A DNA stretch of 64,000 nt, taken from positions 434,001 through 498,000 of the forward strand of contig NZ_JAPFGA010000001.1 of the NCBI RefSeq assembly GCF_026241135.1, given 5' to 3'. The notes below the pieces were generated by a model, which saw only the letters and a list, made by a program, of their open reading frames with translations, was not told where the DNA came from and searched no databases. Each line of letters begins with the position of its first letter. Positions within the stretch are counted from its first letter, which is position 1. Source of the DNA: Galbibacter kalidii. GTDB taxonomy: Bacteria; Bacteroidota; Bacteroidia; Flavobacteriales; Flavobacteriaceae. The position numbers and the translations under genes were made by a program. This document shows, one piece after another, positions 1-64,000 of this stretch.

Positions 1-80
1 TAAAACCGTGGCCGTACCTGAATATTGCGGGAACTATATTGGTGGGCTTGACTATCCTGATCTACGTGTTGCTGTCCTGA
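1..80 (+). CDS. C-terminal end of a membrane protein, probably a sodium/solute (sugar) symporter; truncated by window start
   Basis: Frame starting at nt 3 reads KPWPYLNIAGTILVGLTILIYVLLS*, a hydrophobic C-terminal helix typical of PUL-associated SSS symporters; short, so tentative. Confidence 0.45.
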   Translation, partial: KPWPYLNIAGTILVGLTILIYVLLS

Positions 81-110
81 CCACCTTTTTAAACATTTAA
101 AACAAAACAT

Positions 111-1151
111 ATGAAAAAGCAAATAACTTCCATTTTTAAATTATTTATAGGGATATTCGTACTACTACTGTGTTTTCTATCCTGTAAGGACAATAAAAAG
201 AAAGAAGATGTTCAAGAACAAGCAGCGGAGAGACAGGAACAACAAGAAATTATAACTAGCCCTATTCATGAAGGTTATTATGCCGATCCTTCCGTAGTTA
301 AAGAAGGAGACACCTATTACATTTATGCTACGATAGATCCTTGGGGAGGGGAAAAACTAGCTGTGCTGGAAACCTCTGATTTTAAGAATTTCAAGACGCA
401 TAAACTCAATTGGCCCACAAAAGAAGCTTGTACCAGTCCCACTTCCAAAGAAGCTATGGTTTGGGCTCCCGACGTGATCAAGGCTAAAAATGGTAAATAT
501 TACATGTATATTTCTGTGGGGAGTGAAATATGGGTTGGTGAAAGCGAAAAACCACTTGGTCCGTGGAAGAATGCTAAAGAAGACAAAAGCCCACTCATTA
601 AAAGTACCTTATACCCCAATTATCATATGATCGACGCACAATGTTTTATTGATGATGACGGACAGGCCTATCTTTATTGGGGCTCGGGCTGGGACTGGGT
701 AAATGGACGCTGTTTTGCCGTAAAATTAAAAGAGGATATGGTTGGTTTCGACGGGGAGATTAAAAATGTAACCCCACCAAACTATTTTGAAGCTCCTTTT
801 ATGGTCAAAAAAGATGAAAAATATTATATGATGTATTCCGATGGAAAAGCCATCGATTCCACCTACAAAATAAGATATTCCATTGGCGACAACCCATTCG
901 GACCTTTTAAGGAGGAAGTCAATAGTCCAATTGCTGTGACTGATGCCGAAAAAGGAATTTATGGCCCGGGCCATCATTCTGTTTTTAAGGAAAAAGGGCA
1001 ACACTATATTTTGTACCACCAAATTTTTCCGCAAGACAAAGATTATGTGTTGAGACAGCTTCGTCTGGACAGTCTGAATTTTAGTGGAAATGGGGAGATT
1101 GAGAAAATTAATTTTAAGGGTATAAGACCAATAAATAAAAGAAATCCCTGA
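111..1151 (+). CDS. Glycoside hydrolase family 43-like lipoprotein
   Basis: Signal peptide with lipobox-like LLLCFLSC; five-bladed propeller motifs YYADPSVVKEGDTYYIYAT, WAPDVIKAKNGKYYMY, FEAPFMVKKDEKYYMMYS. Confidence 0.88.
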   Translation: MKKQITSIFKLFIGIFVLLLCFLSCKDNKKKEDVQEQAAERQEQQEIITSPIHEGYYADPSVVKEGDTYYIYATIDPWGGEKLAVLETSDFKNFKTHKLNWPTKEACTSPTSKEAMVWAPDVIKAKNGKYYMYISVGSEIWVGESEKPLGPWKNAKEDKSPLIKSTLYPNYHMIDAQCFIDDDGQAYLYWGSGWDWVNGRCFAVKLKEDMVGFDGEIKNVTPPNYFEAPFMVKKDEKYYMMYSDGKAIDSTYKIRYSIGDNPFGPFKEEVNSPIAVTDAEKGIYGPGHHSVFKEKGQHYILYHQIFPQDKDYVLRQLRLDSLNFSGNGEIEKINFKGIRPINKRNP

Positions 1152-1281
1152 AACATTTATACGGTACGGAACGCCTTGGTGTCTGTATACCCTACACCAT
1201 TAGATGTGTTAAACATCAGCAAGTTTCGGGTTTTATGATTGCACTACAGTCGCGACATTTGCAATATAAAATTCAGAAATC

Positions 1282-2133
1282 ATGAACGAGCAACAAAAAC
1301 TAGATTACAACCGTATTGCAGAGGCAATAGAATTCATTAGAAACAACTTCAAAGAACAACCCAATCTTGACGAAGTGGCTTCAAAAGTGCATCTAAGCCC
1401 TTTTCATTTTCAACGTTTGTTCAGTGAATGGGCTGGTACGACACCCAAGAAATTTTTACAGTACATCAGTCTGGGGCATGCCAAAAAGTTGCTTAAAGGA
1501 CAGCAAGCCACACTTTTTGATACGGCTCATGAAACAGGGCTTTCAGGTACAGGGAGACTCCACGATTTGTTTGTCAACATTGAAGGCATGACACCCGCCG
1601 AATATAAAAATGGCGGCACAAAGCTTTCCATAAACTACAGCTTTGCTGAGAGTCCGTTTGGAAACCTGATGGTGGCCTCGACTTCCAAAGGAATATGTCA
1701 CATGGCTTTTATTGATGATGAAACCAAGGCGTTAATTGAATTGAAAGCAAAATTCCTCAATGCAAACTTTCAGCAAAAATTAGATCTGATTCAGCAAAAC
1801 GCACTCTTCATTTTCCAAAATGATTGGAGCAAGCTTGCGGAGATCAAATTACACCTTAAAGGCACGGATTTTCAATTAAAGGTTTGGGAAACGCTTTTAA
1901 AAGTACCTATGGGGAAACTATCCACCTATGGTGATATCGCTAGACAAATAGGCAATTCTAATGCTTCACGGGCTGTTGGTACTGCTATTGGAAACAACCC
2001 GGTAGCTTTTCTCATTCCCTGTCACAGGGTTATTCAATCCACCGGAGCCCTCGGGGGGTATAAATGGGGCGGCACCAGAAAAACTGCAATTATCGGATGG
2101 GAAGGAGCAAAAACCGACACCAGTCAATTGTAG
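1282..2133 (+). CDS. AraC-type HTH fused to methylated-DNA-[protein]-cysteine S-methyltransferase (Ada C-terminal half)
   Basis: N-terminal AraC HTH (EAIEFIRNNFKEQPNLDEVASKVHLSPFHFQRLFSEWAGTTPKKFLQ); C-terminal MGMT active site IPCHRV with GKLSTYGDIA. Confidence 0.92.
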   Translation: MNEQQKLDYNRIAEAIEFIRNNFKEQPNLDEVASKVHLSPFHFQRLFSEWAGTTPKKFLQYISLGHAKKLLKGQQATLFDTAHETGLSGTGRLHDLFVNIEGMTPAEYKNGGTKLSINYSFAESPFGNLMVASTSKGICHMAFIDDETKALIELKAKFLNANFQQKLDLIQQNALFIFQNDWSKLAEIKLHLKGTDFQLKVWETLLKVPMGKLSTYGDIARQIGNSNASRAVGTAIGNNPVAFLIPCHRVIQSTGALGGYKWGGTRKTAIIGWEGAKTDTSQL

Positions 2134-2209
2134 CAAGTTTCGGGTTTTCCTACAAGGTTTAAACGTCAATCTTTGTATTTGAATTTATAAATCATTTAAA
2201 AGAAAAACA

Positions 2210-2962
2210 ATGCAAAGATTTAAAAACAAATTCGCCATGATTACAGGCGGAACAAACGGTATGGGCTTTGCAACAGCCCAACAATTCATCAAAGAAGGCG
2301 GCTGCGTCATTATAACTGGAAGAAGTACCGAAACAGTCAATAAAGCGGTAGGGCAATTAGGTTCTAATGCCTTTGGTATCGTGTCCAATGCAGGTGATAT
2401 TGAAGACCTGTTGACTTTACAAGAAAAAGCAAGACGCTATACCGACAACATTGATGTGCTTTTTGCCAATGCAGGTTACGGGAAATTTTCACCTATTGAA
2501 AATGTTGATGAAGCCCATTTTGACGAACTGTTCAATGTATTGGTAAAAGGTACGTTTTTTACCGTACAGCAGATACTGCCTTTGATGAACGAAAATAGTT
2601 CTATAGTTCTAAACACATCAGTTGTTACAGCAATGGGAACATCAAACTTTTCAATTTATTCGGCGGCCAAGTCAGCTGTACAATCATTCATCAAGACCTT
2701 TGCGGCCGAATGTACCTCCAAAGGCATTCGTGTAAACGGTGTCAGTCCGGGATACATAAAAACCAATGGGTTTAACAACACTGGTTTAAGCCCCGAACAA
2801 ATTGAACGTACCATTCAAAACATAATTCCCACTATACCTTTCAAAAGGTTTGGTGAACCATTGGAAATAGCAAATGCTGTACTTTTTCTTGCTTCGGAAG
2901 AAGCTTCTTACATACACGGCACCGAATTGACAGTGGATGCGGGAATTTCAATTATTGCATAA
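2210..2962 (+). CDS. SDR family oxidoreductase
   Basis: TGGTNGMG nucleotide-binding motif, NAG, YSAAK catalytic motif, SPGYI. Confidence 0.93.
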   Translation: MQRFKNKFAMITGGTNGMGFATAQQFIKEGGCVIITGRSTETVNKAVGQLGSNAFGIVSNAGDIEDLLTLQEKARRYTDNIDVLFANAGYGKFSPIENVDEAHFDELFNVLVKGTFFTVQQILPLMNENSSIVLNTSVVTAMGTSNFSIYSAAKSAVQSFIKTFAAECTSKGIRVNGVSPGYIKTNGFNNTGLSPEQIERTIQNIIPTIPFKRFGEPLEIANAVLFLASEEASYIHGTELTVDAGISIIA

Positions 2963-3666
2963 TGGAAAAGATTATTGAACAAACTGATTGGGATCTTGTT
3001 ACAGAGGAGATCTACAATAAGGGTTTTACGATTATTCCGAAAATCTTAACGGGCAAAGAATGTGAAATCCTAAAATCAAATTACAATAAACCCAACTTTT
3101 ACAGAAAAACGGTAGTGATGGAACGTTATCGTTTTGGCTTAGGGGAATATAAATATTTCAACTATCCATTACCCGATCTTGTTCAGCAATTAAGAACAAA
3201 CATTTACCCGCATCTTGTACCGATAGCCAATATGTGGTTTAAAGCACTTAAAATGGACAGGCAATTTCCGCTATCGCATACAGAACTTTTGAAACAATGC
3301 CATGAAAACAATCAGCAAAAAGCCACGGTTTTGATTTTGAAATATGGCAAAGGCGGGTACAATACACTGCATCAGGATTTGTACGGGGATGTTTATTTCC
3401 CGATCCAGTGTGTATTGTTTTTAAATGAACCAGAAGAAGATTACACAGGCGGAGAGTTTGTAATGACTGAACAAAGACCAAGGGCACAGTCTAAAGCTAT
3501 TGTACTAAAACCCAAAAAAGGTGATATGTTGATTTTTACAACCAACTTCAGGCCTGTAAAAGGGACAAGAGCATATTACCGGGTCAATATGAAGCATGGT
3601 GTGAGTGAAGTGTACAGTGGAGAACGCCATACGTTGGGAATTATATTTCACGATGCCATAAGCTAG
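2962..3666 (+). CDS. 2OG-Fe(II) oxygenase
   Basis: HQD...H metal motif (LHQDLYGDVYFPIQCVLFLNEP; KHGVSEV...RHTLGIIFHDA); overlaps the preceding stop (TAATG). Confidence 0.85.
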   Translation: MEKIIEQTDWDLVTEEIYNKGFTIIPKILTGKECEILKSNYNKPNFYRKTVVMERYRFGLGEYKYFNYPLPDLVQQLRTNIYPHLVPIANMWFKALKMDRQFPLSHTELLKQCHENNQQKATVLILKYGKGGYNTLHQDLYGDVYFPIQCVLFLNEPEEDYTGGEFVMTEQRPRAQSKAIVLKPKKGDMLIFTTNFRPVKGTRAYYRVNMKHGVSEVYSGERHTLGIIFHDAIS

Positions 3667-3918
3667 TTGATGATTCGACACAGTGAAATATCTGATAGAG
3701 ATATACGTAATAGAATTAAAAAGCAGAAAATATGTTTTGGAGGAAACCATAAACTAAAAATTTACGGAACGCTATCTTGCACTTCAGGAAAACGGATGAA
3801 GCGGGAAAACAGGGTGTTCTTTGCTACCGAACAAGAAGCTGACGATAACGGTTTTCGCCCCTGCGGGCATTGTATGAAAGACAAATACAAAAAATGGAAA
3901 GATGGATTTATTCAATGA
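3667..3918 (+). CDS. Stand-alone Ada metal-binding (methylphosphotriester acceptor) domain protein
   Basis: CFGG...KIYGTLSCTSGKRMKRENRVFFATEQEADDNGFRPCGHC matches the Ada_Zn_binding pattern (C..C...C..C). Confidence 0.85.
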   Translation: MMIRHSEISDRDIRNRIKKQKICFGGNHKLKIYGTLSCTSGKRMKRENRVFFATEQEADDNGFRPCGHCMKDKYKKWKDGFIQ

Positions 3919-4516
3919 TGCACCTCTAGTCGACAAAAACAAAAACCTGTTACCTAAAGACGGAACAGTCAATTATTATGGAAAATTATTTAAAGCTACG
4001 GAAGCCAATTATTACTTAGACAAATTGCTTGACACTGTGGAATGGCGAAATGATGAAGCAATCATTTTTGGAAAGAAAATTATCACCAAGCGAAAAGTGG
4101 CCTGGTATGGTGAACAACCATTTCAGTACACCTACTCCAATACCACCAAAAAAGCCTTACCATGGACAAAAGAATTACTGGAACTTAAAAACATAGTAGA
4201 AAAAGTAACAGGGGAAAGTTTTAATTCCTGTTTGCTGAATTTATATCATGATGGACAAGAAGGTATGGCGTGGCATAGTGATGGAGAAACAGATTTGAAA
4301 AAAGACGGCGCTATCGGTTCGTTGAGTTTAGGGGCTGAGCGAAAATTTGCTTTTAAACACAAACAGACCAAGGAAAAAGTAGCATTGGTTTTAGAACACG
4401 GTAGTCTGTTGGTTATGAAAGGCACTACGCAAACACATTGGTTGCACCACTTACCCCCGACTAAACGTGTTATCAAACCAAGGGTGAATTTGACATTCAG
4501 AACCATTGCAACCTAA
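3902..4516 (+). CDS. alkB: Alpha-ketoglutarate-dependent dioxygenase AlkB family
   Basis: MAWHSDGETDLKKDGAIGSLSLGAERKFAFKHK ... HWLHHLPPTKRVIKPRVNLTFR motifs; overlaps previous CDS. Confidence 0.92.
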   Translation: MDLFNDAPLVDKNKNLLPKDGTVNYYGKLFKATEANYYLDKLLDTVEWRNDEAIIFGKKIITKRKVAWYGEQPFQYTYSNTTKKALPWTKELLELKNIVEKVTGESFNSCLLNLYHDGQEGMAWHSDGETDLKKDGAIGSLSLGAERKFAFKHKQTKEKVALVLEHGSLLVMKGTTQTHWLHHLPPTKRVIKPRVNLTFRTIAT

Positions 4517-4724
4517 GTCCTTATATAAGTTTTTTTTAGCAAGGACAACAAAATATTAAAATAAAAACAAATGTATCAAGTTGGTTTATAACGGTATTTA
4601 CCAATTTTAGCCACCATAGCTTATTCATAAAACCATAGATGAATAGGTATTCTTTATTAGGTTTTCAACAGATGATTATTTAATTATTACATCAATAATT
4701 TGTGTTTTTATCACATGAATGGGC

Positions 4725-4755
4725 TATAAATTATATGTATTGAATAATAGTTTAT
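4725..4755. promoter_or_regulatory. Possible 21-bp-spaced direct repeat (TATAAATTAT / AATAGTTTAT), degenerate version of the PUL activator site
   Basis: Half-sites at 4725 and 4746 resemble CATAATTTAT/CATAGTTTAT found at 14734, 22949, 29869, 42842 with the same 21-bp spacing. Confidence 0.35.
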
Positions 4756-5116
4756 ATATAGTCAGGAGCTGGTTTGCTAATTTTGGATATAGAAGTTGTC
4801 GTAAAGCAATATGATTTGGAATGTTTGTTCAAAATGGATTGTTGATATGAAAGCAATCGATATAGAAGCGCCCTTAAAGATGCAATGAATGAACAGAACG
4901 AGGGGTGAAAAGTTAATGCGTTTGGTGCTGTCAATATTGCGAAACCAAAGTGAGAGTATTCCACAAAGAGGAAGTACCAGTTAAAAATAACCATGATTGA
5001 TCCGGGGTGTGGTACTGGATAAAATAGAAGCGCTGATAGATGGGAGTAAAAAAAGAGAATTCATATTTCGGATCGTTGGAAACTAAAATAAATAAATATT
5101 AACTAGGACTGATTTT

Positions 5117-5920
5117 ATGTTTGAAGTAAAAGATAAAGTAATTGTTATTACAGGAGGTACAGGTGTTCTGGGGAGTAGTATTGCAAAATCCCTTATTTGT
5201 GCAGGAGCTAAAGTGGTGATCATTGGACGTAACCCAGATAAACTTAACAGCATCACCAAATCCTTGGAAAATAAGGAAAACCTGATCGGCTTTTGTTGTG
5301 ATGTCCTGGACGAAGGCAAACTATGTGAAGTCAGGGATCAAATTCTCAAAAAATGGGATTCAATCCATGTGCTGATCAATGTAGCCGGGGGAAACATGCC
5401 AAGGGCTAATGTCAATGATGAACAGACTGTCTTTGATGTGAACATAGATGAGCATAAAAAGGTAATAGGCCTAAACCTGGATGGGACAATAATACCAAGC
5501 ATAATTTTCGGAAAAGTAATTGCTGAAAGTGGAGATGGAAGTATTATCAACATATCATCTATGGCAACATATTCAGCCATAACCCGGGTTATGGGTTATT
5601 CTGTCGCCAAGACCGGAGTTAACAATTTTACGCAGTGGATGGCTATGGAAATGGCGCTGAAGTTTGGAGATCGTGTTAGGGTCAATGCAATCGCCCCGGG
5701 CTTTTTTATTGGGGAACAAAATCGCAATGTACTGATCAATCCGGATGGATCTTACACAGAACGCAGCAAAAAAGTGTTGGCCCGAACCCCAATGAAGCGA
5801 TTTGGGAATATCAACGAGTTGAATGGAGCAGTACAGTTTTTATGCTCTGATGCAGCTTCATTTATAACTGGAGTGATTCTTCCGGTTGATGGAGGTTTTA
5901 GTTCCTTCAGTGGAGTGTAA
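5117..5920 (+). CDS. SDR family oxidoreductase, candidate D-mannonate/fructuronate oxidoreductase
   Basis: ITGGTGVLG, NVAGGNMP, YSVAKTGVNNFTQWMAMEMA, NAIAPGFFIGEQNR; the family commonly sits beside mannonate dehydratase in Bacteroidota. Confidence 0.82.
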   Translation: MFEVKDKVIVITGGTGVLGSSIAKSLICAGAKVVIIGRNPDKLNSITKSLENKENLIGFCCDVLDEGKLCEVRDQILKKWDSIHVLINVAGGNMPRANVNDEQTVFDVNIDEHKKVIGLNLDGTIIPSIIFGKVIAESGDGSIINISSMATYSAITRVMGYSVAKTGVNNFTQWMAMEMALKFGDRVRVNAIAPGFFIGEQNRNVLINPDGSYTERSKKVLARTPMKRFGNINELNGAVQFLCSDAASFITGVILPVDGGFSSFSGV

Positions 5921-6373
5921 AAAAGAGAGTAGTAACTCAACCTATTGTGAGTCACAGAGTATAAAACTATAAATGAAAATATAGATGAGAGTAATGATTT
6001 AAAGTTATAAACTATCTCATCAGAATCTGCCGATATCCAATTGAAGTAGAAGTTTATTCTATCAAACAAAAATATTGATTATGATAAATCAAAATACCCG
6101 ACTCCAACAAAAATCCTTGCGTTTTGTTGTTTTTACGATTGTCTTTCCAATACGTAGGATACAGTAACACACCATTTCTTATGTAAACTTATGCTTGTTA
6201 CCAGATGAGATATATGATGATGTTTTTTATGTGTTGAATGAGAGTGTGCTTTAAAGCATAACTAATAAAGAAGAGAGGAGCCATCCTCAATTGGAGTGAA
6301 TCTGTGGTTGAGTCGGGTATATGAATTACAATTTCGTGGTGCATTTTAACAGTCAATATATAGACATAATATA

Positions 6374-7429
6374 ATGAGTAAGAAGGAACCAACAATATAT
6401 GATTTAGCAGAACATCTCAATGTATCTGGCTCGACAATTAGCCGCGCATTGTCCAATCATCATTCTATAAGTAAAAAAACCAGGAAAAAGGTAGTTGAAC
6501 TGGCTAAAGAAATGGGGTACAGAAAGAATAGTTTTGCATCTCAACTCAGGAACAAAAAGACTTATAATATTGGTGTTATCATTCACGAGCTAAATAGTGA
6601 TTTCATAACTTCTGTACTCAATGGAATAGGAAAAGTAGCGACTGAAGCCCGGTATAATATTATTATCGGACATTCTTCCGAATCAAGCACAAAGGAAATA
6701 GCCATTGCAGATAACCTTTTATACCAACGGGTGGATGGATTGATAACCTCATTGGCATATGATACGGTAAACTTAAGTCATTATGATCCATTTATAGAAA
6801 GAGGGGTGCCGATTGTTTTTATTGATCGGGTACCCGTGGATGCATTGGGGGTTAAAGTAGTAATTGATAACAAAGCAGCCGGATACAATGCTACAAAACA
6901 TTTGATTGAACAAGGTTGTGAAAGGATTATGCATATCACTGCAGATCTGTCTAAGAATGTTTATTCAGATAGGTTTGAGGGATTCAAAAAAGCATTGATG
7001 GGACATAATATGGTATTTGAACCCGAACAACTTCTCATCACAAATTTGAGTGAAAAAGCGGGGGTTAAAATAGCTCAGCAAATCCTTAATATGGAAAGAA
7101 AACCCGATGGTCTTTTCATTACCAATGATCTGTGTGCATCGGTATGTATGTATCATCTTAAAAAAAATGGGATTAAAGTGCCGGAAGATATAGCTATTGT
7201 TGGTTTTAACAACGATATTATTAGCAGGATAGTTGACCCCAAATTAACTACTGTTAATTATGAAGGAGAAGAAATAGGTAAAGTAGCTGCTACTAATCTT
7301 ATCAATCAGTTAAGCGACAATCCCAGCAATTCAAGCTACACCATCGTTCTGGATTCCGATCTACTCATAAGGGAGTCGTCCCAGATAAAACAGCACGATA
7401 TTCTGAATGATACTATAAATAAATCATGA
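6374..7429 (+). CDS. LacI family transcriptional regulator
   Basis: N-terminal HTH TIYDLAEHLNVSGSTISRALSNHHSISKKTRKKVVELAKEMGYRKN plus periplasmic-binding-like sensor domain. Confidence 0.95.
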   Translation: MSKKEPTIYDLAEHLNVSGSTISRALSNHHSISKKTRKKVVELAKEMGYRKNSFASQLRNKKTYNIGVIIHELNSDFITSVLNGIGKVATEARYNIIIGHSSESSTKEIAIADNLLYQRVDGLITSLAYDTVNLSHYDPFIERGVPIVFIDRVPVDALGVKVVIDNKAAGYNATKHLIEQGCERIMHITADLSKNVYSDRFEGFKKALMGHNMVFEPEQLLITNLSEKAGVKIAQQILNMERKPDGLFITNDLCASVCMYHLKKNGIKVPEDIAIVGFNNDIISRIVDPKLTTVNYEGEEIGKVAATNLINQLSDNPSNSSYTIVLDSDLLIRESSQIKQHDILNDTINKS

Positions 7430-7452
7430 CACATAATTAGAAATTAAATAGA

Positions 7453-9822
7453 ATGAAGTTTAGCTATACAATAATCCTTTTGACAGTATCTGTTTGTAGT
7501 ATGGCACAGAGTCAAAGAGAGAAAAAGAATTTTGATTTTGACTGGAAGTTTTTCCATGGCGATACCATTGAAGCCAAAAATTCCGGTTTCGATGATAGCA
7601 AGTGGCAGGAAGTTCAGTTGCCACATGACTGGAGTATAGAGCAAGCCGTATCAAAGGAAAATGCCGGTCAAGGATGGATGGATGGTTCAATGGGCTATTT
7701 GCCGGGAGGTACTGGGTGGTACCGAAAAAGCTTTACGGTTCCTGTGACCTATAAAGATAAAAAGGTCGTTATTCAATTTGATGGGGTATATCACCAAAGT
7801 GATGTGTATGTCAATGGCAAGCATTTAGGGTTTCACCCTTACGGTTATACCACATTCGAATACGATCTAACCTCTTACTTGAATTACGGGGGAGAAAATA
7901 CTATTGCTGTCAGGGTAGACCATAGTGATAGCCCTTCATCGCGTTGGTATTCAGGTTCAGGAATTTATAGACATGTTTGGTTAAAGGTTACCAATCCAGT
8001 TCATGTAGCCACATGGGGTACATATATTACTACTCCGGAGATTACAGAAAAGGAAGCCAAAGTCAACATAACCACCACCATTAATAATGGTTCTAAAAAC
8101 CCGGTAGAAGTTTTGGTCGAAAACCAAATCAGTGACATGCGGGGAAAGAAAATTGCAGCGGAAAAGTCAAAGCTTCGTGTTGGGGAATCAAAACAGGAGG
8201 CATTGAAACAATCTTTAAAACTTAAGGAACCTCTGCTTTGGTCTATTGAAACCCCAAACTTATATGTTATGGAAACCACCGTGAAAGCAAGTGGTAAAAT
8301 AGTGGATAAATATAAGACCACGTTTGGTGTAAGGGAAATTAGGTTTGACGCGAAAAATGGCTTTTTCCTCAATGGAGAGAATATCAAAATGAAGGGCGTG
8401 AATCTTCACCCGGATGCAGGGTCATTGGGTACGGCAGTACCAGATCAGTCTTACCTGCGCAGGCTTCAAATACTCAAAGAATATGGCGTTAATGCCATCC
8501 GTTGCTCGCATAATCCCCCGACCTCGGAGTTCTTAGATATGTGTGATAGCCTGGGATTTGTTGTGATCGACGAGGCTTTTGATAAATGGAAGAGCGGCTA
8601 TTATAAAGAATATTTTGATGAGTGGTGGCAGAGGGACATGGATGCTATGGTGTTACGGGATCGCAATCACCCTTCTGTTGTTCTTTGGAGTATTGGTAAT
8701 GAAACAAGTGAGCAATATGATAAGACTGAAGAAGGAACGAAGCGTGCTGTGATGCTAAGGGATTATGTACATGAGCTGGAGCCTACCCGGTTGGTTACGG
8801 CTGCACTTCAACCTGATAAGTCAAGACAGTTTAATAAAAATGGATTTGCACAGTCTCTGGACGTGGTAGGGTATAATTATCAGGAACAATGGTTGGAGGA
8901 TGAAAAAGAACAATTTCCGAATAGGATTATGTATATATCCGAGGCCTATCCATACTATCGTGGGAAAGGAAAGGAGTATAATGCTTTCTATCCTGTAAAC
9001 CCATGGTATGATGTAGCAAACAATGACTTTGTTTTCGGACAATTCATTTGGGCAGGGGTCGATTATTTAGGGGAAAGCAGTGGTTGGCCCAGCACTGGGT
9101 GGCCGACTGGTCCGTTTGATGTCTGCATGTTTGAAAAACCATCTGCAGCATTTCACCGTTCCGTATGGAATGATACCCCTATGGTCAAGATTGCAGTGGC
9201 CGATCAATCATTGGATATAGATCCCGGAAAGCCCCACTGGAGTTGGCCGTTTCTGGCAGATCACTGGACTTTTCCTCAATACGAGGGACATGTCATCCAG
9301 ATTCAAACCACCACTAATTGTGACCGTGTGGAATTAGTCTTGAATAACGAGTCTTTAGGGATAAAAAACACTTCAGATTATTCAAATAACACCATCAATT
9401 GGTACGTGCCTTATGAAAAGGGCACCATTGTCGCGAAAGGCTACAAAGCAGGTCAGGAAGTGATTTCTTATGAGTTGAAAACCGCTGGTGAACCGGTACA
9501 GATTCTATTGTCAGCAGATAGGACCCAGATCGCCGCTGATGGTCAGGAATTATCCCACATTACGATCGAGTTTGTAGATGACCAAGGTGTGGTAGTTCCA
9601 AATGCTGATCAAGTAATTACGGTAGAAGTAGTTGGCAATGGTAGATTGTTAGGTCTGGACAACGGGGATTTAAGAAGGGATTCCTTCACCGGAAACTCAA
9701 TACCAACCTATTTCGGGAAAGTATTACTTACGGTTCAATCAAAACGTTCAAAAGGGAACATAAATGTTATTGTGAAATCTGATAACATCCCCAAGGCGAC
9801 CTTACAAATTGCAACAGAATAA
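7453..9822 (+). CDS. Glycoside hydrolase family 2 (beta-galactosidase/beta-glycosidase-like)
   Basis: Signal peptide; GH2 sugar-binding domain (WQEVQLPHDWSIEQ), GVNLHPDAGSLGTAVP, WSIGNETSEQ, FVFGQFIWAGVDYLGE. Confidence 0.92.
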   Translation: MKFSYTIILLTVSVCSMAQSQREKKNFDFDWKFFHGDTIEAKNSGFDDSKWQEVQLPHDWSIEQAVSKENAGQGWMDGSMGYLPGGTGWYRKSFTVPVTYKDKKVVIQFDGVYHQSDVYVNGKHLGFHPYGYTTFEYDLTSYLNYGGENTIAVRVDHSDSPSSRWYSGSGIYRHVWLKVTNPVHVATWGTYITTPEITEKEAKVNITTTINNGSKNPVEVLVENQISDMRGKKIAAEKSKLRVGESKQEALKQSLKLKEPLLWSIETPNLYVMETTVKASGKIVDKYKTTFGVREIRFDAKNGFFLNGENIKMKGVNLHPDAGSLGTAVPDQSYLRRLQILKEYGVNAIRCSHNPPTSEFLDMCDSLGFVVIDEAFDKWKSGYYKEYFDEWWQRDMDAMVLRDRNHPSVVLWSIGNETSEQYDKTEEGTKRAVMLRDYVHELEPTRLVTAALQPDKSRQFNKNGFAQSLDVVGYNYQEQWLEDEKEQFPNRIMYISEAYPYYRGKGKEYNAFYPVNPWYDVANNDFVFGQFIWAGVDYLGESSGWPSTGWPTGPFDVCMFEKPSAAFHRSVWNDTPMVKIAVADQSLDIDPGKPHWSWPFLADHWTFPQYEGHVIQIQTTTNCDRVELVLNNESLGIKNTSDYSNNTINWYVPYEKGTIVAKGYKAGQEVISYELKTAGEPVQILLSADRTQIAADGQELSHITIEFVDDQGVVVPNADQVITVEVVGNGRLLGLDNGDLRRDSFTGNSIPTYFGKVLLTVQSKRSKGNINVIVKSDNIPKATLQIATE

Positions 9823-9851
9823 AAGCTATCAGGATGGACTTATCAGTTAGA

Positions 9852-9900
9852 TCAATCAAAAAAAATTAACCATTAAACTGGTTTAAACTTTTTTGATTGA
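9852..9900 (+). terminator. Hairpin downstream of GH2 (possible terminator; its right arm resembles the left end of the 52075 repeat family)
   Basis: TCAATCAAAAAAAATTAACC / loop ATTAAACT / GGTTTAAACTTTTTTGATTGA inverted repeat. Confidence 0.5.
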
Positions 9901-10207
9901 AGCGAAAAATACTCCTTTGTACCGGCTGGCTCGTTCGCTAAAATAACTCACTGGGTTATTTTTACACTCCGCCCTGTCCCAGATGAAGGTGTATAGCCTT
10001 AGCTAGGGAGTAAGAAAAAGGTGAAATATGTGGTCAAAACCCGTATTGCTGCCCCCTTTACTCTAATACGAAATGAAGAATTGATAAACAAACTCTATTA
10101 GAAATGTGAGTTTAACATTTATTTTTTTTGATTTGTTATTTTTTTAACATAGTTTTAACATCAAATTAATCAACCTTTTATTGTAAGGTTTTTTACTGAG
10201 ATGGGAT

Positions 10208-13200
10208 ATGAAGACGAGTTTTTTTTTATTGCTTTCATTTATTTGTTTATGGGGACAGGCACAATATCAGTACACCAACCTAAAGTTTGAAAACTTATCT
10301 ACAACTGAGGGGCTTTCCAGTAGTACTAGCACAGAAATATTTCAGGATAGTGATGGTTTTCTTTGGTTTGGGACAATAGACGGACTAAATAAGTATAATG
10401 GATATACTTTTACCGTGTACCGTCCCATATTAAATGATGATACATCGATTAGTAGTAACCGGATAAACGCTATAACAGAAGATAAAGAGGGAAAATTGTG
10501 GATTGGTACTAGTAATGGACTAAATGTATTAGATAAATATACTGAAAAGTTTACCAGGATCAGCTTTGGATATAATGAAGCAAGCAAGGAAAGGGGAGTA
10601 GATGTGATAAACACACTTTTTTATGATAAAGATGCCAATGCTATGTGGATTGGCACCAAAAATGGACTTTATAAGTTATTACTGGATAATGTAAGCGGTC
10701 CTTTATTAGAAGATTTAACATTTACCCGTTATACCCACATACCTAATGTCCCGGAATCTATTGATAATAATGATATAACAGGTGTTTTAAAAGATAAGGA
10801 AGGAGATATCTGGATAAGTACCGAAGGACAATATCTGAATCGCTATATTCCTGCATCTATGAAACAAGCTGGTGATTCTTCAAGGAAAATAGATAAGTTT
10901 CAAAGAACATTTATAGATATTCCGAAGTCTTTTGGGCTTGACCATTTACCCAAAAAAATACTGGAAGATAAAGAAGGGAATTTCTGGATCGGTAATGATT
11001 TGTCCGGTTTAGTATTATGGGACCGTAAAAGCAATTTATTTAAACCACTAGAAACAAGTTTAGAAGGAAATATTCCGATTTTTGATATCTACCAAGATAG
11101 TAATGGTACAATTTGGATAGCTACTGATGGCCATGGTCTGTACCTTTTTGATAAAAAAACAGACAGCTTGCAACACATAGAGCATGACCCTTCAGATCCT
11201 TTTTCTCTTCCGAATAACCAACCTTCTAAAATACTGGAAGATAAAGAGGGGACATTATGGATTGCTTCTTATAATAAGGGAGTGAGTAAATTGGCATTGT
11301 ATAGGTCTTCATTCGAGCATTATTTCTATCGGGCTGGAAACCCGAACAGTCTTAGTGCAAAAATTGCTCAATCTGTAATTCAAACAGCTGATGGAAAAAT
11401 ATGGATAGGTACCGATGGAGGAGGGTTAAGTGTTCTGGATGAGAAATCTGGGCGTTTTCAACATTTTAGGTATGATAAAGATGATAGATCTACCATAAGC
11501 TCCGATAAGATAGTTTATCTGTATGAAGGGCATGATGGTACGATATGGGTATGTACATGGGATGGAGGACTTAATAAATTTAACCCCAAGACCAAAAAAG
11601 CAAAACGTTTTTTACACGATTTGGATAATCCTTATTCCATTGGGCAAAATACAGCGTGGTGTGCAGTAGAGGATAATGATAATAGATTGTGGATAGGGAC
11701 TCAGACGGCAGGACTTAATTTATACGATCCAGATTCAGAAAGGTTTTATGAGTTTAGGCATAAGCAGGGAGATCCTTATAGTATTGCAAGCGATTTTGTT
11801 TTTCATCTTTATAAAGATTCAAAAAGCAGATTGTTGATAGGTACTTCTTCAGGACTTTCAGTTTTATATTTAGATGATTACAAGAGAGACACTGATCTTA
11901 CCGATTTTAAATTTCATAAGGTTGAGGAGAAATCCATAAAAGGTAACCGGATTAATTATATAACGGAAGACCATCAAGGAAATATATGGTTGGGGACGGA
12001 TATAGGTATGTATATGCTTGACCCGGACCTAAAGTTACAAAGATCTTATTCTACGCTTGATGGGCTACCTAACAACCTAGTGGTGGGTATAGAAGAGGAC
12101 GACCTTGGGAATATTTGGATAACTACCAAAAGTGGGTTATCCCGCTTAAATCCCGAGACCCGTGAATTTAAAAACTACAATACCCATGACGGTTTACAGG
12201 GCATGGAATTTCAAAGCAAATCTATAGATAAGGCAAAAGATGGCCGCATAATTGTAGGAGGGATCAATGGGTTGAATATATTTCACCCCCGTGAGATGGG
12301 AATTACAAAAGATACTATCCAGCCAATGATGACACAGTTCATGCTTTTTAACCAACTTGTAAGGAATAAAGATACGATGAATGGGCGTGTGCTTATGGAC
12401 AAACCTATAGCTGAAACTGAAGAGATCAGGTTGAAATATAATGAAAACCAAATTTCTTTGGGTTTTGTTGCCCTTCACTATCAAAATCCGGAAAGGGTAC
12501 AGTATGCCTATAAAATGGAAGGATTGGATAAAAACTGGATATATACAGGGACAGATACCAAGGCAAATTATTCTAATCTTGCTGCCGGAGATTATGTTTT
12601 TAAGGTAAAGGCTTCGGTAAATGATACCTGGGAAAATGCATCTGTATCGCAGGTAGCAATAAATATATTACCACCTCCCTGGAAAACTTGGTGGGCATAT
12701 TTTTTATATGCGGCTTTTGGTTTCATCGTGTTTTGGGGTGTAATGAGGTATTACACCGGTAAGATAAGGGAAGATAAAGAACGGGAACTCGACCAGATGA
12801 AACTCCGGTTCTTTATAAATGTTTCCCATGAATTCCGTACTCCCCTGACCCTGATACTGAATCCTGTAGAAAAGATTCTGGCAAGAAATAATACTGAGGA
12901 TGTTAAAGATTCTGCTCTTACTATTCAGCGAAGTACCAGAAGGTTATTGAATTTAACAAACCAGTTGTTGGATTTCAGGAAAATGGAACAAGGAAAAATG
13001 CCCCTTGAGGTTGCACAAGGAGATATTGTAAAGTTTTGCAAGGATATTTTTGTGTTGTTTTCTGATATGGCTAATAAGAAAGGGATTGAGTTTAATTTTA
13101 ATGCTACAACTGATGGGGTTATTGCATGGTTTGACCCCGATAAAACGGAGAAGATAATAACCAACCTTTTGTCTAATGCCATTAAATACACAGATGACGG

Positions 13201-14461
13201 TGGCAGCATTACGCTAAGTTTGTCAAAGATACAATGGAAAGGTAGGAAAAAAGGTATTTTTTCTTTCTTTGACATTAAAGGCAAAAAAGAAAAAAATATT
13301 AGCGGGGTAGAAATAAAGATAGAGGATACAGGTATCGGTTTTAGGAAGAAGCATCTCAAGGATGTCTTTTCAAGGTTTTTTCACACAGACCATACAAAAA
13401 CAGGTACCGGGATCGGACTAAACTTTACCAAAGGTTTGGTGGAATTGCACGGTGGGGATATTCATGTTGAAAGTGAGTATAAAAGAGGAAGTACTTTTAT
13501 AGTCAGGCTACCGGTGGATAGCAGGCCGTATGCTGGTAAAAATGTTAATCGACAAGTATCAGGGTATGAATATGATACTGATGCTATAAGATCTTCAGAA
13601 TATGATGTGTCAATTTCGAGAAAACAAAATAAATCAAATACAGAAAAAAATTCAATTGAAGAGCGTTCTAAAAAACCGGTGATATTAATTGTAGAGGACA
13701 ACAAGGAACTTAGGGACCATTTACGGGATGAATTTAAAAACAACTATCGTATAAAACAAGCAGTGGATGGAAAAGAAGGGGTAAAGAAAGCCAGAAAGTT
13801 TTTCCCGGATATTATTATTAGTGATGTGATGATGCCTAAAATGGGTGGGTTTGAACTATGCAGGACATTAAAGGATGATTTGGAAACCTGCCATATTCCG
13901 ATATTATTGCTTACTGCCAGAAGCCTTGCCGAAGATAAGGTAGAAGGATATAAAACCGGAGCGGATGGTTATTTGCCTAAACCTTTTCATATAAGTGTAT
14001 TAAAAGCCCGTATAAATAATTTACTGGAGGCAAGAAAACGGTTAAGGGAAAAATATGCAGATGTATCAGGGGTCATTTCCTCAGAAGAAATTACTACTAA
14101 TTCCCTTGATGAGGCATTTCTCGACAAATCTACTAAGATCATTCATGATAATATAGGTGATCCCGATTTTGACCTGAAAATATTACTTAAAGAAATAGGA
14201 ATGAGCCGTTCCCATTTTTATAGAAAAATAAATTCGCTAACAGGTTGTAACCCTAGTGGTTTTATAAGGAATGTACGTTTAAAATATGCTTCTGAACAAT
14301 TACTAAAAGGTACTTATTCAGTAAAAGAAGTTGCTTTTATGTGTGGTTTTAATTCTTCAGCTTATTTCAGTAAGACTTTTCGTGAATTGTTCGGAATGGC
14401 TCCCAATGAATTTGTGGAAAGCAATAAAAAAACGAAGTATTCTTCCTCCTCAAACATTTAA
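10208..14461 (+). CDS. Hybrid two-component system sensor kinase/response regulator (HTCS) with Reg_prop propeller, Y_Y_Y, HisKA, HATPase, REC and AraC HTH
   Basis: Repeated DxxGxxWIGT motifs; INVSHEFRTPLTLILNPVEKI H-box; NLLSNAIKYTDDGG, GTGIGL; DIIISDVMMPKMGG; C-terminal AraC HTH. Confidence 0.97.
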   Translation: MKTSFFLLLSFICLWGQAQYQYTNLKFENLSTTEGLSSSTSTEIFQDSDGFLWFGTIDGLNKYNGYTFTVYRPILNDDTSISSNRINAITEDKEGKLWIGTSNGLNVLDKYTEKFTRISFGYNEASKERGVDVINTLFYDKDANAMWIGTKNGLYKLLLDNVSGPLLEDLTFTRYTHIPNVPESIDNNDITGVLKDKEGDIWISTEGQYLNRYIPASMKQAGDSSRKIDKFQRTFIDIPKSFGLDHLPKKILEDKEGNFWIGNDLSGLVLWDRKSNLFKPLETSLEGNIPIFDIYQDSNGTIWIATDGHGLYLFDKKTDSLQHIEHDPSDPFSLPNNQPSKILEDKEGTLWIASYNKGVSKLALYRSSFEHYFYRAGNPNSLSAKIAQSVIQTADGKIWIGTDGGGLSVLDEKSGRFQHFRYDKDDRSTISSDKIVYLYEGHDGTIWVCTWDGGLNKFNPKTKKAKRFLHDLDNPYSIGQNTAWCAVEDNDNRLWIGTQTAGLNLYDPDSERFYEFRHKQGDPYSIASDFVFHLYKDSKSRLLIGTSSGLSVLYLDDYKRDTDLTDFKFHKVEEKSIKGNRINYITEDHQGNIWLGTDIGMYMLDPDLKLQRSYSTLDGLPNNLVVGIEEDDLGNIWITTKSGLSRLNPETREFKNYNTHDGLQGMEFQSKSIDKAKDGRIIVGGINGLNIFHPREMGITKDTIQPMMTQFMLFNQLVRNKDTMNGRVLMDKPIAETEEIRLKYNENQISLGFVALHYQNPERVQYAYKMEGLDKNWIYTGTDTKANYSNLAAGDYVFKVKASVNDTWENASVSQVAINILPPPWKTWWAYFLYAAFGFIVFWGVMRYYTGKIREDKERELDQMKLRFFINVSHEFRTPLTLILNPVEKILARNNTEDVKDSALTIQRSTRRLLNLTNQLLDFRKMEQGKMPLEVAQGDIVKFCKDIFVLFSDMANKKGIEFNFNATTDGVIAWFDPDKTEKIITNLLSNAIKYTDDGGSITLSLSKIQWKGRKKGIFSFFDIKGKKEKNISGVEIKIEDTGIGFRKKHLKDVFSRFFHTDHTKTGTGIGLNFTKGLVELHGGDIHVESEYKRGSTFIVRLPVDSRPYAGKNVNRQVSGYEYDTDAIRSSEYDVSISRKQNKSNTEKNSIEERSKKPVILIVEDNKELRDHLRDEFKNNYRIKQAVDGKEGVKKARKFFPDIIISDVMMPKMGGFELCRTLKDDLETCHIPILLLTARSLAEDKVEGYKTGADGYLPKPFHISVLKARINNLLEARKRLREKYADVSGVISSEEITTNSLDEAFLDKSTKIIHDNIGDPDFDLKILLKEIGMSRSHFYRKINSLTGCNPSGFIRNVRLKYASEQLLKGTYSVKEVAFMCGFNSSAYFSKTFRELFGMAPNEFVESNKKTKYSSSSNI

Positions 14462-14490
14462 ATGATTTTTCCAAATTATATTGTTATATA

Positions 14491-14518
14491 CCTTCAGGCT
14501 TTTTAAAAAGCCTGAAGG
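14491..14518. terminator. 28-bp perfect palindrome after the HTCS gene (putative terminator)
   Basis: CCTTCAGGCTTTTTAAAAAGCCTGAAGG. Confidence 0.6.
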
Positions 14519-14692
14519 TTTGGCTAAATGTACAGGCTTATCCCTATTAAGTGGTAAAAGTTTGTATCAAATATTTCAATTCATTTGCTTCTATTTATTC
14601 TCCTACTTCCTTACGGGAGATATTAGTGATGAACTTATTCACGATCAACTAAACAAAAGCTGATATTAACAATAAATTTCCATACTTATCAA

Positions 14693-14884
14693 TATAAACG
14701 CTTAAAAATTACCATTTTAACTATAAAATAGGTCATAATTTATCAATGTAGAATCATAGTTTATATTTCCGAAAACGTTTTCTTAGTACAATTGTAACGT
14801 AAAAATCATTGCTGTTTGAGATGCTATGTTTTTACGCGATTTGCCCATATGTTTTTTACAATTATGGGAGAAAACCAACCTAAT
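14693..14884 (+). promoter_or_regulatory. Regulatory cassette copy 1: direct repeat 14734/14755, LacI-type operator 14771-14782, promoter-like AATTGTAA 14790
   Basis: Near-identical to 29828-30034 and 42801-42984; CATAATTTAT-N11-CATAGTTTAT then GAAAACGTTTTC then AATTGTAA. Confidence 0.75.
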
Positions 14885-15056
14885 TAATATATAGGCACAG
14901 AACAACAGGTCAGGTAAATGTTTTAGAAGGTATTCATTTTTTCAACCAAAAATATCTAAAGGATAAAGTCCTTTTTGATTTTGGTTGATTGGAGAGCCAA
15001 TCCTTAAGGATCCTAAATACAAAATTGAGAACTGAAAATACAAAAAACAAGTAACA

Positions 15057-16286
15057 ATGGCTTTAGAAAAAACATGGCGCTGGTTTGGTGAAAATGATCC
15101 AATCACATTGAACCATCTAAAACAAATGGGTGTCGAAGGGGTAGTCACAGCTCTACATCATGTCCCAAATGGGGAAATGTGGATGAAAGATGAAATCCTG
15201 AGGGTAAAAGAGAACATTGAAAACCATGATATGCGTTGGAGCGTAGTTGAAAGTTTACCAGTAAGTGAAGGGATCAAAACCTACTCTGATGATTGGTCAA
15301 GGTTAATTGCAAATTACCAACATTCTATTCGAAATTTAGGTGAATGTGGATTAGATACCGTATGCTACAATTTTATGCCAGTACTTGACTGGGCAAGAAC
15401 AGACCTAGAATACCAATTACCAAATAGTACGGAATCCATGTACTTTGATTTCTCCACCTTTGTGGCTTTTGATGTTTTTATTCTCAAACGGCCTGGTGCA
15501 GAGACCCAATATTCTGCAAAGTTGGTTGAAAAAGCGAGAGTAGTATATGACAATATGACGGAGGAAGATGCCGAAAAACTTGTTCACAATATTATTATTG
15601 CCACACAGCAATTTATTGATGGTGTTGTTAATGGTTCAAGCCCTGACCCAAAACAAGAATTTCTCACATACATTGATGTTTATAAAAATATCGACAAAAA
15701 AAAGTTACGAGAGAACCTGAAAGCGTTTTTGAATGAGATCATACCTGTTGCTGAGGAAGTAGGTGTAAGGCTGGCCATTCACCCGGATGATCCTCCGTTT
15801 TCACTATTGGGATTACCAAGGATTATGACCCAACTTGAAGATTATGAATGGTTGCTGCAGGCCAATACATCTCAAAACAATGGCATTACTTTTTGTAGCG
15901 GATCACTTTCTGCCCGTAAAGACAACGACCTGCTCAAGATTATTAACAAAACGAGTGAACGTATCCACTTTGTGCATTTGCGCAATACCCAACTTTTGGA
16001 TGATGGTAGCTTTTATGAATCAGGTCATTTAAAAGGGAGCCAAAATATGGACGGGATCCTACTAGCATTATTAGAAGAGCAACAACGCAGAAAAGATTTG
16101 GGACGTAAAGATATCCGAATGCCATTTCGTCCAGATCATGGATTGAAAGTGCTTACTGATTTCGAGAATGAATATAACCCCGGATATCCATTAATAGGCC
16201 GCCTCAAAGGACTATCAGAGATTGACGGATTAATGAAAGGCCTGGAATATGTTTTAACAGCAAATAGACAAACCAAATTAATTTGA
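15057..16286 (+). CDS. uxuA: Mannonate dehydratase
   Basis: MALEKTWRWFGENDPITLNHLKQMGVEGVVTALHHVPNGEMW; RLAIHPDDPPFSLLGLPRI; MPFRPDHGLKVL. Confidence 0.95.
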   Translation: MALEKTWRWFGENDPITLNHLKQMGVEGVVTALHHVPNGEMWMKDEILRVKENIENHDMRWSVVESLPVSEGIKTYSDDWSRLIANYQHSIRNLGECGLDTVCYNFMPVLDWARTDLEYQLPNSTESMYFDFSTFVAFDVFILKRPGAETQYSAKLVEKARVVYDNMTEEDAEKLVHNIIIATQQFIDGVVNGSSPDPKQEFLTYIDVYKNIDKKKLRENLKAFLNEIIPVAEEVGVRLAIHPDDPPFSLLGLPRIMTQLEDYEWLLQANTSQNNGITFCSGSLSARKDNDLLKIINKTSERIHFVHLRNTQLLDDGSFYESGHLKGSQNMDGILLALLEEQQRRKDLGRKDIRMPFRPDHGLKVLTDFENEYNPGYPLIGRLKGLSEIDGLMKGLEYVLTANRQTKLI

Positions 16287-16337
16287 AAATGAACTATCTG
16301 TTTTTAAATAAAAAATTATAACCAAAACACTTTGATT

Positions 16338-19300
16338 ATGAAAAAACAACTACTAACAGTGATACTGTTATTCGCCTTAGCAGGGAATGCCTTATCACAA
16401 GAATTTATGCATCCGGGAGGCCTCCATACCCTAGAGGACCTCAACCGCATGAAAGAAAAAGTCACTGCCGGGGAAAGCCCCTGGATAGAAGGCTGGAATG
16501 CGCTGGTTTCCGACGGGAAATCAAGTGCCACATATGGTATATCTGGTGGCGTCAGGGAAAATGCCAACCAGCGACAGAACATGAACAGGGACGCACAGGC
16601 GGCTTACCTAAACGCGCTCCGCTGGTACATCTCCGGAGACGTAGCCCATGCAGAGAAGGCCATAAGCATATACATGGCCTACGCCAATACCGTTAACCAA
16701 ATACCTTCAGGAGGAACTACGGATATATTGGGGCTGGGAGGTATAGGTTTTACAGCGATGGCCATGGGTGCGGAGATTATGAGACTCTATGAGGGCTGGG
16801 CTCCGGAGGACTTTGAGAAATTCAAGTTCATGATGAAGGAGTATTTCTACCCAGTAAGCCACGACTTCCTGACCAACCATCGCGGTGCCTGCCCTACGCA
16901 TTATTGGGCAAACTGGGACCTAAACAATGTTTCTGCACTGCTTGCCATCGGTATCCTTGTGGATGACCGGGATATTTTCAACGAAGGCATTGAGTATTTC
17001 AAGAGTGGGGTAGGGGCCGGCAATATCCATAACGCTGTCCCCTTTGTCCAGGGAAACTTCGGGCAATGGCAGGAGTCCGGAAGGGACCAGTCACATGCCC
17101 TGCTGGGTATCGGGTTGATGGCGAATACCTGCCAAATGGCCTGGAACCAGGGAATAGACCTGTATGGCTATGAGGACAACCTCTTTTTAAAAGGTGCGGA
17201 ATATGTAGCCCGTACCGGCGCGCTTTCACTCGAAGCGCCATTTTTTGAAGAATACAACAGCTGTTCCAATCGAAGGCACCGCTGGATAAGCAGCAATGCA
17301 CTGGGAAAGTACCATGATCAACCTGTTTGGGAAATCGTCTACAATCATTATGTGGTGCAACAGGGGATGGAAGCGCCCCATGTGGAGGCCATGGCACAAA
17401 TCATGAGGTCAGCCAAGAGTACCCGTGACCAGTTGGGTCATGGTACACTCACTTTTACACTGGATGCAGCCGCTTCCCCATTGGCCTTTACAGTACCTCC
17501 CGGGCAGCCGCAAGGTCTTATTGCAAAAGAAGGTATTGGCAGAGTGGAATTGAGTTGGAATGCAGCTGAAGCCATGGACACCAAAGGATATACCGTTAAG
17601 CGTGCCACCAGTCCCGGAGGACCTTACACTACCGTGGCCTCTTGGACAAGTAGAACGAACCCGCGATATACCGATACCAATGTGGAAAACGGCACGACGT
17701 ACTATTATGTTGTTTCTGCCAATAACCACGCCGGTGATGGGCCAGAGTCAGTGGAGGTCTCAGCCACTCCTATGGAAGCGGTACAAGAGCTGCCAATGGG
17801 ATGGACCAGGGCAGACATAGGCAACCTGAGCATTGAAGGGGAGGCAAGCTATGCAGCGGTCAATACCGGACACACCTTTATCACCAAGGGAGCCGGTATC
17901 GTCGGTGGAACTTCCGATGCCCTGGGATTCACCTACGGGATCGCTTCAGGAGATGTAACGCTCACCGCAAGGATAGCAGACTTTGGAGGAGTGCAAAAAA
18001 CAGGGATCATGATCCGTGAATCCCTGGATCCCGATGCCAAAACCGTACTGATGAAAATTGGGGATGGAGGTTGGCGCTTAGCTGCAATGGGTGCGCGTAC
18101 CGGGACAGGAGAAAACATGGAATGGATAGGCGGAAACCGCTATACATGGCGCCCCAATATCTGGTTCAGGATTTCCCGGACAGGAAATACCTTTACCGTG
18201 TATGAATCCAACAACAAGGATGTGTGGTTTGAAGTAGGCAGCCGTACCATCGAAATGGGGGGTGATGTCTATGTGGGGCTCTTCAACAGTTCCGGCAATA
18301 CTACTTCATTGAATACTACACGATATGATCACGTCGCTATCACAGGACTTGATAGTAATACACCGGAAACGCCTGCTAACCTTACAGCTTCACCCGGTAA
18401 TACTCAGAACATGCTGGGTTGGGATGAAGTAACCGGTGCTTCCAGCTATACCTTAAAGCGCTCTACAACTAGTGGAGGTCCCTATGAAGTGGTAGCTACA
18501 AACCTGAATGCCACCCAGTATACAGATAATGGGCTGGAGAATGGGACGACCTACTATTATGTGGTATCGGCTGCTAACCTTTCCGGAGAGAGTGTCAACT
18601 CTTTGGAGGTAAGTGCTGCGCCTGAATTAGCTATTGCACTGGCACCTGAAGAAGTAACCGCTGAGTCGGTATCCGGACAGCAAATCAATCTTTTCTGGAA
18701 TGAAAGCTTAAGTGCGACAAGTTATAATGTAAAGCGGGCGAAAGTAAGTGGTGGACCTTATACAGTCATTGCCAGTCCGGACACCACGTCATTTAGTGAC
18801 ACGACGGTAACCCATTCTTCCACTTATTATTATGTGGTATCTGCTATAAACGAACTTGGGGAATCAGAGGATTCCGAAGAAGTAAGTGCAACTCCCGGAC
18901 AGTTAGGTTACTGGAATTTTGATGAAATGGAGGGTGCCACAGCAAACGATTCATGGGGACTGAACAATGGAACCCTACAAAGTGGAGCAAGCTGGACTTC
19001 CGGTATAGTCAATAATGCAGTTAGTTTTGATGGAAGCAGCAGTGGGTATGTTGACCTTCCGGATAACATCATGAGTGATATAAATGGTGATTTTACCATA
19101 GCTATCTGGGTTCGGTTAGACGAAGTGGCTACATGGGCCCGCATTCTTGACTTTGGTACCAATAACGACAACTCCATGTTTCTGGTCCCGAAGACATCAG
19201 CCTCAGGCGAAGGAATTCGGTTTGCTATTAAGACCACAAGTGGATATCCAAAGCTATCCTATAACTATACCTGGCCACTGGATACCTGGACGCATATCGC

Positions 19301-22300
19301 TGTGACCCTGAGTGGCGATACAGCAACGATGTACCTCAATGGAGAGCCAGTAGCTTCGAGTACCGGTTTTAATAAACGACCTTCAGATCTGGGAAATACC
19401 AACAATAACTTCCTAGGAAGAGGACAGAAGTCCGATGATCCTATGCTGAAAGGTGATATCGACGAATTCAGAATCTATAACACGGCATTGAGTGGTGAGG
19501 AGATTTCAGATTTGGTTGGAGATTTGGTACCTCCAACGCCAACGACTATTCTTTCTGTTACCGGAGATGGACAACAGGTATCCTTAAACTGGGCAGAATC
19601 AATAAAAGTGACCAGCTACAATGTAAAACGTGCTGCCGTAAGTGGTGGGCCGTATACGACAATTGGAAGCGTTACAAGTACATCATTTAGTGATGCCACA
19701 CTTACAGATGATAAGGTTTACTACTATGTGGTTTCTTCCGTGAACAAAAATGGAGAGTCAATCAACTCGGCCGAGGTAAAAAGTACTGTTTCGGGTAAAA
19801 CAGGTTATTGGAAGATGGATGAAACGAGTGGTATGATAGCTACTGATTCGTGGGCCGATGGAAATGGAACACTTCATGGTGATACGACTTGGTCTGAAGG
19901 CATAGCGGATAACAGCGTACTCCTGGATGGTAGTGGCGACTATGTTACCTTTCCTGAAGGTTTGATGAAAACTACCGAGGATTTCACCATAGCTACCTGG
20001 GTACGGTTGGACGAAGTAGCCGTATGGTCACGCATTTTTGACTTTGGTACCGAGAATAACAATTCCATGTTCCTAACCCCAAGGACATCGACTTCCGGAG
20101 AAGGAATCCGGTTTGCCGTCAAGACCACAAGTGGATATCCGAAGTTATCCTATAACTATACTTGGACACCGGATACTTGGACGCATATAGCTGTGACCCT
20201 GAGTGGCGATACGGCTACGATGTATATCAACGGAGGGGCAGTAGCTTCCAGCACAGGATTCACCAAGCGACCTTTAGACTTGGGCAACACGACCAACAAC
20301 TACTTAGGTAAAGGTCAGAATGCTCCGGATCCTTATCTGAAAGGTTCCATCGATGACTTCAGGATATATAATAGAGCCTTAAGTGAAACAGAGATTTCAG
20401 ACATGGTAGGAGATGTATTGCCTCCAACTCCAACGACTATTCTCTCTGTTACCGGTGATGGACAAAAGGTATCCTTAAACTGGACAGAATCATTAAAAGT
20501 GACCAGCTATAATGTAAAACGTTCGGCCATAAGTGGTGGACCGTATACAACAGTTGGCAGTATAGCAGATACATCATTTAGCGATGCCACGCCTACAGAT
20601 GATGAGGTTTATTATTATGTGGTTTCGGCAGTGAATGAAAATGGAGAATCAGCCAATTCTGCAGAAGTAAAAAGCTCCGTGTCAGGTAAAACAACTTACT
20701 TGAAGATGGATGAGCTAAGTGGCACAACAGCAGCCGATTCGTGGGCAGATAGTGATGGTAATGTTCACGGAGGGGCTAGTTGGTCTGAGGGCATAGAGGA
20801 TAATGGCCTACTTCTGGATGGCAGTGACGATTATGTTGCCCTTCCTGAAGGTTTGATGACAGCTACCGAAAACTATACCATTGCTACCTGGGTTCGTTTT
20901 GACGGGAAGCCTGCAAGATGGGCGCGTATTTTTGACATTGGTTCAGGGAGTAATCTTAGCAATACCATGTATTTGGTTCCAAATACGGGAGAGACCAGTG
21001 ACGGAAAACAAACTATCCGGTTTGCCATTTATAGCGATGGTTCCACCAATTCGAAATTGGCATACGATTATGCCTGGCAAGAAAATACCTGGACGCATAT
21101 AGCTGTGACCCAAAGTGGTAGTACTGCTAAAATGTATGTAGACGGGGTGTTCGTAGCTGAAACTACTTTTGACCGGGGTGCTTCGAATTTGGGAAATACG
21201 ACCAACAACAACATAGGTAGATCGCAGAGAGGTTCAAAAGATCCTTTTCTGAAAGGCTCCATTGATAATTTTAAGATTTATAACAGGGCCTTGAGTGCCG
21301 AAGAGGTAGCAGAAGCCATGAAGATAAAGCAGGTCATTAGCTTTGATCCATTGGAGTCGAAGCTAATAGGTGATCCGGGTTTTGCGGTAAAAGCGCATGC
21401 TTCCTCTGATTTGCCGGTATACTTTACCAGTTCGGATTCTTTGGTGGCTAAGGTTGTTGGTGATACGGTTTATATCACCGGGGTTGGCAATACGGATATT
21501 GTTGCTCACCAGGACGGTGATAGCCTTTATCGTGCCGCTGATCCGGTGGTACAAACCTTCACAGTACAGCCACTAGATCTCAAGGTCTTGCATAAAGATG
21601 GTGACCATAATAATACAGCAAACAAAAGCATAAAGCCTCATTTACGAATTGAAAACAACGACGCTATTGGTGTTGCCTATAGTGAAATATCAGTTCGCTA
21701 CTGGTTTACTGCAGAAAATTTTGCAGGTATCAATACCTGGATAGATTATGCCCAACTGGGTGGAAATAAGGTCTCAATGAACTACGTATCTCTTCCGGAA
21801 CCGCATGAAGGTGCCCTTGGGTATATCGAGTATGAGTTTGACGCTTCTTTGGGCGATTTATTACCGGGTACTGGCTCAGGACCAATCCAATCGAGATTTG
21901 CCAATAAAGACTGGTCAAATTTTGATGAGACTGATGATTATTCATTCCAATCCAATGCTTCCTACATAGAGAATGAACAGATTACGCTGTATAGGAACGG
22001 ACAACTGGTATGGGGAACAGAACCAGCACAGGTTAATGCAGATTTGAGTTTGAAAGTATTTTCTGAAAATAAAAATGCGAATACCGATACCGGTACGATC
22101 AAGACTTACTTGAAGCTTGTCAATGAGGGCAATGTTCCGGTAGATTATAAAGATTTGAGTATCAGGTATTGGTTTACAAAAGACAGTGAAGCCGATCTGA
22201 ACTATTGGATAGACCATGCGGATTTGGATGAATCAAATATATCGGGTCAGTTTGTAGCCCTTGATCCTGCCTTTTCAGGAGCAGATACTTATTTTGAAAT

Positions 22301-22811
22301 TTCAGTGAATTCGGCAGTTGGATCGCTATATCCGTTAAGTAACACTGGAGAAATTCAGTATAGGATTACCAAAACTGATTGGTCTAAATTCGATGAATCA
22401 GATGACTATTCTTATTTGCCAAAAGCACCGTTTGCAGAAAACGATCATATAACGGTTTACTATCAGGGACAATTGGTATTTGGAACGGAACCTACTGGAA
22501 CAGAATCCGGTATGGCCAAGAGGATACAGGCTGAAAAGAGTAATGAAGATAATCCTGAAGGAATTGAATCTATGGATATATATGTTTATCCAAATCCTGT
22601 ATTAGATAAGGTTACTATTTTGCTTGCAGAGCCTTTAAAGAATGCAACCCTGTCTGTACATAGTAGTTTTGGCAGACTAATCAAGACAGAAAAAGTGAGT
22701 GGGCAAGAGTGCGAAATTGATTTAAGTACAGTTCCGCAAGGGGTTTACGTTCTTACGTTGACAAGCACAGAGACAGAGAGGAAAATTATAAGGAAAATAG
22801 TGAAGGAATGA
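16338..22811 (+). CDS. Giant modular polysaccharide lyase: Alginate_lyase-like catalytic domain, FN3 domains, a concanavalin-like domain, three LamG, two CBM3-like modules, T9SS type A sorting domain
   Basis: N-terminal HYWANWDLNNVSALLAIGI and QWQESGRDQSHALLGIGLMANTCQMAWNQG; FN3 motifs SYNVKRAxVSGGPYTTI...YYYVVSAxNxxGES; LamG motifs ITIATWVRLDE...SRIFDFG...TWTHIAVTLSGDTATMYING; CBM3-like YWFTAENFAGINTWIDYAQ and YWFTKDSEADLNYWIDHAD; C-terminal YVYPNPVLDKVTI...GVYVLTLTS. ATG at 16338 preferred over the TTG of the ORF track. Confidence 0.9.
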   Translation: MKKQLLTVILLFALAGNALSQEFMHPGGLHTLEDLNRMKEKVTAGESPWIEGWNALVSDGKSSATYGISGGVRENANQRQNMNRDAQAAYLNALRWYISGDVAHAEKAISIYMAYANTVNQIPSGGTTDILGLGGIGFTAMAMGAEIMRLYEGWAPEDFEKFKFMMKEYFYPVSHDFLTNHRGACPTHYWANWDLNNVSALLAIGILVDDRDIFNEGIEYFKSGVGAGNIHNAVPFVQGNFGQWQESGRDQSHALLGIGLMANTCQMAWNQGIDLYGYEDNLFLKGAEYVARTGALSLEAPFFEEYNSCSNRRHRWISSNALGKYHDQPVWEIVYNHYVVQQGMEAPHVEAMAQIMRSAKSTRDQLGHGTLTFTLDAAASPLAFTVPPGQPQGLIAKEGIGRVELSWNAAEAMDTKGYTVKRATSPGGPYTTVASWTSRTNPRYTDTNVENGTTYYYVVSANNHAGDGPESVEVSATPMEAVQELPMGWTRADIGNLSIEGEASYAAVNTGHTFITKGAGIVGGTSDALGFTYGIASGDVTLTARIADFGGVQKTGIMIRESLDPDAKTVLMKIGDGGWRLAAMGARTGTGENMEWIGGNRYTWRPNIWFRISRTGNTFTVYESNNKDVWFEVGSRTIEMGGDVYVGLFNSSGNTTSLNTTRYDHVAITGLDSNTPETPANLTASPGNTQNMLGWDEVTGASSYTLKRSTTSGGPYEVVATNLNATQYTDNGLENGTTYYYVVSAANLSGESVNSLEVSAAPELAIALAPEEVTAESVSGQQINLFWNESLSATSYNVKRAKVSGGPYTVIASPDTTSFSDTTVTHSSTYYYVVSAINELGESEDSEEVSATPGQLGYWNFDEMEGATANDSWGLNNGTLQSGASWTSGIVNNAVSFDGSSSGYVDLPDNIMSDINGDFTIAIWVRLDEVATWARILDFGTNNDNSMFLVPKTSASGEGIRFAIKTTSGYPKLSYNYTWPLDTWTHIAVTLSGDTATMYLNGEPVASSTGFNKRPSDLGNTNNNFLGRGQKSDDPMLKGDIDEFRIYNTALSGEEISDLVGDLVPPTPTTILSVTGDGQQVSLNWAESIKVTSYNVKRAAVSGGPYTTIGSVTSTSFSDATLTDDKVYYYVVSSVNKNGESINSAEVKSTVSGKTGYWKMDETSGMIATDSWADGNGTLHGDTTWSEGIADNSVLLDGSGDYVTFPEGLMKTTEDFTIATWVRLDEVAVWSRIFDFGTENNNSMFLTPRTSTSGEGIRFAVKTTSGYPKLSYNYTWTPDTWTHIAVTLSGDTATMYINGGAVASSTGFTKRPLDLGNTTNNYLGKGQNAPDPYLKGSIDDFRIYNRALSETEISDMVGDVLPPTPTTILSVTGDGQKVSLNWTESLKVTSYNVKRSAISGGPYTTVGSIADTSFSDATPTDDEVYYYVVSAVNENGESANSAEVKSSVSGKTTYLKMDELSGTTAADSWADSDGNVHGGASWSEGIEDNGLLLDGSDDYVALPEGLMTATENYTIATWVRFDGKPARWARIFDIGSGSNLSNTMYLVPNTGETSDGKQTIRFAIYSDGSTNSKLAYDYAWQENTWTHIAVTQSGSTAKMYVDGVFVAETTFDRGASNLGNTTNNNIGRSQRGSKDPFLKGSIDNFKIYNRALSAEEVAEAMKIKQVISFDPLESKLIGDPGFAVKAHASSDLPVYFTSSDSLVAKVVGDTVYITGVGNTDIVAHQDGDSLYRAADPVVQTFTVQPLDLKVLHKDGDHNNTANKSIKPHLRIENNDAIGVAYSEISVRYWFTAENFAGINTWIDYAQLGGNKVSMNYVSLPEPHEGALGYIEYEFDASLGDLLPGTGSGPIQSRFANKDWSNFDETDDYSFQSNASYIENEQITLYRNGQLVWGTEPAQVNADLSLKVFSENKNANTDTGTIKTYLKLVNEGNVPVDYKDLSIRYWFTKDSEADLNYWIDHADLDESNISGQFVALDPAFSGADTYFEISVNSAVGSLYPLSNTGEIQYRITKTDWSKFDESDDYSYLPKAPFAENDHITVYYQGQLVFGTEPTGTESGMAKRIQAEKSNEDNPEGIESMDIYVYPNPVLDKVTILLAEPLKNATLSVHSSFGRLIKTEKVSGQECEIDLSTVPQGVYVLTLTSTETERKIIRKIVKE

Positions 22812-22827
22812 TAAGAGAGTTATAATA

Positions 22828-22876
22828 AAAAAGGGAAGATTGGAATAGTAAATATTATTATTTCGGTCTTCCCTTT
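22828..22876 (+). terminator. Rho-independent-like terminator after the giant lyase
   Basis: AAAAGGGAAGA ... TCTTCCCTTTT hairpin. Confidence 0.65.
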
Positions 22877-22948
22877 TATAATCAAAAAAAATAACTATTT
22901 TGAATGTCCGTCAGGTCAGTATGTATATTGTTCGATCAAAATTTGAGT

Positions 22949-23012
22949 CATAATTTATCTATATTGAGTTATAATTCATATTTGTTATTGACCATTCTCT
23001 ATAAAATTGTAA
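22949..23012 (+). promoter_or_regulatory. Activator-type direct repeat (22949/22970) plus AATTGTAA (23005), upstream of GH97; no LacI-type operator between them
   Basis: CATAATTTAT-N11-TATAATTCAT, same 21-bp spacing and same 35-bp offset to AATTGTAA as copies 1 and 2. Confidence 0.6.
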
Positions 23013-23090
23013 TGATGTATTACGAACTCAACTTGCTTTCGAGAATTATGGTTTTAGCAAGTTGATTTTTTAATCTTGATAAAAATATTG

Positions 23091-24998
23091 ATGATCAAAT
23101 CGAAATACAGAAAATACTTTTTATTAATCCTGTTCACCGGGGTGATTATCAATTATGGGGTTGTTGCACAGGAAACAAAACGTTTTGAACAAAAAAATTA
23201 TTCACCGGACAAAAATTATGAGTTGAACATAAGCAGGGATGCTACTACCGGTAAAATAACGTATCAAATCAATTATAAAGGAAAAACGCTTATCAAAAAG
23301 TCGCGGTTAGCCATCTCTCTGGACAACCACCTTTCCGAATGGGCGTTGGCTATTAAGGAAAAGCCTGAAGGACCGTGGATGGAAGGGCTGGTATTGAAAG
23401 AAACCAGAACAAACTCAGTAGATTCCAGCTGGACACCAGTTTATGGTGAACGTTCTGTTATACAGGAGAATTACAACGAACTGATCCTGTCATTCGAGCA
23501 AAAGGCCAGCGTTAACTACAAAATGGACATTCAGTTAAGAGCTTACAATGAAGGGGTGGCGATCCGGTATTATTTCCATACCAACCCAACAGGCATCTAC
23601 TATCGTATCACCGAAGAAAATACCGAATTCACTTTTCCCGAAGGTACTCAAGCATGGTTCGAGCCATGGGCTCAGGGACCGTTTACCAAAATGCCTTTGT
23701 CTGACTGGCCGGCCGAAAGTGAGAGGCCCTTGACTTTGGAGCTGGAAAATGGATTGTATGCCTGTCTGGCAGAAGTGGCTATGGTAGATTTCGTCAGAAC
23801 CAAATTTGAACTGGCCAAGGAAAAACCCAATACCGTGAAAACTGTACTTTATGAGTCAGTGGATAAAGTACCTTACTTTAGTACACCCTGGCGGGTAATC
23901 ATGGCAGCAGAAACTCCGGGGGAACTGATCGAGAATAATGATATCTTACTAAATCTGAACGCTCCTTCCAAAATTGATCCCGAAACTTCGGAATGGATCA
24001 AGCCCGGGAAAATAGTTCGCGATAAGTCCCTCACGGATAAAGGTTCTAAAGAATGGATAGACTTTGCCGTTGAACATAATCTTCAGTATTTATTAATCGA
24101 TTGCTGCTGGTATGGCGAACATTTTGGTTGGGATACGGATGCGAAAGAGGTGCAGATTGATATGAGCTTGAAAGAAGTAATTGAGTATGGGAATGAAAAA
24201 GGAATTGGCACTTTCTTATATGTGAATCAGCAGGCTTTGTCTAAACAGGATTTTGAGTTGTTCCCCCTTTATAAAGAATGGGGAGTGGTTGGTGTTAAAT
24301 ATGGATTCGTTCAGGTAGGTTCACATCGTTGGACCAAATGGCTACATGAATCGGTGCAGCGGGCTGCAGAAAATCAATTAATGGTCAATATCCACGATGA
24401 ATTCCGTGTCACTGGAGAACAACGTACTTGGCCCAACATCATGACCGTAGAGGGTATCCGCGGCAATGAAGAAATGCCCGATGCAACGCATAACACAATC
24501 TTACCCTTTACCAGGGGAATAGCTGGAATGGGTGATTATACGGTATGCTACTACTCCCCACAGATCAAAACCACCCACGCCCATCAGTTGGCGTTATCCG
24601 TGGTGATGTACAGTCCGTTGCAAACCTTATTTTGATATGATAAAGCCTCCGATTACGAGGGCGAACCTGAGATTGAATTTTTCGAGAAGGTACCTACCGT
24701 ATGGGATGATACCAAAGTGCTGGATGGTCGGATAGGAGAGTATATCATAACGGTAAGACGCTCTGGTGATGATTGGTTCATTGGAGGAATCACTAATAAT
24801 GACGCCCGAGAGGTTGAGTTGAATTTTGATTTTCTTGAAGAAGGCAAAAAGTATGTTGCCACCATCTACGAGGATGATGAATCAATTAACACTCGTACAC
24901 AGGTATCGCTTACACAGAAAAAACTGACCAGTAGATCAAAGATAACACTGTCACTGAAAGCTTCAGGGGGAGTGGCGATATGGGTAAGAGAGCGATAG
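23091..24998 (+). pseudogene. GH97 alpha-glycosidase gene interrupted by an in-frame TGA (24633-24635)
   Basis: GH97 N-domain and barrel (RFEQKNYSPDKNYELNISRD..., LLIDCCWYGEHFGWDTD, MTVEGIRGNEEM, LPFTRGIAGMGDYT); the same frame continues after TGA as YDKASDYEGEPEIEFFEKVPTVWDDTKVLDG...VAIWVRER. Confidence 0.85.
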
Positions 24999-25082
24999 GA
25001 ATGGTAATTAAAATCTGTATGTTCTGTCCCTGTCCAAGAATGGGGTTTTACCTGTAAATTTAAATTTTATAAATAGATTAAA

Positions 25083-26510
25083 ATGTATTCTAAGTCGATG
25101 AAAAAATTATCATTTATTATTGTTGTGTTTGTATGGTTCATGTCGGTGGACATGGTTTTTCCGCAGGACAGCCTTGTTACCTATGATGTTCCCAAGGCAC
25201 TTTTTTATTCCATGCACAATGATGATTTTACCGTGCAGGTCAGAAAGCCGGGAGAGCAATGGAAAGACCTTTATGAGTACAATGTCAAAGTAGATATGGA
25301 CACAGAGTCCAATGCTTCTATGGTTTATTTTGACTTTTCAGGGACTGTGGAAGTGAAAATCAGGAAAAACAATGGCTTAGTGGGATCAGTAGCTATTCGA
25401 CCATTGTCTTATGAGATCACTCCTGAAGTGAAAGGGAATATCATACAATTTTCCCTCGACAGGCCCAGAAATATTTCCATCGAGGTGGATGGGGACAAGC
25501 TACACAATCTGCACCTGTTTGCCCAGCCAGTTGAGGAAAGCCGTCCGGATCCCAATGACCCGAATGTCGTATATTTTGGCCCGGGTGTACACGAAGCGCC
25601 GGATAAGCCGGGAGATGTCTTCTCGATCAAAAGTGGCCAGACGGTGTATATTCATGGTGGGGCTGCCATCAAGGGGAAATTGCTTTGCGATAAGGTGAAA
25701 GACGTGCGTATCATTGGCCGGGGTATGATCTTAAATCCCGAGCGCGGTGTGGAGATCCGGCATTCGGAAAATGTGGAAATCGACGGGATTCATGTCGTCA
25801 ATCCCAAACACTATACTGTTTACGGTGGAGAGTCAAAGGGGCTAAAGATCAGGAATATTACCTCATTCAGTTGTGGACCGTGGACGGATGGTATTGACCT
25901 GATGAGTTGTTCCGATGTAGAGATCGATGGTGTCTTCATGAGGAACTCAGATGATTGTATCGCTATTTATGCACATCGTTGGGATTTCTATGGCGATGCA
26001 AGAAACTATAAGATCACCAATTCCACCCTTTGGGCAGATATTGCCCATCCGACCAATATAGGAGCCCATGGAAATACCGAAAATGAAGGGGATACGATTG
26101 AAAATATCACATTCTCTAATATTGACATTCTGGAGCATGATGAAGATGACCCGTGCTGTCTGGGCACTATGGCTATAATTGCGGCTGATAACAATCTGGT
26201 GCGAAATGTGACTTATGAAAACATCCGAATAGAAGATATCCAGGAGGGACGCTTGTTTGATTTGCGTGTGTTGAATAACCCGAAATACAACACTAAATCA
26301 GGAAGATCAATTGAGAACATTCATTTCAAAGACATTAGTTACAATGGCTCTGGTCTTCATCCTTCTCAGATAAAAGGATTCAATGAAGACCGGAATGTCA
26401 ATGGTGTAACATTGGAAAATGTGAAGATTAATGGTGAAAAGATCATATCAGCAGAGCAAGGCGATATTATCATCGGGGATTTTGTGGAAAATATAAAGTT
26501 CAAAAAATAA
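25083..26510 (+). CDS. GH28-like right-handed beta-helix glycoside hydrolase
   Basis: VYIHGGAAIKGKL, IIGRGMI, VEIDGI, GPWTDGIDLMSCSDVEIDGVFMRNSDDCIAIYAHR beta-helix and Asp catalytic motifs. Confidence 0.8.
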   Translation: MYSKSMKKLSFIIVVFVWFMSVDMVFPQDSLVTYDVPKALFYSMHNDDFTVQVRKPGEQWKDLYEYNVKVDMDTESNASMVYFDFSGTVEVKIRKNNGLVGSVAIRPLSYEITPEVKGNIIQFSLDRPRNISIEVDGDKLHNLHLFAQPVEESRPDPNDPNVVYFGPGVHEAPDKPGDVFSIKSGQTVYIHGGAAIKGKLLCDKVKDVRIIGRGMILNPERGVEIRHSENVEIDGIHVVNPKHYTVYGGESKGLKIRNITSFSCGPWTDGIDLMSCSDVEIDGVFMRNSDDCIAIYAHRWDFYGDARNYKITNSTLWADIAHPTNIGAHGNTENEGDTIENITFSNIDILEHDEDDPCCLGTMAIIAADNNLVRNVTYENIRIEDIQEGRLFDLRVLNNPKYNTKSGRSIENIHFKDISYNGSGLHPSQIKGFNEDRNVNGVTLENVKINGEKIISAEQGDIIIGDFVENIKFKK

Positions 26511-26519
26511 AGTAGTATA

Positions 26520-27536
26520 ATGAAGATTATGAATACATCAAAAACCCTTATCATGATTGGCACATTTGCGCTTCTGACAGGATTATCAAGTTGTAAAAAG
26601 AAGCAAGCCAAAGAGGTAGAAGAGTCAGAGAAAACTCCTGAACTAATCAGCAATCCTGTTTCAGAAATATCCTGTGCAGATCCTTCCTTTGTAAAGCATG
26701 ACGGCAAGTATTACATCTACGCTACGGTCGACCCCTGGGGTGGGGAAGAGCTTGTGGTGCTGGAATCCACGGACTTTAAAAACTGGGAACGAAAGCATAT
26801 TCAGTGGCCGAACCTGAAAGACTGTACCAGCCCCACATCACGGAAAGACAAAGTGTGGGCTCCGGGTGTGATTAAAGGCAAAGACGGGAAATTTTACATG
26901 TATGTAACCGTACACAATGAACTTTGGGTTGGTGTGGCAGACCACCCGCTAGGACCCTGGAAAAATGCCAAAGCCGATGGTACTCCATTGATTAGGGGCG
27001 ATATGTTTCCTGAATATCACATGATTGATGGGGATGCATTTATCGATGACGATGGTCAGGCCTATTTATATTGGGGCTCAGGGCTCAATTGGGTAAACGG
27101 GCATTGCTTTGTGGTAAAGCTGGAAGAAGATATGGTGTCTTTCAATGAAGAGGATATAAAAGATGTCACCCCGCCAAACTATTTCGAAGCGCCCTATATG
27201 GTCAAGAGAAACGGAAAATATTACCTGATGTATTCCAACGGAAAATGTACCGATAGAACCTATGAAGTGAGGTATTCTGTCGGTGATACGCCCCTAGGCC
27301 CATGGACAGAAGGAATGGAAAGCCCCATACTTACCACTACTGCGGATTCTACCACATTAGGTCCCGGACACCACACTGTTTTTACAGAAAATGACCAGGA
27401 CTATATCCTGTATCACCGGATCAGGGACAATAGCGAGTCGTTACTTCGTGAATTGGTTATTGATAGTTTGAATTTCGATGCAGAAGGAAATATCAGGAAG
27501 GTAATCCCTCGCGGAACAGCAAATTTTGCACTGTAG
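26520..27536 (+). CDS. Glycoside hydrolase family 43-like lipoprotein (paralog of 111..1151)
   Basis: LSSCKK lipobox; CADPSFVKHDGKYYIYATVDPWGGEELVVLESTDFKNW; FEAPYMVKRNGKYYLMYS. Confidence 0.88.
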   Translation: MKIMNTSKTLIMIGTFALLTGLSSCKKKQAKEVEESEKTPELISNPVSEISCADPSFVKHDGKYYIYATVDPWGGEELVVLESTDFKNWERKHIQWPNLKDCTSPTSRKDKVWAPGVIKGKDGKFYMYVTVHNELWVGVADHPLGPWKNAKADGTPLIRGDMFPEYHMIDGDAFIDDDGQAYLYWGSGLNWVNGHCFVVKLEEDMVSFNEEDIKDVTPPNYFEAPYMVKRNGKYYLMYSNGKCTDRTYEVRYSVGDTPLGPWTEGMESPILTTTADSTTLGPGHHTVFTENDQDYILYHRIRDNSESLLRELVIDSLNFDAEGNIRKVIPRGTANFAL

Positions 27537-27563
27537 GGGAGGCGGTTGATGAAACAAAAGTAT

Positions 27564-27637
27564 AACCATTAAGAAGTTAAGGGACATTAAGGATATTCTT
27601 AAGAGCAGCCTTAATTACCTTAATGCCTTAATGGTTA
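27564..27637. repeat. About 74-bp near-palindrome built from ATTAAGG units
   Basis: TAACCATTAAGAAGTTAAGGGACATTAAGGATATTCTTAAG faces CTTAAGAGCAGCCTTAATTACCTTAATGCCTTAATGGTTA. Confidence 0.75.
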
Positions 27638-27975
27638 AAAATCTCCATCTTGAGGAGCAACCGGAATATGTGTTGGATTTTATTCGCAAGGTACCTACCA
27701 CATGGGATGAAACCGTGTTTATCGATGGCTACCCAGGCAAGCAGATAGTGATGGCTCGGAGAAAAGGTGAACACTGGTATGTGGTGGCGGTGAATGGGGA
27801 AAAACAAGAGAAGGAGTTGACGGTAGCCCTGCCGATGCTGGCCAATCAGGAGGTGAACCTGATATTTGACAAGGAAAACCGCACAGCAGGTATTAAAAAA
27901 CTGAAAGTAAGCAAGAAAGGAAAGGTAAAACTAATACTACTGCCGGAAGGTGGTGCGGTTATATATTCCAAGTGA
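27631..27975 (+). pseudogene. Orphan GH97 C-terminal domain fragment
   Basis: PEYVLDFIRKVPTTWDETVFIDGYPGKQIVMARRKGEHWYVVAVNGEK parallels GH97 C-terminal sequence at 24660-24998; catalytic domains absent. Confidence 0.75.
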
Positions 27976-27982
27976 TACCGAT

Positions 27983-28031
27983 GAACTCGTTTAGACTTTT
28001 TTAACCAATTGGAAAAAGTTTAAATGGGTTC
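27983..28031. repeat. Collapsed inverted repeat (both ends of the GAACTCRTTTWRACTTTTT element, no interior)
   Basis: GAACTCGTTTAGACTTTTTTAACCAATTGGAAAAAGTTTAAATGGGTTC. Confidence 0.6.
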
Positions 28032-28048
28032 GATAACAAATAAAAGAA

Positions 28049-29581
28049 ATGATCATGATGTACAGGGCGATATTTTTAGTACTAATATTCTTGCCGCTAT
28101 GCTTATTATCACAAACAGAAACAACTCTCATCCATTCAGCAGGGAAGGTTAGGGATAGTTCTTACACCAACCCGATTTTAGCTGGTGATTATCCAGACCC
28201 ATCCATATTCCGGGATGGTGACGATTACTACATGACCCACTCATCCTTTGAGTATTATCCGGGATTACTGATCTGGCATTCTAAAGATTTGGTAAACTGG
28301 GAGCCGGTCTGTCATGCCCTTCATAAAAACGTGGGTTCAGTTTGGGCACCCGAATTTCTCAAGTACCAAGACAAATACTACATTTATTTTCCGGCTGGAG
28401 GCACCAATTGGGTGATCACTGCTGACAGTCCGAAGGGACCATGGAGTGACCCGGTCGATCTGAAGGTCGGGCAAATTGATCCCGGACATGTAGTAGATTT
28501 GGATGGTAAACGCTACTTGCATATGAATTATGGAAAAGTTGTGGAATTGTCTGACGATGGGTTGTCAGCAAAGGGTAAAGAAGTGTCTCATTCCTATGAC
28601 GGCTGGGATATTCCCGATGATTGGGATGTAGCTTGTAAATGTCTGGAAAGCCCGAAATTAACCTATAAAGATGGCTATTTTTACCTTACTGTAGCCGAGG
28701 GAGGCACAGTTGGGCCGGCTACAGCTCACATGGTGGTGTCTGCTCGCTCAAAATCGCCTCTTGGCCCCTGGGAAAATTCTCCTCATAACCCCATTGTGCA
28801 CACCTGGTCAAAAGATGAAAAATGGCATGCCAAAGGGCATGGCACGCTTGTAGAAGACCGGGAAAAGAATTGGTGGATCGTTTACCATGCTTACGAAAGG
28901 GACTTTTATACGTTGGGAAGACAAACATTAATGGAGCCGGTCGAATGGACAGAAGAGGGTTGGTTTAAAGTTCCTGAGGACATTCAAACTAACTTACCCA
29001 TCAGGAAAAAAGTGGTTGAAAATGGAGGCCAGATGTTTTCCCTGTCTGATACGTTTGAAGGAGATAAGCTGGGGCTGCAATGGACTTTTTATAAGGAATA
29101 CGATCTGTCAAGAGTACAGGTGGGCGATGGAATGCTGCAATTCAGGGCTGAAGGTGATAATCCCGGTAACAGTGCTCCATTGTTGTGTGTGCCATCAGAT
29201 GAATCTTACGAAATACAGGTGAATTATGAGTTGGTTGGGGATACCCAAGGTGGACTTGTCCTCTTTTATGACCAGTCAATGTATGCCGGGCTAGTTGTAA
29301 ACGAAGGAAAGTTCACAATATACCGAAGAGGTCAACCGCTTAACGCAGGCACGAATCTGATGGGGCAAACAGGCTACCTGAAAATCCGAAATGTAGGAAA
29401 TACAGTTACTTTTTATTACAGCCCTGATGGAGAAGAATGGCAGAAAATTGAGCGATCGTTTGTAGTGGATAGCTACAACCATACTGCCTTTGGAGGCTTT
29501 CTTTCATTAAAGATTGGTTTGGTTTCGATAGGGGAAGGTTCGGTCAACTTCCGGGATTTTGTTTATTCGAGAATTGATTAA
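28049..29581 (+). CDS. Glycoside hydrolase family 43 with C-terminal concanavalin-like domain
   Basis: YTNPILAGDYPDPSIFRDGDDYYMTHSSFEYYPGLLIWHSKDLVNWEPV; VWAPEFLKYQDKYYIYF; C-terminal beta-sandwich with YYSPDGEEWQKIE. Confidence 0.92.
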   Translation: MIMMYRAIFLVLIFLPLCLLSQTETTLIHSAGKVRDSSYTNPILAGDYPDPSIFRDGDDYYMTHSSFEYYPGLLIWHSKDLVNWEPVCHALHKNVGSVWAPEFLKYQDKYYIYFPAGGTNWVITADSPKGPWSDPVDLKVGQIDPGHVVDLDGKRYLHMNYGKVVELSDDGLSAKGKEVSHSYDGWDIPDDWDVACKCLESPKLTYKDGYFYLTVAEGGTVGPATAHMVVSARSKSPLGPWENSPHNPIVHTWSKDEKWHAKGHGTLVEDREKNWWIVYHAYERDFYTLGRQTLMEPVEWTEEGWFKVPEDIQTNLPIRKKVVENGGQMFSLSDTFEGDKLGLQWTFYKEYDLSRVQVGDGMLQFRAEGDNPGNSAPLLCVPSDESYEIQVNYELVGDTQGGLVLFYDQSMYAGLVVNEGKFTIYRRGQPLNAGTNLMGQTGYLKIRNVGNTVTFYYSPDGEEWQKIERSFVVDSYNHTAFGGFLSLKIGLVSIGEGSVNFRDFVYSRID

Positions 29582-29582
29582 A

Positions 29583-29740
29583 AGCCTGTTTAGGAATTTG
29601 CCTATTATTTTTTTATGCGCCTTTTTGTGCGTTATTTCGTTAAAATTTTGAACCGTAACACGGCTATGCTTAAAAATTTTGCCTCGTACCGCATCAAAAA
29701 TACCCTATAAAAATTCTAATCACAAATTCCTAAACAGGCT
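29583..29740. mobile_element. MITE-like element with 18-bp perfect terminal inverted repeats
   Basis: AGCCTGTTTAGGAATTTG (29583-29600) and CAAATTCCTAAACAGGCT (29723-29740); about 158 bp, no ORF. Confidence 0.7.
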
Positions 29741-29827
29741 CTAATAATTTGGGCATAATAATGAAAAATTAATCAGGGCAAACTTTGCATTGAGACCAAA
29801 ACCACCTTCAACTATACGACTTGTTAA

Positions 29828-30034
29828 TATAAAGGCTTAAAAATTATCATATTGACGGTAAAATAGGTCATAATTTATCAGAATAGAACCATAGTTTATA
29901 CTTCCGAAAACGTTTTCTTAATACAATTGTAAGGTAGAAATCATTGGCTGTTAGCAGTGATATGTTTTTACACAATTTAACCCATAAGGTTTATACAATT
30001 ATGGGAGAAAACTAACCTAAATAAACATTATTTT
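29828..30034 (+). promoter_or_regulatory. Regulatory cassette copy 2 upstream of susC: direct repeat 29869/29890, LacI-type operator 29906-29917, AATTGTAA 29925
   Basis: CATAATTTAT-N11-CATAGTTTAT...GAAAACGTTTTC...AATTGTAA. Confidence 0.75.
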
Positions 30035-33000
30035 ATGAGACACTTTTTGATTAAAATGAGGATTATTTTATTATTCTCATGCTGGGGTGGCATCACTTCT
30101 ATGTATGCCGGCTCCGGATTATTTGTTGATCCTGCACAAGATTTTATTGTGAAGGGGACTGTGATTTCTGAGACAGACAATATGCCGCTTCCGGGAGCAG
30201 CAGTTATAGTGAAAGGAACTTCTAATGGTGTAGTAACCGACTTTGACGGGAATTATGAAATAAAGGTCAATGATCCTGCCAATGCTGTTCTTGTATTCTC
30301 CTTTGTAGGGTTTACTAACATGGAAGTTAACGTTAATGGCAAGTCAACAATTAGTGTTGGCCTTAAAGAAAATGCAGAGGCCTTGGATGAGGTGGTCGTG
30401 ATAGGGTTTGGTACCCAAAAGAAGACCGAAGTTACCGGTTCGGTCGTGAGTGTTGATGTAGAATCGGTGGAAAATTCACCCAATACAAATATCGGGCAGA
30501 TATTACAGGGGACTGCTGCCGGTGTTAATGTAGGTGTGTCTACCAGGGCAGGTGGTACACCTAATATCCAAATACGGGGCAGGTCTTCCCTTAGTGGTTC
30601 GCAGAATGTATTGATTGTATTGGATGGTATCCAGTATAATGGATCCTTGTCTTCCATCAATCCGGATGATATTGCATCTATGGAAATTTTAAAAGATGCC
30701 AGTTCAACGGCAGTCTATGGGGCCCAGGGAGCCAACGGGGTATTACTCATTACCACCAAGAGAGGGCTTACCGGTGCGCCAAGAGTGTCCTATTCCACTG
30801 CCTATACGCTCCAAAGCCCCACGAAAAAATATCGTACTTTAAACCGTGCAGAGTATTTGGAAGAACTTAAATTTGAAAACTGGGACTTAGCCTTTTTGGC
30901 TCCGGAATATACTACCCCCAATCCCGATTACGATCCGCGGGAGGTGGCAGATGCTTCTATGGTAAATGCCGACAGAACGGAACTCCTACCTCATGATTTT
31001 GACTGGGTTAAGGAGGGGACAGCTAGTCCGTTTATTCAGGAGCATAATTTAAGTGTATCCGGAGGGATAAAAGACACGCTTTCCTATTTATTTTCTGCCA
31101 GTACGTTAAAACAGCAAAACTTTATTAAAGCGGATGAATTTAGCAGAAAGACCCTGAGGGCCAATTTGGAGGCTTCTCCAACAAACTTTCTAAAAATAGG
31201 TCTGGTGTCTTCCGGTTCTTTTGTAAACCAGGATGGTGCAGAACCTAACCTGACCGGGTTGGTTCGTATGGCTCCTTTGGTGGCTCCGTATGACGAAAAT
31301 GGGGAGATTGTTACCAATCCATTTGATAATGTGCAACTTAACCCTTTACTGTCTAATCATGTAGATGACCATGATAGGGTTCAATATTATTTTGCCAATA
31401 TCTATGCCGAATTAAAAGTACCTTTTATCAAAGGGTTGAAATACCGGATCAATTACGGGCATAATTTAAGACAAGGCCAACATTATTATGCCAGCGAATT
31501 TGATGCAGGTTTAGATGGTTTGGCGTATAAGGAAAATAACCAGTATTACGACTATACTTTTGATAATATTATAACTTATGAACGTGAGTTTGGTCAGCAC
31601 AAATTTACTTTGACCGGTCTCTATGGGGCCATAGAAAGGAAATCTGAAGGGACCTATTCTGAAGGAAAGGGATTTGATAGGTTGGACTTGGGCTACAATA
31701 GTCTGGAAAGTGGTAATATTTATACCGTCAGGTCTAATGCCTGGTCAGAATCTTTAGAATACCAAATGGGGAGGTTAAGTTACAACTTTGCAGATAAATA
31801 TCTGCTTACTGCTACCGTTAGGAGGGATGGTTTTTCCGGTTTTTCCGAAAATAATAAATATGGTGTTTTCCCTTCCGCTTCTGTAGGTTGGGTAGTATCA
31901 GAGGAAGGTTTTATTAAAAATCTGAATGCGGTAGATTATTTAAAATTTAGGGCAAGTTATGGTACTATCGGTAACCAGACCAGTAGGTATTCTTCATTGG
32001 CCCGTGTATCTACCAGGGCAGCGTATGTATTTGGTGATGGGGGAACTACTGCTTTTGGCCAACAAGTAAACTCATTGGCCAATCCGGATCTGAAATGGGA
32101 ACGTACAACCGGATTAAACCTTGCGGTGGATTTTGCAGCACTAAATAATAGACTGAGTGGGACATTGGAATATTACAACAACGACACAAATGATTTATTG
32201 TATAATGTGAACATACCTTCTTTAACCGGTTTTTCTTCTATAGCAACAAATTTGGGAAAAATCAATAATACCGGCTTGGAGGCTTCCTTGACCTATTATG
32301 TTCTTGCTAATAATGATTTTAATTGGTCAATAACGGGTAATATTTGGCGTAACACCAATAAGATAGAGAGTTTGCTCGGTAAAGATGTTGATGGAGATGG
32401 CAAAGAAGACGATTTAATAGCCAGTGGTTTATTTATTGGTGAATCCATCGGGACCATTTACAGTTACCAGGCCGGGGATATTTATCAATTGGACGATGAA
32501 ATTCCGGAAGGGTTTTATCCCGGAACATTGCGAGTGGAAGATTTGAATGGAGATGGTGAATTTGAAGCAGAGAATGACCGGAAAATATTGGGAAGAACCG
32601 AACCGGCATATAGTTTTAGCATCTATAATAGCTTTTCGTACAAAGGGCTGGGATTAAGCTTTTTAATCAATAGCGTCCAGGGAGGAAAAGACGGTTATCT
32701 GGGAAATTCGCTGGTGTATTTTTCCCGGAATGACAATACGATCCGTGAAAATCAATTACACGGTATAGACTATTGGTCTCCAAGCAATCCGGACGGCAAA
32801 TATCCCAGGAACATATCGGGTAGTAATCCTACGGTTGTTCCGTCAATGTATGAATCCAGAAGTTTTGTCCGCTTACAGGATATTTCTTTGTCCTACAACC
32901 TGCCCGCAAGTGTGTTGAATAAGTTTAAAGTATCACAACTTATGCTTTATGCAAGTGCAAAAAATGTATATACATGGACAAAATGGGACGGATTGGATCC

Positions 33001-33076
33001 GGAAACCGGCTCAAGTTCAGCCTTTGGAAGGCCCGTTATGCGCCCGATAACCTTAGGGCTTCGAGTATCTTTTTAA
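30035..33076 (+). CDS. susC: SusC/RagA-like TonB-linked outer membrane transporter
   Basis: Carboxypeptidase-like N-domain (VKGTVISETDNMPLPGAAVIVKGTSNGVVTDFDGNYEI), TonB box-like DEVVVIGFGTQKK, plug IRGRSSLSGSQNVLIVLDGI. Confidence 0.97.
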   Translation: MRHFLIKMRIILLFSCWGGITSMYAGSGLFVDPAQDFIVKGTVISETDNMPLPGAAVIVKGTSNGVVTDFDGNYEIKVNDPANAVLVFSFVGFTNMEVNVNGKSTISVGLKENAEALDEVVVIGFGTQKKTEVTGSVVSVDVESVENSPNTNIGQILQGTAAGVNVGVSTRAGGTPNIQIRGRSSLSGSQNVLIVLDGIQYNGSLSSINPDDIASMEILKDASSTAVYGAQGANGVLLITTKRGLTGAPRVSYSTAYTLQSPTKKYRTLNRAEYLEELKFENWDLAFLAPEYTTPNPDYDPREVADASMVNADRTELLPHDFDWVKEGTASPFIQEHNLSVSGGIKDTLSYLFSASTLKQQNFIKADEFSRKTLRANLEASPTNFLKIGLVSSGSFVNQDGAEPNLTGLVRMAPLVAPYDENGEIVTNPFDNVQLNPLLSNHVDDHDRVQYYFANIYAELKVPFIKGLKYRINYGHNLRQGQHYYASEFDAGLDGLAYKENNQYYDYTFDNIITYEREFGQHKFTLTGLYGAIERKSEGTYSEGKGFDRLDLGYNSLESGNIYTVRSNAWSESLEYQMGRLSYNFADKYLLTATVRRDGFSGFSENNKYGVFPSASVGWVVSEEGFIKNLNAVDYLKFRASYGTIGNQTSRYSSLARVSTRAAYVFGDGGTTAFGQQVNSLANPDLKWERTTGLNLAVDFAALNNRLSGTLEYYNNDTNDLLYNVNIPSLTGFSSIATNLGKINNTGLEASLTYYVLANNDFNWSITGNIWRNTNKIESLLGKDVDGDGKEDDLIASGLFIGESIGTIYSYQAGDIYQLDDEIPEGFYPGTLRVEDLNGDGEFEAENDRKILGRTEPAYSFSIYNSFSYKGLGLSFLINSVQGGKDGYLGNSLVYFSRNDNTIRENQLHGIDYWSPSNPDGKYPRNISGSNPTVVPSMYESRSFVRLQDISLSYNLPASVLNKFKVSQLMLYASAKNVYTWTKWDGLDPETGSSSAFGRPVMRPITLGLRVSF

Positions 33077-33089
33077 TGCTTATTAAGTA

Positions 33090-34853
33090 ATGAAAAATCG
33101 TATTATGATGAAAAATATAAAATTAATTTTAATATTGGGAGTCCTTGTATTTACAAGCAACTCCTGCGAAAAGGACTTTTTAGAAGAAGAGCCATTGGAT
33201 TTTTTAAGCTCTGCCAATGCGTTTAATTCCAGTGCAGGTTTTGAATCCTCTACCAATAACTTATACTTTTTGGTGCGGGATATGTTATTTACCCGTAATG
33301 AAACCACACCTTTTGAATATTCTTATCGCACAGATATAGGTTTATTTGTACCCTCCTCCAACCCACCGAATTTAGATGGGGAATTGGCGCCTACAGGAGG
33401 TATGCCGACCAATCATTGGAATAGTTGGTATAAAGTGGTATCAGAGGCAAATACCATTATCAGCAGGCTTGAATTTTCGGATTTAAAAGAAGAAGAAGCT
33501 AAAATATTTGAAGCAAGGGCTAAGTTTTTCAGGGCTTATGCTTATAGTCGTTTGGCCTATCTTTTTGGGGGCGTACCCATTTTGGCAGAAGAGGTGACTT
33601 CTCCTAAAACAGATTATGTACGGGCAACTCGAGAGCAAGTGTATGCCCTGTGTATAGAAGACTTGATTTTTGCCGGTGAGAACTTAAAAGGAATTACAGA
33701 AGTAAAAGACGGAGAAGTTAGTAACCTTGCCGCAAAGCACTTATTAGCAGAGGTGTATAATACCAATGGCAACTATGATAAGGCCATAGCTGCTGCTTCA
33801 GATGTTATTAATGACCCGGCTACAGCTTTAATGACAAGCCGTTTTGGTAGCAGGCAAAGTGAAACGCCCGGAGATGTATATTGGGATTTATTCCGTAAAA
33901 ACAATCAAAATAGGAGCGCTGGTAATACAGAAAGCATTTTGGTGATGCAAATTGAGGACGATACTCCCGGTGGTGCCGGTGACACCACTATTAGTGGCTG
34001 GCCATTTAATAGTGTTTATAACCTGGAAAGGGTACATGAGCCATTGATTCGCGATGTCCGTTTGCCGGATTCAGATGGAAATTTACTGGCAATGGCTTAT
34101 TGGCCAGCATCCGATTACACCAGTGGTGGAAGAGGGGTAGGATTTCTTGCACCTTCAGACTACTTTGTACACAATGCTTACCAAGCCGGTGACCCATCAG
34201 ATTTTACTAACGACATTAGAAATGCCAATCATAATTTTGTGAGGAAATTTGAAGTTACCAGACCAGGTAATGATTTGTATCCGGTTGGTACATTGATTGA
34301 TTTTGACGATATACCGGAAGGCGCTAAAGGTTTCAGCGGAGCCGATTTGGTTTCCGGTGATGTTTTCAATCGTGCGATGTATCCCTTTCAAACAAAAGCT
34401 ACAACCATTGGCAATCACCCTTCAAATTTATACGAAGGAAGCACAGAGTATCCTGACCTGTTGAAGCATAGTGCTGCCGGTACATTTAGGGATGAATATC
34501 TTTTCCGTTTGGCAGGAACCTACTTGCTACGCGCAGAAGCCTATCTAGGAAATGGCGATTTAACTAGTGCAGCTGCGGATATTAATGTGGTTCGGGCAAG
34601 ATCGAATGCCTCTGCTATTTCATCCTCGCAAGTAGATATAGATTTTATTTTGGATGAGAGAATGCGTGAGTTCGGTATTGAGGAAAAAAGAATGTTTACG
34701 CTAATGCGTTTGGGAAAATGGTATGATAGAATTATAAAATGTAATCCATTTTATGCACAATCTGCTGAACAGCGTTATAACCTCTGGCCCATACCTTTTG
34801 CCGAAATTGAAAGAAATACGGATACGGAATTAGAGCAAAACCCGGGATATTAA
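33090..34853 (+). CDS. susD: SusD/RagB-like nutrient-binding lipoprotein
   Basis: Lipobox SNSCEKDFLEEEPL; ARAKFFRAYAYSRLAYLFGGVPIL; C-terminal RMREFGIEEKRMFTLMRLGKW. Confidence 0.97.
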   Translation: MKNRIMMKNIKLILILGVLVFTSNSCEKDFLEEEPLDFLSSANAFNSSAGFESSTNNLYFLVRDMLFTRNETTPFEYSYRTDIGLFVPSSNPPNLDGELAPTGGMPTNHWNSWYKVVSEANTIISRLEFSDLKEEEAKIFEARAKFFRAYAYSRLAYLFGGVPILAEEVTSPKTDYVRATREQVYALCIEDLIFAGENLKGITEVKDGEVSNLAAKHLLAEVYNTNGNYDKAIAAASDVINDPATALMTSRFGSRQSETPGDVYWDLFRKNNQNRSAGNTESILVMQIEDDTPGGAGDTTISGWPFNSVYNLERVHEPLIRDVRLPDSDGNLLAMAYWPASDYTSGGRGVGFLAPSDYFVHNAYQAGDPSDFTNDIRNANHNFVRKFEVTRPGNDLYPVGTLIDFDDIPEGAKGFSGADLVSGDVFNRAMYPFQTKATTIGNHPSNLYEGSTEYPDLLKHSAAGTFRDEYLFRLAGTYLLRAEAYLGNGDLTSAAADINVVRARSNASAISSSQVDIDFILDERMREFGIEEKRMFTLMRLGKWYDRIIKCNPFYAQSAEQRYNLWPIPFAEIERNTDTELEQNPGY

Positions 34854-34881
34854 AGATGATTAGGTTTTAACATTATCGTAT

Positions 34882-34918
34882 AAAAACAGGTCGTATCTTA
34901 ATCGTGCGGCCTGTTTTT
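34882..34918 (+). terminator. Terminator after susCD
   Basis: AAAAACAGGTCG ... CGGCCTGTTTTT followed by GTTTTATT. Confidence 0.75.
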
Positions 34919-34961
34919 GTTTTATTATATTTGAAAAAAAAGTAAAAATGAATAATCTGAA

Positions 34962-37358
34962 ATGACCAAAAACTTTTTTAAACAGATGAAATATATATTC
35001 ACAACTTTTTTCTTGACGTTATCTTACTTGAGCATAGCACAAAGCCCAAAAGCGACCCATAATTTTGATTTTGATTGGAAGTTCTTACTTCAAGACATCA
35101 CAGAAGCCAAAAATGCCAATTTTGATGATAGCAATTGGCAGGAAGTTCAGCTGCCGCATGACTGGAGCATAAAGCAACCCGTGTCAAAGGAAAATGCCGG
35201 TAAAGGTTGGATGGCAGGAGCAATGGGCTATTTACCGGGAGGCATTGGCTGGTATCGTAAAGGATTTCAATTGCCCAAAAGTGATGAAGGAAAGAAAGTT
35301 GTCATTCAATTTGACGGGGTTTATCATCAAAGTGATGTTTATATCAATGGTGAACATTTAGGGTTTCACCCTTATGGCTATACCACATTCGAATATGACT
35401 TAACTCCCTACTTAAACTACGGAGGAGAGAATACGATTGCCGTGAGAGTAGACCATAGCGATGCTCCTTCATCACGTTGGTATTCAGGTTCAGGGATCTA
35501 CAGACATGTCTGGCTAAAAGTGACCGATCCGGTACATGTCGCCACATGGGGTACCTACATCACCACTCCGGAGATTTCAGAAAAGGAAGCACAGGTCAAC
35601 ATAGCTACCACCATTGAGAACAGTAGTCAAAGTCCGGTAGAAGTTTTGGTGGAAAACCAGATCATTGACAAGCAGGGAAAGAAGGTAGCAGTAGAGAAGT
35701 CAAAGCTTCAGGTAGGGGCATCGAAGCAGGAGACACTGCAACAATCCCTAATGCTCAAGGATCCTCAGCTTTGGTCAATCAAAGCGCCAAACTTATATGC
35801 TATGGAAACCACCGTAAAGGTGAACGGCAAAGCAGTTGATCAATACAAGAGCACGTTTGGTGTTAGAGAGATCAGGTTCGATGCAGATAAAGGGTTCTTC
35901 CTCAATGGAGAGAATATCAAAATGAAAGGCATGAACCTCCACCCGGATGCAGGGTCATTAGGCACAGCAGTACCCGACAGATCTTACCTGCGAAGGCTTC
36001 AAATACTCAAAGAATATGGCGTCAACGCTATCAGGTGCTCACACAATCCGCCAACGTCTGAATTTTTAGATATGTGTGATAGCCTGGGCTTTGTGGTGAT
36101 CGATGAGGCATTTGATAAATGGAAAGGCGGGTATTATGCGAAATATTTTGATGAGTGGTGGCAGGGGGACATGGATGCCATGGTCTTGCGGGACCGCAAT
36201 CATCCATCTATAGTACTTTGGAGTATCGGAAATGAAACAGGTGAGCAGTTCGATACAACCGGAGAAGGCACCGAGCGTGCCATTATGCTAAGGGATTATG
36301 TCTATGACCTGGATCCCAGTCGGTTGGTTACGGCAGGACTTCGGCCAGATCAGGAGAGAAGGCATAATGCAAATGGTTTTGCTCAAAGTCTGGACGTGGT
36401 TGGTTACAATTATCAGGAGCCCTGGTTGAAGGATGAAAAAAGACAATTTTCCGATCGAATTATGTATGTATCTGAAGCCTTCTGTTATTATCGCAATAGA
36501 AAAAATAAGTTCAGAGCTTTTGACCCTGTTAATCCATGGTATGATGTAGCGAACAATGACTTTGTTTTTGGTCAGTTCCTTTGGCCCGGGGTTGATTACA
36601 TGGGTGAAAGCAAAAGATGGCCCAGTATGGGGCGGGTGAATGGTCTTTTTGATGTCTGCATGTTTGAAAAACCTGCCGCTGCATTTCATCGCTCCGTCTG
36701 GAACGATGAGCCCATGGTGAGAATTGCAGTGGCCGATCAGTCATTGGATATAGATCCCGGAAAACCTCACTGGAGTTGGCCTTTTTTGGCCGACCACTGG
36801 AACTTCCCTCAATATAAAGGACGTATCATCCTGGTTCAAACTACCACCAATTGCGATAGCGTAGAATTGGTCTTGAATGACAAATCCCTGGGGTTCCGAA
36901 ATACTTCCGATTACTCGAATAACACTATTGTATGGCATGTTCCTTATAATGAAGGCCGCATTGTGGCCAGAGGTTACAAGGCAGGTCGGGAAGTGACGAA
37001 CTATGAACTAAAAACTGCCGGAGAACCTGCACAAATTTTGCTGTCTGCAGATCGCACACAGATCGCCGCTGATGGTCAGGACCTATCTCACATTGCAATC
37101 AGGATTGTAGATAAGAAAGGCATTGTAGTTCCTGATGCCGACCGAACAATTACGGTTGAAGTACTTGGACTTGGAAACGGTAGATTGTTAGGGTTAGACA
37201 ACGGCGATCTGCGAGATTCCTTTACCCCAAACTCAATACAGACCTATTTCGGAAAAGCTTTGCTTACGGTTCAATCAGGTCGTTCAAAAGGAGCTATACA
37301 AGTAATAGTAAAGTCCGAGAGGTTGCCTGATGCTATCTTACAAATAACAACAGAATAA
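34962..37358 (+). CDS. Glycoside hydrolase family 2, close paralog of 7453..9822
   Basis: Near-colinear with the first GH2 (WQEVQLPHDWSIKQPVSKENAGKGWM, WSIGNETGEQF, FVFGQFLWPGVDYMGE); likely start 34986. Confidence 0.92.
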   Translation: MTKNFFKQMKYIFTTFFLTLSYLSIAQSPKATHNFDFDWKFLLQDITEAKNANFDDSNWQEVQLPHDWSIKQPVSKENAGKGWMAGAMGYLPGGIGWYRKGFQLPKSDEGKKVVIQFDGVYHQSDVYINGEHLGFHPYGYTTFEYDLTPYLNYGGENTIAVRVDHSDAPSSRWYSGSGIYRHVWLKVTDPVHVATWGTYITTPEISEKEAQVNIATTIENSSQSPVEVLVENQIIDKQGKKVAVEKSKLQVGASKQETLQQSLMLKDPQLWSIKAPNLYAMETTVKVNGKAVDQYKSTFGVREIRFDADKGFFLNGENIKMKGMNLHPDAGSLGTAVPDRSYLRRLQILKEYGVNAIRCSHNPPTSEFLDMCDSLGFVVIDEAFDKWKGGYYAKYFDEWWQGDMDAMVLRDRNHPSIVLWSIGNETGEQFDTTGEGTERAIMLRDYVYDLDPSRLVTAGLRPDQERRHNANGFAQSLDVVGYNYQEPWLKDEKRQFSDRIMYVSEAFCYYRNRKNKFRAFDPVNPWYDVANNDFVFGQFLWPGVDYMGESKRWPSMGRVNGLFDVCMFEKPAAAFHRSVWNDEPMVRIAVADQSLDIDPGKPHWSWPFLADHWNFPQYKGRIILVQTTTNCDSVELVLNDKSLGFRNTSDYSNNTIVWHVPYNEGRIVARGYKAGREVTNYELKTAGEPAQILLSADRTQIAADGQDLSHIAIRIVDKKGIVVPDADRTITVEVLGLGNGRLLGLDNGDLRDSFTPNSIQTYFGKALLTVQSGRSKGAIQVIVKSERLPDAILQITTE

Positions 37359-37551
37359 AAGCAATTCATATAAAAAGATATATACAATCCCTTCTTACAA
37401 AGTTTTTGCTCTGGTGGCAAAAAATCCGTTCTAAGCTCTAAACACGCAAAAGTCCTTAACGGAAAGTTGAATTTGGGACTGATTGGTTTCACATAAAGTT
37501 ATTGCTTTGTTACTTTTGGATTAGCCTTTTAATTGTACTTAATCATATATT

Positions 37552-38994
37552 ATGAACAAATATTCTCTTTTTATTATTTTATTTTTAACACTCTGTGGCT
37601 GTAATAATGAAAAAAACCACACCGGTGACAAAGAACAATGCACTGTTGTTTTTACCAGCGTCGATTCCATAGCCAATTTATCACTAAATGTTTATTTTGC
37701 CCCTAATTTTGAGATATTCAGGGCATCGAAGGATTCCATGGGCTTCATTACTTTTGAAATTCCGGGAATGAAACATGGAGTGGTCTCTATTCAAAAATCA
37801 GGGGTCTCCATTGATGTCTTTGTTACGAACAATGATACGATCAAGATAGAGACTTTAAATGATGGGGAAGATATCTCTTTTGGATTTGAGGGAAACAAGG
37901 CTCCACATTACAATTTTTTTAGAAAACAAAAAAAAAATATTAGTAGATATCAAAAGTTTTCTGGGGACATCTTCCTATATAAAGAAAGTTGTGAACGCAG
38001 TTTTCAGGAGAGAAAAGATTTCCTGAAAGAGTATGCATTAGATAATAAAGTGTCCTTGGAATTTGTTGATTACGTTAGTAAAATATTTAAATACAGATAC
38101 TTATATGAACTGACCGTACCGCTTTCAAAAATCCCAATCGAAGAACTTCATTCGGTCGGTAAAGAGTACCTTGAAGATTTACAAGTAGAAGACTTTGATG
38201 ATAACAGCATTTTGAAAATTCGGACAGCCACATTGGCACTTCACAAGTATTTAGGATACTACGTCACCCAATCTTATAGAGGGTATGAAGGGGGCGATGA
38301 ATTTGAAAGGCATTTTGAGGAAATTACACGCGGATTAAACGGCCGGGTGCGTGAATATGCTTATACTGCCTTGTTGGAGGACTATTATAGAAACCTTTTG
38401 CCCAATAATATTAATTTGTTAAAAAAATATGTAAAAACAGTAAGAAAATCAGTAAAAGATACCGCTTTTTTAAGAAAGCTGGATAAAATTAATAATAGGC
38501 TACTTTCATTAAAAAATCCATTACCAGACAGTATTAAAAGCATACGGTTGATGGGATTGGATGATAAAACTACGTCACTAGGGACAATTTTAGAAAAACA
38601 CAAAACTAGTACCATCGTGGTGGATAATTGGGCCAGTTGGTGCTGGGCTTGCCTTATGGATATGGAAGAGGCAAAAGAATTTAAGGAACAAATCGTAAAG
38701 GAAGGGATAGCGTGGATCTATATTTCAATTGATCAAGAAAAAGACATTGGTAAGTGGAAACAAACATCCAGGGAGAAGCAGAAGTTGGGGTTAATGGTAA
38801 ATCAGTACTTGGTCACTGGCGATGATTTGAAAATGTATAATGATTTTTTTGGCACCACTGAGGGTATTCCTCGATACCTGTTTTTTAACAGCAAAGGTGA
38901 ATTGTCCTTATATAAGGGCCCGCGCCCAACTGATCCAGTTACTTTTAGAAAAGTCCTTGACCAATTGAAAACAGATAAAATGAAAATTGAATGA
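37552..38994 (+). CDS. TlpA/thioredoxin-like lipoprotein
   Basis: Lipobox TLCGCNNE; thioredoxin fold VVDNWASWCWACLMDMEEAKEF...GIPRYLFFNSKGEL. Confidence 0.8.
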   Translation: MNKYSLFIILFLTLCGCNNEKNHTGDKEQCTVVFTSVDSIANLSLNVYFAPNFEIFRASKDSMGFITFEIPGMKHGVVSIQKSGVSIDVFVTNNDTIKIETLNDGEDISFGFEGNKAPHYNFFRKQKKNISRYQKFSGDIFLYKESCERSFQERKDFLKEYALDNKVSLEFVDYVSKIFKYRYLYELTVPLSKIPIEELHSVGKEYLEDLQVEDFDDNSILKIRTATLALHKYLGYYVTQSYRGYEGGDEFERHFEEITRGLNGRVREYAYTALLEDYYRNLLPNNINLLKKYVKTVRKSVKDTAFLRKLDKINNRLLSLKNPLPDSIKSIRLMGLDDKTTSLGTILEKHKTSTIVVDNWASWCWACLMDMEEAKEFKEQIVKEGIAWIYISIDQEKDIGKWKQTSREKQKLGLMVNQYLVTGDDLKMYNDFFGTTEGIPRYLFFNSKGELSLYKGPRPTDPVTFRKVLDQLKTDKMKIE

Positions 38995-39212
38995 CGATAT
39001 ACATTGGATTATGGTCGAACCTTTTGCCATCTCGAATATTGCAAAAAGATGTGTTAATTTCTGGCGATGAAAACTTGTCATCTCGCCCATGTATCCCAGA
39101 TGAATAATAGATTCACTAACTGTAATGAATAGATAGTATACCGATATGTTTATACATACCGCAAACCAAGGATTCGGAATCAATTTATATCTCCCGGATT
39201 ATAATCCACTAG

Positions 39213-42200
39213 TCACTCACTTTTAAATACTTTTAGTTCGTTATCGTATTGAGAAACGATAAATAAATTCTCACCGGTAACAGACTTTAACTTTATCATG
39301 GAGTTAGATGCCCCGGGAACATAGAATCCACTTTTTTCTAATTTTATGGTCGTAAAATCACCTTTTCCATCACCTTTTAAAAATAGTCCATTTAAGGCGT
39401 CTAATTGCCCCACACTGGTTTCTATACCAAAATCATTGGTAAGGCATAAAATATCCTGATAACCATCCTGATCTAAATCTTCTACCCAAATTTTATTTAC
39501 TGTAGACATTTGTGCTTCCAACGGCAGTTCTACTAATTTAAATTGATTGTTTCCTAAGTTAATAGCAACCGCTGAAGCCAAATAGTTTACTGTCATTTTA
39601 TAACTTTGCTTCAATTGCTTTTCAGGAAAAATATCTTGAATGGTAGCATGGGCATAATCTTCATAATAAAGTAATTCTTTTTTTAAATAGGGCAAACGTT
39701 TCATTATTAAACCTTTGTTGTGAACCGGAAACTCTAAATATTCCGATTTTTTATCGTTTCGTTGATTTAGGACATATCGGGTAATGATGGGATCTATACT
39801 TTCATTTTTATCAAAATCATTTACATAGATAGAAATAGGGTGCGTTGGGTCTGCTTTATAAAAAGTATTTAAACCAAAATTTCCCAATACCAGATCCGGC
39901 AAGCCATCTTGATTAAAATCCCCTGTTGATACCGTTCGCCACCAACCGCTTATTTCAGCAAGATTGGTTTGGTTGGTAACGTTTACAAACTTACCATTTT
40001 GATTCTTAAAAAAAGTTATGGGCATCCACTCGCCTACAAAAATTAAGTCTTCCCAGCCGTCGTTATCAAAATCTATGGGTAAAATATCGGTAACTAAACC
40101 TAAATTTTTAAAATCCGGAGCTTGCTTTTGCGAAACATCCTTTAATATAAGAGAATCTTTTTCTGAGGTATTCTCATATAGAAATGAAGAAACGGGTAGC
40201 GGATACAGCCAGGCACGAACCTGTCCTCCCACTACAATGTCTAATTTACCGTCTTTATTAAAATCAATTGTTTTTGCACAAGATTTACTGACTAAATTTT
40301 TGGGTGCGCTTTGATAATTGGGCGTAAAATTACCGGCTCCATCGTTTAAATAAACAATATCCTGGTAAATTTTTGAACGATCCGGATGATGATTTCCGCC
40401 GGAAACAGCATAAATATCCAAGTCGCCATCATTGTCTAAATCTTTTAAAACAAGGTCGCTATGGATAGGGTGAGGTAAATTTTCAGATTTGGGAAGCGGA
40501 ACACCTGTAAATTTCCCGTTTTCCTGTTGGAAAAAAACATAACCATTCAAAGACATTTGTCCCCCCACGACAAAATCTTCCCTACCATCCTGATTTATGT
40601 CCCCGGCAGTTATTATGGGACCCAATTCTGATAATTTATGGGGCAATAAGTTTTGCAGATCAAAATCTGAAAAGATATAGCTTTGTGGCTTATAATCAAT
40701 ATTTATATCTTTAGTAGCATCAGTGAAAAGTGGTTGGACTTTTTCTTTTTCCGGTTTTGTGGAAGTATTCTTCCCGTTTTGTATGTCAATTGTCAACATC
40801 TGATTAGGCTGCACATCGTACAAAACAGATGTTAAATTAGAGTGCCAACTTACTACTACAGAGTCTATTATTTCTAGTTTCGGTAAACCAAAATGAATGC
40901 GTGAATCTACGGTAGACGAATATCCCCTAAACGGATAAGAACGATAGGTTTGAAATTTATCCCCATAATAAATAGAAACTTTAGCGCCCAATGCAGCAAT
41001 ATTTGGATTTTTTCCTTTTAATTTAATTTTTAAATGATTGTTTACACCCTGTATTTTTTCATTATTATTTTTAAATAATAACGCTTCCATATTAATATTG
41101 TTCACCACCAAGTCCAAGTCTCCGTCATTATCCAAATCTACATAAGCCCCGCCATTGGAAAAGGAAGGAATATCCAGTCCCCAATCTTTGGTGGTTTCTT
41201 TAAAAGTATATCCTTTTTGATTATGGTACATATAATTGGGGGTTTTTACTATTGGGGCATGCTCTAAGATTTCTTTGTCATCCAATTGTGTTTGTGCATT
41301 TTCCCTAAAAGAAATAAAATCCCCATTGGTAATATCTTTAGGATACCCATTGGTAATATAAATATCCCTATATCCGTCATGGTCAAAATCAGCTACGATG
41401 GGGGACCAACTCCAATCGGTCTCGGCAATTCCAGACAAATACCCAATTTCTGAAAATGCGGGTCGTTTTATAGTTGGGATATTTCCCATGTTTAATTGAA
41501 AAGCATTATGAGGATATTTTACCTGATAGTCTAATTTTAATGCTAATTGATAAGTATCGTATGTTTTATTAGACTGCATAGTTTTTCTTCGGTAATTATC
41601 TTCCGGCATCATATCTAGTTCCACTATATCATCTAATCCGTCATTATTAATGTCTATAATATCATTACCCATTGCATTTTCTGCTGTATGTTTAAAATAG
41701 GTTTTCGTCTCATTCTTAAACGTTCCATTTTGTTGGTTGATGTAAAGCGCATTGTCGGGTGTAAAATCATTGCTCACATAAATGTCGTCCCAGCCATCAT
41801 GATTGATATCGGTAATACTAGCAGAATGTCCAAAACCCGAAAAGGTAATCCCCGATTTTTGAGAAACATTGGTAAAAACCGGATGTCCCGATTCTTTGTT
41901 CCAATTATTTTCCAATAGTTTGTCGGTATTAGGGTGTTCTTTTTGAGTATTGGTTTCACGATACGTACCGGGCTGCTCTCCAGGAACAATTTCATTGTTC
42001 AGTAAATAAACATCTAAATCACCATCTTTATCATAATCAAAAAAATAAGCCATTGTTGTGTGTGCATCATCATCTAACCCATAGGCCGCTGCTTGTTCTC
42101 GAAAAACGGGTATGTTATTTTCATCTAACCCTTTATTGATGTAGAGTAAATTTTTACGAAGCGCTGATTTTTTAAAAATTGTAGCCGAGACATAAATATC

Positions 42201-42608
42201 CATCCAACCATCGTTGTTAATATCTAAAACGGTAACGCCTCTACAAAATCTACCGGATGCAGCTACACCGGCTTTTTCTGAAATATCTTCAAAAATAAAA
42301 TCACCTTTGTTTAAATAGAGTTTATTGTTTACAAAGTTGCCGGTAAAATAAATATCTTGTAAACCATCGTTATTAAAATCTCCAATGCCTACTCCTCCTC
42401 CATTATATATATTGGGTTCTACTATAGCATTTAAAGAATCGGTATATTCTATCATGTTTTTAAAATGAATACCGGAATGTTCTGATGTTATTTTTTCAAA
42501 CTGTTTGGTGGAAAATGTATCGCAGCTAAAAAAAATAATAAAACTGCAAAAAATAATTGTAGATGAAAAAAATCGTCTTGCTGTCGTGTTCATCATTTTA
42601 AAATTCAT
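39213..42608 (-). CDS. FG-GAP/VCBS repeat protein with ASPIC/UnbV-like domain
   Basis: Repeated DxNxDGxxDIYxxx motifs; lipobox FFSCDTF; RSYPFRGYSSTVDSRIHFGLPKLEIIDSVVVSW (UnbV-like). Confidence 0.88.
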   Translation of the reverse strand: MNFKMMNTTARRFFSSTIIFCSFIIFFSCDTFSTKQFEKITSEHSGIHFKNMIEYTDSLNAIVEPNIYNGGGVGIGDFNNDGLQDIYFTGNFVNNKLYLNKGDFIFEDISEKAGVAASGRFCRGVTVLDINNDGWMDIYVSATIFKKSALRKNLLYINKGLDENNIPVFREQAAAYGLDDDAHTTMAYFFDYDKDGDLDVYLLNNEIVPGEQPGTYRETNTQKEHPNTDKLLENNWNKESGHPVFTNVSQKSGITFSGFGHSASITDINHDGWDDIYVSNDFTPDNALYINQQNGTFKNETKTYFKHTAENAMGNDIIDINNDGLDDIVELDMMPEDNYRRKTMQSNKTYDTYQLALKLDYQVKYPHNAFQLNMGNIPTIKRPAFSEIGYLSGIAETDWSWSPIVADFDHDGYRDIYITNGYPKDITNGDFISFRENAQTQLDDKEILEHAPIVKTPNYMYHNQKGYTFKETTKDWGLDIPSFSNGGAYVDLDNDGDLDLVVNNINMEALLFKNNNEKIQGVNNHLKIKLKGKNPNIAALGAKVSIYYGDKFQTYRSYPFRGYSSTVDSRIHFGLPKLEIIDSVVVSWHSNLTSVLYDVQPNQMLTIDIQNGKNTSTKPEKEKVQPLFTDATKDINIDYKPQSYIFSDFDLQNLLPHKLSELGPIITAGDINQDGREDFVVGGQMSLNGYVFFQQENGKFTGVPLPKSENLPHPIHSDLVLKDLDNDGDLDIYAVSGGNHHPDRSKIYQDIVYLNDGAGNFTPNYQSAPKNLVSKSCAKTIDFNKDGKLDIVVGGQVRAWLYPLPVSSFLYENTSEKDSLILKDVSQKQAPDFKNLGLVTDILPIDFDNDGWEDLIFVGEWMPITFFKNQNGKFVNVTNQTNLAEISGWWRTVSTGDFNQDGLPDLVLGNFGLNTFYKADPTHPISIYVNDFDKNESIDPIITRYVLNQRNDKKSEYLEFPVHNKGLIMKRLPYLKKELLYYEDYAHATIQDIFPEKQLKQSYKMTVNYLASAVAINLGNNQFKLVELPLEAQMSTVNKIWVEDLDQDGYQDILCLTNDFGIETSVGQLDALNGLFLKGDGKGDFTTIKLEKSGFYVPGASNSMIKLKSVTGENLFIVSQYDNELKVFKSE

Positions 42609-42800
42609 TTTGTGAAGTACACAAAATAGTGTATTTCTTTAAGCTATCCAATATCGGGGTCTACGACAGATTTCACTTTATGCAGCTTTTAATATTAACA
42701 TCCTGACCTTATCCCATCGCTTACTTCTGTAGACTGTCCTAAGCAGGGCCGGCCGTAACGCGTGGACGCCAACCATAGAGGAGAAAGAAATCAATAATGA

Positions 42801-42984
42801 GTAAAGGCTTAAAAATTATCATATTGACGGTAAAAGTAGGTCATAATTTATCAAAATAGAACTATAATTTATACTCCCGAAAACGATTTTCTTAATACAA
42901 TTGTAAGGTAGAAATCATTGGTTGCTATCAATGATATGTCTTTTACAATTATGGGAGTAAACTAACCTAATTAAACATTATTTT
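42801..42984 (+). promoter_or_regulatory. Regulatory cassette copy 3: direct repeat 42842/42863, operator broken by 1-bp insertion (GAAAACGATTTTC 42879-42891), AATTGTAA 42899
   Basis: Aligns with copies 1 and 2; operator palindrome interrupted. Confidence 0.75.
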
Positions 42985-43209
42985 ATGAGACACTTTTTAA
43001 TTAAAAAGAGGATTCTTTTGTTATTCTCATGCTGGGGAGGAGGCATCACTTTTATGTATGCCGGCTCTGGATTATTTATTGATCCTACACCAAGGTTTTA
43101 TTGTCAAGGGAACTGTGTTTCTGAGACAGACAATCAACCACTGCCGGGAGCAACAGTAATAGTGAAGGGAACTTCTGAAGGACTCCCATGGATAAACAGA
43201 AAAAAATAA
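42985..43209 (+). pseudogene. Truncated susC 5' end (signal peptide and start of N-domain) carrying compensating indels
   Basis: MRHFLIKKRILLLFSCWGGGITFMYAGSGLFIDPT... SETDNQPLPGATVIVKGTSEG aligns with 30035 susC; +1 and later -1 indels give RFYCQGNC in place of DFIVKGTV. Confidence 0.85.
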
Positions 43210-46100
43210 ACACGATGATATATAATATTTATAAAGTGGCAATAGCCCTATTCTTATTTACTTTTGGACTGTCCAATGTACAAGCACAAATAAGTTTGGT
43301 CAATGCTGCTGACAACGCCAAAGAGACATTTACTCTAGTAGAGGCCAATAATACGACCACCATTTATTACGATTCCTCAGATTTTGAGGTCGTCCATATT
43401 GCATCCAAACTATTGGCCGAAGATGTAGAACGGGTTACAGGCGAGAAACCAAAAGTTTCAACAGAAAAACCAAAATCCAAAACAGCGATTATTGTTGGCA
43501 CCATAGGTTCCAGTAAAATAATAGATAGATTGGTAAAAAAAGGAAAATTAAGTGTTGATGGCTTAAAAGGTAGTTGGGAAAAATATTTATACAAAACCAT
43601 AAAAGAACCCTTACCAAATGTTGATGAAGCTTTGGTGATCGTTGGGAGCGATAGGCGAGGTACGGTCTACGGTATTTTTGACCTATCGAAAGCAATTGGT
43701 GTTTCACCCTGGTACTGGTGGGCAGATGTACCTGCTGTGAAAAGAAAAGAGCTTAAGATCAATGCGGTTGATTTTGTTTCCAAAGAGCCTACCGTAAAAT
43801 ACAGGGGAATCTTTCTCAATGATGAAGATTGGGGATTAAAACCCTGGGCTTCAAAATTAATGGATCCGGAAATAAACGATATAGGTCCAAAAACCTACGC
43901 AAAGGTTTTTGAACTACTGTTGCGCTTAAAAGGCAACATGCTTGCACCCGCAATGCATGAAGTTACAGGAGCATTTTTTAAATATCCTGAGAACAAGGTC
44001 GTTGCCGACAAATATGCAATCATGATGACCAGTAGCCATGCCGAACCATTGCTTTATAACAATACAACGGAGTGGCACCATGACATTAATGGAGATTGGG
44101 ATTATGTCCGTAATAAAGAAGGTGTACTTGCTGTATTGGATAAAAGGGTTTCAGAAGCAGCACCTTATGAGAACATTTACACCGTAGGAATGCGTGGTAT
44201 TCACGATTCAGGGATGAGTGATGTACCTGAAGGATACACAAAAGCCAATGTTTTGGAACAAGTCATAGATGAAGAAAGAGGGATCCTAACCAAATATATT
44301 AAAGAACCTGCCCATGAAATTCCACAGGTATTCGTGCCTTATAAAGAGGTCTTGGGTATTTATGAAAGCGGTATGGAGCTGCCCAATGATATAACCATCG
44401 TTTGGCCCGATGACAACTATGGGTACATTAAAAAATTAAGCAACACAGAAGAACAAAAACGGTCGGGAGGGGCAGGAGTGTACTATCATGAATCATACCT
44501 TGGGTGGCCCAACGATTACCTATGGTTGAACACCACCAACCCTGCCCTAATGTATGCCGAAATGCAAAAAGCCTATACCCTAGGTGCCAAACAATATTGG
44601 CTTTTGAATGTGGGCGACATCAAACCCGGTGAAATGGGAATGCAAATGTTTCTGGACATGGCATGGAATATTGATGCATTCAACTTTGAAAATGCCAGCC
44701 GGTACCAGGTCGATCAACTGTCATCCATTTTTGGTGAAAAACATAAAAAAGAGCTTGCCCGTATTTTTGACAGATATTACTTCCACAGTTTTACCCGTAA
44801 ACCGGAATATATGAGTTGGGACTGGAAATGGAATAGTTTGTTTCAACACCCAAAGATAAAAGATACCGAATTTTCATTCGTTAACTATAACGAAGCTGAA
44901 AACAGGCTAAACGAATATACCGAGATAGCAAACAAAGCAGAGGCAATTTTAAATCAATTACCGGAAGAACTGAAAGCTGCTTTTTTCGAGTTGGTCTATT
45001 ATCCGGTAAAAGGAGCTTCACTTTACAACCATAAAATGTTGATTGCGCAAAAGAACAGATGGTACGCCAAACAAGGCAGGGCAATGACCAACACTTTAGT
45101 ACAAAAGGTTCAATCATATCATGACAGTATAGCCCTTATTACGACAAAGTATAACAATCAGTTGAATGGAAAATGGGAAGGGATGATGACAGCTCCGGGG
45201 TTTTTACCCACGCCTCAATTGCCTCCTACACAGCAAATAAAATTATCTCAAAAACCTGAAATGGGTCTTTTTATTGAAAATCAAGCACACGATTCTTTAC
45301 AAACTTATCAACTGCCACAGTTTAACAAATACTTTGATAAGTCCCATTTTTTTGAAATTTACAATAGAGGAGCGTTGCCTTTTACATGGAAAGCCACTCC
45401 TTCTGAAGATTGGATCAAATTGGATAGGATGGAAGGCACTACTGATACACAGCAACGGATTCAGGTAAGCATTGATTGGAATAAAATAGTGTCAACAGAA
45501 ACAGCAAAAGGCAAAATCCTTGTTACGGATGGAAAACAAACAAAACGCATTGAAATTTCAGCTATTGCCCCTCAAGTGGGTGATAATTCACTTTACATTG
45601 AAAATAATGAAGTGATAAGTATCAATCCAACAAAGTTCCATAGGAAAAAAGAAAATGGGGATATCAAATTTACCGCGATCAAAGGTTTAGGGTATTCCAA
45701 TGCCTCGCTTCAATTGGGAAATGCCAAATACGACTCGGGCAAAAATTCCTATGTGGCTTATGACTTTTATGCAGATAAAGCGGGCGAAGTAACCATTTAC
45801 ACCTATATGCTGCCGTTGTTTGCTAAGGACAGGTCACACAGTACGCGATATGGCATTCAAGTTGATGATATGGCGGCAATCACCCAATCCAATGATGTGG
45901 GAGAGTACTCCGAAGAATGGGCAAGCAATGTAATTCGAAACAGTGCAATTAACAAAACAAAGTTTGTTATTGATACCCCCGGAAAACATACACTAAAACT
46001 ATTTTCCATCGATCCTGGCATGATCGTTCAGAAAATAATCATTGATTTGGGTGGATTGAAAGACTCATATATTGGTCCGGATATATCAAAGACTAAATAA
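43188..46100 (+). CDS. Glycoside hydrolase family 115 (alpha-glucuronidase family)
   Basis: YGIFDLSKAIGVSPWYWWADVPAVKRKEL, EPTVKYRGIFLNDEDWGLKPWA, LRLKGNMLAPAMHE; alternative start 43215 region (MIYNIYKVAIALFLF). Confidence 0.93.
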   Translation: MDKQKKINTMIYNIYKVAIALFLFTFGLSNVQAQISLVNAADNAKETFTLVEANNTTTIYYDSSDFEVVHIASKLLAEDVERVTGEKPKVSTEKPKSKTAIIVGTIGSSKIIDRLVKKGKLSVDGLKGSWEKYLYKTIKEPLPNVDEALVIVGSDRRGTVYGIFDLSKAIGVSPWYWWADVPAVKRKELKINAVDFVSKEPTVKYRGIFLNDEDWGLKPWASKLMDPEINDIGPKTYAKVFELLLRLKGNMLAPAMHEVTGAFFKYPENKVVADKYAIMMTSSHAEPLLYNNTTEWHHDINGDWDYVRNKEGVLAVLDKRVSEAAPYENIYTVGMRGIHDSGMSDVPEGYTKANVLEQVIDEERGILTKYIKEPAHEIPQVFVPYKEVLGIYESGMELPNDITIVWPDDNYGYIKKLSNTEEQKRSGGAGVYYHESYLGWPNDYLWLNTTNPALMYAEMQKAYTLGAKQYWLLNVGDIKPGEMGMQMFLDMAWNIDAFNFENASRYQVDQLSSIFGEKHKKELARIFDRYYFHSFTRKPEYMSWDWKWNSLFQHPKIKDTEFSFVNYNEAENRLNEYTEIANKAEAILNQLPEELKAAFFELVYYPVKGASLYNHKMLIAQKNRWYAKQGRAMTNTLVQKVQSYHDSIALITTKYNNQLNGKWEGMMTAPGFLPTPQLPPTQQIKLSQKPEMGLFIENQAHDSLQTYQLPQFNKYFDKSHFFEIYNRGALPFTWKATPSEDWIKLDRMEGTTDTQQRIQVSIDWNKIVSTETAKGKILVTDGKQTKRIEISAIAPQVGDNSLYIENNEVISINPTKFHRKKENGDIKFTAIKGLGYSNASLQLGNAKYDSGKNSYVAYDFYADKAGEVTIYTYMLPLFAKDRSHSTRYGIQVDDMAAITQSNDVGEYSEEWASNVIRNSAINKTKFVIDTPGKHTLKLFSIDPGMIVQKIIIDLGGLKDSYIGPDISKTK

Positions 46101-46125
46101 ACGATGAAAAGATCATTTTGCAGCT

Positions 46126-46150
46126 CATTGGAAAAAGTTTAAACGAGTTC
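46126..46150. repeat. Right-end fragment of the GAACTCRTTTWRACTTTTT element
   Basis: CATTGGAAAAAGTTTAAACGAGTTC. Confidence 0.45.
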
Positions 46151-46304
46151 TGTAAAAGAGCCATGATTTATTGGATATGGACAATAATTACTGTCCTATT
46201 TTAAATGAACTCCTTAAAATTGTATACAAAACAAGTTTAAGAATATAACCAACCAAAATTGTCCCAAAACATTCATTACAGTTAGTTTAATTAGTTAGTT
46301 AGAT

Positions 46305-46362
46305 AAGAGATACAGAAAAGCCTAAAAAGTAATAATAGAATTTTTTAGGCTTGTATCTCTTT
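46305..46362 (+). terminator. Strong hairpin/terminator between GH115 and the heparinase II/III-like gene
   Basis: AAGAGATACAGAAAAGCCTAAAAA ... TTTTTTAGGCTTGTATCTCTT TTA. Confidence 0.7.
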
Positions 46363-46390
46363 TAAAAACTAAAACATGAGATGAAAATAA

Positions 46391-49180
46391 GTGAAAAAAC
46401 TGATTTATATATTCTTTGGTATAAGCTTAATGTTTTCGGCAAATGCTCAACTTCCTGTCCCTAATGATGTTGGAAAGGTCCATCCACGTTGTTTTGGAAG
46501 TGATATGTCCAGAGATGCTGTACAGAAACTGGTAGCAAACAAAGAATGGGCTGCTAAGGATGTAAAACGAACAGAAGAGCGGCTTGCAAAATATCTGGAT
46601 TATTGTGAGAAAGAACCTGATTGGTTGCTGTCCCGGCTCCAGATGTATTGGAAAACCAAATCTACCCAAGTATATATCAACGGAGGAAGATATCATCATG
46701 CAGAGGGTGAAGCCCCTGTACCTACGGTAAGATTCCCGGGCACCAGAGACCACCGCACCAATTATTTTACACCAAGTTTGAAAGACATAAAGCCCTATAT
46801 GGATGACGAGCGTGGGTTATACCTTCAAAGAAGGGATAACAAGCAATGGGAATGGACAGACATCCCGTCATCGGCCCGCATCGTAGAGTCTATCAACAGG
46901 AATATCCTTGGCATTGCAAGAGACGCAGCCTTTATGTATTGGTACACAGGTGAAGATGCCTATGCGCAGCTGGCCTATGGAGTACTAGACACTTATCTAA
47001 CCGGGCTATACTACCGTACCGGGCCGATAGACCTGAGTCATGGACATCATCAGACACTTGTAGGGTTAACTTCTTTTGAAGTGATTCAGGAGCATTATAT
47101 TGCTAAAGTAACCCAGGCTTATGATTTTCTCCACGGTTATCTCTCTTCAAATCATCCTAACAAGATTGCGCTATATAGCACCAGTCTGCAGAAGTGGGCA
47201 GATCAGGTGATCAAAAATGGGGTCAGCTTTAACAACTGGAACCTTTTTCAGGCAGGACATGTGTCACGCATTGCCCTGGTGCTGGAAAATGACTCGGTCT
47301 ACGAAAACAGAAAAGGGGCACAATATTACCTCGATCAAATTATGAACCGGACAAGTACCCGACAGTGGTCCATGCAGAAACTGATCGACTACGGTTATGG
47401 AGTTGAGGGCATTTGGAATGAAAGCCCGGGGTATTCGTTGGGGGTGCTTAGGGATTTTATTCATTTTTCAGAATTTTATGATCGGACTTTTGATATTGAT
47501 TTGATCAAAGAACTACCGATCTTGCGCCAAGCAGTACTTTCGGCAACTCAATACCTTTATCCTAATGGCTTTAAGGTGGCTTTTGGCGATGGACACTACG
47601 GAAAGCTGCAAGCAGAACCTGTACTTTATATGATCAAAAACGCCAAAAAATTTGGTAAAGAAGAAGATGAAATCCTTTTTACCCGTTTGCTCAAGACCCT
47701 GTTTGACGAAAATGTGTATGCCGGTGAATTTAAAGGAAAATATATTGAAGACCTCTTTACGGAAGGACCTCTCAAAGTAAGGGAAGATATTAAAGCAGGT
47801 AAGTTGGAAGGCTTTACGTCGCCATTGTTTTATACAACCAATTCCAGTTGGTTAGTACAACGGCAGGGAGAAGGAGATACTGGATTGATGATCAGTCAGA
47901 TTGGATCGAAGGGGAACCACATGCATTCCAACGGGATTGCCATGGAGCTTTATGGAAGAGGACTTCCATTGGCTCCCGAAATGGGACATGGGTCGAGTTA
48001 TTTTTCAATAGAGTACGCCGAATACTACACCCAATTCCCGGCACACAATACCGTAATCGTGAATGGGAGATCCAAATACCCTGAAATGAAAAGTAATCAT
48101 GCGTTTAATGTGGTCACATCTTATCCTAAAAGTGGAAAAAAAGAAGGAAATGTGCCAGGGATCACTTTTTCAGATGTTGAATTTTTAGAGCCGGAAACCA
48201 ATTCGAACCAACGAAGGGTGATGGGAATCATTAAACATGGTGAAGAGGAAGGATATTATATTGATGTTTTCCGTTCCAAACAAAAGGATGGAAATGATAT
48301 CAAACATGAATATTTTTATCATAACCTAGGGCAGGAACTTCGGATAGTTGACAAAGAAGGAGAGCCTTTGGATTTACAACCTACCAATAAACTGGCCTTT
48401 GGGGATGGAGACCTTATGGCCTATGATTATTTGTGGGATAAAAAATCAATAAAGTATGATAGGGATTTTAAAGGACAGTTCAATTTAAATACAGATGATA
48501 GGGGTGTTTCCATGAATTTGTGGATGCAAGGAAGTTCCGGCCGTGAGTTGTTTTCTGTACTTTCTCCAAAATCTACTGCTTTTCGGCATGGTATATTATC
48601 AAAAGAATTGGCAGACAAACCTATTCCAACCCTTGTTGTGCGGCAGGAAGGAGAAGCTTGGAAAAAGCCTTTTGTAGCTATTTATGAACCGGCGCTTAAT
48701 GGTGATAGCAATATCCGATCGGTAGATTATTTTGGAAATAGCGATTGGGTGGGGATACAAGTAAACAATGAATCAGAAATAAAGGACTTTATCTTCTCTT
48801 CATCAGAAGCTGATATAAAGATGCAGCACCATGATATAATAATAAAAGGGACTTATGGAGTGGTTAGTTATGAGGATAAAAACAATCGGTTTTCCTTGTT
48901 TCTCGGAAATGGAAAATCAATCCAAATGGGAGTGTTTAAGTTGGAGATGAATAAAGATTATGGCACTTCGGCATTGGTTCAACAGGAAGGTGGATTATAT
49001 TTGACTTCTGAAGCCCCGGTAATATTAACCTTACCAATAAATAATATTAGAAAACAAAAAATACTCATAGATAAAAACGGGAGGTCCTATAAGGGAAAAA
49101 CAAATAAAAGGGCTAAAACAGTCTCTTTTAAACTCCCTAAACTTGATTATGGTCCCGTTAAAATAATAGAAAAAAATTGA
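46391..49180 (+). CDS. Heparinase II/III-like polysaccharide lyase
   Basis: Signal peptide; alpha/alpha toroid region (GHHQTLVGLTSFEVIQEHYIAK, NNWNLFQAGHVSRIAL) and HepII/III-type GSKGNHMHSNGIAMELYGRGLPLAPEMGHGSSYF; GTG start. Confidence 0.82.
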   Translation: MKKLIYIFFGISLMFSANAQLPVPNDVGKVHPRCFGSDMSRDAVQKLVANKEWAAKDVKRTEERLAKYLDYCEKEPDWLLSRLQMYWKTKSTQVYINGGRYHHAEGEAPVPTVRFPGTRDHRTNYFTPSLKDIKPYMDDERGLYLQRRDNKQWEWTDIPSSARIVESINRNILGIARDAAFMYWYTGEDAYAQLAYGVLDTYLTGLYYRTGPIDLSHGHHQTLVGLTSFEVIQEHYIAKVTQAYDFLHGYLSSNHPNKIALYSTSLQKWADQVIKNGVSFNNWNLFQAGHVSRIALVLENDSVYENRKGAQYYLDQIMNRTSTRQWSMQKLIDYGYGVEGIWNESPGYSLGVLRDFIHFSEFYDRTFDIDLIKELPILRQAVLSATQYLYPNGFKVAFGDGHYGKLQAEPVLYMIKNAKKFGKEEDEILFTRLLKTLFDENVYAGEFKGKYIEDLFTEGPLKVREDIKAGKLEGFTSPLFYTTNSSWLVQRQGEGDTGLMISQIGSKGNHMHSNGIAMELYGRGLPLAPEMGHGSSYFSIEYAEYYTQFPAHNTVIVNGRSKYPEMKSNHAFNVVTSYPKSGKKEGNVPGITFSDVEFLEPETNSNQRRVMGIIKHGEEEGYYIDVFRSKQKDGNDIKHEYFYHNLGQELRIVDKEGEPLDLQPTNKLAFGDGDLMAYDYLWDKKSIKYDRDFKGQFNLNTDDRGVSMNLWMQGSSGRELFSVLSPKSTAFRHGILSKELADKPIPTLVVRQEGEAWKKPFVAIYEPALNGDSNIRSVDYFGNSDWVGIQVNNESEIKDFIFSSSEADIKMQHHDIIIKGTYGVVSYEDKNNRFSLFLGNGKSIQMGVFKLEMNKDYGTSALVQQEGGLYLTSEAPVILTLPINNIRKQKILIDKNGRSYKGKTNKRAKTVSFKLPKLDYGPVKIIEKN

Positions 49181-50175
49181 GAAACTTAGCATTCAAATTT
49201 GATTATAATACTCAAAGGATCTTAATACCTTGGTGTGTAGTATTGTTATTATCCATGTTTTTCGGATCATGTAATTTCCAGAAAAAACAAACGGAGAAAG
49301 ATGAGGGGGAGGCAAATAATTCTTCCATGGAAAAATCAATAGAAAAAGGAAAAATTGATGTAGGCGATGCGAGGTTGTATTATGAAATTGTCGGGAGTGG
49401 CGAACCGGTTATTCTATTACATGGATATCCTCTGGATAACCGAATGTGGGATGTACAGTTCAAAAAGTTGTCTGATAAATATCAGACTATTCGTTATGAT
49501 TTGAGAGGATATGGAAAGTCGGATATGCCTGTAGAAGAAGGTCATTATTTGCATGCAGAAGACTTAAAGGCTTTAATGGATTCATTAAAAATAGATAAAG
49601 CTCATTTGGTAGGTCTTTCCCTGGGCGCCTTTGTTGCGACCGATTTTATGGCCCTTTATCCGGAAAGATTATTTTCGGTTACTGTTACAGGAGGTGCTAT
49701 ATATGAAGTCCCCGGACCCAATGTGCTTCTTAGTAGTGGGGAAATAGCTGAAAGAAGGAAAAAAATAGTTGAAATAAATCATAAAGGATTGGATACCTAT
49801 AAAAAAGAATGGCTTAGTTACTTACTAAAAAACACCGGTTCCCAAGGAAAACAGATAGAATCGGATCTTAAGGAAATGATTAGCGATTGGTCCGGATGGC
49901 AGGTAAGACATATAGGCCCCAAGTTGTTGTTGGGAAGCTCGGTAAAGAAAAAACTTATGGATAAACAGCCGGAAGTCCCTTTGTTGATATTGATGGGGAT
50001 GGCTGATTGTAAGGAAAGTCAAAATTCCATGCTGGAGTTGGCCAATTTATTCTCATCGGTTAATATAACGTATTTAAATGATGCCGGGCATATAAGTAAT
50101 ATGGAACAGCCTGAATCATTTAATAAAGCTCTTTTGCTTTTTTTGGAGAAAAATAGTCAAAATAGAAATAATTAG
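49177..50175 (+). CDS. Alpha/beta-fold hydrolase, lipoprotein
   Basis: VILLHGYPLDNRMWDVQF, GLSLGAFVA nucleophile elbow, DAGHISNMEQPESFN; TTG start overlapping upstream stop. Confidence 0.85.
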   Translation: MRNLAFKFDYNTQRILIPWCVVLLLSMFFGSCNFQKKQTEKDEGEANNSSMEKSIEKGKIDVGDARLYYEIVGSGEPVILLHGYPLDNRMWDVQFKKLSDKYQTIRYDLRGYGKSDMPVEEGHYLHAEDLKALMDSLKIDKAHLVGLSLGAFVATDFMALYPERLFSVTVTGGAIYEVPGPNVLLSSGEIAERRKKIVEINHKGLDTYKKEWLSYLLKNTGSQGKQIESDLKEMISDWSGWQVRHIGPKLLLGSSVKKKLMDKQPEVPLLILMGMADCKESQNSMLELANLFSSVNITYLNDAGHISNMEQPESFNKALLLFLEKNSQNRNN

Positions 50176-50179
50176 GTAG

Positions 50180-51856
50180 ATGAAAGAAAGATCAGGCATA
50201 AGAATTATAGCGATTCTTTTAACAATAATTACATTTTGGGGGTGTAAAGAGCATGATGATGTTTCTGAGAATAAAACATATACATTACCCAGACAACCTA
50301 ACTATATATCAGAAGTATGGCAAGCCGATCAGGAAGATGGAACCTATAAAAACCCAATCCTCTATGCAGATTATTCAGACCCGGATGTGATAAGGGTGGG
50401 GAATGATTTTTTCATGACTGTCAGTAGCTTTAACTGCACTCCCGGTTTGCCTATTTTGCATTCAAAAGATCTGGTGAATTGGAGCATTATCAATTATGCA
50501 GTTAACAAACAAATTCCAGAAGAAGTTTTTAATATCCCACAACACAGCAAAGGAGTATGGGCACCATCTATGAGGCACCATAATGGTGAATTCTACATTT
50601 ACTGGGGAGATCCTGATTACGGTGTTTTTATGGTGAAAGCTAAAGATCCTTCGGGAGAATGGTCAGAACCTATACATATCCTGAAAGGGAAAGGTATCAT
50701 AGATCCATGCCCGATTTGGGATGGGGAGAATACTTATCTCGTTCATGCCTGGGCAGGGAGCAGGGCAGGAGTAAACAGTTTGTTGACCGTTAGAAGGATG
50801 AATGCAGAAGGGACTAAAGTATTAGATGAAGGAAAACATATATTTGATGGTCATGATAACCACCATACGGTAGAAGGCCCCAAATTGTATAAAAAAGATG
50901 GTTTTTACTATATTTTTGCACCTGCCGGGGGAGTAGAAGAAGGTTGGCAGTTGGTGTTAAGATCGAAGAATATTTATGGTCCGTATGAAGGAAAGGTTGT
51001 TTTAGAGCAAGGTAGTACAAGCATCAACGGGCCACATCAAGGGGCTTGGGTGACTACCCAAAGCGATGAATCCTGGTTTGTACATTTTCAGGATCAGGGA
51101 GTATATGGTCGGGTACTTCATTTGAATCCCGTTAAATGGATAGACGGATGGCCTATCATGGGCAAAGATCTGGATGGCAATGGTGTCGGTGAACCGGTCA
51201 GGACTCATCGAAAGCCAGATGTAGGAAAGGAATTTCCTGTGAACATGCCCCGGGAAAGCGATGAGTTTAATAATGGTGAGCCCGGTTTGCAGTGGCAGTG
51301 GTATGCCAATCCATCAGTGAAATGGAGTGCCCAAATTCCGGGAACGGATTACTTGAGGTTGTTTGCCATGAGCAAAAAGGAATTACCGAATCTTTGGGAT
51401 ATGCCCAATTTGTTACTTCAAAAGCTACCTGCACCCGATTTTACAGTAACCACAAAAGTTAAACTGAATATTGAATGGGACACTTCCGGAAAAACTGCCG
51501 GGTTACTAATGATGGGACAATCTTATGCCTACATCGGTATTGCTTATGAAGATGGACAGTATTGGGTGAAACAAGTGAACTGTATTGATGCTATAAACGG
51601 AACACCGGAGAAAGTAATACAGCAATTCCCATTACAAAACAATGAGGTAGTTTTAAGAATGGAGGTACAAGCGCCTGATGCAACCTGTCATTTCAGCTTT
51701 AGTGAAGATGGGGAAGAATTTATAGAAATAGGAGAAACTTTTAAAGCTCAAAAGGATTTGTGGATCAGCGCCAAAATAGGAATTTTTTCTGTGAGCGAAG
51801 ATAATGTACGAATGGGTGGTTATGCTGACTTTGATTGGTTTAGGGTTGGTAAGTAG
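50180..51856 (+). CDS. Glycoside hydrolase family 43 with C-terminal concanavalin-like domain
   Basis: YKNPILYADYSDPDVIRVGNDFFMTVSSFNCTPGLPILHSKDLVNWSII; GVWAPSMRHHNGEFYIYWGDPD. Confidence 0.93.
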   Translation: MKERSGIRIIAILLTIITFWGCKEHDDVSENKTYTLPRQPNYISEVWQADQEDGTYKNPILYADYSDPDVIRVGNDFFMTVSSFNCTPGLPILHSKDLVNWSIINYAVNKQIPEEVFNIPQHSKGVWAPSMRHHNGEFYIYWGDPDYGVFMVKAKDPSGEWSEPIHILKGKGIIDPCPIWDGENTYLVHAWAGSRAGVNSLLTVRRMNAEGTKVLDEGKHIFDGHDNHHTVEGPKLYKKDGFYYIFAPAGGVEEGWQLVLRSKNIYGPYEGKVVLEQGSTSINGPHQGAWVTTQSDESWFVHFQDQGVYGRVLHLNPVKWIDGWPIMGKDLDGNGVGEPVRTHRKPDVGKEFPVNMPRESDEFNNGEPGLQWQWYANPSVKWSAQIPGTDYLRLFAMSKKELPNLWDMPNLLLQKLPAPDFTVTTKVKLNIEWDTSGKTAGLLMMGQSYAYIGIAYEDGQYWVKQVNCIDAINGTPEKVIQQFPLQNNEVVLRMEVQAPDATCHFSFSEDGEEFIEIGETFKAQKDLWISAKIGIFSVSEDNVRMGGYADFDWFRVGK

Positions 51857-51869
51857 TTAATGTTTTTTG

Positions 51870-51911
51870 AAGACTTGTCTAAGCCGCCCGTAAGGTAACC
51901 AGGTCTTTTTA
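51870..51911 (+). terminator. Putative terminator after GH43
   Basis: AAGACTTG ... CCAGGTCTTTTTAA. Confidence 0.45.
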
Positions 51912-52074
51912 ACAATACTTTAACTTGTTGTCAGGGAGATAAGGAATGGTCATTTGATTGATTTTGAATAAGGTAGTCGTTATGGGCAATAGTTTATAGT
52001 TTAAGAGCAATAAATTATCCTCTCTAAGAGCCAAATATTCTAACATTACATTGTATTTGTATATCCTTTGAATA

Positions 52075-52235
52075 GAACTCATCTTGACTTTTATGATTGA
52101 AGTGAAAAATGATAATTTTTGTTCCATATGAAGGCTTTTTTGAGCCGCATAGCTATAGCTACGTGGAGAGAAAAAGACAAATATGGGGCAAAAAGAACAT
52201 TTTTTTAACCAATTAGGAAAAGTCAAGATGAGTTC
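52075..52235. mobile_element. 161-bp MITE-like element with 18-bp perfect terminal inverted repeats, immediately upstream of GH88
   Basis: GAACTCATCTTGACTTTT (52075-52092) / AAAAGTCAAGATGAGTTC (52218-52235). Confidence 0.7.
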
Positions 52236-52257
52236 ATAATAAAAAAAATCATAATAA

Positions 52258-53535
52258 ATGAAGTATATAACCCATCTCTTTCTGTTGTCTATTCTAATTT
52301 TGGGGTGCCAGTTTAAGTCCAAGCAAAAAAATAGTAATGAAAATTTAGCTAAAGAGGAGCCTACATTCAGTTTAAACGAGGCGATCAATTATTGTACAGC
52401 ACAGGCATCACAGACACTTAAACTTATCCCTGAAGGAGAATTGCTACCGAGAAATATCACTAGGGAAAACAATAATGAGTGGAAATATGTTTCTTATAAA
52501 GACTGGACCAGTGGTTTTTGGCCGGGAATATTATGGTATTTATATGAATATACAGGTGATGAAAAATGGAGACAGGAAGCAGACCGTTATAGCCGTTACC
52601 TTATTCCCCTGTCCAACCAATCGGCTATAGATCATGATCTTGGTTTTCAGGTGTTCAACAGTCTTGGAAATGGATATAAGTTAACGAAAGAGCAAGAATA
52701 TAAAGAAATTGTTTTACGAACAGCCGATACCCTGGCAACCCTGTATAATCCGAATGTAGGCACTATTTTGTCGTGGCCCCGTGAGGTGCCCGGAATGGAA
52801 TGGCCCCAACACAATACCATCATGGATAATATGATTAATCTGGAATTGCTGTTTTGGGCTTCAAAAAACGGGGGTACGGATTCGCTTTATGATGTGGCGG
52901 TAAACCATGCCCAAACCACTATGGAAAACCATTTCAGGGAGGATTATAGCTCTTATCATGTAGTAGTGTATGATACATTAACAGGTAAACCAATTAAAAA
53001 AGTAACCCATCAGGGGTATAGTGATGATAGTATGTGGGCGAGGGGACAAGCTTGGGCTATTTATGGTTATACTATGGTGTATAGGGAAACCAAGGATCCA
53101 AAATTCCTTGATTTTGCCCAAAAGGTTACTGATGTTTACCTTAAAAGGTTACCGAAAGATATGATCCCGTATTGGGATTTTAATGTCTCTAATATTCCTA
53201 ATGAACCCAAAGACGCTTCGGCAGCTGCTGTTACCGCATCAGCTCTTTTGGAGCTTTCTGATTATTTGGATGATACTGAAAAAAGTAATTTTTATAGGGA
53301 ATCAGCAGAAAAAATGATTAGGGAACTGTCTTCCTCCCGATACCAGAGTAGAGAGAAGAATACGGCATTTTTACTTCATTCAACAGGCCATTATCCAAAC
53401 GGAAGTGAAATTGACGCATCAATTATTTATGCGGATTATTATTATTTGGAAGCTTTGTTACGATTGAAGAAATTACAGGAAGGAGTTCCCGTAATTGACA
53501 CAGCACATAATACAAGAACAAGTAGCGGACTATAG
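52258..53535 (+). CDS. Glycoside hydrolase family 88 (unsaturated glucuronyl hydrolase)
   Basis: DWTSGFWPGILWYLYEYTGDEKWRQEA, DHDLGFQVFNS, MDNMINLELLFWASKNGG, GYSDDSMWARGQAWAIYGYTM. Confidence 0.95.
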   Translation: MKYITHLFLLSILILGCQFKSKQKNSNENLAKEEPTFSLNEAINYCTAQASQTLKLIPEGELLPRNITRENNNEWKYVSYKDWTSGFWPGILWYLYEYTGDEKWRQEADRYSRYLIPLSNQSAIDHDLGFQVFNSLGNGYKLTKEQEYKEIVLRTADTLATLYNPNVGTILSWPREVPGMEWPQHNTIMDNMINLELLFWASKNGGTDSLYDVAVNHAQTTMENHFREDYSSYHVVVYDTLTGKPIKKVTHQGYSDDSMWARGQAWAIYGYTMVYRETKDPKFLDFAQKVTDVYLKRLPKDMIPYWDFNVSNIPNEPKDASAAAVTASALLELSDYLDDTEKSNFYRESAEKMIRELSSSRYQSREKNTAFLLHSTGHYPNGSEIDASIIYADYYYLEALLRLKKLQEGVPVIDTAHNTRTSSGL

Positions 53536-53561
53536 CTATTGATCTTTTTGTATTTTTGAGC

Positions 53562-54602
53562 ATGAAAAAAATTTTAATAGGTTTCTTATTTATTGTTGGC
53601 CTCCAGTCAATAAATTCTCAACACCTTACTGTAGATGTTAAAATTATCGATGAAGGCTTTGTCTATCAAAAAGCACCGTTTTCACAGTGTCATTCCTCTA
53701 CGTTGGTTGAATTGGATAACGGGAATATAATGGCCGCCTGGTTTGGCGGAACTCATGAACGGCATCCCGATGTAAGCATTTATAGTGCTGTTTATAATGG
53801 GGAAAAATGGTCAGAACTTGAAGAAATTGCCAATGGAGTTGTTGATGACTCCATTAGATATCCGACCTGGAACCCTGTGTTATTCAAAAACAATAACGGA
53901 GCCCTGTTCCTATATTACAAAGTTGGCCCATCGCCGAGCGAGTGGTGGGGCATGTACAAAACATCAGAAGATGATGGAAAAACATGGTCGGAAGCCAAAA
54001 AACTTCCTGATTCTATTTTAGGACCTATAAAAAATAAACCAATACAGCTTAATGATGGAACAATAATTAGTCCTTCGAGTACAGAGGATGGAAATATTTG
54101 GAGAGTTCATATGGAAATTTCTTCTGATGAAGGTTATACATGGAAGAAAGTTTCGGTAGATCCCGAATCAGAGTATAAGGCCATTCAACCAACCTTGATT
54201 AAACTGGCCGACGGAACTATTAAAGCATTGATCCGAAGCGATCAGAATGTGATTATGGAAAGTGAAAGTACCGATGAGGGAAAGACATGGACTAAGTTAA
54301 AAAAAACAGATATAGCCAATCCGAATTCGGGCATCGATGCAATAACGTTGAAGGACGGAAACCATTTACTGGTTTATAACCCGATGACAAGTGGAAAAAA
54401 TTGGTGGGAAGGAAGAAGTCGGCTTCATCTGGCATTTTCCAAAGATGGAAGAAATTGGGACGATATTTATATTTTGGAAAACCAAGAGGAAGGAGAATAC
54501 AGTTATCCTGCAATTATACAGGCCGAAAACGGAATGATTTACATAACCTACACATATGACCGTAAAAAAATAAAATACTATAAATTAAAGATCATGAAGT
54601 AG
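53562..54602 (+). CDS. Sialidase-like BNR/Asp-box propeller protein (exo-alpha-sialidase family annotation; substrate uncertain)
   Basis: CHSSTLVELDNGNIMAAWFGGTHERHPDV; Asp boxes SEDDGKTWSEA, SSDEGYTWKKV, STDEGKTWTKL. Confidence 0.85.
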   Translation: MKKILIGFLFIVGLQSINSQHLTVDVKIIDEGFVYQKAPFSQCHSSTLVELDNGNIMAAWFGGTHERHPDVSIYSAVYNGEKWSELEEIANGVVDDSIRYPTWNPVLFKNNNGALFLYYKVGPSPSEWWGMYKTSEDDGKTWSEAKKLPDSILGPIKNKPIQLNDGTIISPSSTEDGNIWRVHMEISSDEGYTWKKVSVDPESEYKAIQPTLIKLADGTIKALIRSDQNVIMESESTDEGKTWTKLKKTDIANPNSGIDAITLKDGNHLLVYNPMTSGKNWWEGRSRLHLAFSKDGRNWDDIYILENQEEGEYSYPAIIQAENGMIYITYTYDRKKIKYYKLKIMK

Positions 54603-54737
54603 TTAGAAACTTAACTGATTTGTATGATTGCTTATAGTTGTTTATTTATAATGCGAAGTATTGGTACGGTTTTATACGATAAAATGATTCATCCTTTATG
54701 CCGGAGTGTTATGGTATCAAGGAGAATCAAATGCAAT

Positions 54738-54880
54738 AATGCTAAAGAAGACAAAAGTCCACTCATTAAAAGTACCTTATACCCCAATTATCATATAATC
54801 GACGCACAATGTTTTATTGATGATGATAGACGGATCTATCTTTATTGGGGATCAGCTTTGCTGTGAAAAAAATAGAAGAC
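54738..54880 (+). pseudogene. GH43 gene fragment, relic duplicate of about nt 570-690 of the first GH43
   Basis: NAKEDKSPLIKSTLYPNYHIIDAQCFIDDD..YLYWGS; near-identical DNA to 570-680. Confidence 0.85.
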
Positions 54881-55043
54881 CTACCAAAACACCTTATGTA
54901 AGATAAACTGTACGCTCCGCTAGCCTCTATACAGATTTCACATAAAATGTTGCATTAACATTTATTTTTTGTTTTATTAATAGTTTAATGTACTTTTAAT
55001 TCTAAATCAACCAACCAGACCTTCTTGTCAAGAGGATTTTTTC

Positions 55044-55072
55044 TTGCTATAATACTTATTGTGTTATAGCAA
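55044..55072 (+). repeat. Leader hairpin upstream of the DUF2264-GH16 gene
   Basis: TTGCTATAA-N11-TTATAGCAA. Confidence 0.5.
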
Positions 55073-55098
55073 CAGGTTTTGATTTTACAATAAGGATT

Positions 55099-57093
55099 AT
55101 GAAAAAGAAAATAAACATATTGATAGGCTTAGGCTTTCTATTGTTTTTACTAACACCTTGCAAAACTTCCGGGCAAACCATTTCCGGAGCAAAAGAACGG
55201 GCGTATTTTGTGAATATGCTCACCAAAATTGCAGATCCGGTGCTGGAGAATCTGAGTAAGGATCAGCTAAAAGAAAATATGCCTGTGGAAAAGGCCGTTC
55301 ACCCCTATGGAGGCAGGGAAGATGTTACTCATCTGGAAGCTTTGGGAAGGACGTTAGCCGGTATGGCTCCGTGGCTTGAACTAGGTCCGGACGACACCGA
55401 AGAAGGCAAACTCCGCGAAAAATATATTCGATTGGCTTTAAAAGGGATTAAAAATGCTGTTGACCCTGATGCCAAAGATTATATGAACTTTACTAAAGGA
55501 GGGCAACCTCTTGTTGATGCTGCATTTTTGGCAGAAGCATTAATCCGCGCCCCGAATCAATTGTGGGAACGACTCGATAGTTCGACTCAGCATAATATTA
55601 TAAAAGAGTTTAAAAAAACAAGGGATATTTCACCTTACTATATGAATTGGTTGCTCTTTAGTGCCACTATTGAGGCGGCTTTACTAAAGTTTGAGGGAAA
55701 GGCAGATATGGTCCGCTTGGAATATGCCCTCTTTAAACATGATGAATGGTATCTGGGTGACGGAATTTATGGAGATGGTCCGGATTTTCACTGGGATTAT
55801 TACAATAGTTATGTTATCCAGCCCATGATGCTGGATATACTTTCAGTATTAAAAGAAAAGAAGGAGCATTTAAAACACTGGGTATATAAAAACAAATTTA
55901 TAAACCAGGGCGATGTTTTTTTAGATCGTGCACAACGTTATGCTGCCGTCCAAGAACGGTTAATCTCTCCCGAAGGGACTTTTCCACCCATAGGACGTTC
56001 GTTGGCATATAGGTGTGGTGCATTTCAGCTGCTTTCACAAATTGCTTTAAAGCAACAATTACCGGATAATCTTAACCCGGCACAGGTACGTTCTGCATTA
56101 TATGCGGTTATTAAAAAACAGATGGAAGCACCACAAACCTTCGATGAAATGGGGTGGCTTACTATTGGTTTTTATGGACATCAAAAAGAAATAGCAGAAC
56201 CATATATCTCTACCGGAAGCCTGTATTTATGTACTGCTGCTTTTTTGGTATTGGGTCTGCCGGAACAAACCCTGTTTTGGGCAGCCCCATCTGCCGACTG
56301 GACACAAAAAAGTGTATGGGGAGGAGGTGAGGCACCAATAGATCATGCCTATTATCCAAATCAACTTAAAAAAGAGGAAGGTTGGGAAACTGTAATAGAC
56401 AATGATTCTTTTGAAGATATACGGAAATTTAAGGCTAATTGGAATTATTTTTATCCCTGGGGAAATGACCATAATGGATCAGCAAGGATGTACAGGTCAC
56501 AGGTTAAGCTTGAAAATAATTCACTGCATTTAAAAGCTTCACCTGTCGCAGAAAGCGAGGGGAAAAGTTCATCGCCACCACATTTAGCGATTAAATACCG
56601 ATCTGGAGCCATACATGCTAAACACCAGATAAAAATATCAAAAGAACATCCCGAATACACGGTGTCAGGCGAATTTAAAGCTCCGACCGGACAAGGGACA
56701 TGGCCGGCATTTTGGTTGACAGCAGTTGATGGTTGGCCACCGGAAAGTGATATCCTGGAATTTAAAGGAGATGCAATAAACTGGCAGAACACTTTTATAA
56801 CACCAAATAATGTTACCACAATTAAAAGGACATTGAAGGATGCATCTGATAATTGGCATACTTATTCGGTTAAATTAAAGTACATTGATGATGAACATAC
56901 TTCCATCATTTATTATATAGATGGAGAGCAAACAGGGATTCATTACACAAACTTTACAAACAAGCCTTTATGGCTTATCATCAACTTACAAATGGAGGGT
57001 TCTTCAGGTGAGCCTGGCCCCAATTCGGAAACATCCTATTTTGCAAGAAATGTTACAGTAAAGAGAAAACTAATGAATGAAGACAATAATTAA
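55099..57093 (+). CDS. DUF2264-like (alpha/alpha toroid) domain fused to a GH16-like concanavalin domain
   Basis: N-terminal GREDVTHLEALGRTLAGMAPWLELG, GDGPDFHWDYYNSYVIQPMMLDIL; C-terminal GH16-like WPAFWLTAVDGWPPESDILEFKGD with ExDxxE motif. Confidence 0.85.
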   Translation: MKKKINILIGLGFLLFLLTPCKTSGQTISGAKERAYFVNMLTKIADPVLENLSKDQLKENMPVEKAVHPYGGREDVTHLEALGRTLAGMAPWLELGPDDTEEGKLREKYIRLALKGIKNAVDPDAKDYMNFTKGGQPLVDAAFLAEALIRAPNQLWERLDSSTQHNIIKEFKKTRDISPYYMNWLLFSATIEAALLKFEGKADMVRLEYALFKHDEWYLGDGIYGDGPDFHWDYYNSYVIQPMMLDILSVLKEKKEHLKHWVYKNKFINQGDVFLDRAQRYAAVQERLISPEGTFPPIGRSLAYRCGAFQLLSQIALKQQLPDNLNPAQVRSALYAVIKKQMEAPQTFDEMGWLTIGFYGHQKEIAEPYISTGSLYLCTAAFLVLGLPEQTLFWAAPSADWTQKSVWGGGEAPIDHAYYPNQLKKEEGWETVIDNDSFEDIRKFKANWNYFYPWGNDHNGSARMYRSQVKLENNSLHLKASPVAESEGKSSSPPHLAIKYRSGAIHAKHQIKISKEHPEYTVSGEFKAPTGQGTWPAFWLTAVDGWPPESDILEFKGDAINWQNTFITPNNVTTIKRTLKDASDNWHTYSVKLKYIDDEHTSIIYYIDGEQTGIHYTNFTNKPLWLIINLQMEGSSGEPGPNSETSYFARNVTVKRKLMNEDNN

Positions 57094-57119
57094 CTCATAA
57101 TCAATTAAAATTCTAACTT

Positions 57120-58970
57120 GTGAAAAAATCAATTTTATACCTGCTTATATTTTTAACAGGTGTATCTGTCAAGGGACAGGAAGACCTGATCAGTAATACC
57201 CAGGGAAGGGAAACAGTCTCCCTGAACGGAACATGGCATTATATAGTTGACCCTTATGAAACCGGGTTTTATGATTATCGTTTCAGGGAACGAAGGGAAA
57301 CCGATGGAGGTGCTTACTGGAACAAATTTGTGAAAAAAAAGAAAACTGACTGGACCGAACACGGATACCAGGCACCCTACAATATAAAAGTTCCCGGTGA
57401 TTGGAATTCGCAAGACCGGCAATTTGTTTATTATGAAGGGACTGTGTGGTACCAGCGGAATTTTGACAAACCCGAAATGTCTTCAGACGAAGATGTATAC
57501 CTTTACTTTGGTGCGGTAAACTACGAAGCCCATGTGTATTTGAACGGAAAAAAACTGGGAATGCACAAAGGAGGCTTCACCCCTTTTAATTTTAAGGTTC
57601 CAGGAGAATTGCTAAAGGATAAAGATAATTTTTTGGTAGTCCGGGTAAATAACGAACGCCATCCGGAAGAGATCCCTACCGTAAATACCGACTGGTGGAA
57701 TTATGGCGGTATTACCCGTGATGTAAAACTGGTCATGGTTCCGAAGCAGTTTATTCAGCAATATCATGTCCAGTTAAATCAGGATCAGGATATTATAAAG
57801 GCACAACGATCAAAAAAATATGGTATTAAAGGCTGGGTCAAACTGAACGAAGCCGTTACCGATGCAGAGGTTAGCATGGAAATTCCCGAGCTGAAAGTGA
57901 AGAAACGATATAAGGTGACAGGCGATTCCCTTAGGTTTGAATTCGATGTAAAAAGAATCAGCCTTTGGTCTACCAATAATCCGAAGTTGTATGATGTATC
58001 CCTAAAACTCAATGGAAGCTCTGTTACTGATAAGATCGGTTTCAGAAAAATTGAAGTGGACGGAAAAAAAATCCTGCTGAACGGCAAACAGATTTTTCTG
58101 AGGGGGATTAGTATACACGAAGAGATTCCCCAGGAAGCAAGAAGGGCCAATAGCAAAAAAGATGCAGCACAGTTGTATAGCTGGGTAAAAGAACTGGATG
58201 CTAATATGGTGCGTCTGGCACATTATCCGCACAATGAATACATGCCGCGTATGGCCGATTCGCTCGGTATCCTGGTTTGGACAGAGATCCCAGTATACTG
58301 GACCATTGATTTCGGGAATCGTGAAGTGTTGAAAAAAGCACAAAAACAGTTAAGGGAAATGATTTCCCGTGACCGGAACCGAGCATCGGTAATCATCTGG
58401 TCGGTAGGTAATGAAACCCCGGTTAGTGAGACCCGTACCAAATTTATGAGCACTTTGGTAAAAGAAACTAAAAAGTCAGACCCCACACGTTTGGTTTCAG
58501 CAGCATTAGAGGTAGGGTATAATAAAGGAAGAAATTACGTAGATGATCCATTGGGAGAGTATACAGACATCGTTTCTCTAAATGAATATCTGGGTTGGTA
58601 TGGAGGTTTGCCCGATGCCTGTAAAACTGCGCAATGGGAAACAAAATATAACAAGCCTTTCTTTATCAGTGAAACCGGTGCCGGGGCAAAAGGAGGTTTT
58701 CACGATGAAAAGGAAATGCGATTTAGCGAAGAATATCAGAAATGGTATTATGAGGAGCAGGTAGCCATGTTCAAAGAGCGTTTCCCAGATAATTTTAGCG
58801 GTGTATCCCCTTGGATACTTGTCGATTTCCGTTCTCCCAGAAGAAACAACCCGGATTACCAGGAAGGTTGGAATCGTAAAGGGTTAATAGATAATAAGGG
58901 AAATAAAAAACTGGCTTTTTATGTGCTTCAACAATATTATAAAGAACTGAAAGAAAAGGCTGGGCATTAG
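57120..58970 (+). CDS. Glycoside hydrolase family 2, beta-glucuronidase-like
   Basis: SLNGTWHYIVDPYETG, VNTDWWNYGGITRDVKLV, HYPHNEYMPRMADSLGILVWTEIPVYW, IIWSVGNETP, FISETGAGAKGGFH; GTG start. Confidence 0.9.
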   Translation: MKKSILYLLIFLTGVSVKGQEDLISNTQGRETVSLNGTWHYIVDPYETGFYDYRFRERRETDGGAYWNKFVKKKKTDWTEHGYQAPYNIKVPGDWNSQDRQFVYYEGTVWYQRNFDKPEMSSDEDVYLYFGAVNYEAHVYLNGKKLGMHKGGFTPFNFKVPGELLKDKDNFLVVRVNNERHPEEIPTVNTDWWNYGGITRDVKLVMVPKQFIQQYHVQLNQDQDIIKAQRSKKYGIKGWVKLNEAVTDAEVSMEIPELKVKKRYKVTGDSLRFEFDVKRISLWSTNNPKLYDVSLKLNGSSVTDKIGFRKIEVDGKKILLNGKQIFLRGISIHEEIPQEARRANSKKDAAQLYSWVKELDANMVRLAHYPHNEYMPRMADSLGILVWTEIPVYWTIDFGNREVLKKAQKQLREMISRDRNRASVIIWSVGNETPVSETRTKFMSTLVKETKKSDPTRLVSAALEVGYNKGRNYVDDPLGEYTDIVSLNEYLGWYGGLPDACKTAQWETKYNKPFFISETGAGAKGGFHDEKEMRFSEEYQKWYYEEQVAMFKERFPDNFSGVSPWILVDFRSPRRNNPDYQEGWNRKGLIDNKGNKKLAFYVLQQYYKELKEKAGH

Positions 58971-59073
58971 AATATTTAAACAAATGAAAATAAGAACATC
59001 TATGTAAAATTTATAATTCTGGGAGAAATCCCTTGCCTTTAGGCGAAACTTCAGTTTGAAATCTAAGGTTTGT

Positions 59074-59123
59074 CCCCTCCTAACCTCCCCCAAGAGGCTC
59101 CTTTGGAGGGGCTGGGGGGAGGG
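59074..59123. repeat. GC-rich imperfect palindrome (REP-like) between convergent operons
   Basis: CCCCTCCTAACCTCCCCCAAGAGGCTCCTTTGGAGGGGCTGGGGGGAGGG in an otherwise AT-rich context. Confidence 0.6.
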
Positions 59124-59190
59124 CTCTTTAGCCAGAGAGTAGTTTATTTGATTTAGTGATTAGGATTGAAATTGATTATCTATGAATACC

Positions 59191-60540
59191 TCAAAGAAGA
59201 TGGACTTTCCTTTTAAAAATAAACCAGCCGAGAGTACCGAAAAGCACAATAAAAATGAGTAGTGGCGTGTACAGTCTTGTTCTGTTTATCGGAGTTTCAT
59301 CGGAAAAGACCTCCACCTTAAAATCATCCCAGTTTTCAGAAGCTACCGCAGCTTCGCTGAATATTTTGGGATAGAAGTAGAGCCTCAATCTTTCGTGAAA
59401 CCGACCTGTTTCATCCAAAAAGTGCAATTGATTGTCCAAACCGGATTTAGCGATATCGTTAAGGGAAAGCTGTAAATGGAGTGTTGGTATAAATTGTGCA
59501 ATCCAGGAAGCGGCAGTGTTTCTTTGCCCGAGCTTTTCCCTTAATGCCGTGGATTGCTCCGAAGTTTCGTCATCTCCCATTTGTTGCATGGCGTAATACC
59601 AAAGCCAGCTAAAGTCGCCTTCGGGCAATGTGAACTTTTTGAACTGGGGGTAGTGCGCATAGAATTTGTCCATGGTCAGTTCCTTATCCATATCCCATTT
59701 TTCGTGATATCCTCTTCGTTGCTTTACTGTGGTTTCAAGGGCTTCGGGAATCGGATATCTGCTTTGCAGATCATTATTGATGGCAGCGGGCAGGACAAAT
59801 ACAAGCAAGATCCATATGGAAAGAAGGATAATCGCATTGAAATTAGAACTTTTTTGCAGTGATGCCACAAAAAAACAAATAGCAAACCATACCAGGATAT
59901 ACAAAACAGAAACCAGGAAGAAGGTCAGAAAAGTCGTATCCGGTGCAATCCCCAATATCGGGACAGTAATGGCATATAAAAACAGTAAGGTTCCGATAGT
60001 AACCAGTAGTCTTACACCAAAAGATTTGAGGACAAACCCCAAGGGATTTTTACTCTGAACCGCAATAATCTTCCAGATACCGCTTTCTTTTTCTTCGGAT
60101 ATAATGTTATAGGTAAAAGAAATGATAAGCAGGGGAAACAGGAAAATAAGCACAAAACTAAAGTCAATATTGCCAATGAACAGATTGTATGGATTATTGA
60201 GATCTGAATCATATTTTTGGGCTTCCAGGGTGCGTATGGTCACACTTTTGACCGAGGGATTAACATCGCGCTGCCCGATGGACAGGGCATTTAATGCCGG
60301 GGTACTGTTTACCAGTGAAAACTTGATGTAGTACAACATCAGGCCCAGATCGTCTTTGTTGTATTCGGCATGGCGTTCTATATGCTCTTGCTGGTACCGA
60401 GCCGTTTCGTCAATGCTTCGGTTTATTTTTTCGATATGCTGTTTCCCGACCAAAAGACTTATGATACCAGCCAGAACGATAAAGGACAGCCCTATCTCTA
60501 CACTGTTGGAGCGGATGAAATTTATAAATAATAGTTTCAT
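59191..60540 (-). CDS. ABC-2 type transporter permease, DUF3526-like
   Basis: Multiple TM helices, SFTYNIISEEKESGIWKIIAVQSKNP, large extracytoplasmic insertion between TM1 and TM2. Confidence 0.8.
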   Translation of the reverse strand: MKLLFINFIRSNSVEIGLSFIVLAGIISLLVGKQHIEKINRSIDETARYQQEHIERHAEYNKDDLGLMLYYIKFSLVNSTPALNALSIGQRDVNPSVKSVTIRTLEAQKYDSDLNNPYNLFIGNIDFSFVLIFLFPLLIISFTYNIISEEKESGIWKIIAVQSKNPLGFVLKSFGVRLLVTIGTLLFLYAITVPILGIAPDTTFLTFFLVSVLYILVWFAICFFVASLQKSSNFNAIILLSIWILLVFVLPAAINNDLQSRYPIPEALETTVKQRRGYHEKWDMDKELTMDKFYAHYPQFKKFTLPEGDFSWLWYYAMQQMGDDETSEQSTALREKLGQRNTAASWIAQFIPTLHLQLSLNDIAKSGLDNQLHFLDETGRFHERLRLYFYPKIFSEAAVASENWDDFKVEVFSDETPINRTRLYTPLLIFIVLFGTLGWFIFKRKVHLL

Positions 60541-61988
60541 TATAATATTTTTATGGTTTTAGAAAGTCGATTTAGGGTCAATACAAGTAGCAATACCCAG
60601 AACAGGAGGGATAAAAACGAAATGAGTTCGCTCCGTAAGGCCATGCCTATTTGGAGTGGCTGGTACTTAAAATCCTCGATCATGCCCCAGTGTTTTTTAT
60701 CCAGGGCATAGTCGGGATCTGCCGAACTTTTGGCAGAATTGCTTACATGTTTTATTTGCAGGTCGTTCAGACTTTGAGCCAGGTGGTATCTGTATTGCTC
60801 TGCCTGATCCTGGAAATCCATAAAGGAATTGTAATCCGTACCAGTCAAAGCCATGGACAGGTTTTTTATTCCCATATAGGGATCGATAAAGGCCAGATAT
60901 CTTGAAAAACTGTTCTGTCTGGCATATATCCCTCGTAATCTTTTGAGGTGGTCATTGTGAATTTCGGCCGTGATTTTCTCTCCTTCTTTCATGACAAGCC
61001 CACTGTAATTAAAGGGCAATTGTGTAACGGAGTCTACGTCATAAACTTCTAGGATAGAGTCTTTAAGGGCTTGATAATGCGTATCATCCGGGTTATGACT
61101 ATCCCCGGTCTTCACGACATCGTTCTCTATTTGTGCATTGAACTTTGCTTTTGAAGGGGACTGATATAAATAAGAGCCTAGGGATTGACCGGCCCTTGGC
61201 AATAAAATGGTAAGCAATAACCAAACCCCTATAGATGATGTAAGTGCCGTTTTTGATGTTTTGCTCAATGCCGAGATAATCACTGATATGATACAAAAAA
61301 CAGACAGGTAAACGAAATACATCACTACAATGAGCAAAAGCCTGTACACTTGATCCGTACTGATATTCACTTCCTGAAGCAGTGCCCAAAGAAATACGGT
61401 AATAATGATGATGGGAAAATACAAGGTGGACATTACCAGGATCATCCCCAAGCTTTTGCCTTCTAACAATTCCTTTCTGCTTAACCCCTGACTCATGAGT
61501 ATTTTTAATGTGCCATTTTCCCTTTCGGAGGCGATACTTTGAAATCCTAAAAAGAAAATCAGCAAGGGCAGCAGTATTTGTAATATCATGGCAATACTTA
61601 TTTCCCCAAACCGCAGCATCCCTGTAGAAAACTCAGCTTCGGAGAAGTTGGTCGGGTTCTGAACATGGGCTTCCAGAAAAATGGAGCTCCCCAGAAAACT
61701 TTCCATACCAAAATCAAAAACACTTAACGGGGTTTTGGGCCGAAAGGCATAATGCCCGTAGTGTGCCATTCTATGTGGGTGTTTGTCAGGATTGTCAAGC
61801 CAGTCCTGTCTGGCCTGTTCCTGGTACTTTATTCTGATCTCTTTCTGGGTTTTAAAATTTTCCCATCCGGAAAAAACAGCATAGGCTAATAAAATCCCAA
61901 CGATAAAGGTCAAAATATAAACAGCCTTGTTCTTAAAGGTTATTTTCCAAAACAGTTTTGCGATGTGTACTTTTTTATTCTTTATCAT
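60540..61988 (-). CDS. ABC-2 type transporter permease, DUF3526-like
   Basis: QSIASERENGTLKILMSQGLSRKELLEGKSLGMILV; overlaps the downstream permease gene. Confidence 0.82.
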   Translation of the reverse strand: MIKNKKVHIAKLFWKITFKNKAVYILTFIVGILLAYAVFSGWENFKTQKEIRIKYQEQARQDWLDNPDKHPHRMAHYGHYAFRPKTPLSVFDFGMESFLGSSIFLEAHVQNPTNFSEAEFSTGMLRFGEISIAMILQILLPLLIFFLGFQSIASERENGTLKILMSQGLSRKELLEGKSLGMILVMSTLYFPIIIITVFLWALLQEVNISTDQVYRLLLIVVMYFVYLSVFCIISVIISALSKTSKTALTSSIGVWLLLTILLPRAGQSLGSYLYQSPSKAKFNAQIENDVVKTGDSHNPDDTHYQALKDSILEVYDVDSVTQLPFNYSGLVMKEGEKITAEIHNDHLKRLRGIYARQNSFSRYLAFIDPYMGIKNLSMALTGTDYNSFMDFQDQAEQYRYHLAQSLNDLQIKHVSNSAKSSADPDYALDKKHWGMIEDFKYQPLQIGMALRSELISFLSLLFWVLLLVLTLNRLSKTIKIL

Positions 61989-62011
61989 AATTCAAGTTTT
62001 AGAAAGGGTCC

Positions 62012-64000
62012 TTAAAATTTATAATTCAGCACGAGCGATGCGTTTCTGGGTGCTCCCGGAAATAAACGCAGGTAATTTTGTGCCCCTAACCAATAGGTGG
62101 TATTAAACAAGTTTCCGATGTTTAAAGCCACCTGAACATTGCTACTGCTTGGCGAATAATACACGGCAGCATCAAAGATGGTAAACCCCGGCACTTTAAA
62201 ATCACGTGTAAACCAAGGGATTTTACTGCTCTGATGCTGTACGCCAAAGCCTATTCCCAGGTCTTTCAGAGCTGATGAATTCCTGAAATTATACTTGGTC
62301 CAAAGGTTGGCACTGTTTTTCGGGGTGTTTTCCTTTCTTTGACCGATCAGATCTTCATTAGCGTCATTTACGATCTTCGCTTCTATATAGCTATAGGAAG
62401 CAATGACCTGCCAATCTGGATTGATATAACCTGTGATATCCATTTCAAAACCCCGGCTTCTGTCAGCCCCCCGCTGTACCAGTAAATCAGACTGGGATGG
62501 ATCATTGGCGCTCATAAGTATGTTTTTCTGATTGATCTCATACACAGAAGCATTTAGACTCATGTGTTTATGGAACAGATCGATTTTTGCCCCTACTTCC
62601 TTGAGGTTACTGATCAGTGGATCGAAGAGTGCCGCAGAGACGTCCGACCATAAATAGTTGGCCGTACTCGGTAAAAGTGTTGTTGTATTCGACTGGGGTT
62701 GAAACCCTTCCAGATAAGTACCATATACGTTAATATTGTCGTTTAGGGCATAGGTGAGCCCTATCCTCGGTATAAGCCTTCGGTTTTCAAAAGAGGTTTC
62801 ATTCGGGGTTTCGTAATGGGTGATATCCTTAAACCACTCATGCCTGAGGCTGAAAAGCAGGGTCCATCGCTTAAATTGCAATTGCTCTTGTATGTATATG
62901 GCATTATTTGTTGTAAGAGCAGAAGGTATTGATATACGCGAGTTCATCGTATAGTCTTTGATACTTCTGATCTTATGGTCGGGGTTGTTCAGATTTGTAT
63001 GGTCGACATTAGGTCTCGGTAATGTAATTCCGTCAATTTCTATAGTTTGATAATCATCAGCATTAGAAGCACCAAAAGTCCGTACTGCTGAGCCGTCCTT
63101 TAGCAGGAATCCCCGCGCCGCATTTTGTCCGCCACCCTTTGTTTTTTCCCAATAATGCAGGTCATAGCCCGCCAGGAGTTTGTGATCGATGCTTCCGGTT
63201 TTAAAATCAAAATTGAAATAGCTGCTCAGGTTGTCTATATTCCAGTATTGTTCGCGTTGTACAAACTGCATGGCAGCTAAGGAACTGACAGGATCATTAT
63301 TGATATCTACTGCAAATGCCCCCGTGGTACGGTGTTCCTGGAGGTCTTCGGTCCACGACTGCTTCATGTAAGAAGTATTGAAGCTGATATTGGAGTCGAA
63401 TTTATGGGCGATACTCCCCATGATAATAAGCTCTTTAGATCTGAAAAAATCGTTTGGGGCACTCAAATTCATGCTAATAGGGGTACTTTTTAAATCAGTA
63501 ATCCCGGCTTCTGCTCCGAAAATTGGTTGTCCCCTGTCCAGAACGCCGTTCATGTCATTGTAGATAAGCTCGGCATTAATGGCTGTTTTATCATTGGGGA
63601 TATAACTGAAGGAAGGAGAAACCAGGATGGTTTTATTGCTGACCAGGTCTCTGTAGGAACGGGCTTCCTGGTAGGCCCCGTTGACACGGTATAGCAATGT
63701 CTCCGATTCATTTAAAGGACCGGTAAAATCCAGGGTTCCTGTGAAGGTGCTGAAACTCCCCACACCTATGCTTACTTCTTTTCTGTCTACAGGCAGTGGC
63801 TTTTTAGTGACCATATTGATACTACCTCCCGGGTCTACACTGGCGAAAGTAGCACTTGCAGGGCCTTTTATAACTTCCACACGCTCCATGTTGGTGGTTA
63901 ATGGTTGTAAAAAATAAAACTGGCGTGTACGCATGCCATTAATGATCTGTCCTTCTTCATTCTGGCTGATTCCTCTGATATTGTATTGGTTGTAGTAACT
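62012..64000 (-). CDS. TonB-dependent siderophore-type receptor, N-terminus beyond window end
   Basis: Frame open to 64000 (SYYNQYNIRGISQNEEGQIINGMRTRQFYFLQPLTTNMERVEVIKGPASATFASVDPGGSINMVTKKP); C-terminal NYKF. Confidence 0.9.
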   Translation of the reverse strand, partial: SYYNQYNIRGISQNEEGQIINGMRTRQFYFLQPLTTNMERVEVIKGPASATFASVDPGGSINMVTKKPLPVDRKEVSIGVGSFSTFTGTLDFTGPLNESETLLYRVNGAYQEARSYRDLVSNKTILVSPSFSYIPNDKTAINAELIYNDMNGVLDRGQPIFGAEAGITDLKSTPISMNLSAPNDFFRSKELIIMGSIAHKFDSNISFNTSYMKQSWTEDLQEHRTTGAFAVDINNDPVSSLAAMQFVQREQYWNIDNLSSYFNFDFKTGSIDHKLLAGYDLHYWEKTKGGGQNAARGFLLKDGSAVRTFGASNADDYQTIEIDGITLPRPNVDHTNLNNPDHKIRSIKDYTMNSRISIPSALTTNNAIYIQEQLQFKRWTLLFSLRHEWFKDITHYETPNETSFENRRLIPRIGLTYALNDNINVYGTYLEGFQPQSNTTTLLPSTANYLWSDVSAALFDPLISNLKEVGAKIDLFHKHMSLNASVYEINQKNILMSANDPSQSDLLVQRGADRSRGFEMDITGYINPDWQVIASYSYIEAKIVNDANEDLIGQRKENTPKNSANLWTKYNFRNSSALKDLGIGFGVQHQSSKIPWFTRDFKVPGFTIFDAAVYYSPSSSNVQVALNIGNLFNTTYWLGAQNYLRLFPGAPRNASLVLNYKF

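Follow-up and report, generated by a model that had tools for sequence, protein, structure and literature searches.

Modular layout of the giant protein

Within the window, by which we mean the whole 64,000-nucleotide stretch of Galbibacter kalidii DNA analysed here, the ORF at 16338–22811 on the (+) strand is a single intact frame, with its ATG at 16338, its stop at 22811 and a product of 2157 aa. To map the modules of this protein, each piece was searched against relatives. From the N-terminus, a signal peptide and an Alginate_lyase-type domain are followed by FN3, a ConA-like sandwich and two more FN3 modules; LamG, FN3, LamG, FN3 and LamG then lead to an Ig-like module, two CBM3 modules and a T9SS tail.

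16338–16397 (+), signal peptide, residues 1–20 (MKKQLLTVILLFALAGNALS); predicted, read from sequence
16398–17471 (+), catalytic (alpha/alpha)-toroid domain, residues 21–378, PF05426-type; Pfam, AF2, Foldseek
17496–17783 (+), FN3 1; Pfam, relatives search
17784–18347 (+), ConA-like (DUF1349-like) sandwich, residues 483–670; AF2, Foldseek; directly after FN3 across the subfamily
18360–18626 (+), FN3 2; relatives search
18642–18908 (+), FN3 3; relatives search
18906–19523 (+), LamG 1; Pfam, relatives search
19542–19802 (+), FN3 4; relatives search
19803–20414 (+), LamG 2; Pfam, relatives search
20433–20693 (+), FN3 5; relatives search
20694–21323 (+), LamG 3; Pfam, relatives search
21330–21572 (+), Ig-like module ahead of the CBM3s; read from sequence, kept before CBM3 in relatives
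21573–22025 (+), CBM3 1; Pfam, solved-CBM3 matches
22038–22493 (+), CBM3 2; Pfam, solved-CBM3 matches
22575–22808 (+), T9SS type A sorting domain; Pfam, NCBIfam

Much of this layout had been anticipated. The Alginate_lyase-like domain of the original prediction matches PF05426 at residues 73–292 (E 1e-13; 51.4 bits against a gathering cut-off of 22.2), and the three LamG modules that it named are returned by Pfam as three Laminin_G_3 copies (E 4e-99). The FN3, CBM3 and tail entries of its module list also stand, with FN3 now counted as five modules (Pfam fn3, E 3e-12); the ConA-like and Ig-like modules were missing from that list. The three FN3–LamG units are 66–75% alike in DNA, and judging by sequence the series is an old tandem triplication. 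For the ConA-like module Pfam gives only a weak DUF1349 match (E 0.04). Its AF2 model has a pLDDT of 93.5, and Foldseek assigned it to a ConA-type sandwich (DUF1349 protein 3mep, TM 0.67–0.70), with further matches to CBM66 and GH43 C-terminal sandwiches. An NCBIfam match of the whole protein to TafC was rejected; its 110 bits fell far short of the 410-bit cut-off, and it lay in the LamG region.

The two modules previously described as CBM3-like are real CBM3s. Pfam finds two copies of CBM_3 (E 1.5e-37), and both match solved CBM3s (EglS 2l8a, 6d5b and CipA 1nbc), with best E values of 6e-30 and 2e-32. Each retains an Asp followed by Tyr/His, plus Arg...Trp, at the binding-strip positions of CipA-type modules. 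Significant similarity and binding-strip residues together place both within CBM3, with binding itself predicted, and docking of the giant on cellulose is likely on these grounds. A search of the 4.66-Mb genome found these two to be its only CBM3s, despite the presence of GH9 genes.

The claim of a T9SS sorting domain, and with it secretion, was likewise upheld. The C-terminal type A domain matches Por_Secre_tail in Pfam (E 1e-11) and TIGR04183 in NCBIfam (42.5 bits against a cut-off of 23). SprA is present in the host genome along with 15 T9SS-tail matches, this protein among them, so a T9SS export route exists in the host. The sorting domain and the translocon together mark the protein as T9SS cargo.

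Fold and family of the catalytic domain

AF2 modelled the catalytic domain as a confident helical toroid (pLDDT 93.1, pTM 0.93). The best solved structures found by Foldseek were PL17, PL38, PL39 and PL5 lyases, at a TM of ~0.5–0.65, 12–15% identity and a probability of 1.00, and 42 of the 42 matches at E ≤ 0.001 were named lyases, heparinases or chondroitinase. The uronate-lyase fold originally proposed is therefore supported by both the toroid model and its top solved neighbours, all of them polysaccharide lyases.

A genome scan with profile A2 recovered at least 563 relatives of the domain, 80 of which were kept and 78 aligned for conservation counts. The kept relatives come from Bacteroidota, Verrucomicrobiota, Kiritimatiellota, Actinomycetota, Pseudomonadota, Acidobacteriota and others; the family is rare in random same-class genomes (7/295), and a search of viral contigs found no relatives. 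PF05426 is matched by all 78 aligned relatives, and no other Pfam family is matched consistently; NCBIfam, searched with the domain, has no model. We found no publication describing this branch in the literature; a CAZy family number may already exist. As judged from sequence and predicted structure, the domain forms an uncharacterised branch of its own within the (alpha/alpha)-toroid lyases (PL5/17/38/39). The host genome holds a second family member ~7 kb past the window end, a single-domain protein of 431 aa that is 42% identical and has a lipoprotein-like start. Three Paraprevotella homologues carry two tandem catalytic domains per protein.

A maximum-likelihood tree placed the window's domain within a 31-row clade (support 100/100) whose members share the catalytic–FN3–ConA arrangement. 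Arrays ending in Ig–CBM3–CBM3 also occur in Dyadobacter, Pseudarcicella, Ohtaekwangia, a MAG labelled Bacteroides and a Chitinophagaceae MAG, which indicates that the giant is a recurrent architecture and not a unique one.

The surrounding PUL and the likely substrate

The genes around the lyase in the window encode GH2, GH43, GH28, GH97, SusC/D, GH115, a PL40-like lyase, GH88, BNR, DUF2264 and another GH2. The features that bear on transcription and substrate are the following.

5117–5920 (+), SDR, D-mannonate oxidoreductase (UxuB role); NF006132 above cut-off
15057–16286 (+), mannonate dehydratase UxuA, 51 bp upstream of the lyase gene; PF03786, E 5e-119
22832–22874 (+), terminator-like hairpin with T-run; −27.4 kcal/mol, z −8.0
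25083–26510 (+), GH28-like protein, kept neighbour of the subfamily; window scan, neighbour counts
46391–49180 (+), another predicted lyase, resembling PL40 ulvan lyase Uly1040; PDB 9vtk, E 8e-28
52258–53535 (+), GH88 unsaturated glucuronyl hydrolase; PDB 3wiw, E 4e-86

UxuA ends 51 bp before the lyase ATG, confirming the position right after mannonate dehydratase that had been noted. This spacing and the strong hairpin directly 3′ of the lyase gene make the transcription unit proposed for the two genes likely, with the lyase probably its last gene. Judged by its gene content (UxuA, UxuB-like, GH88, GH115, GH2, PL40-like), the PUL is very likely glucuronate-oriented. The window's GH88 has its closest matches among unsaturated glucuronyl hydrolases, and two UxaC genes lie in the genome outside the window; GH88, UxuA, the D-mannonate oxidoreductase and UxaC together fit beta-elimination of a glucuronate-containing polymer, while the GH28 leaves other uronates possible.

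Other parts of the window were also recorded. The PL40-like lyase is present though no sulfatase occurs among the window genes scanned. The GH97 gene at 23076–25025 has an in-frame TGA at 24633–24635 where three relatives have Trp, and its frame stays open past the TGA through the C-terminal domain, as in a broken gene or a sequencing error; an orphan GH97 C-terminal domain at 27631–27975 is apparently the remnant of a second GH97. At 55099–57093 a DUF2264 domain is fused to a GH16-like C-terminal part, and 1282–4516 holds an alkylation-repair-like row of an AraC-methyltransferase (Ada-like), an SDR-like gene, an Oxygenase-NA protein and an AlkB-like oxygenase.

Across the subfamily, a GH28 relative lies within 10 kb of the lyase in 12 of the 20 Bacteroidota clade members and in 1 of 21 outside the clade (p 0.0002), and the neighbouring GH28s of the clade are mostly ~60% identical. 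In Labilibaculum the lyase gene sits among GH88, GH28, GH43 and GH97 genes. UxuA was found at 0 of the 31 clade loci within the flanks examined, and its adjacency was rejected as a family-wide clue. GH115 and DUF2264 showed no recurrence beside relatives' lyases either, which leaves this one locus as the source of the glucuronate reading.

The GH28 neighbour points to other glycans. Together with GH43, GH97 and GH127 in relatives' loci, its recurrence would suit a lyase acting on a galacturonate polymer, pectin-like or otherwise, from which the GH28 partner would strip an alpha-linked sugar. However, the window's uronate catabolism is of the glucuronate/mannonate type, and no rhamnosidase family occurs among the window genes scanned. 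In GH28 an Arg-x-Lys motif binds galacturonate; the catalytic half of this GH28 has the Asp pair and a His and lacks Arg-x-Lys, and it may not act on galacturonides. We consider a galacturonate substrate unlikely, and a glucuronate-containing polymer is the substrate we prefer. The more specific proposal of a glucuronan lyase is possible, and nothing points to that polymer in particular, the subfamily's kept neighbour being a GH28 and no glucuronate-catabolism gene.

Predicted active site, proposed mode of action and known systems

The original prediction had named PL38 as a candidate type for the domain, and this assignment did not hold. Searched against the PDB, family profile A3 did not retrieve BoPL38 (8bdq) at E ≤ 10 and reached 3nfv marginally (0.14); the broader profile A1 found 3nfv at 2e-5 and 8bdq at 0.07, a similarity at superfamily level only. 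A sure PL38 relative from another genome, matching 8bdq at E 8e-79, was used as a query across 297 genomes and found no match in the window's genome, where two proteins belong to the family studied here. The family profile, in turn, brought up nothing beyond its own family apart from some weak fragments. Profile–profile alignment with 25 PL38 relatives gave a probability of 96–98% at 14% identity (E no worse than 2e-9), and by sequence the domain is distantly homologous to PL38. From these profile, single-sequence and profile–profile searches we rejected PL38 as the family and kept it as a distant relative.

The comparison with BoPL38 centres on two short motifs.

16911–16916 (+), Asn-Trp pair, domain residues N172–W173, opposite BoPL38 N242–H243; hhalign, 78-relative alignment
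17082–17096 (+), R-D-Q-S-H motif, domain residues R229–H233; hhalign, 78-relative alignment

At ~14% identity, hhalign places N172 on BoPL38 N242, W173 on H243 and H233 on Y298. The H233–Y298 match is common to the local A3 and A1 alignments, which place their gaps differently near R229; in A1, N172 is not cleanly aligned. No substitution at N172, W173, R229, D230 or H233 occurs in any of the 78 relatives, although the conservation of the Q-W-Q-E-S-G-R-D stretch owes something to its use as a search pattern; the patterns of that scan included neither W173 nor H233. Of the catalytic Asn-His (N242–H243) and Tyr298 of PL38, the Asn is kept in this alignment, the His position is Trp and the Tyr position falls on His. 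Y298 and H243 are reported to be the H5-abstracting residues of BoPL38 (PMC13169297). Alginate lyases of PL5, 15, 17, 38 and 39 are reported to conserve a His equivalent to H243, which one PL35 enzyme requires to cleave alginate (PMC12088678), so that its absence here argues against alginate.

A PL38-type glucuronan or alginate lyase would account for the shared fold class, the place of PL38 among the top Foldseek matches and the profile–profile similarity, but with sequence-level recognition absent both ways and an invariant Trp and an invariant His at the H243 and Y298 sites, we judge it very improbable. A uronide glycoside hydrolase that relies on catalytic acids, for example E226, D230 or E126, would suit the invariant or near-invariant acids at those sites and the loss of both acid/base residues of known lyases, but has little to recommend it given the kept Asn/Arg carboxylate clamp, the uniform Foldseek matches and a nearby GH88 that implies unsaturated products.

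Neither the catalytic Tyr nor the catalytic His of the closest characterised lyases is retained here, so we infer beta-elimination from fold and context. The giant is very likely a secreted uronate lyase. We favour, as the probable explanation, a T9SS-exported lyase of an uncharacterised toroid branch, extracellular or surface-attached, that cuts a likely glucuronate polymer while held on cellulose-like fibres. The N-terminal toroid domain would cleave a uronic-acid polymer, most likely glucuronate-containing, by beta-elimination, with Asn172 and Arg229 holding and neutralising the substrate carboxylate and the invariant His233 perhaps serving as acid/base in place of the Tyr of PL5/PL38. Attachment to cellulose-like fibres bearing the polymer would come from the two CBM3s together with the ConA-like module and the LamG/FN3 string. 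Released unsaturated oligosaccharides would pass to GH88 and other PUL exo-enzymes, and glucuronate would enter metabolism through UxaC, the UxuB-like SDR and UxuA. With rather more doubt than confidence, we extend this to the wider proposal that the domain founds an uncharacterised lyase family of at least 563 members across several phyla, with an Asn-Trp/Arg...His site in which His stands for Tyr, and that its CBM3–T9SS giants degrade a cellulose-associated glucuronate polymer. If true, the toroid lyases would gain a family with different catalytic residues, found in many bacteria, among them Bacteroidota, Verrucomicrobiota, Actinomycetota, Pseudomonadota and others.

PL38 (BoPL38, PDB 8bdq and 9fi-series; CUL-I; TpPL38A; Aly38A; RiPL38), whose members and substrates are catalogued in PMC13027841, shares with the present domain the toroid fold, the PF05426 relation and the equivalent Asn and Arg, and acts on uronates, in which we liken the domain to it. 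The present domain differs in its 12–15% identity, the absence of sequence recognition, Asn-Trp for Asn-His, His for Tyr, and its place in a modular giant. The toroid domains of PL5 (A1-III, Smlt1473), PL17 and PL39 also share the fold, with the Glu...Arg spacing as in A1-III, but at a TM of only ~0.5–0.65 and with catalytic His/Tyr that are not kept here; PL17 and PL39 own a second beta-sheet domain of a different kind from this protein's. The CBM3s of CipA (1nbc), EglS (2l8a) and 6d5b share clear sequence membership and the Asp/aromatic and Arg...Trp positions, but belong to a cellulosome or cellulase, whereas here their partners are a lyase domain and a T9SS tail. An exported protein uniting a uronate lyase with cellulose-directed modules has already been published as CelAly, recent modular enzymes of marine flavobacteria for cellulose plus alginate (ISME J 2026; PMC13235733). 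CelAly-type proteins (GH5+PL31; PL14+GH9 with CBM2) embody the same idea in a single exported polypeptide, but with other lyase families and a cellulase domain, whereas the cellulose-directed part of the present giant is CBM3 only. If our reading is true, the giant would represent a second, unrelated solution besides CelAly for T9SS bacteria attacking fibre-embedded uronate polymers.
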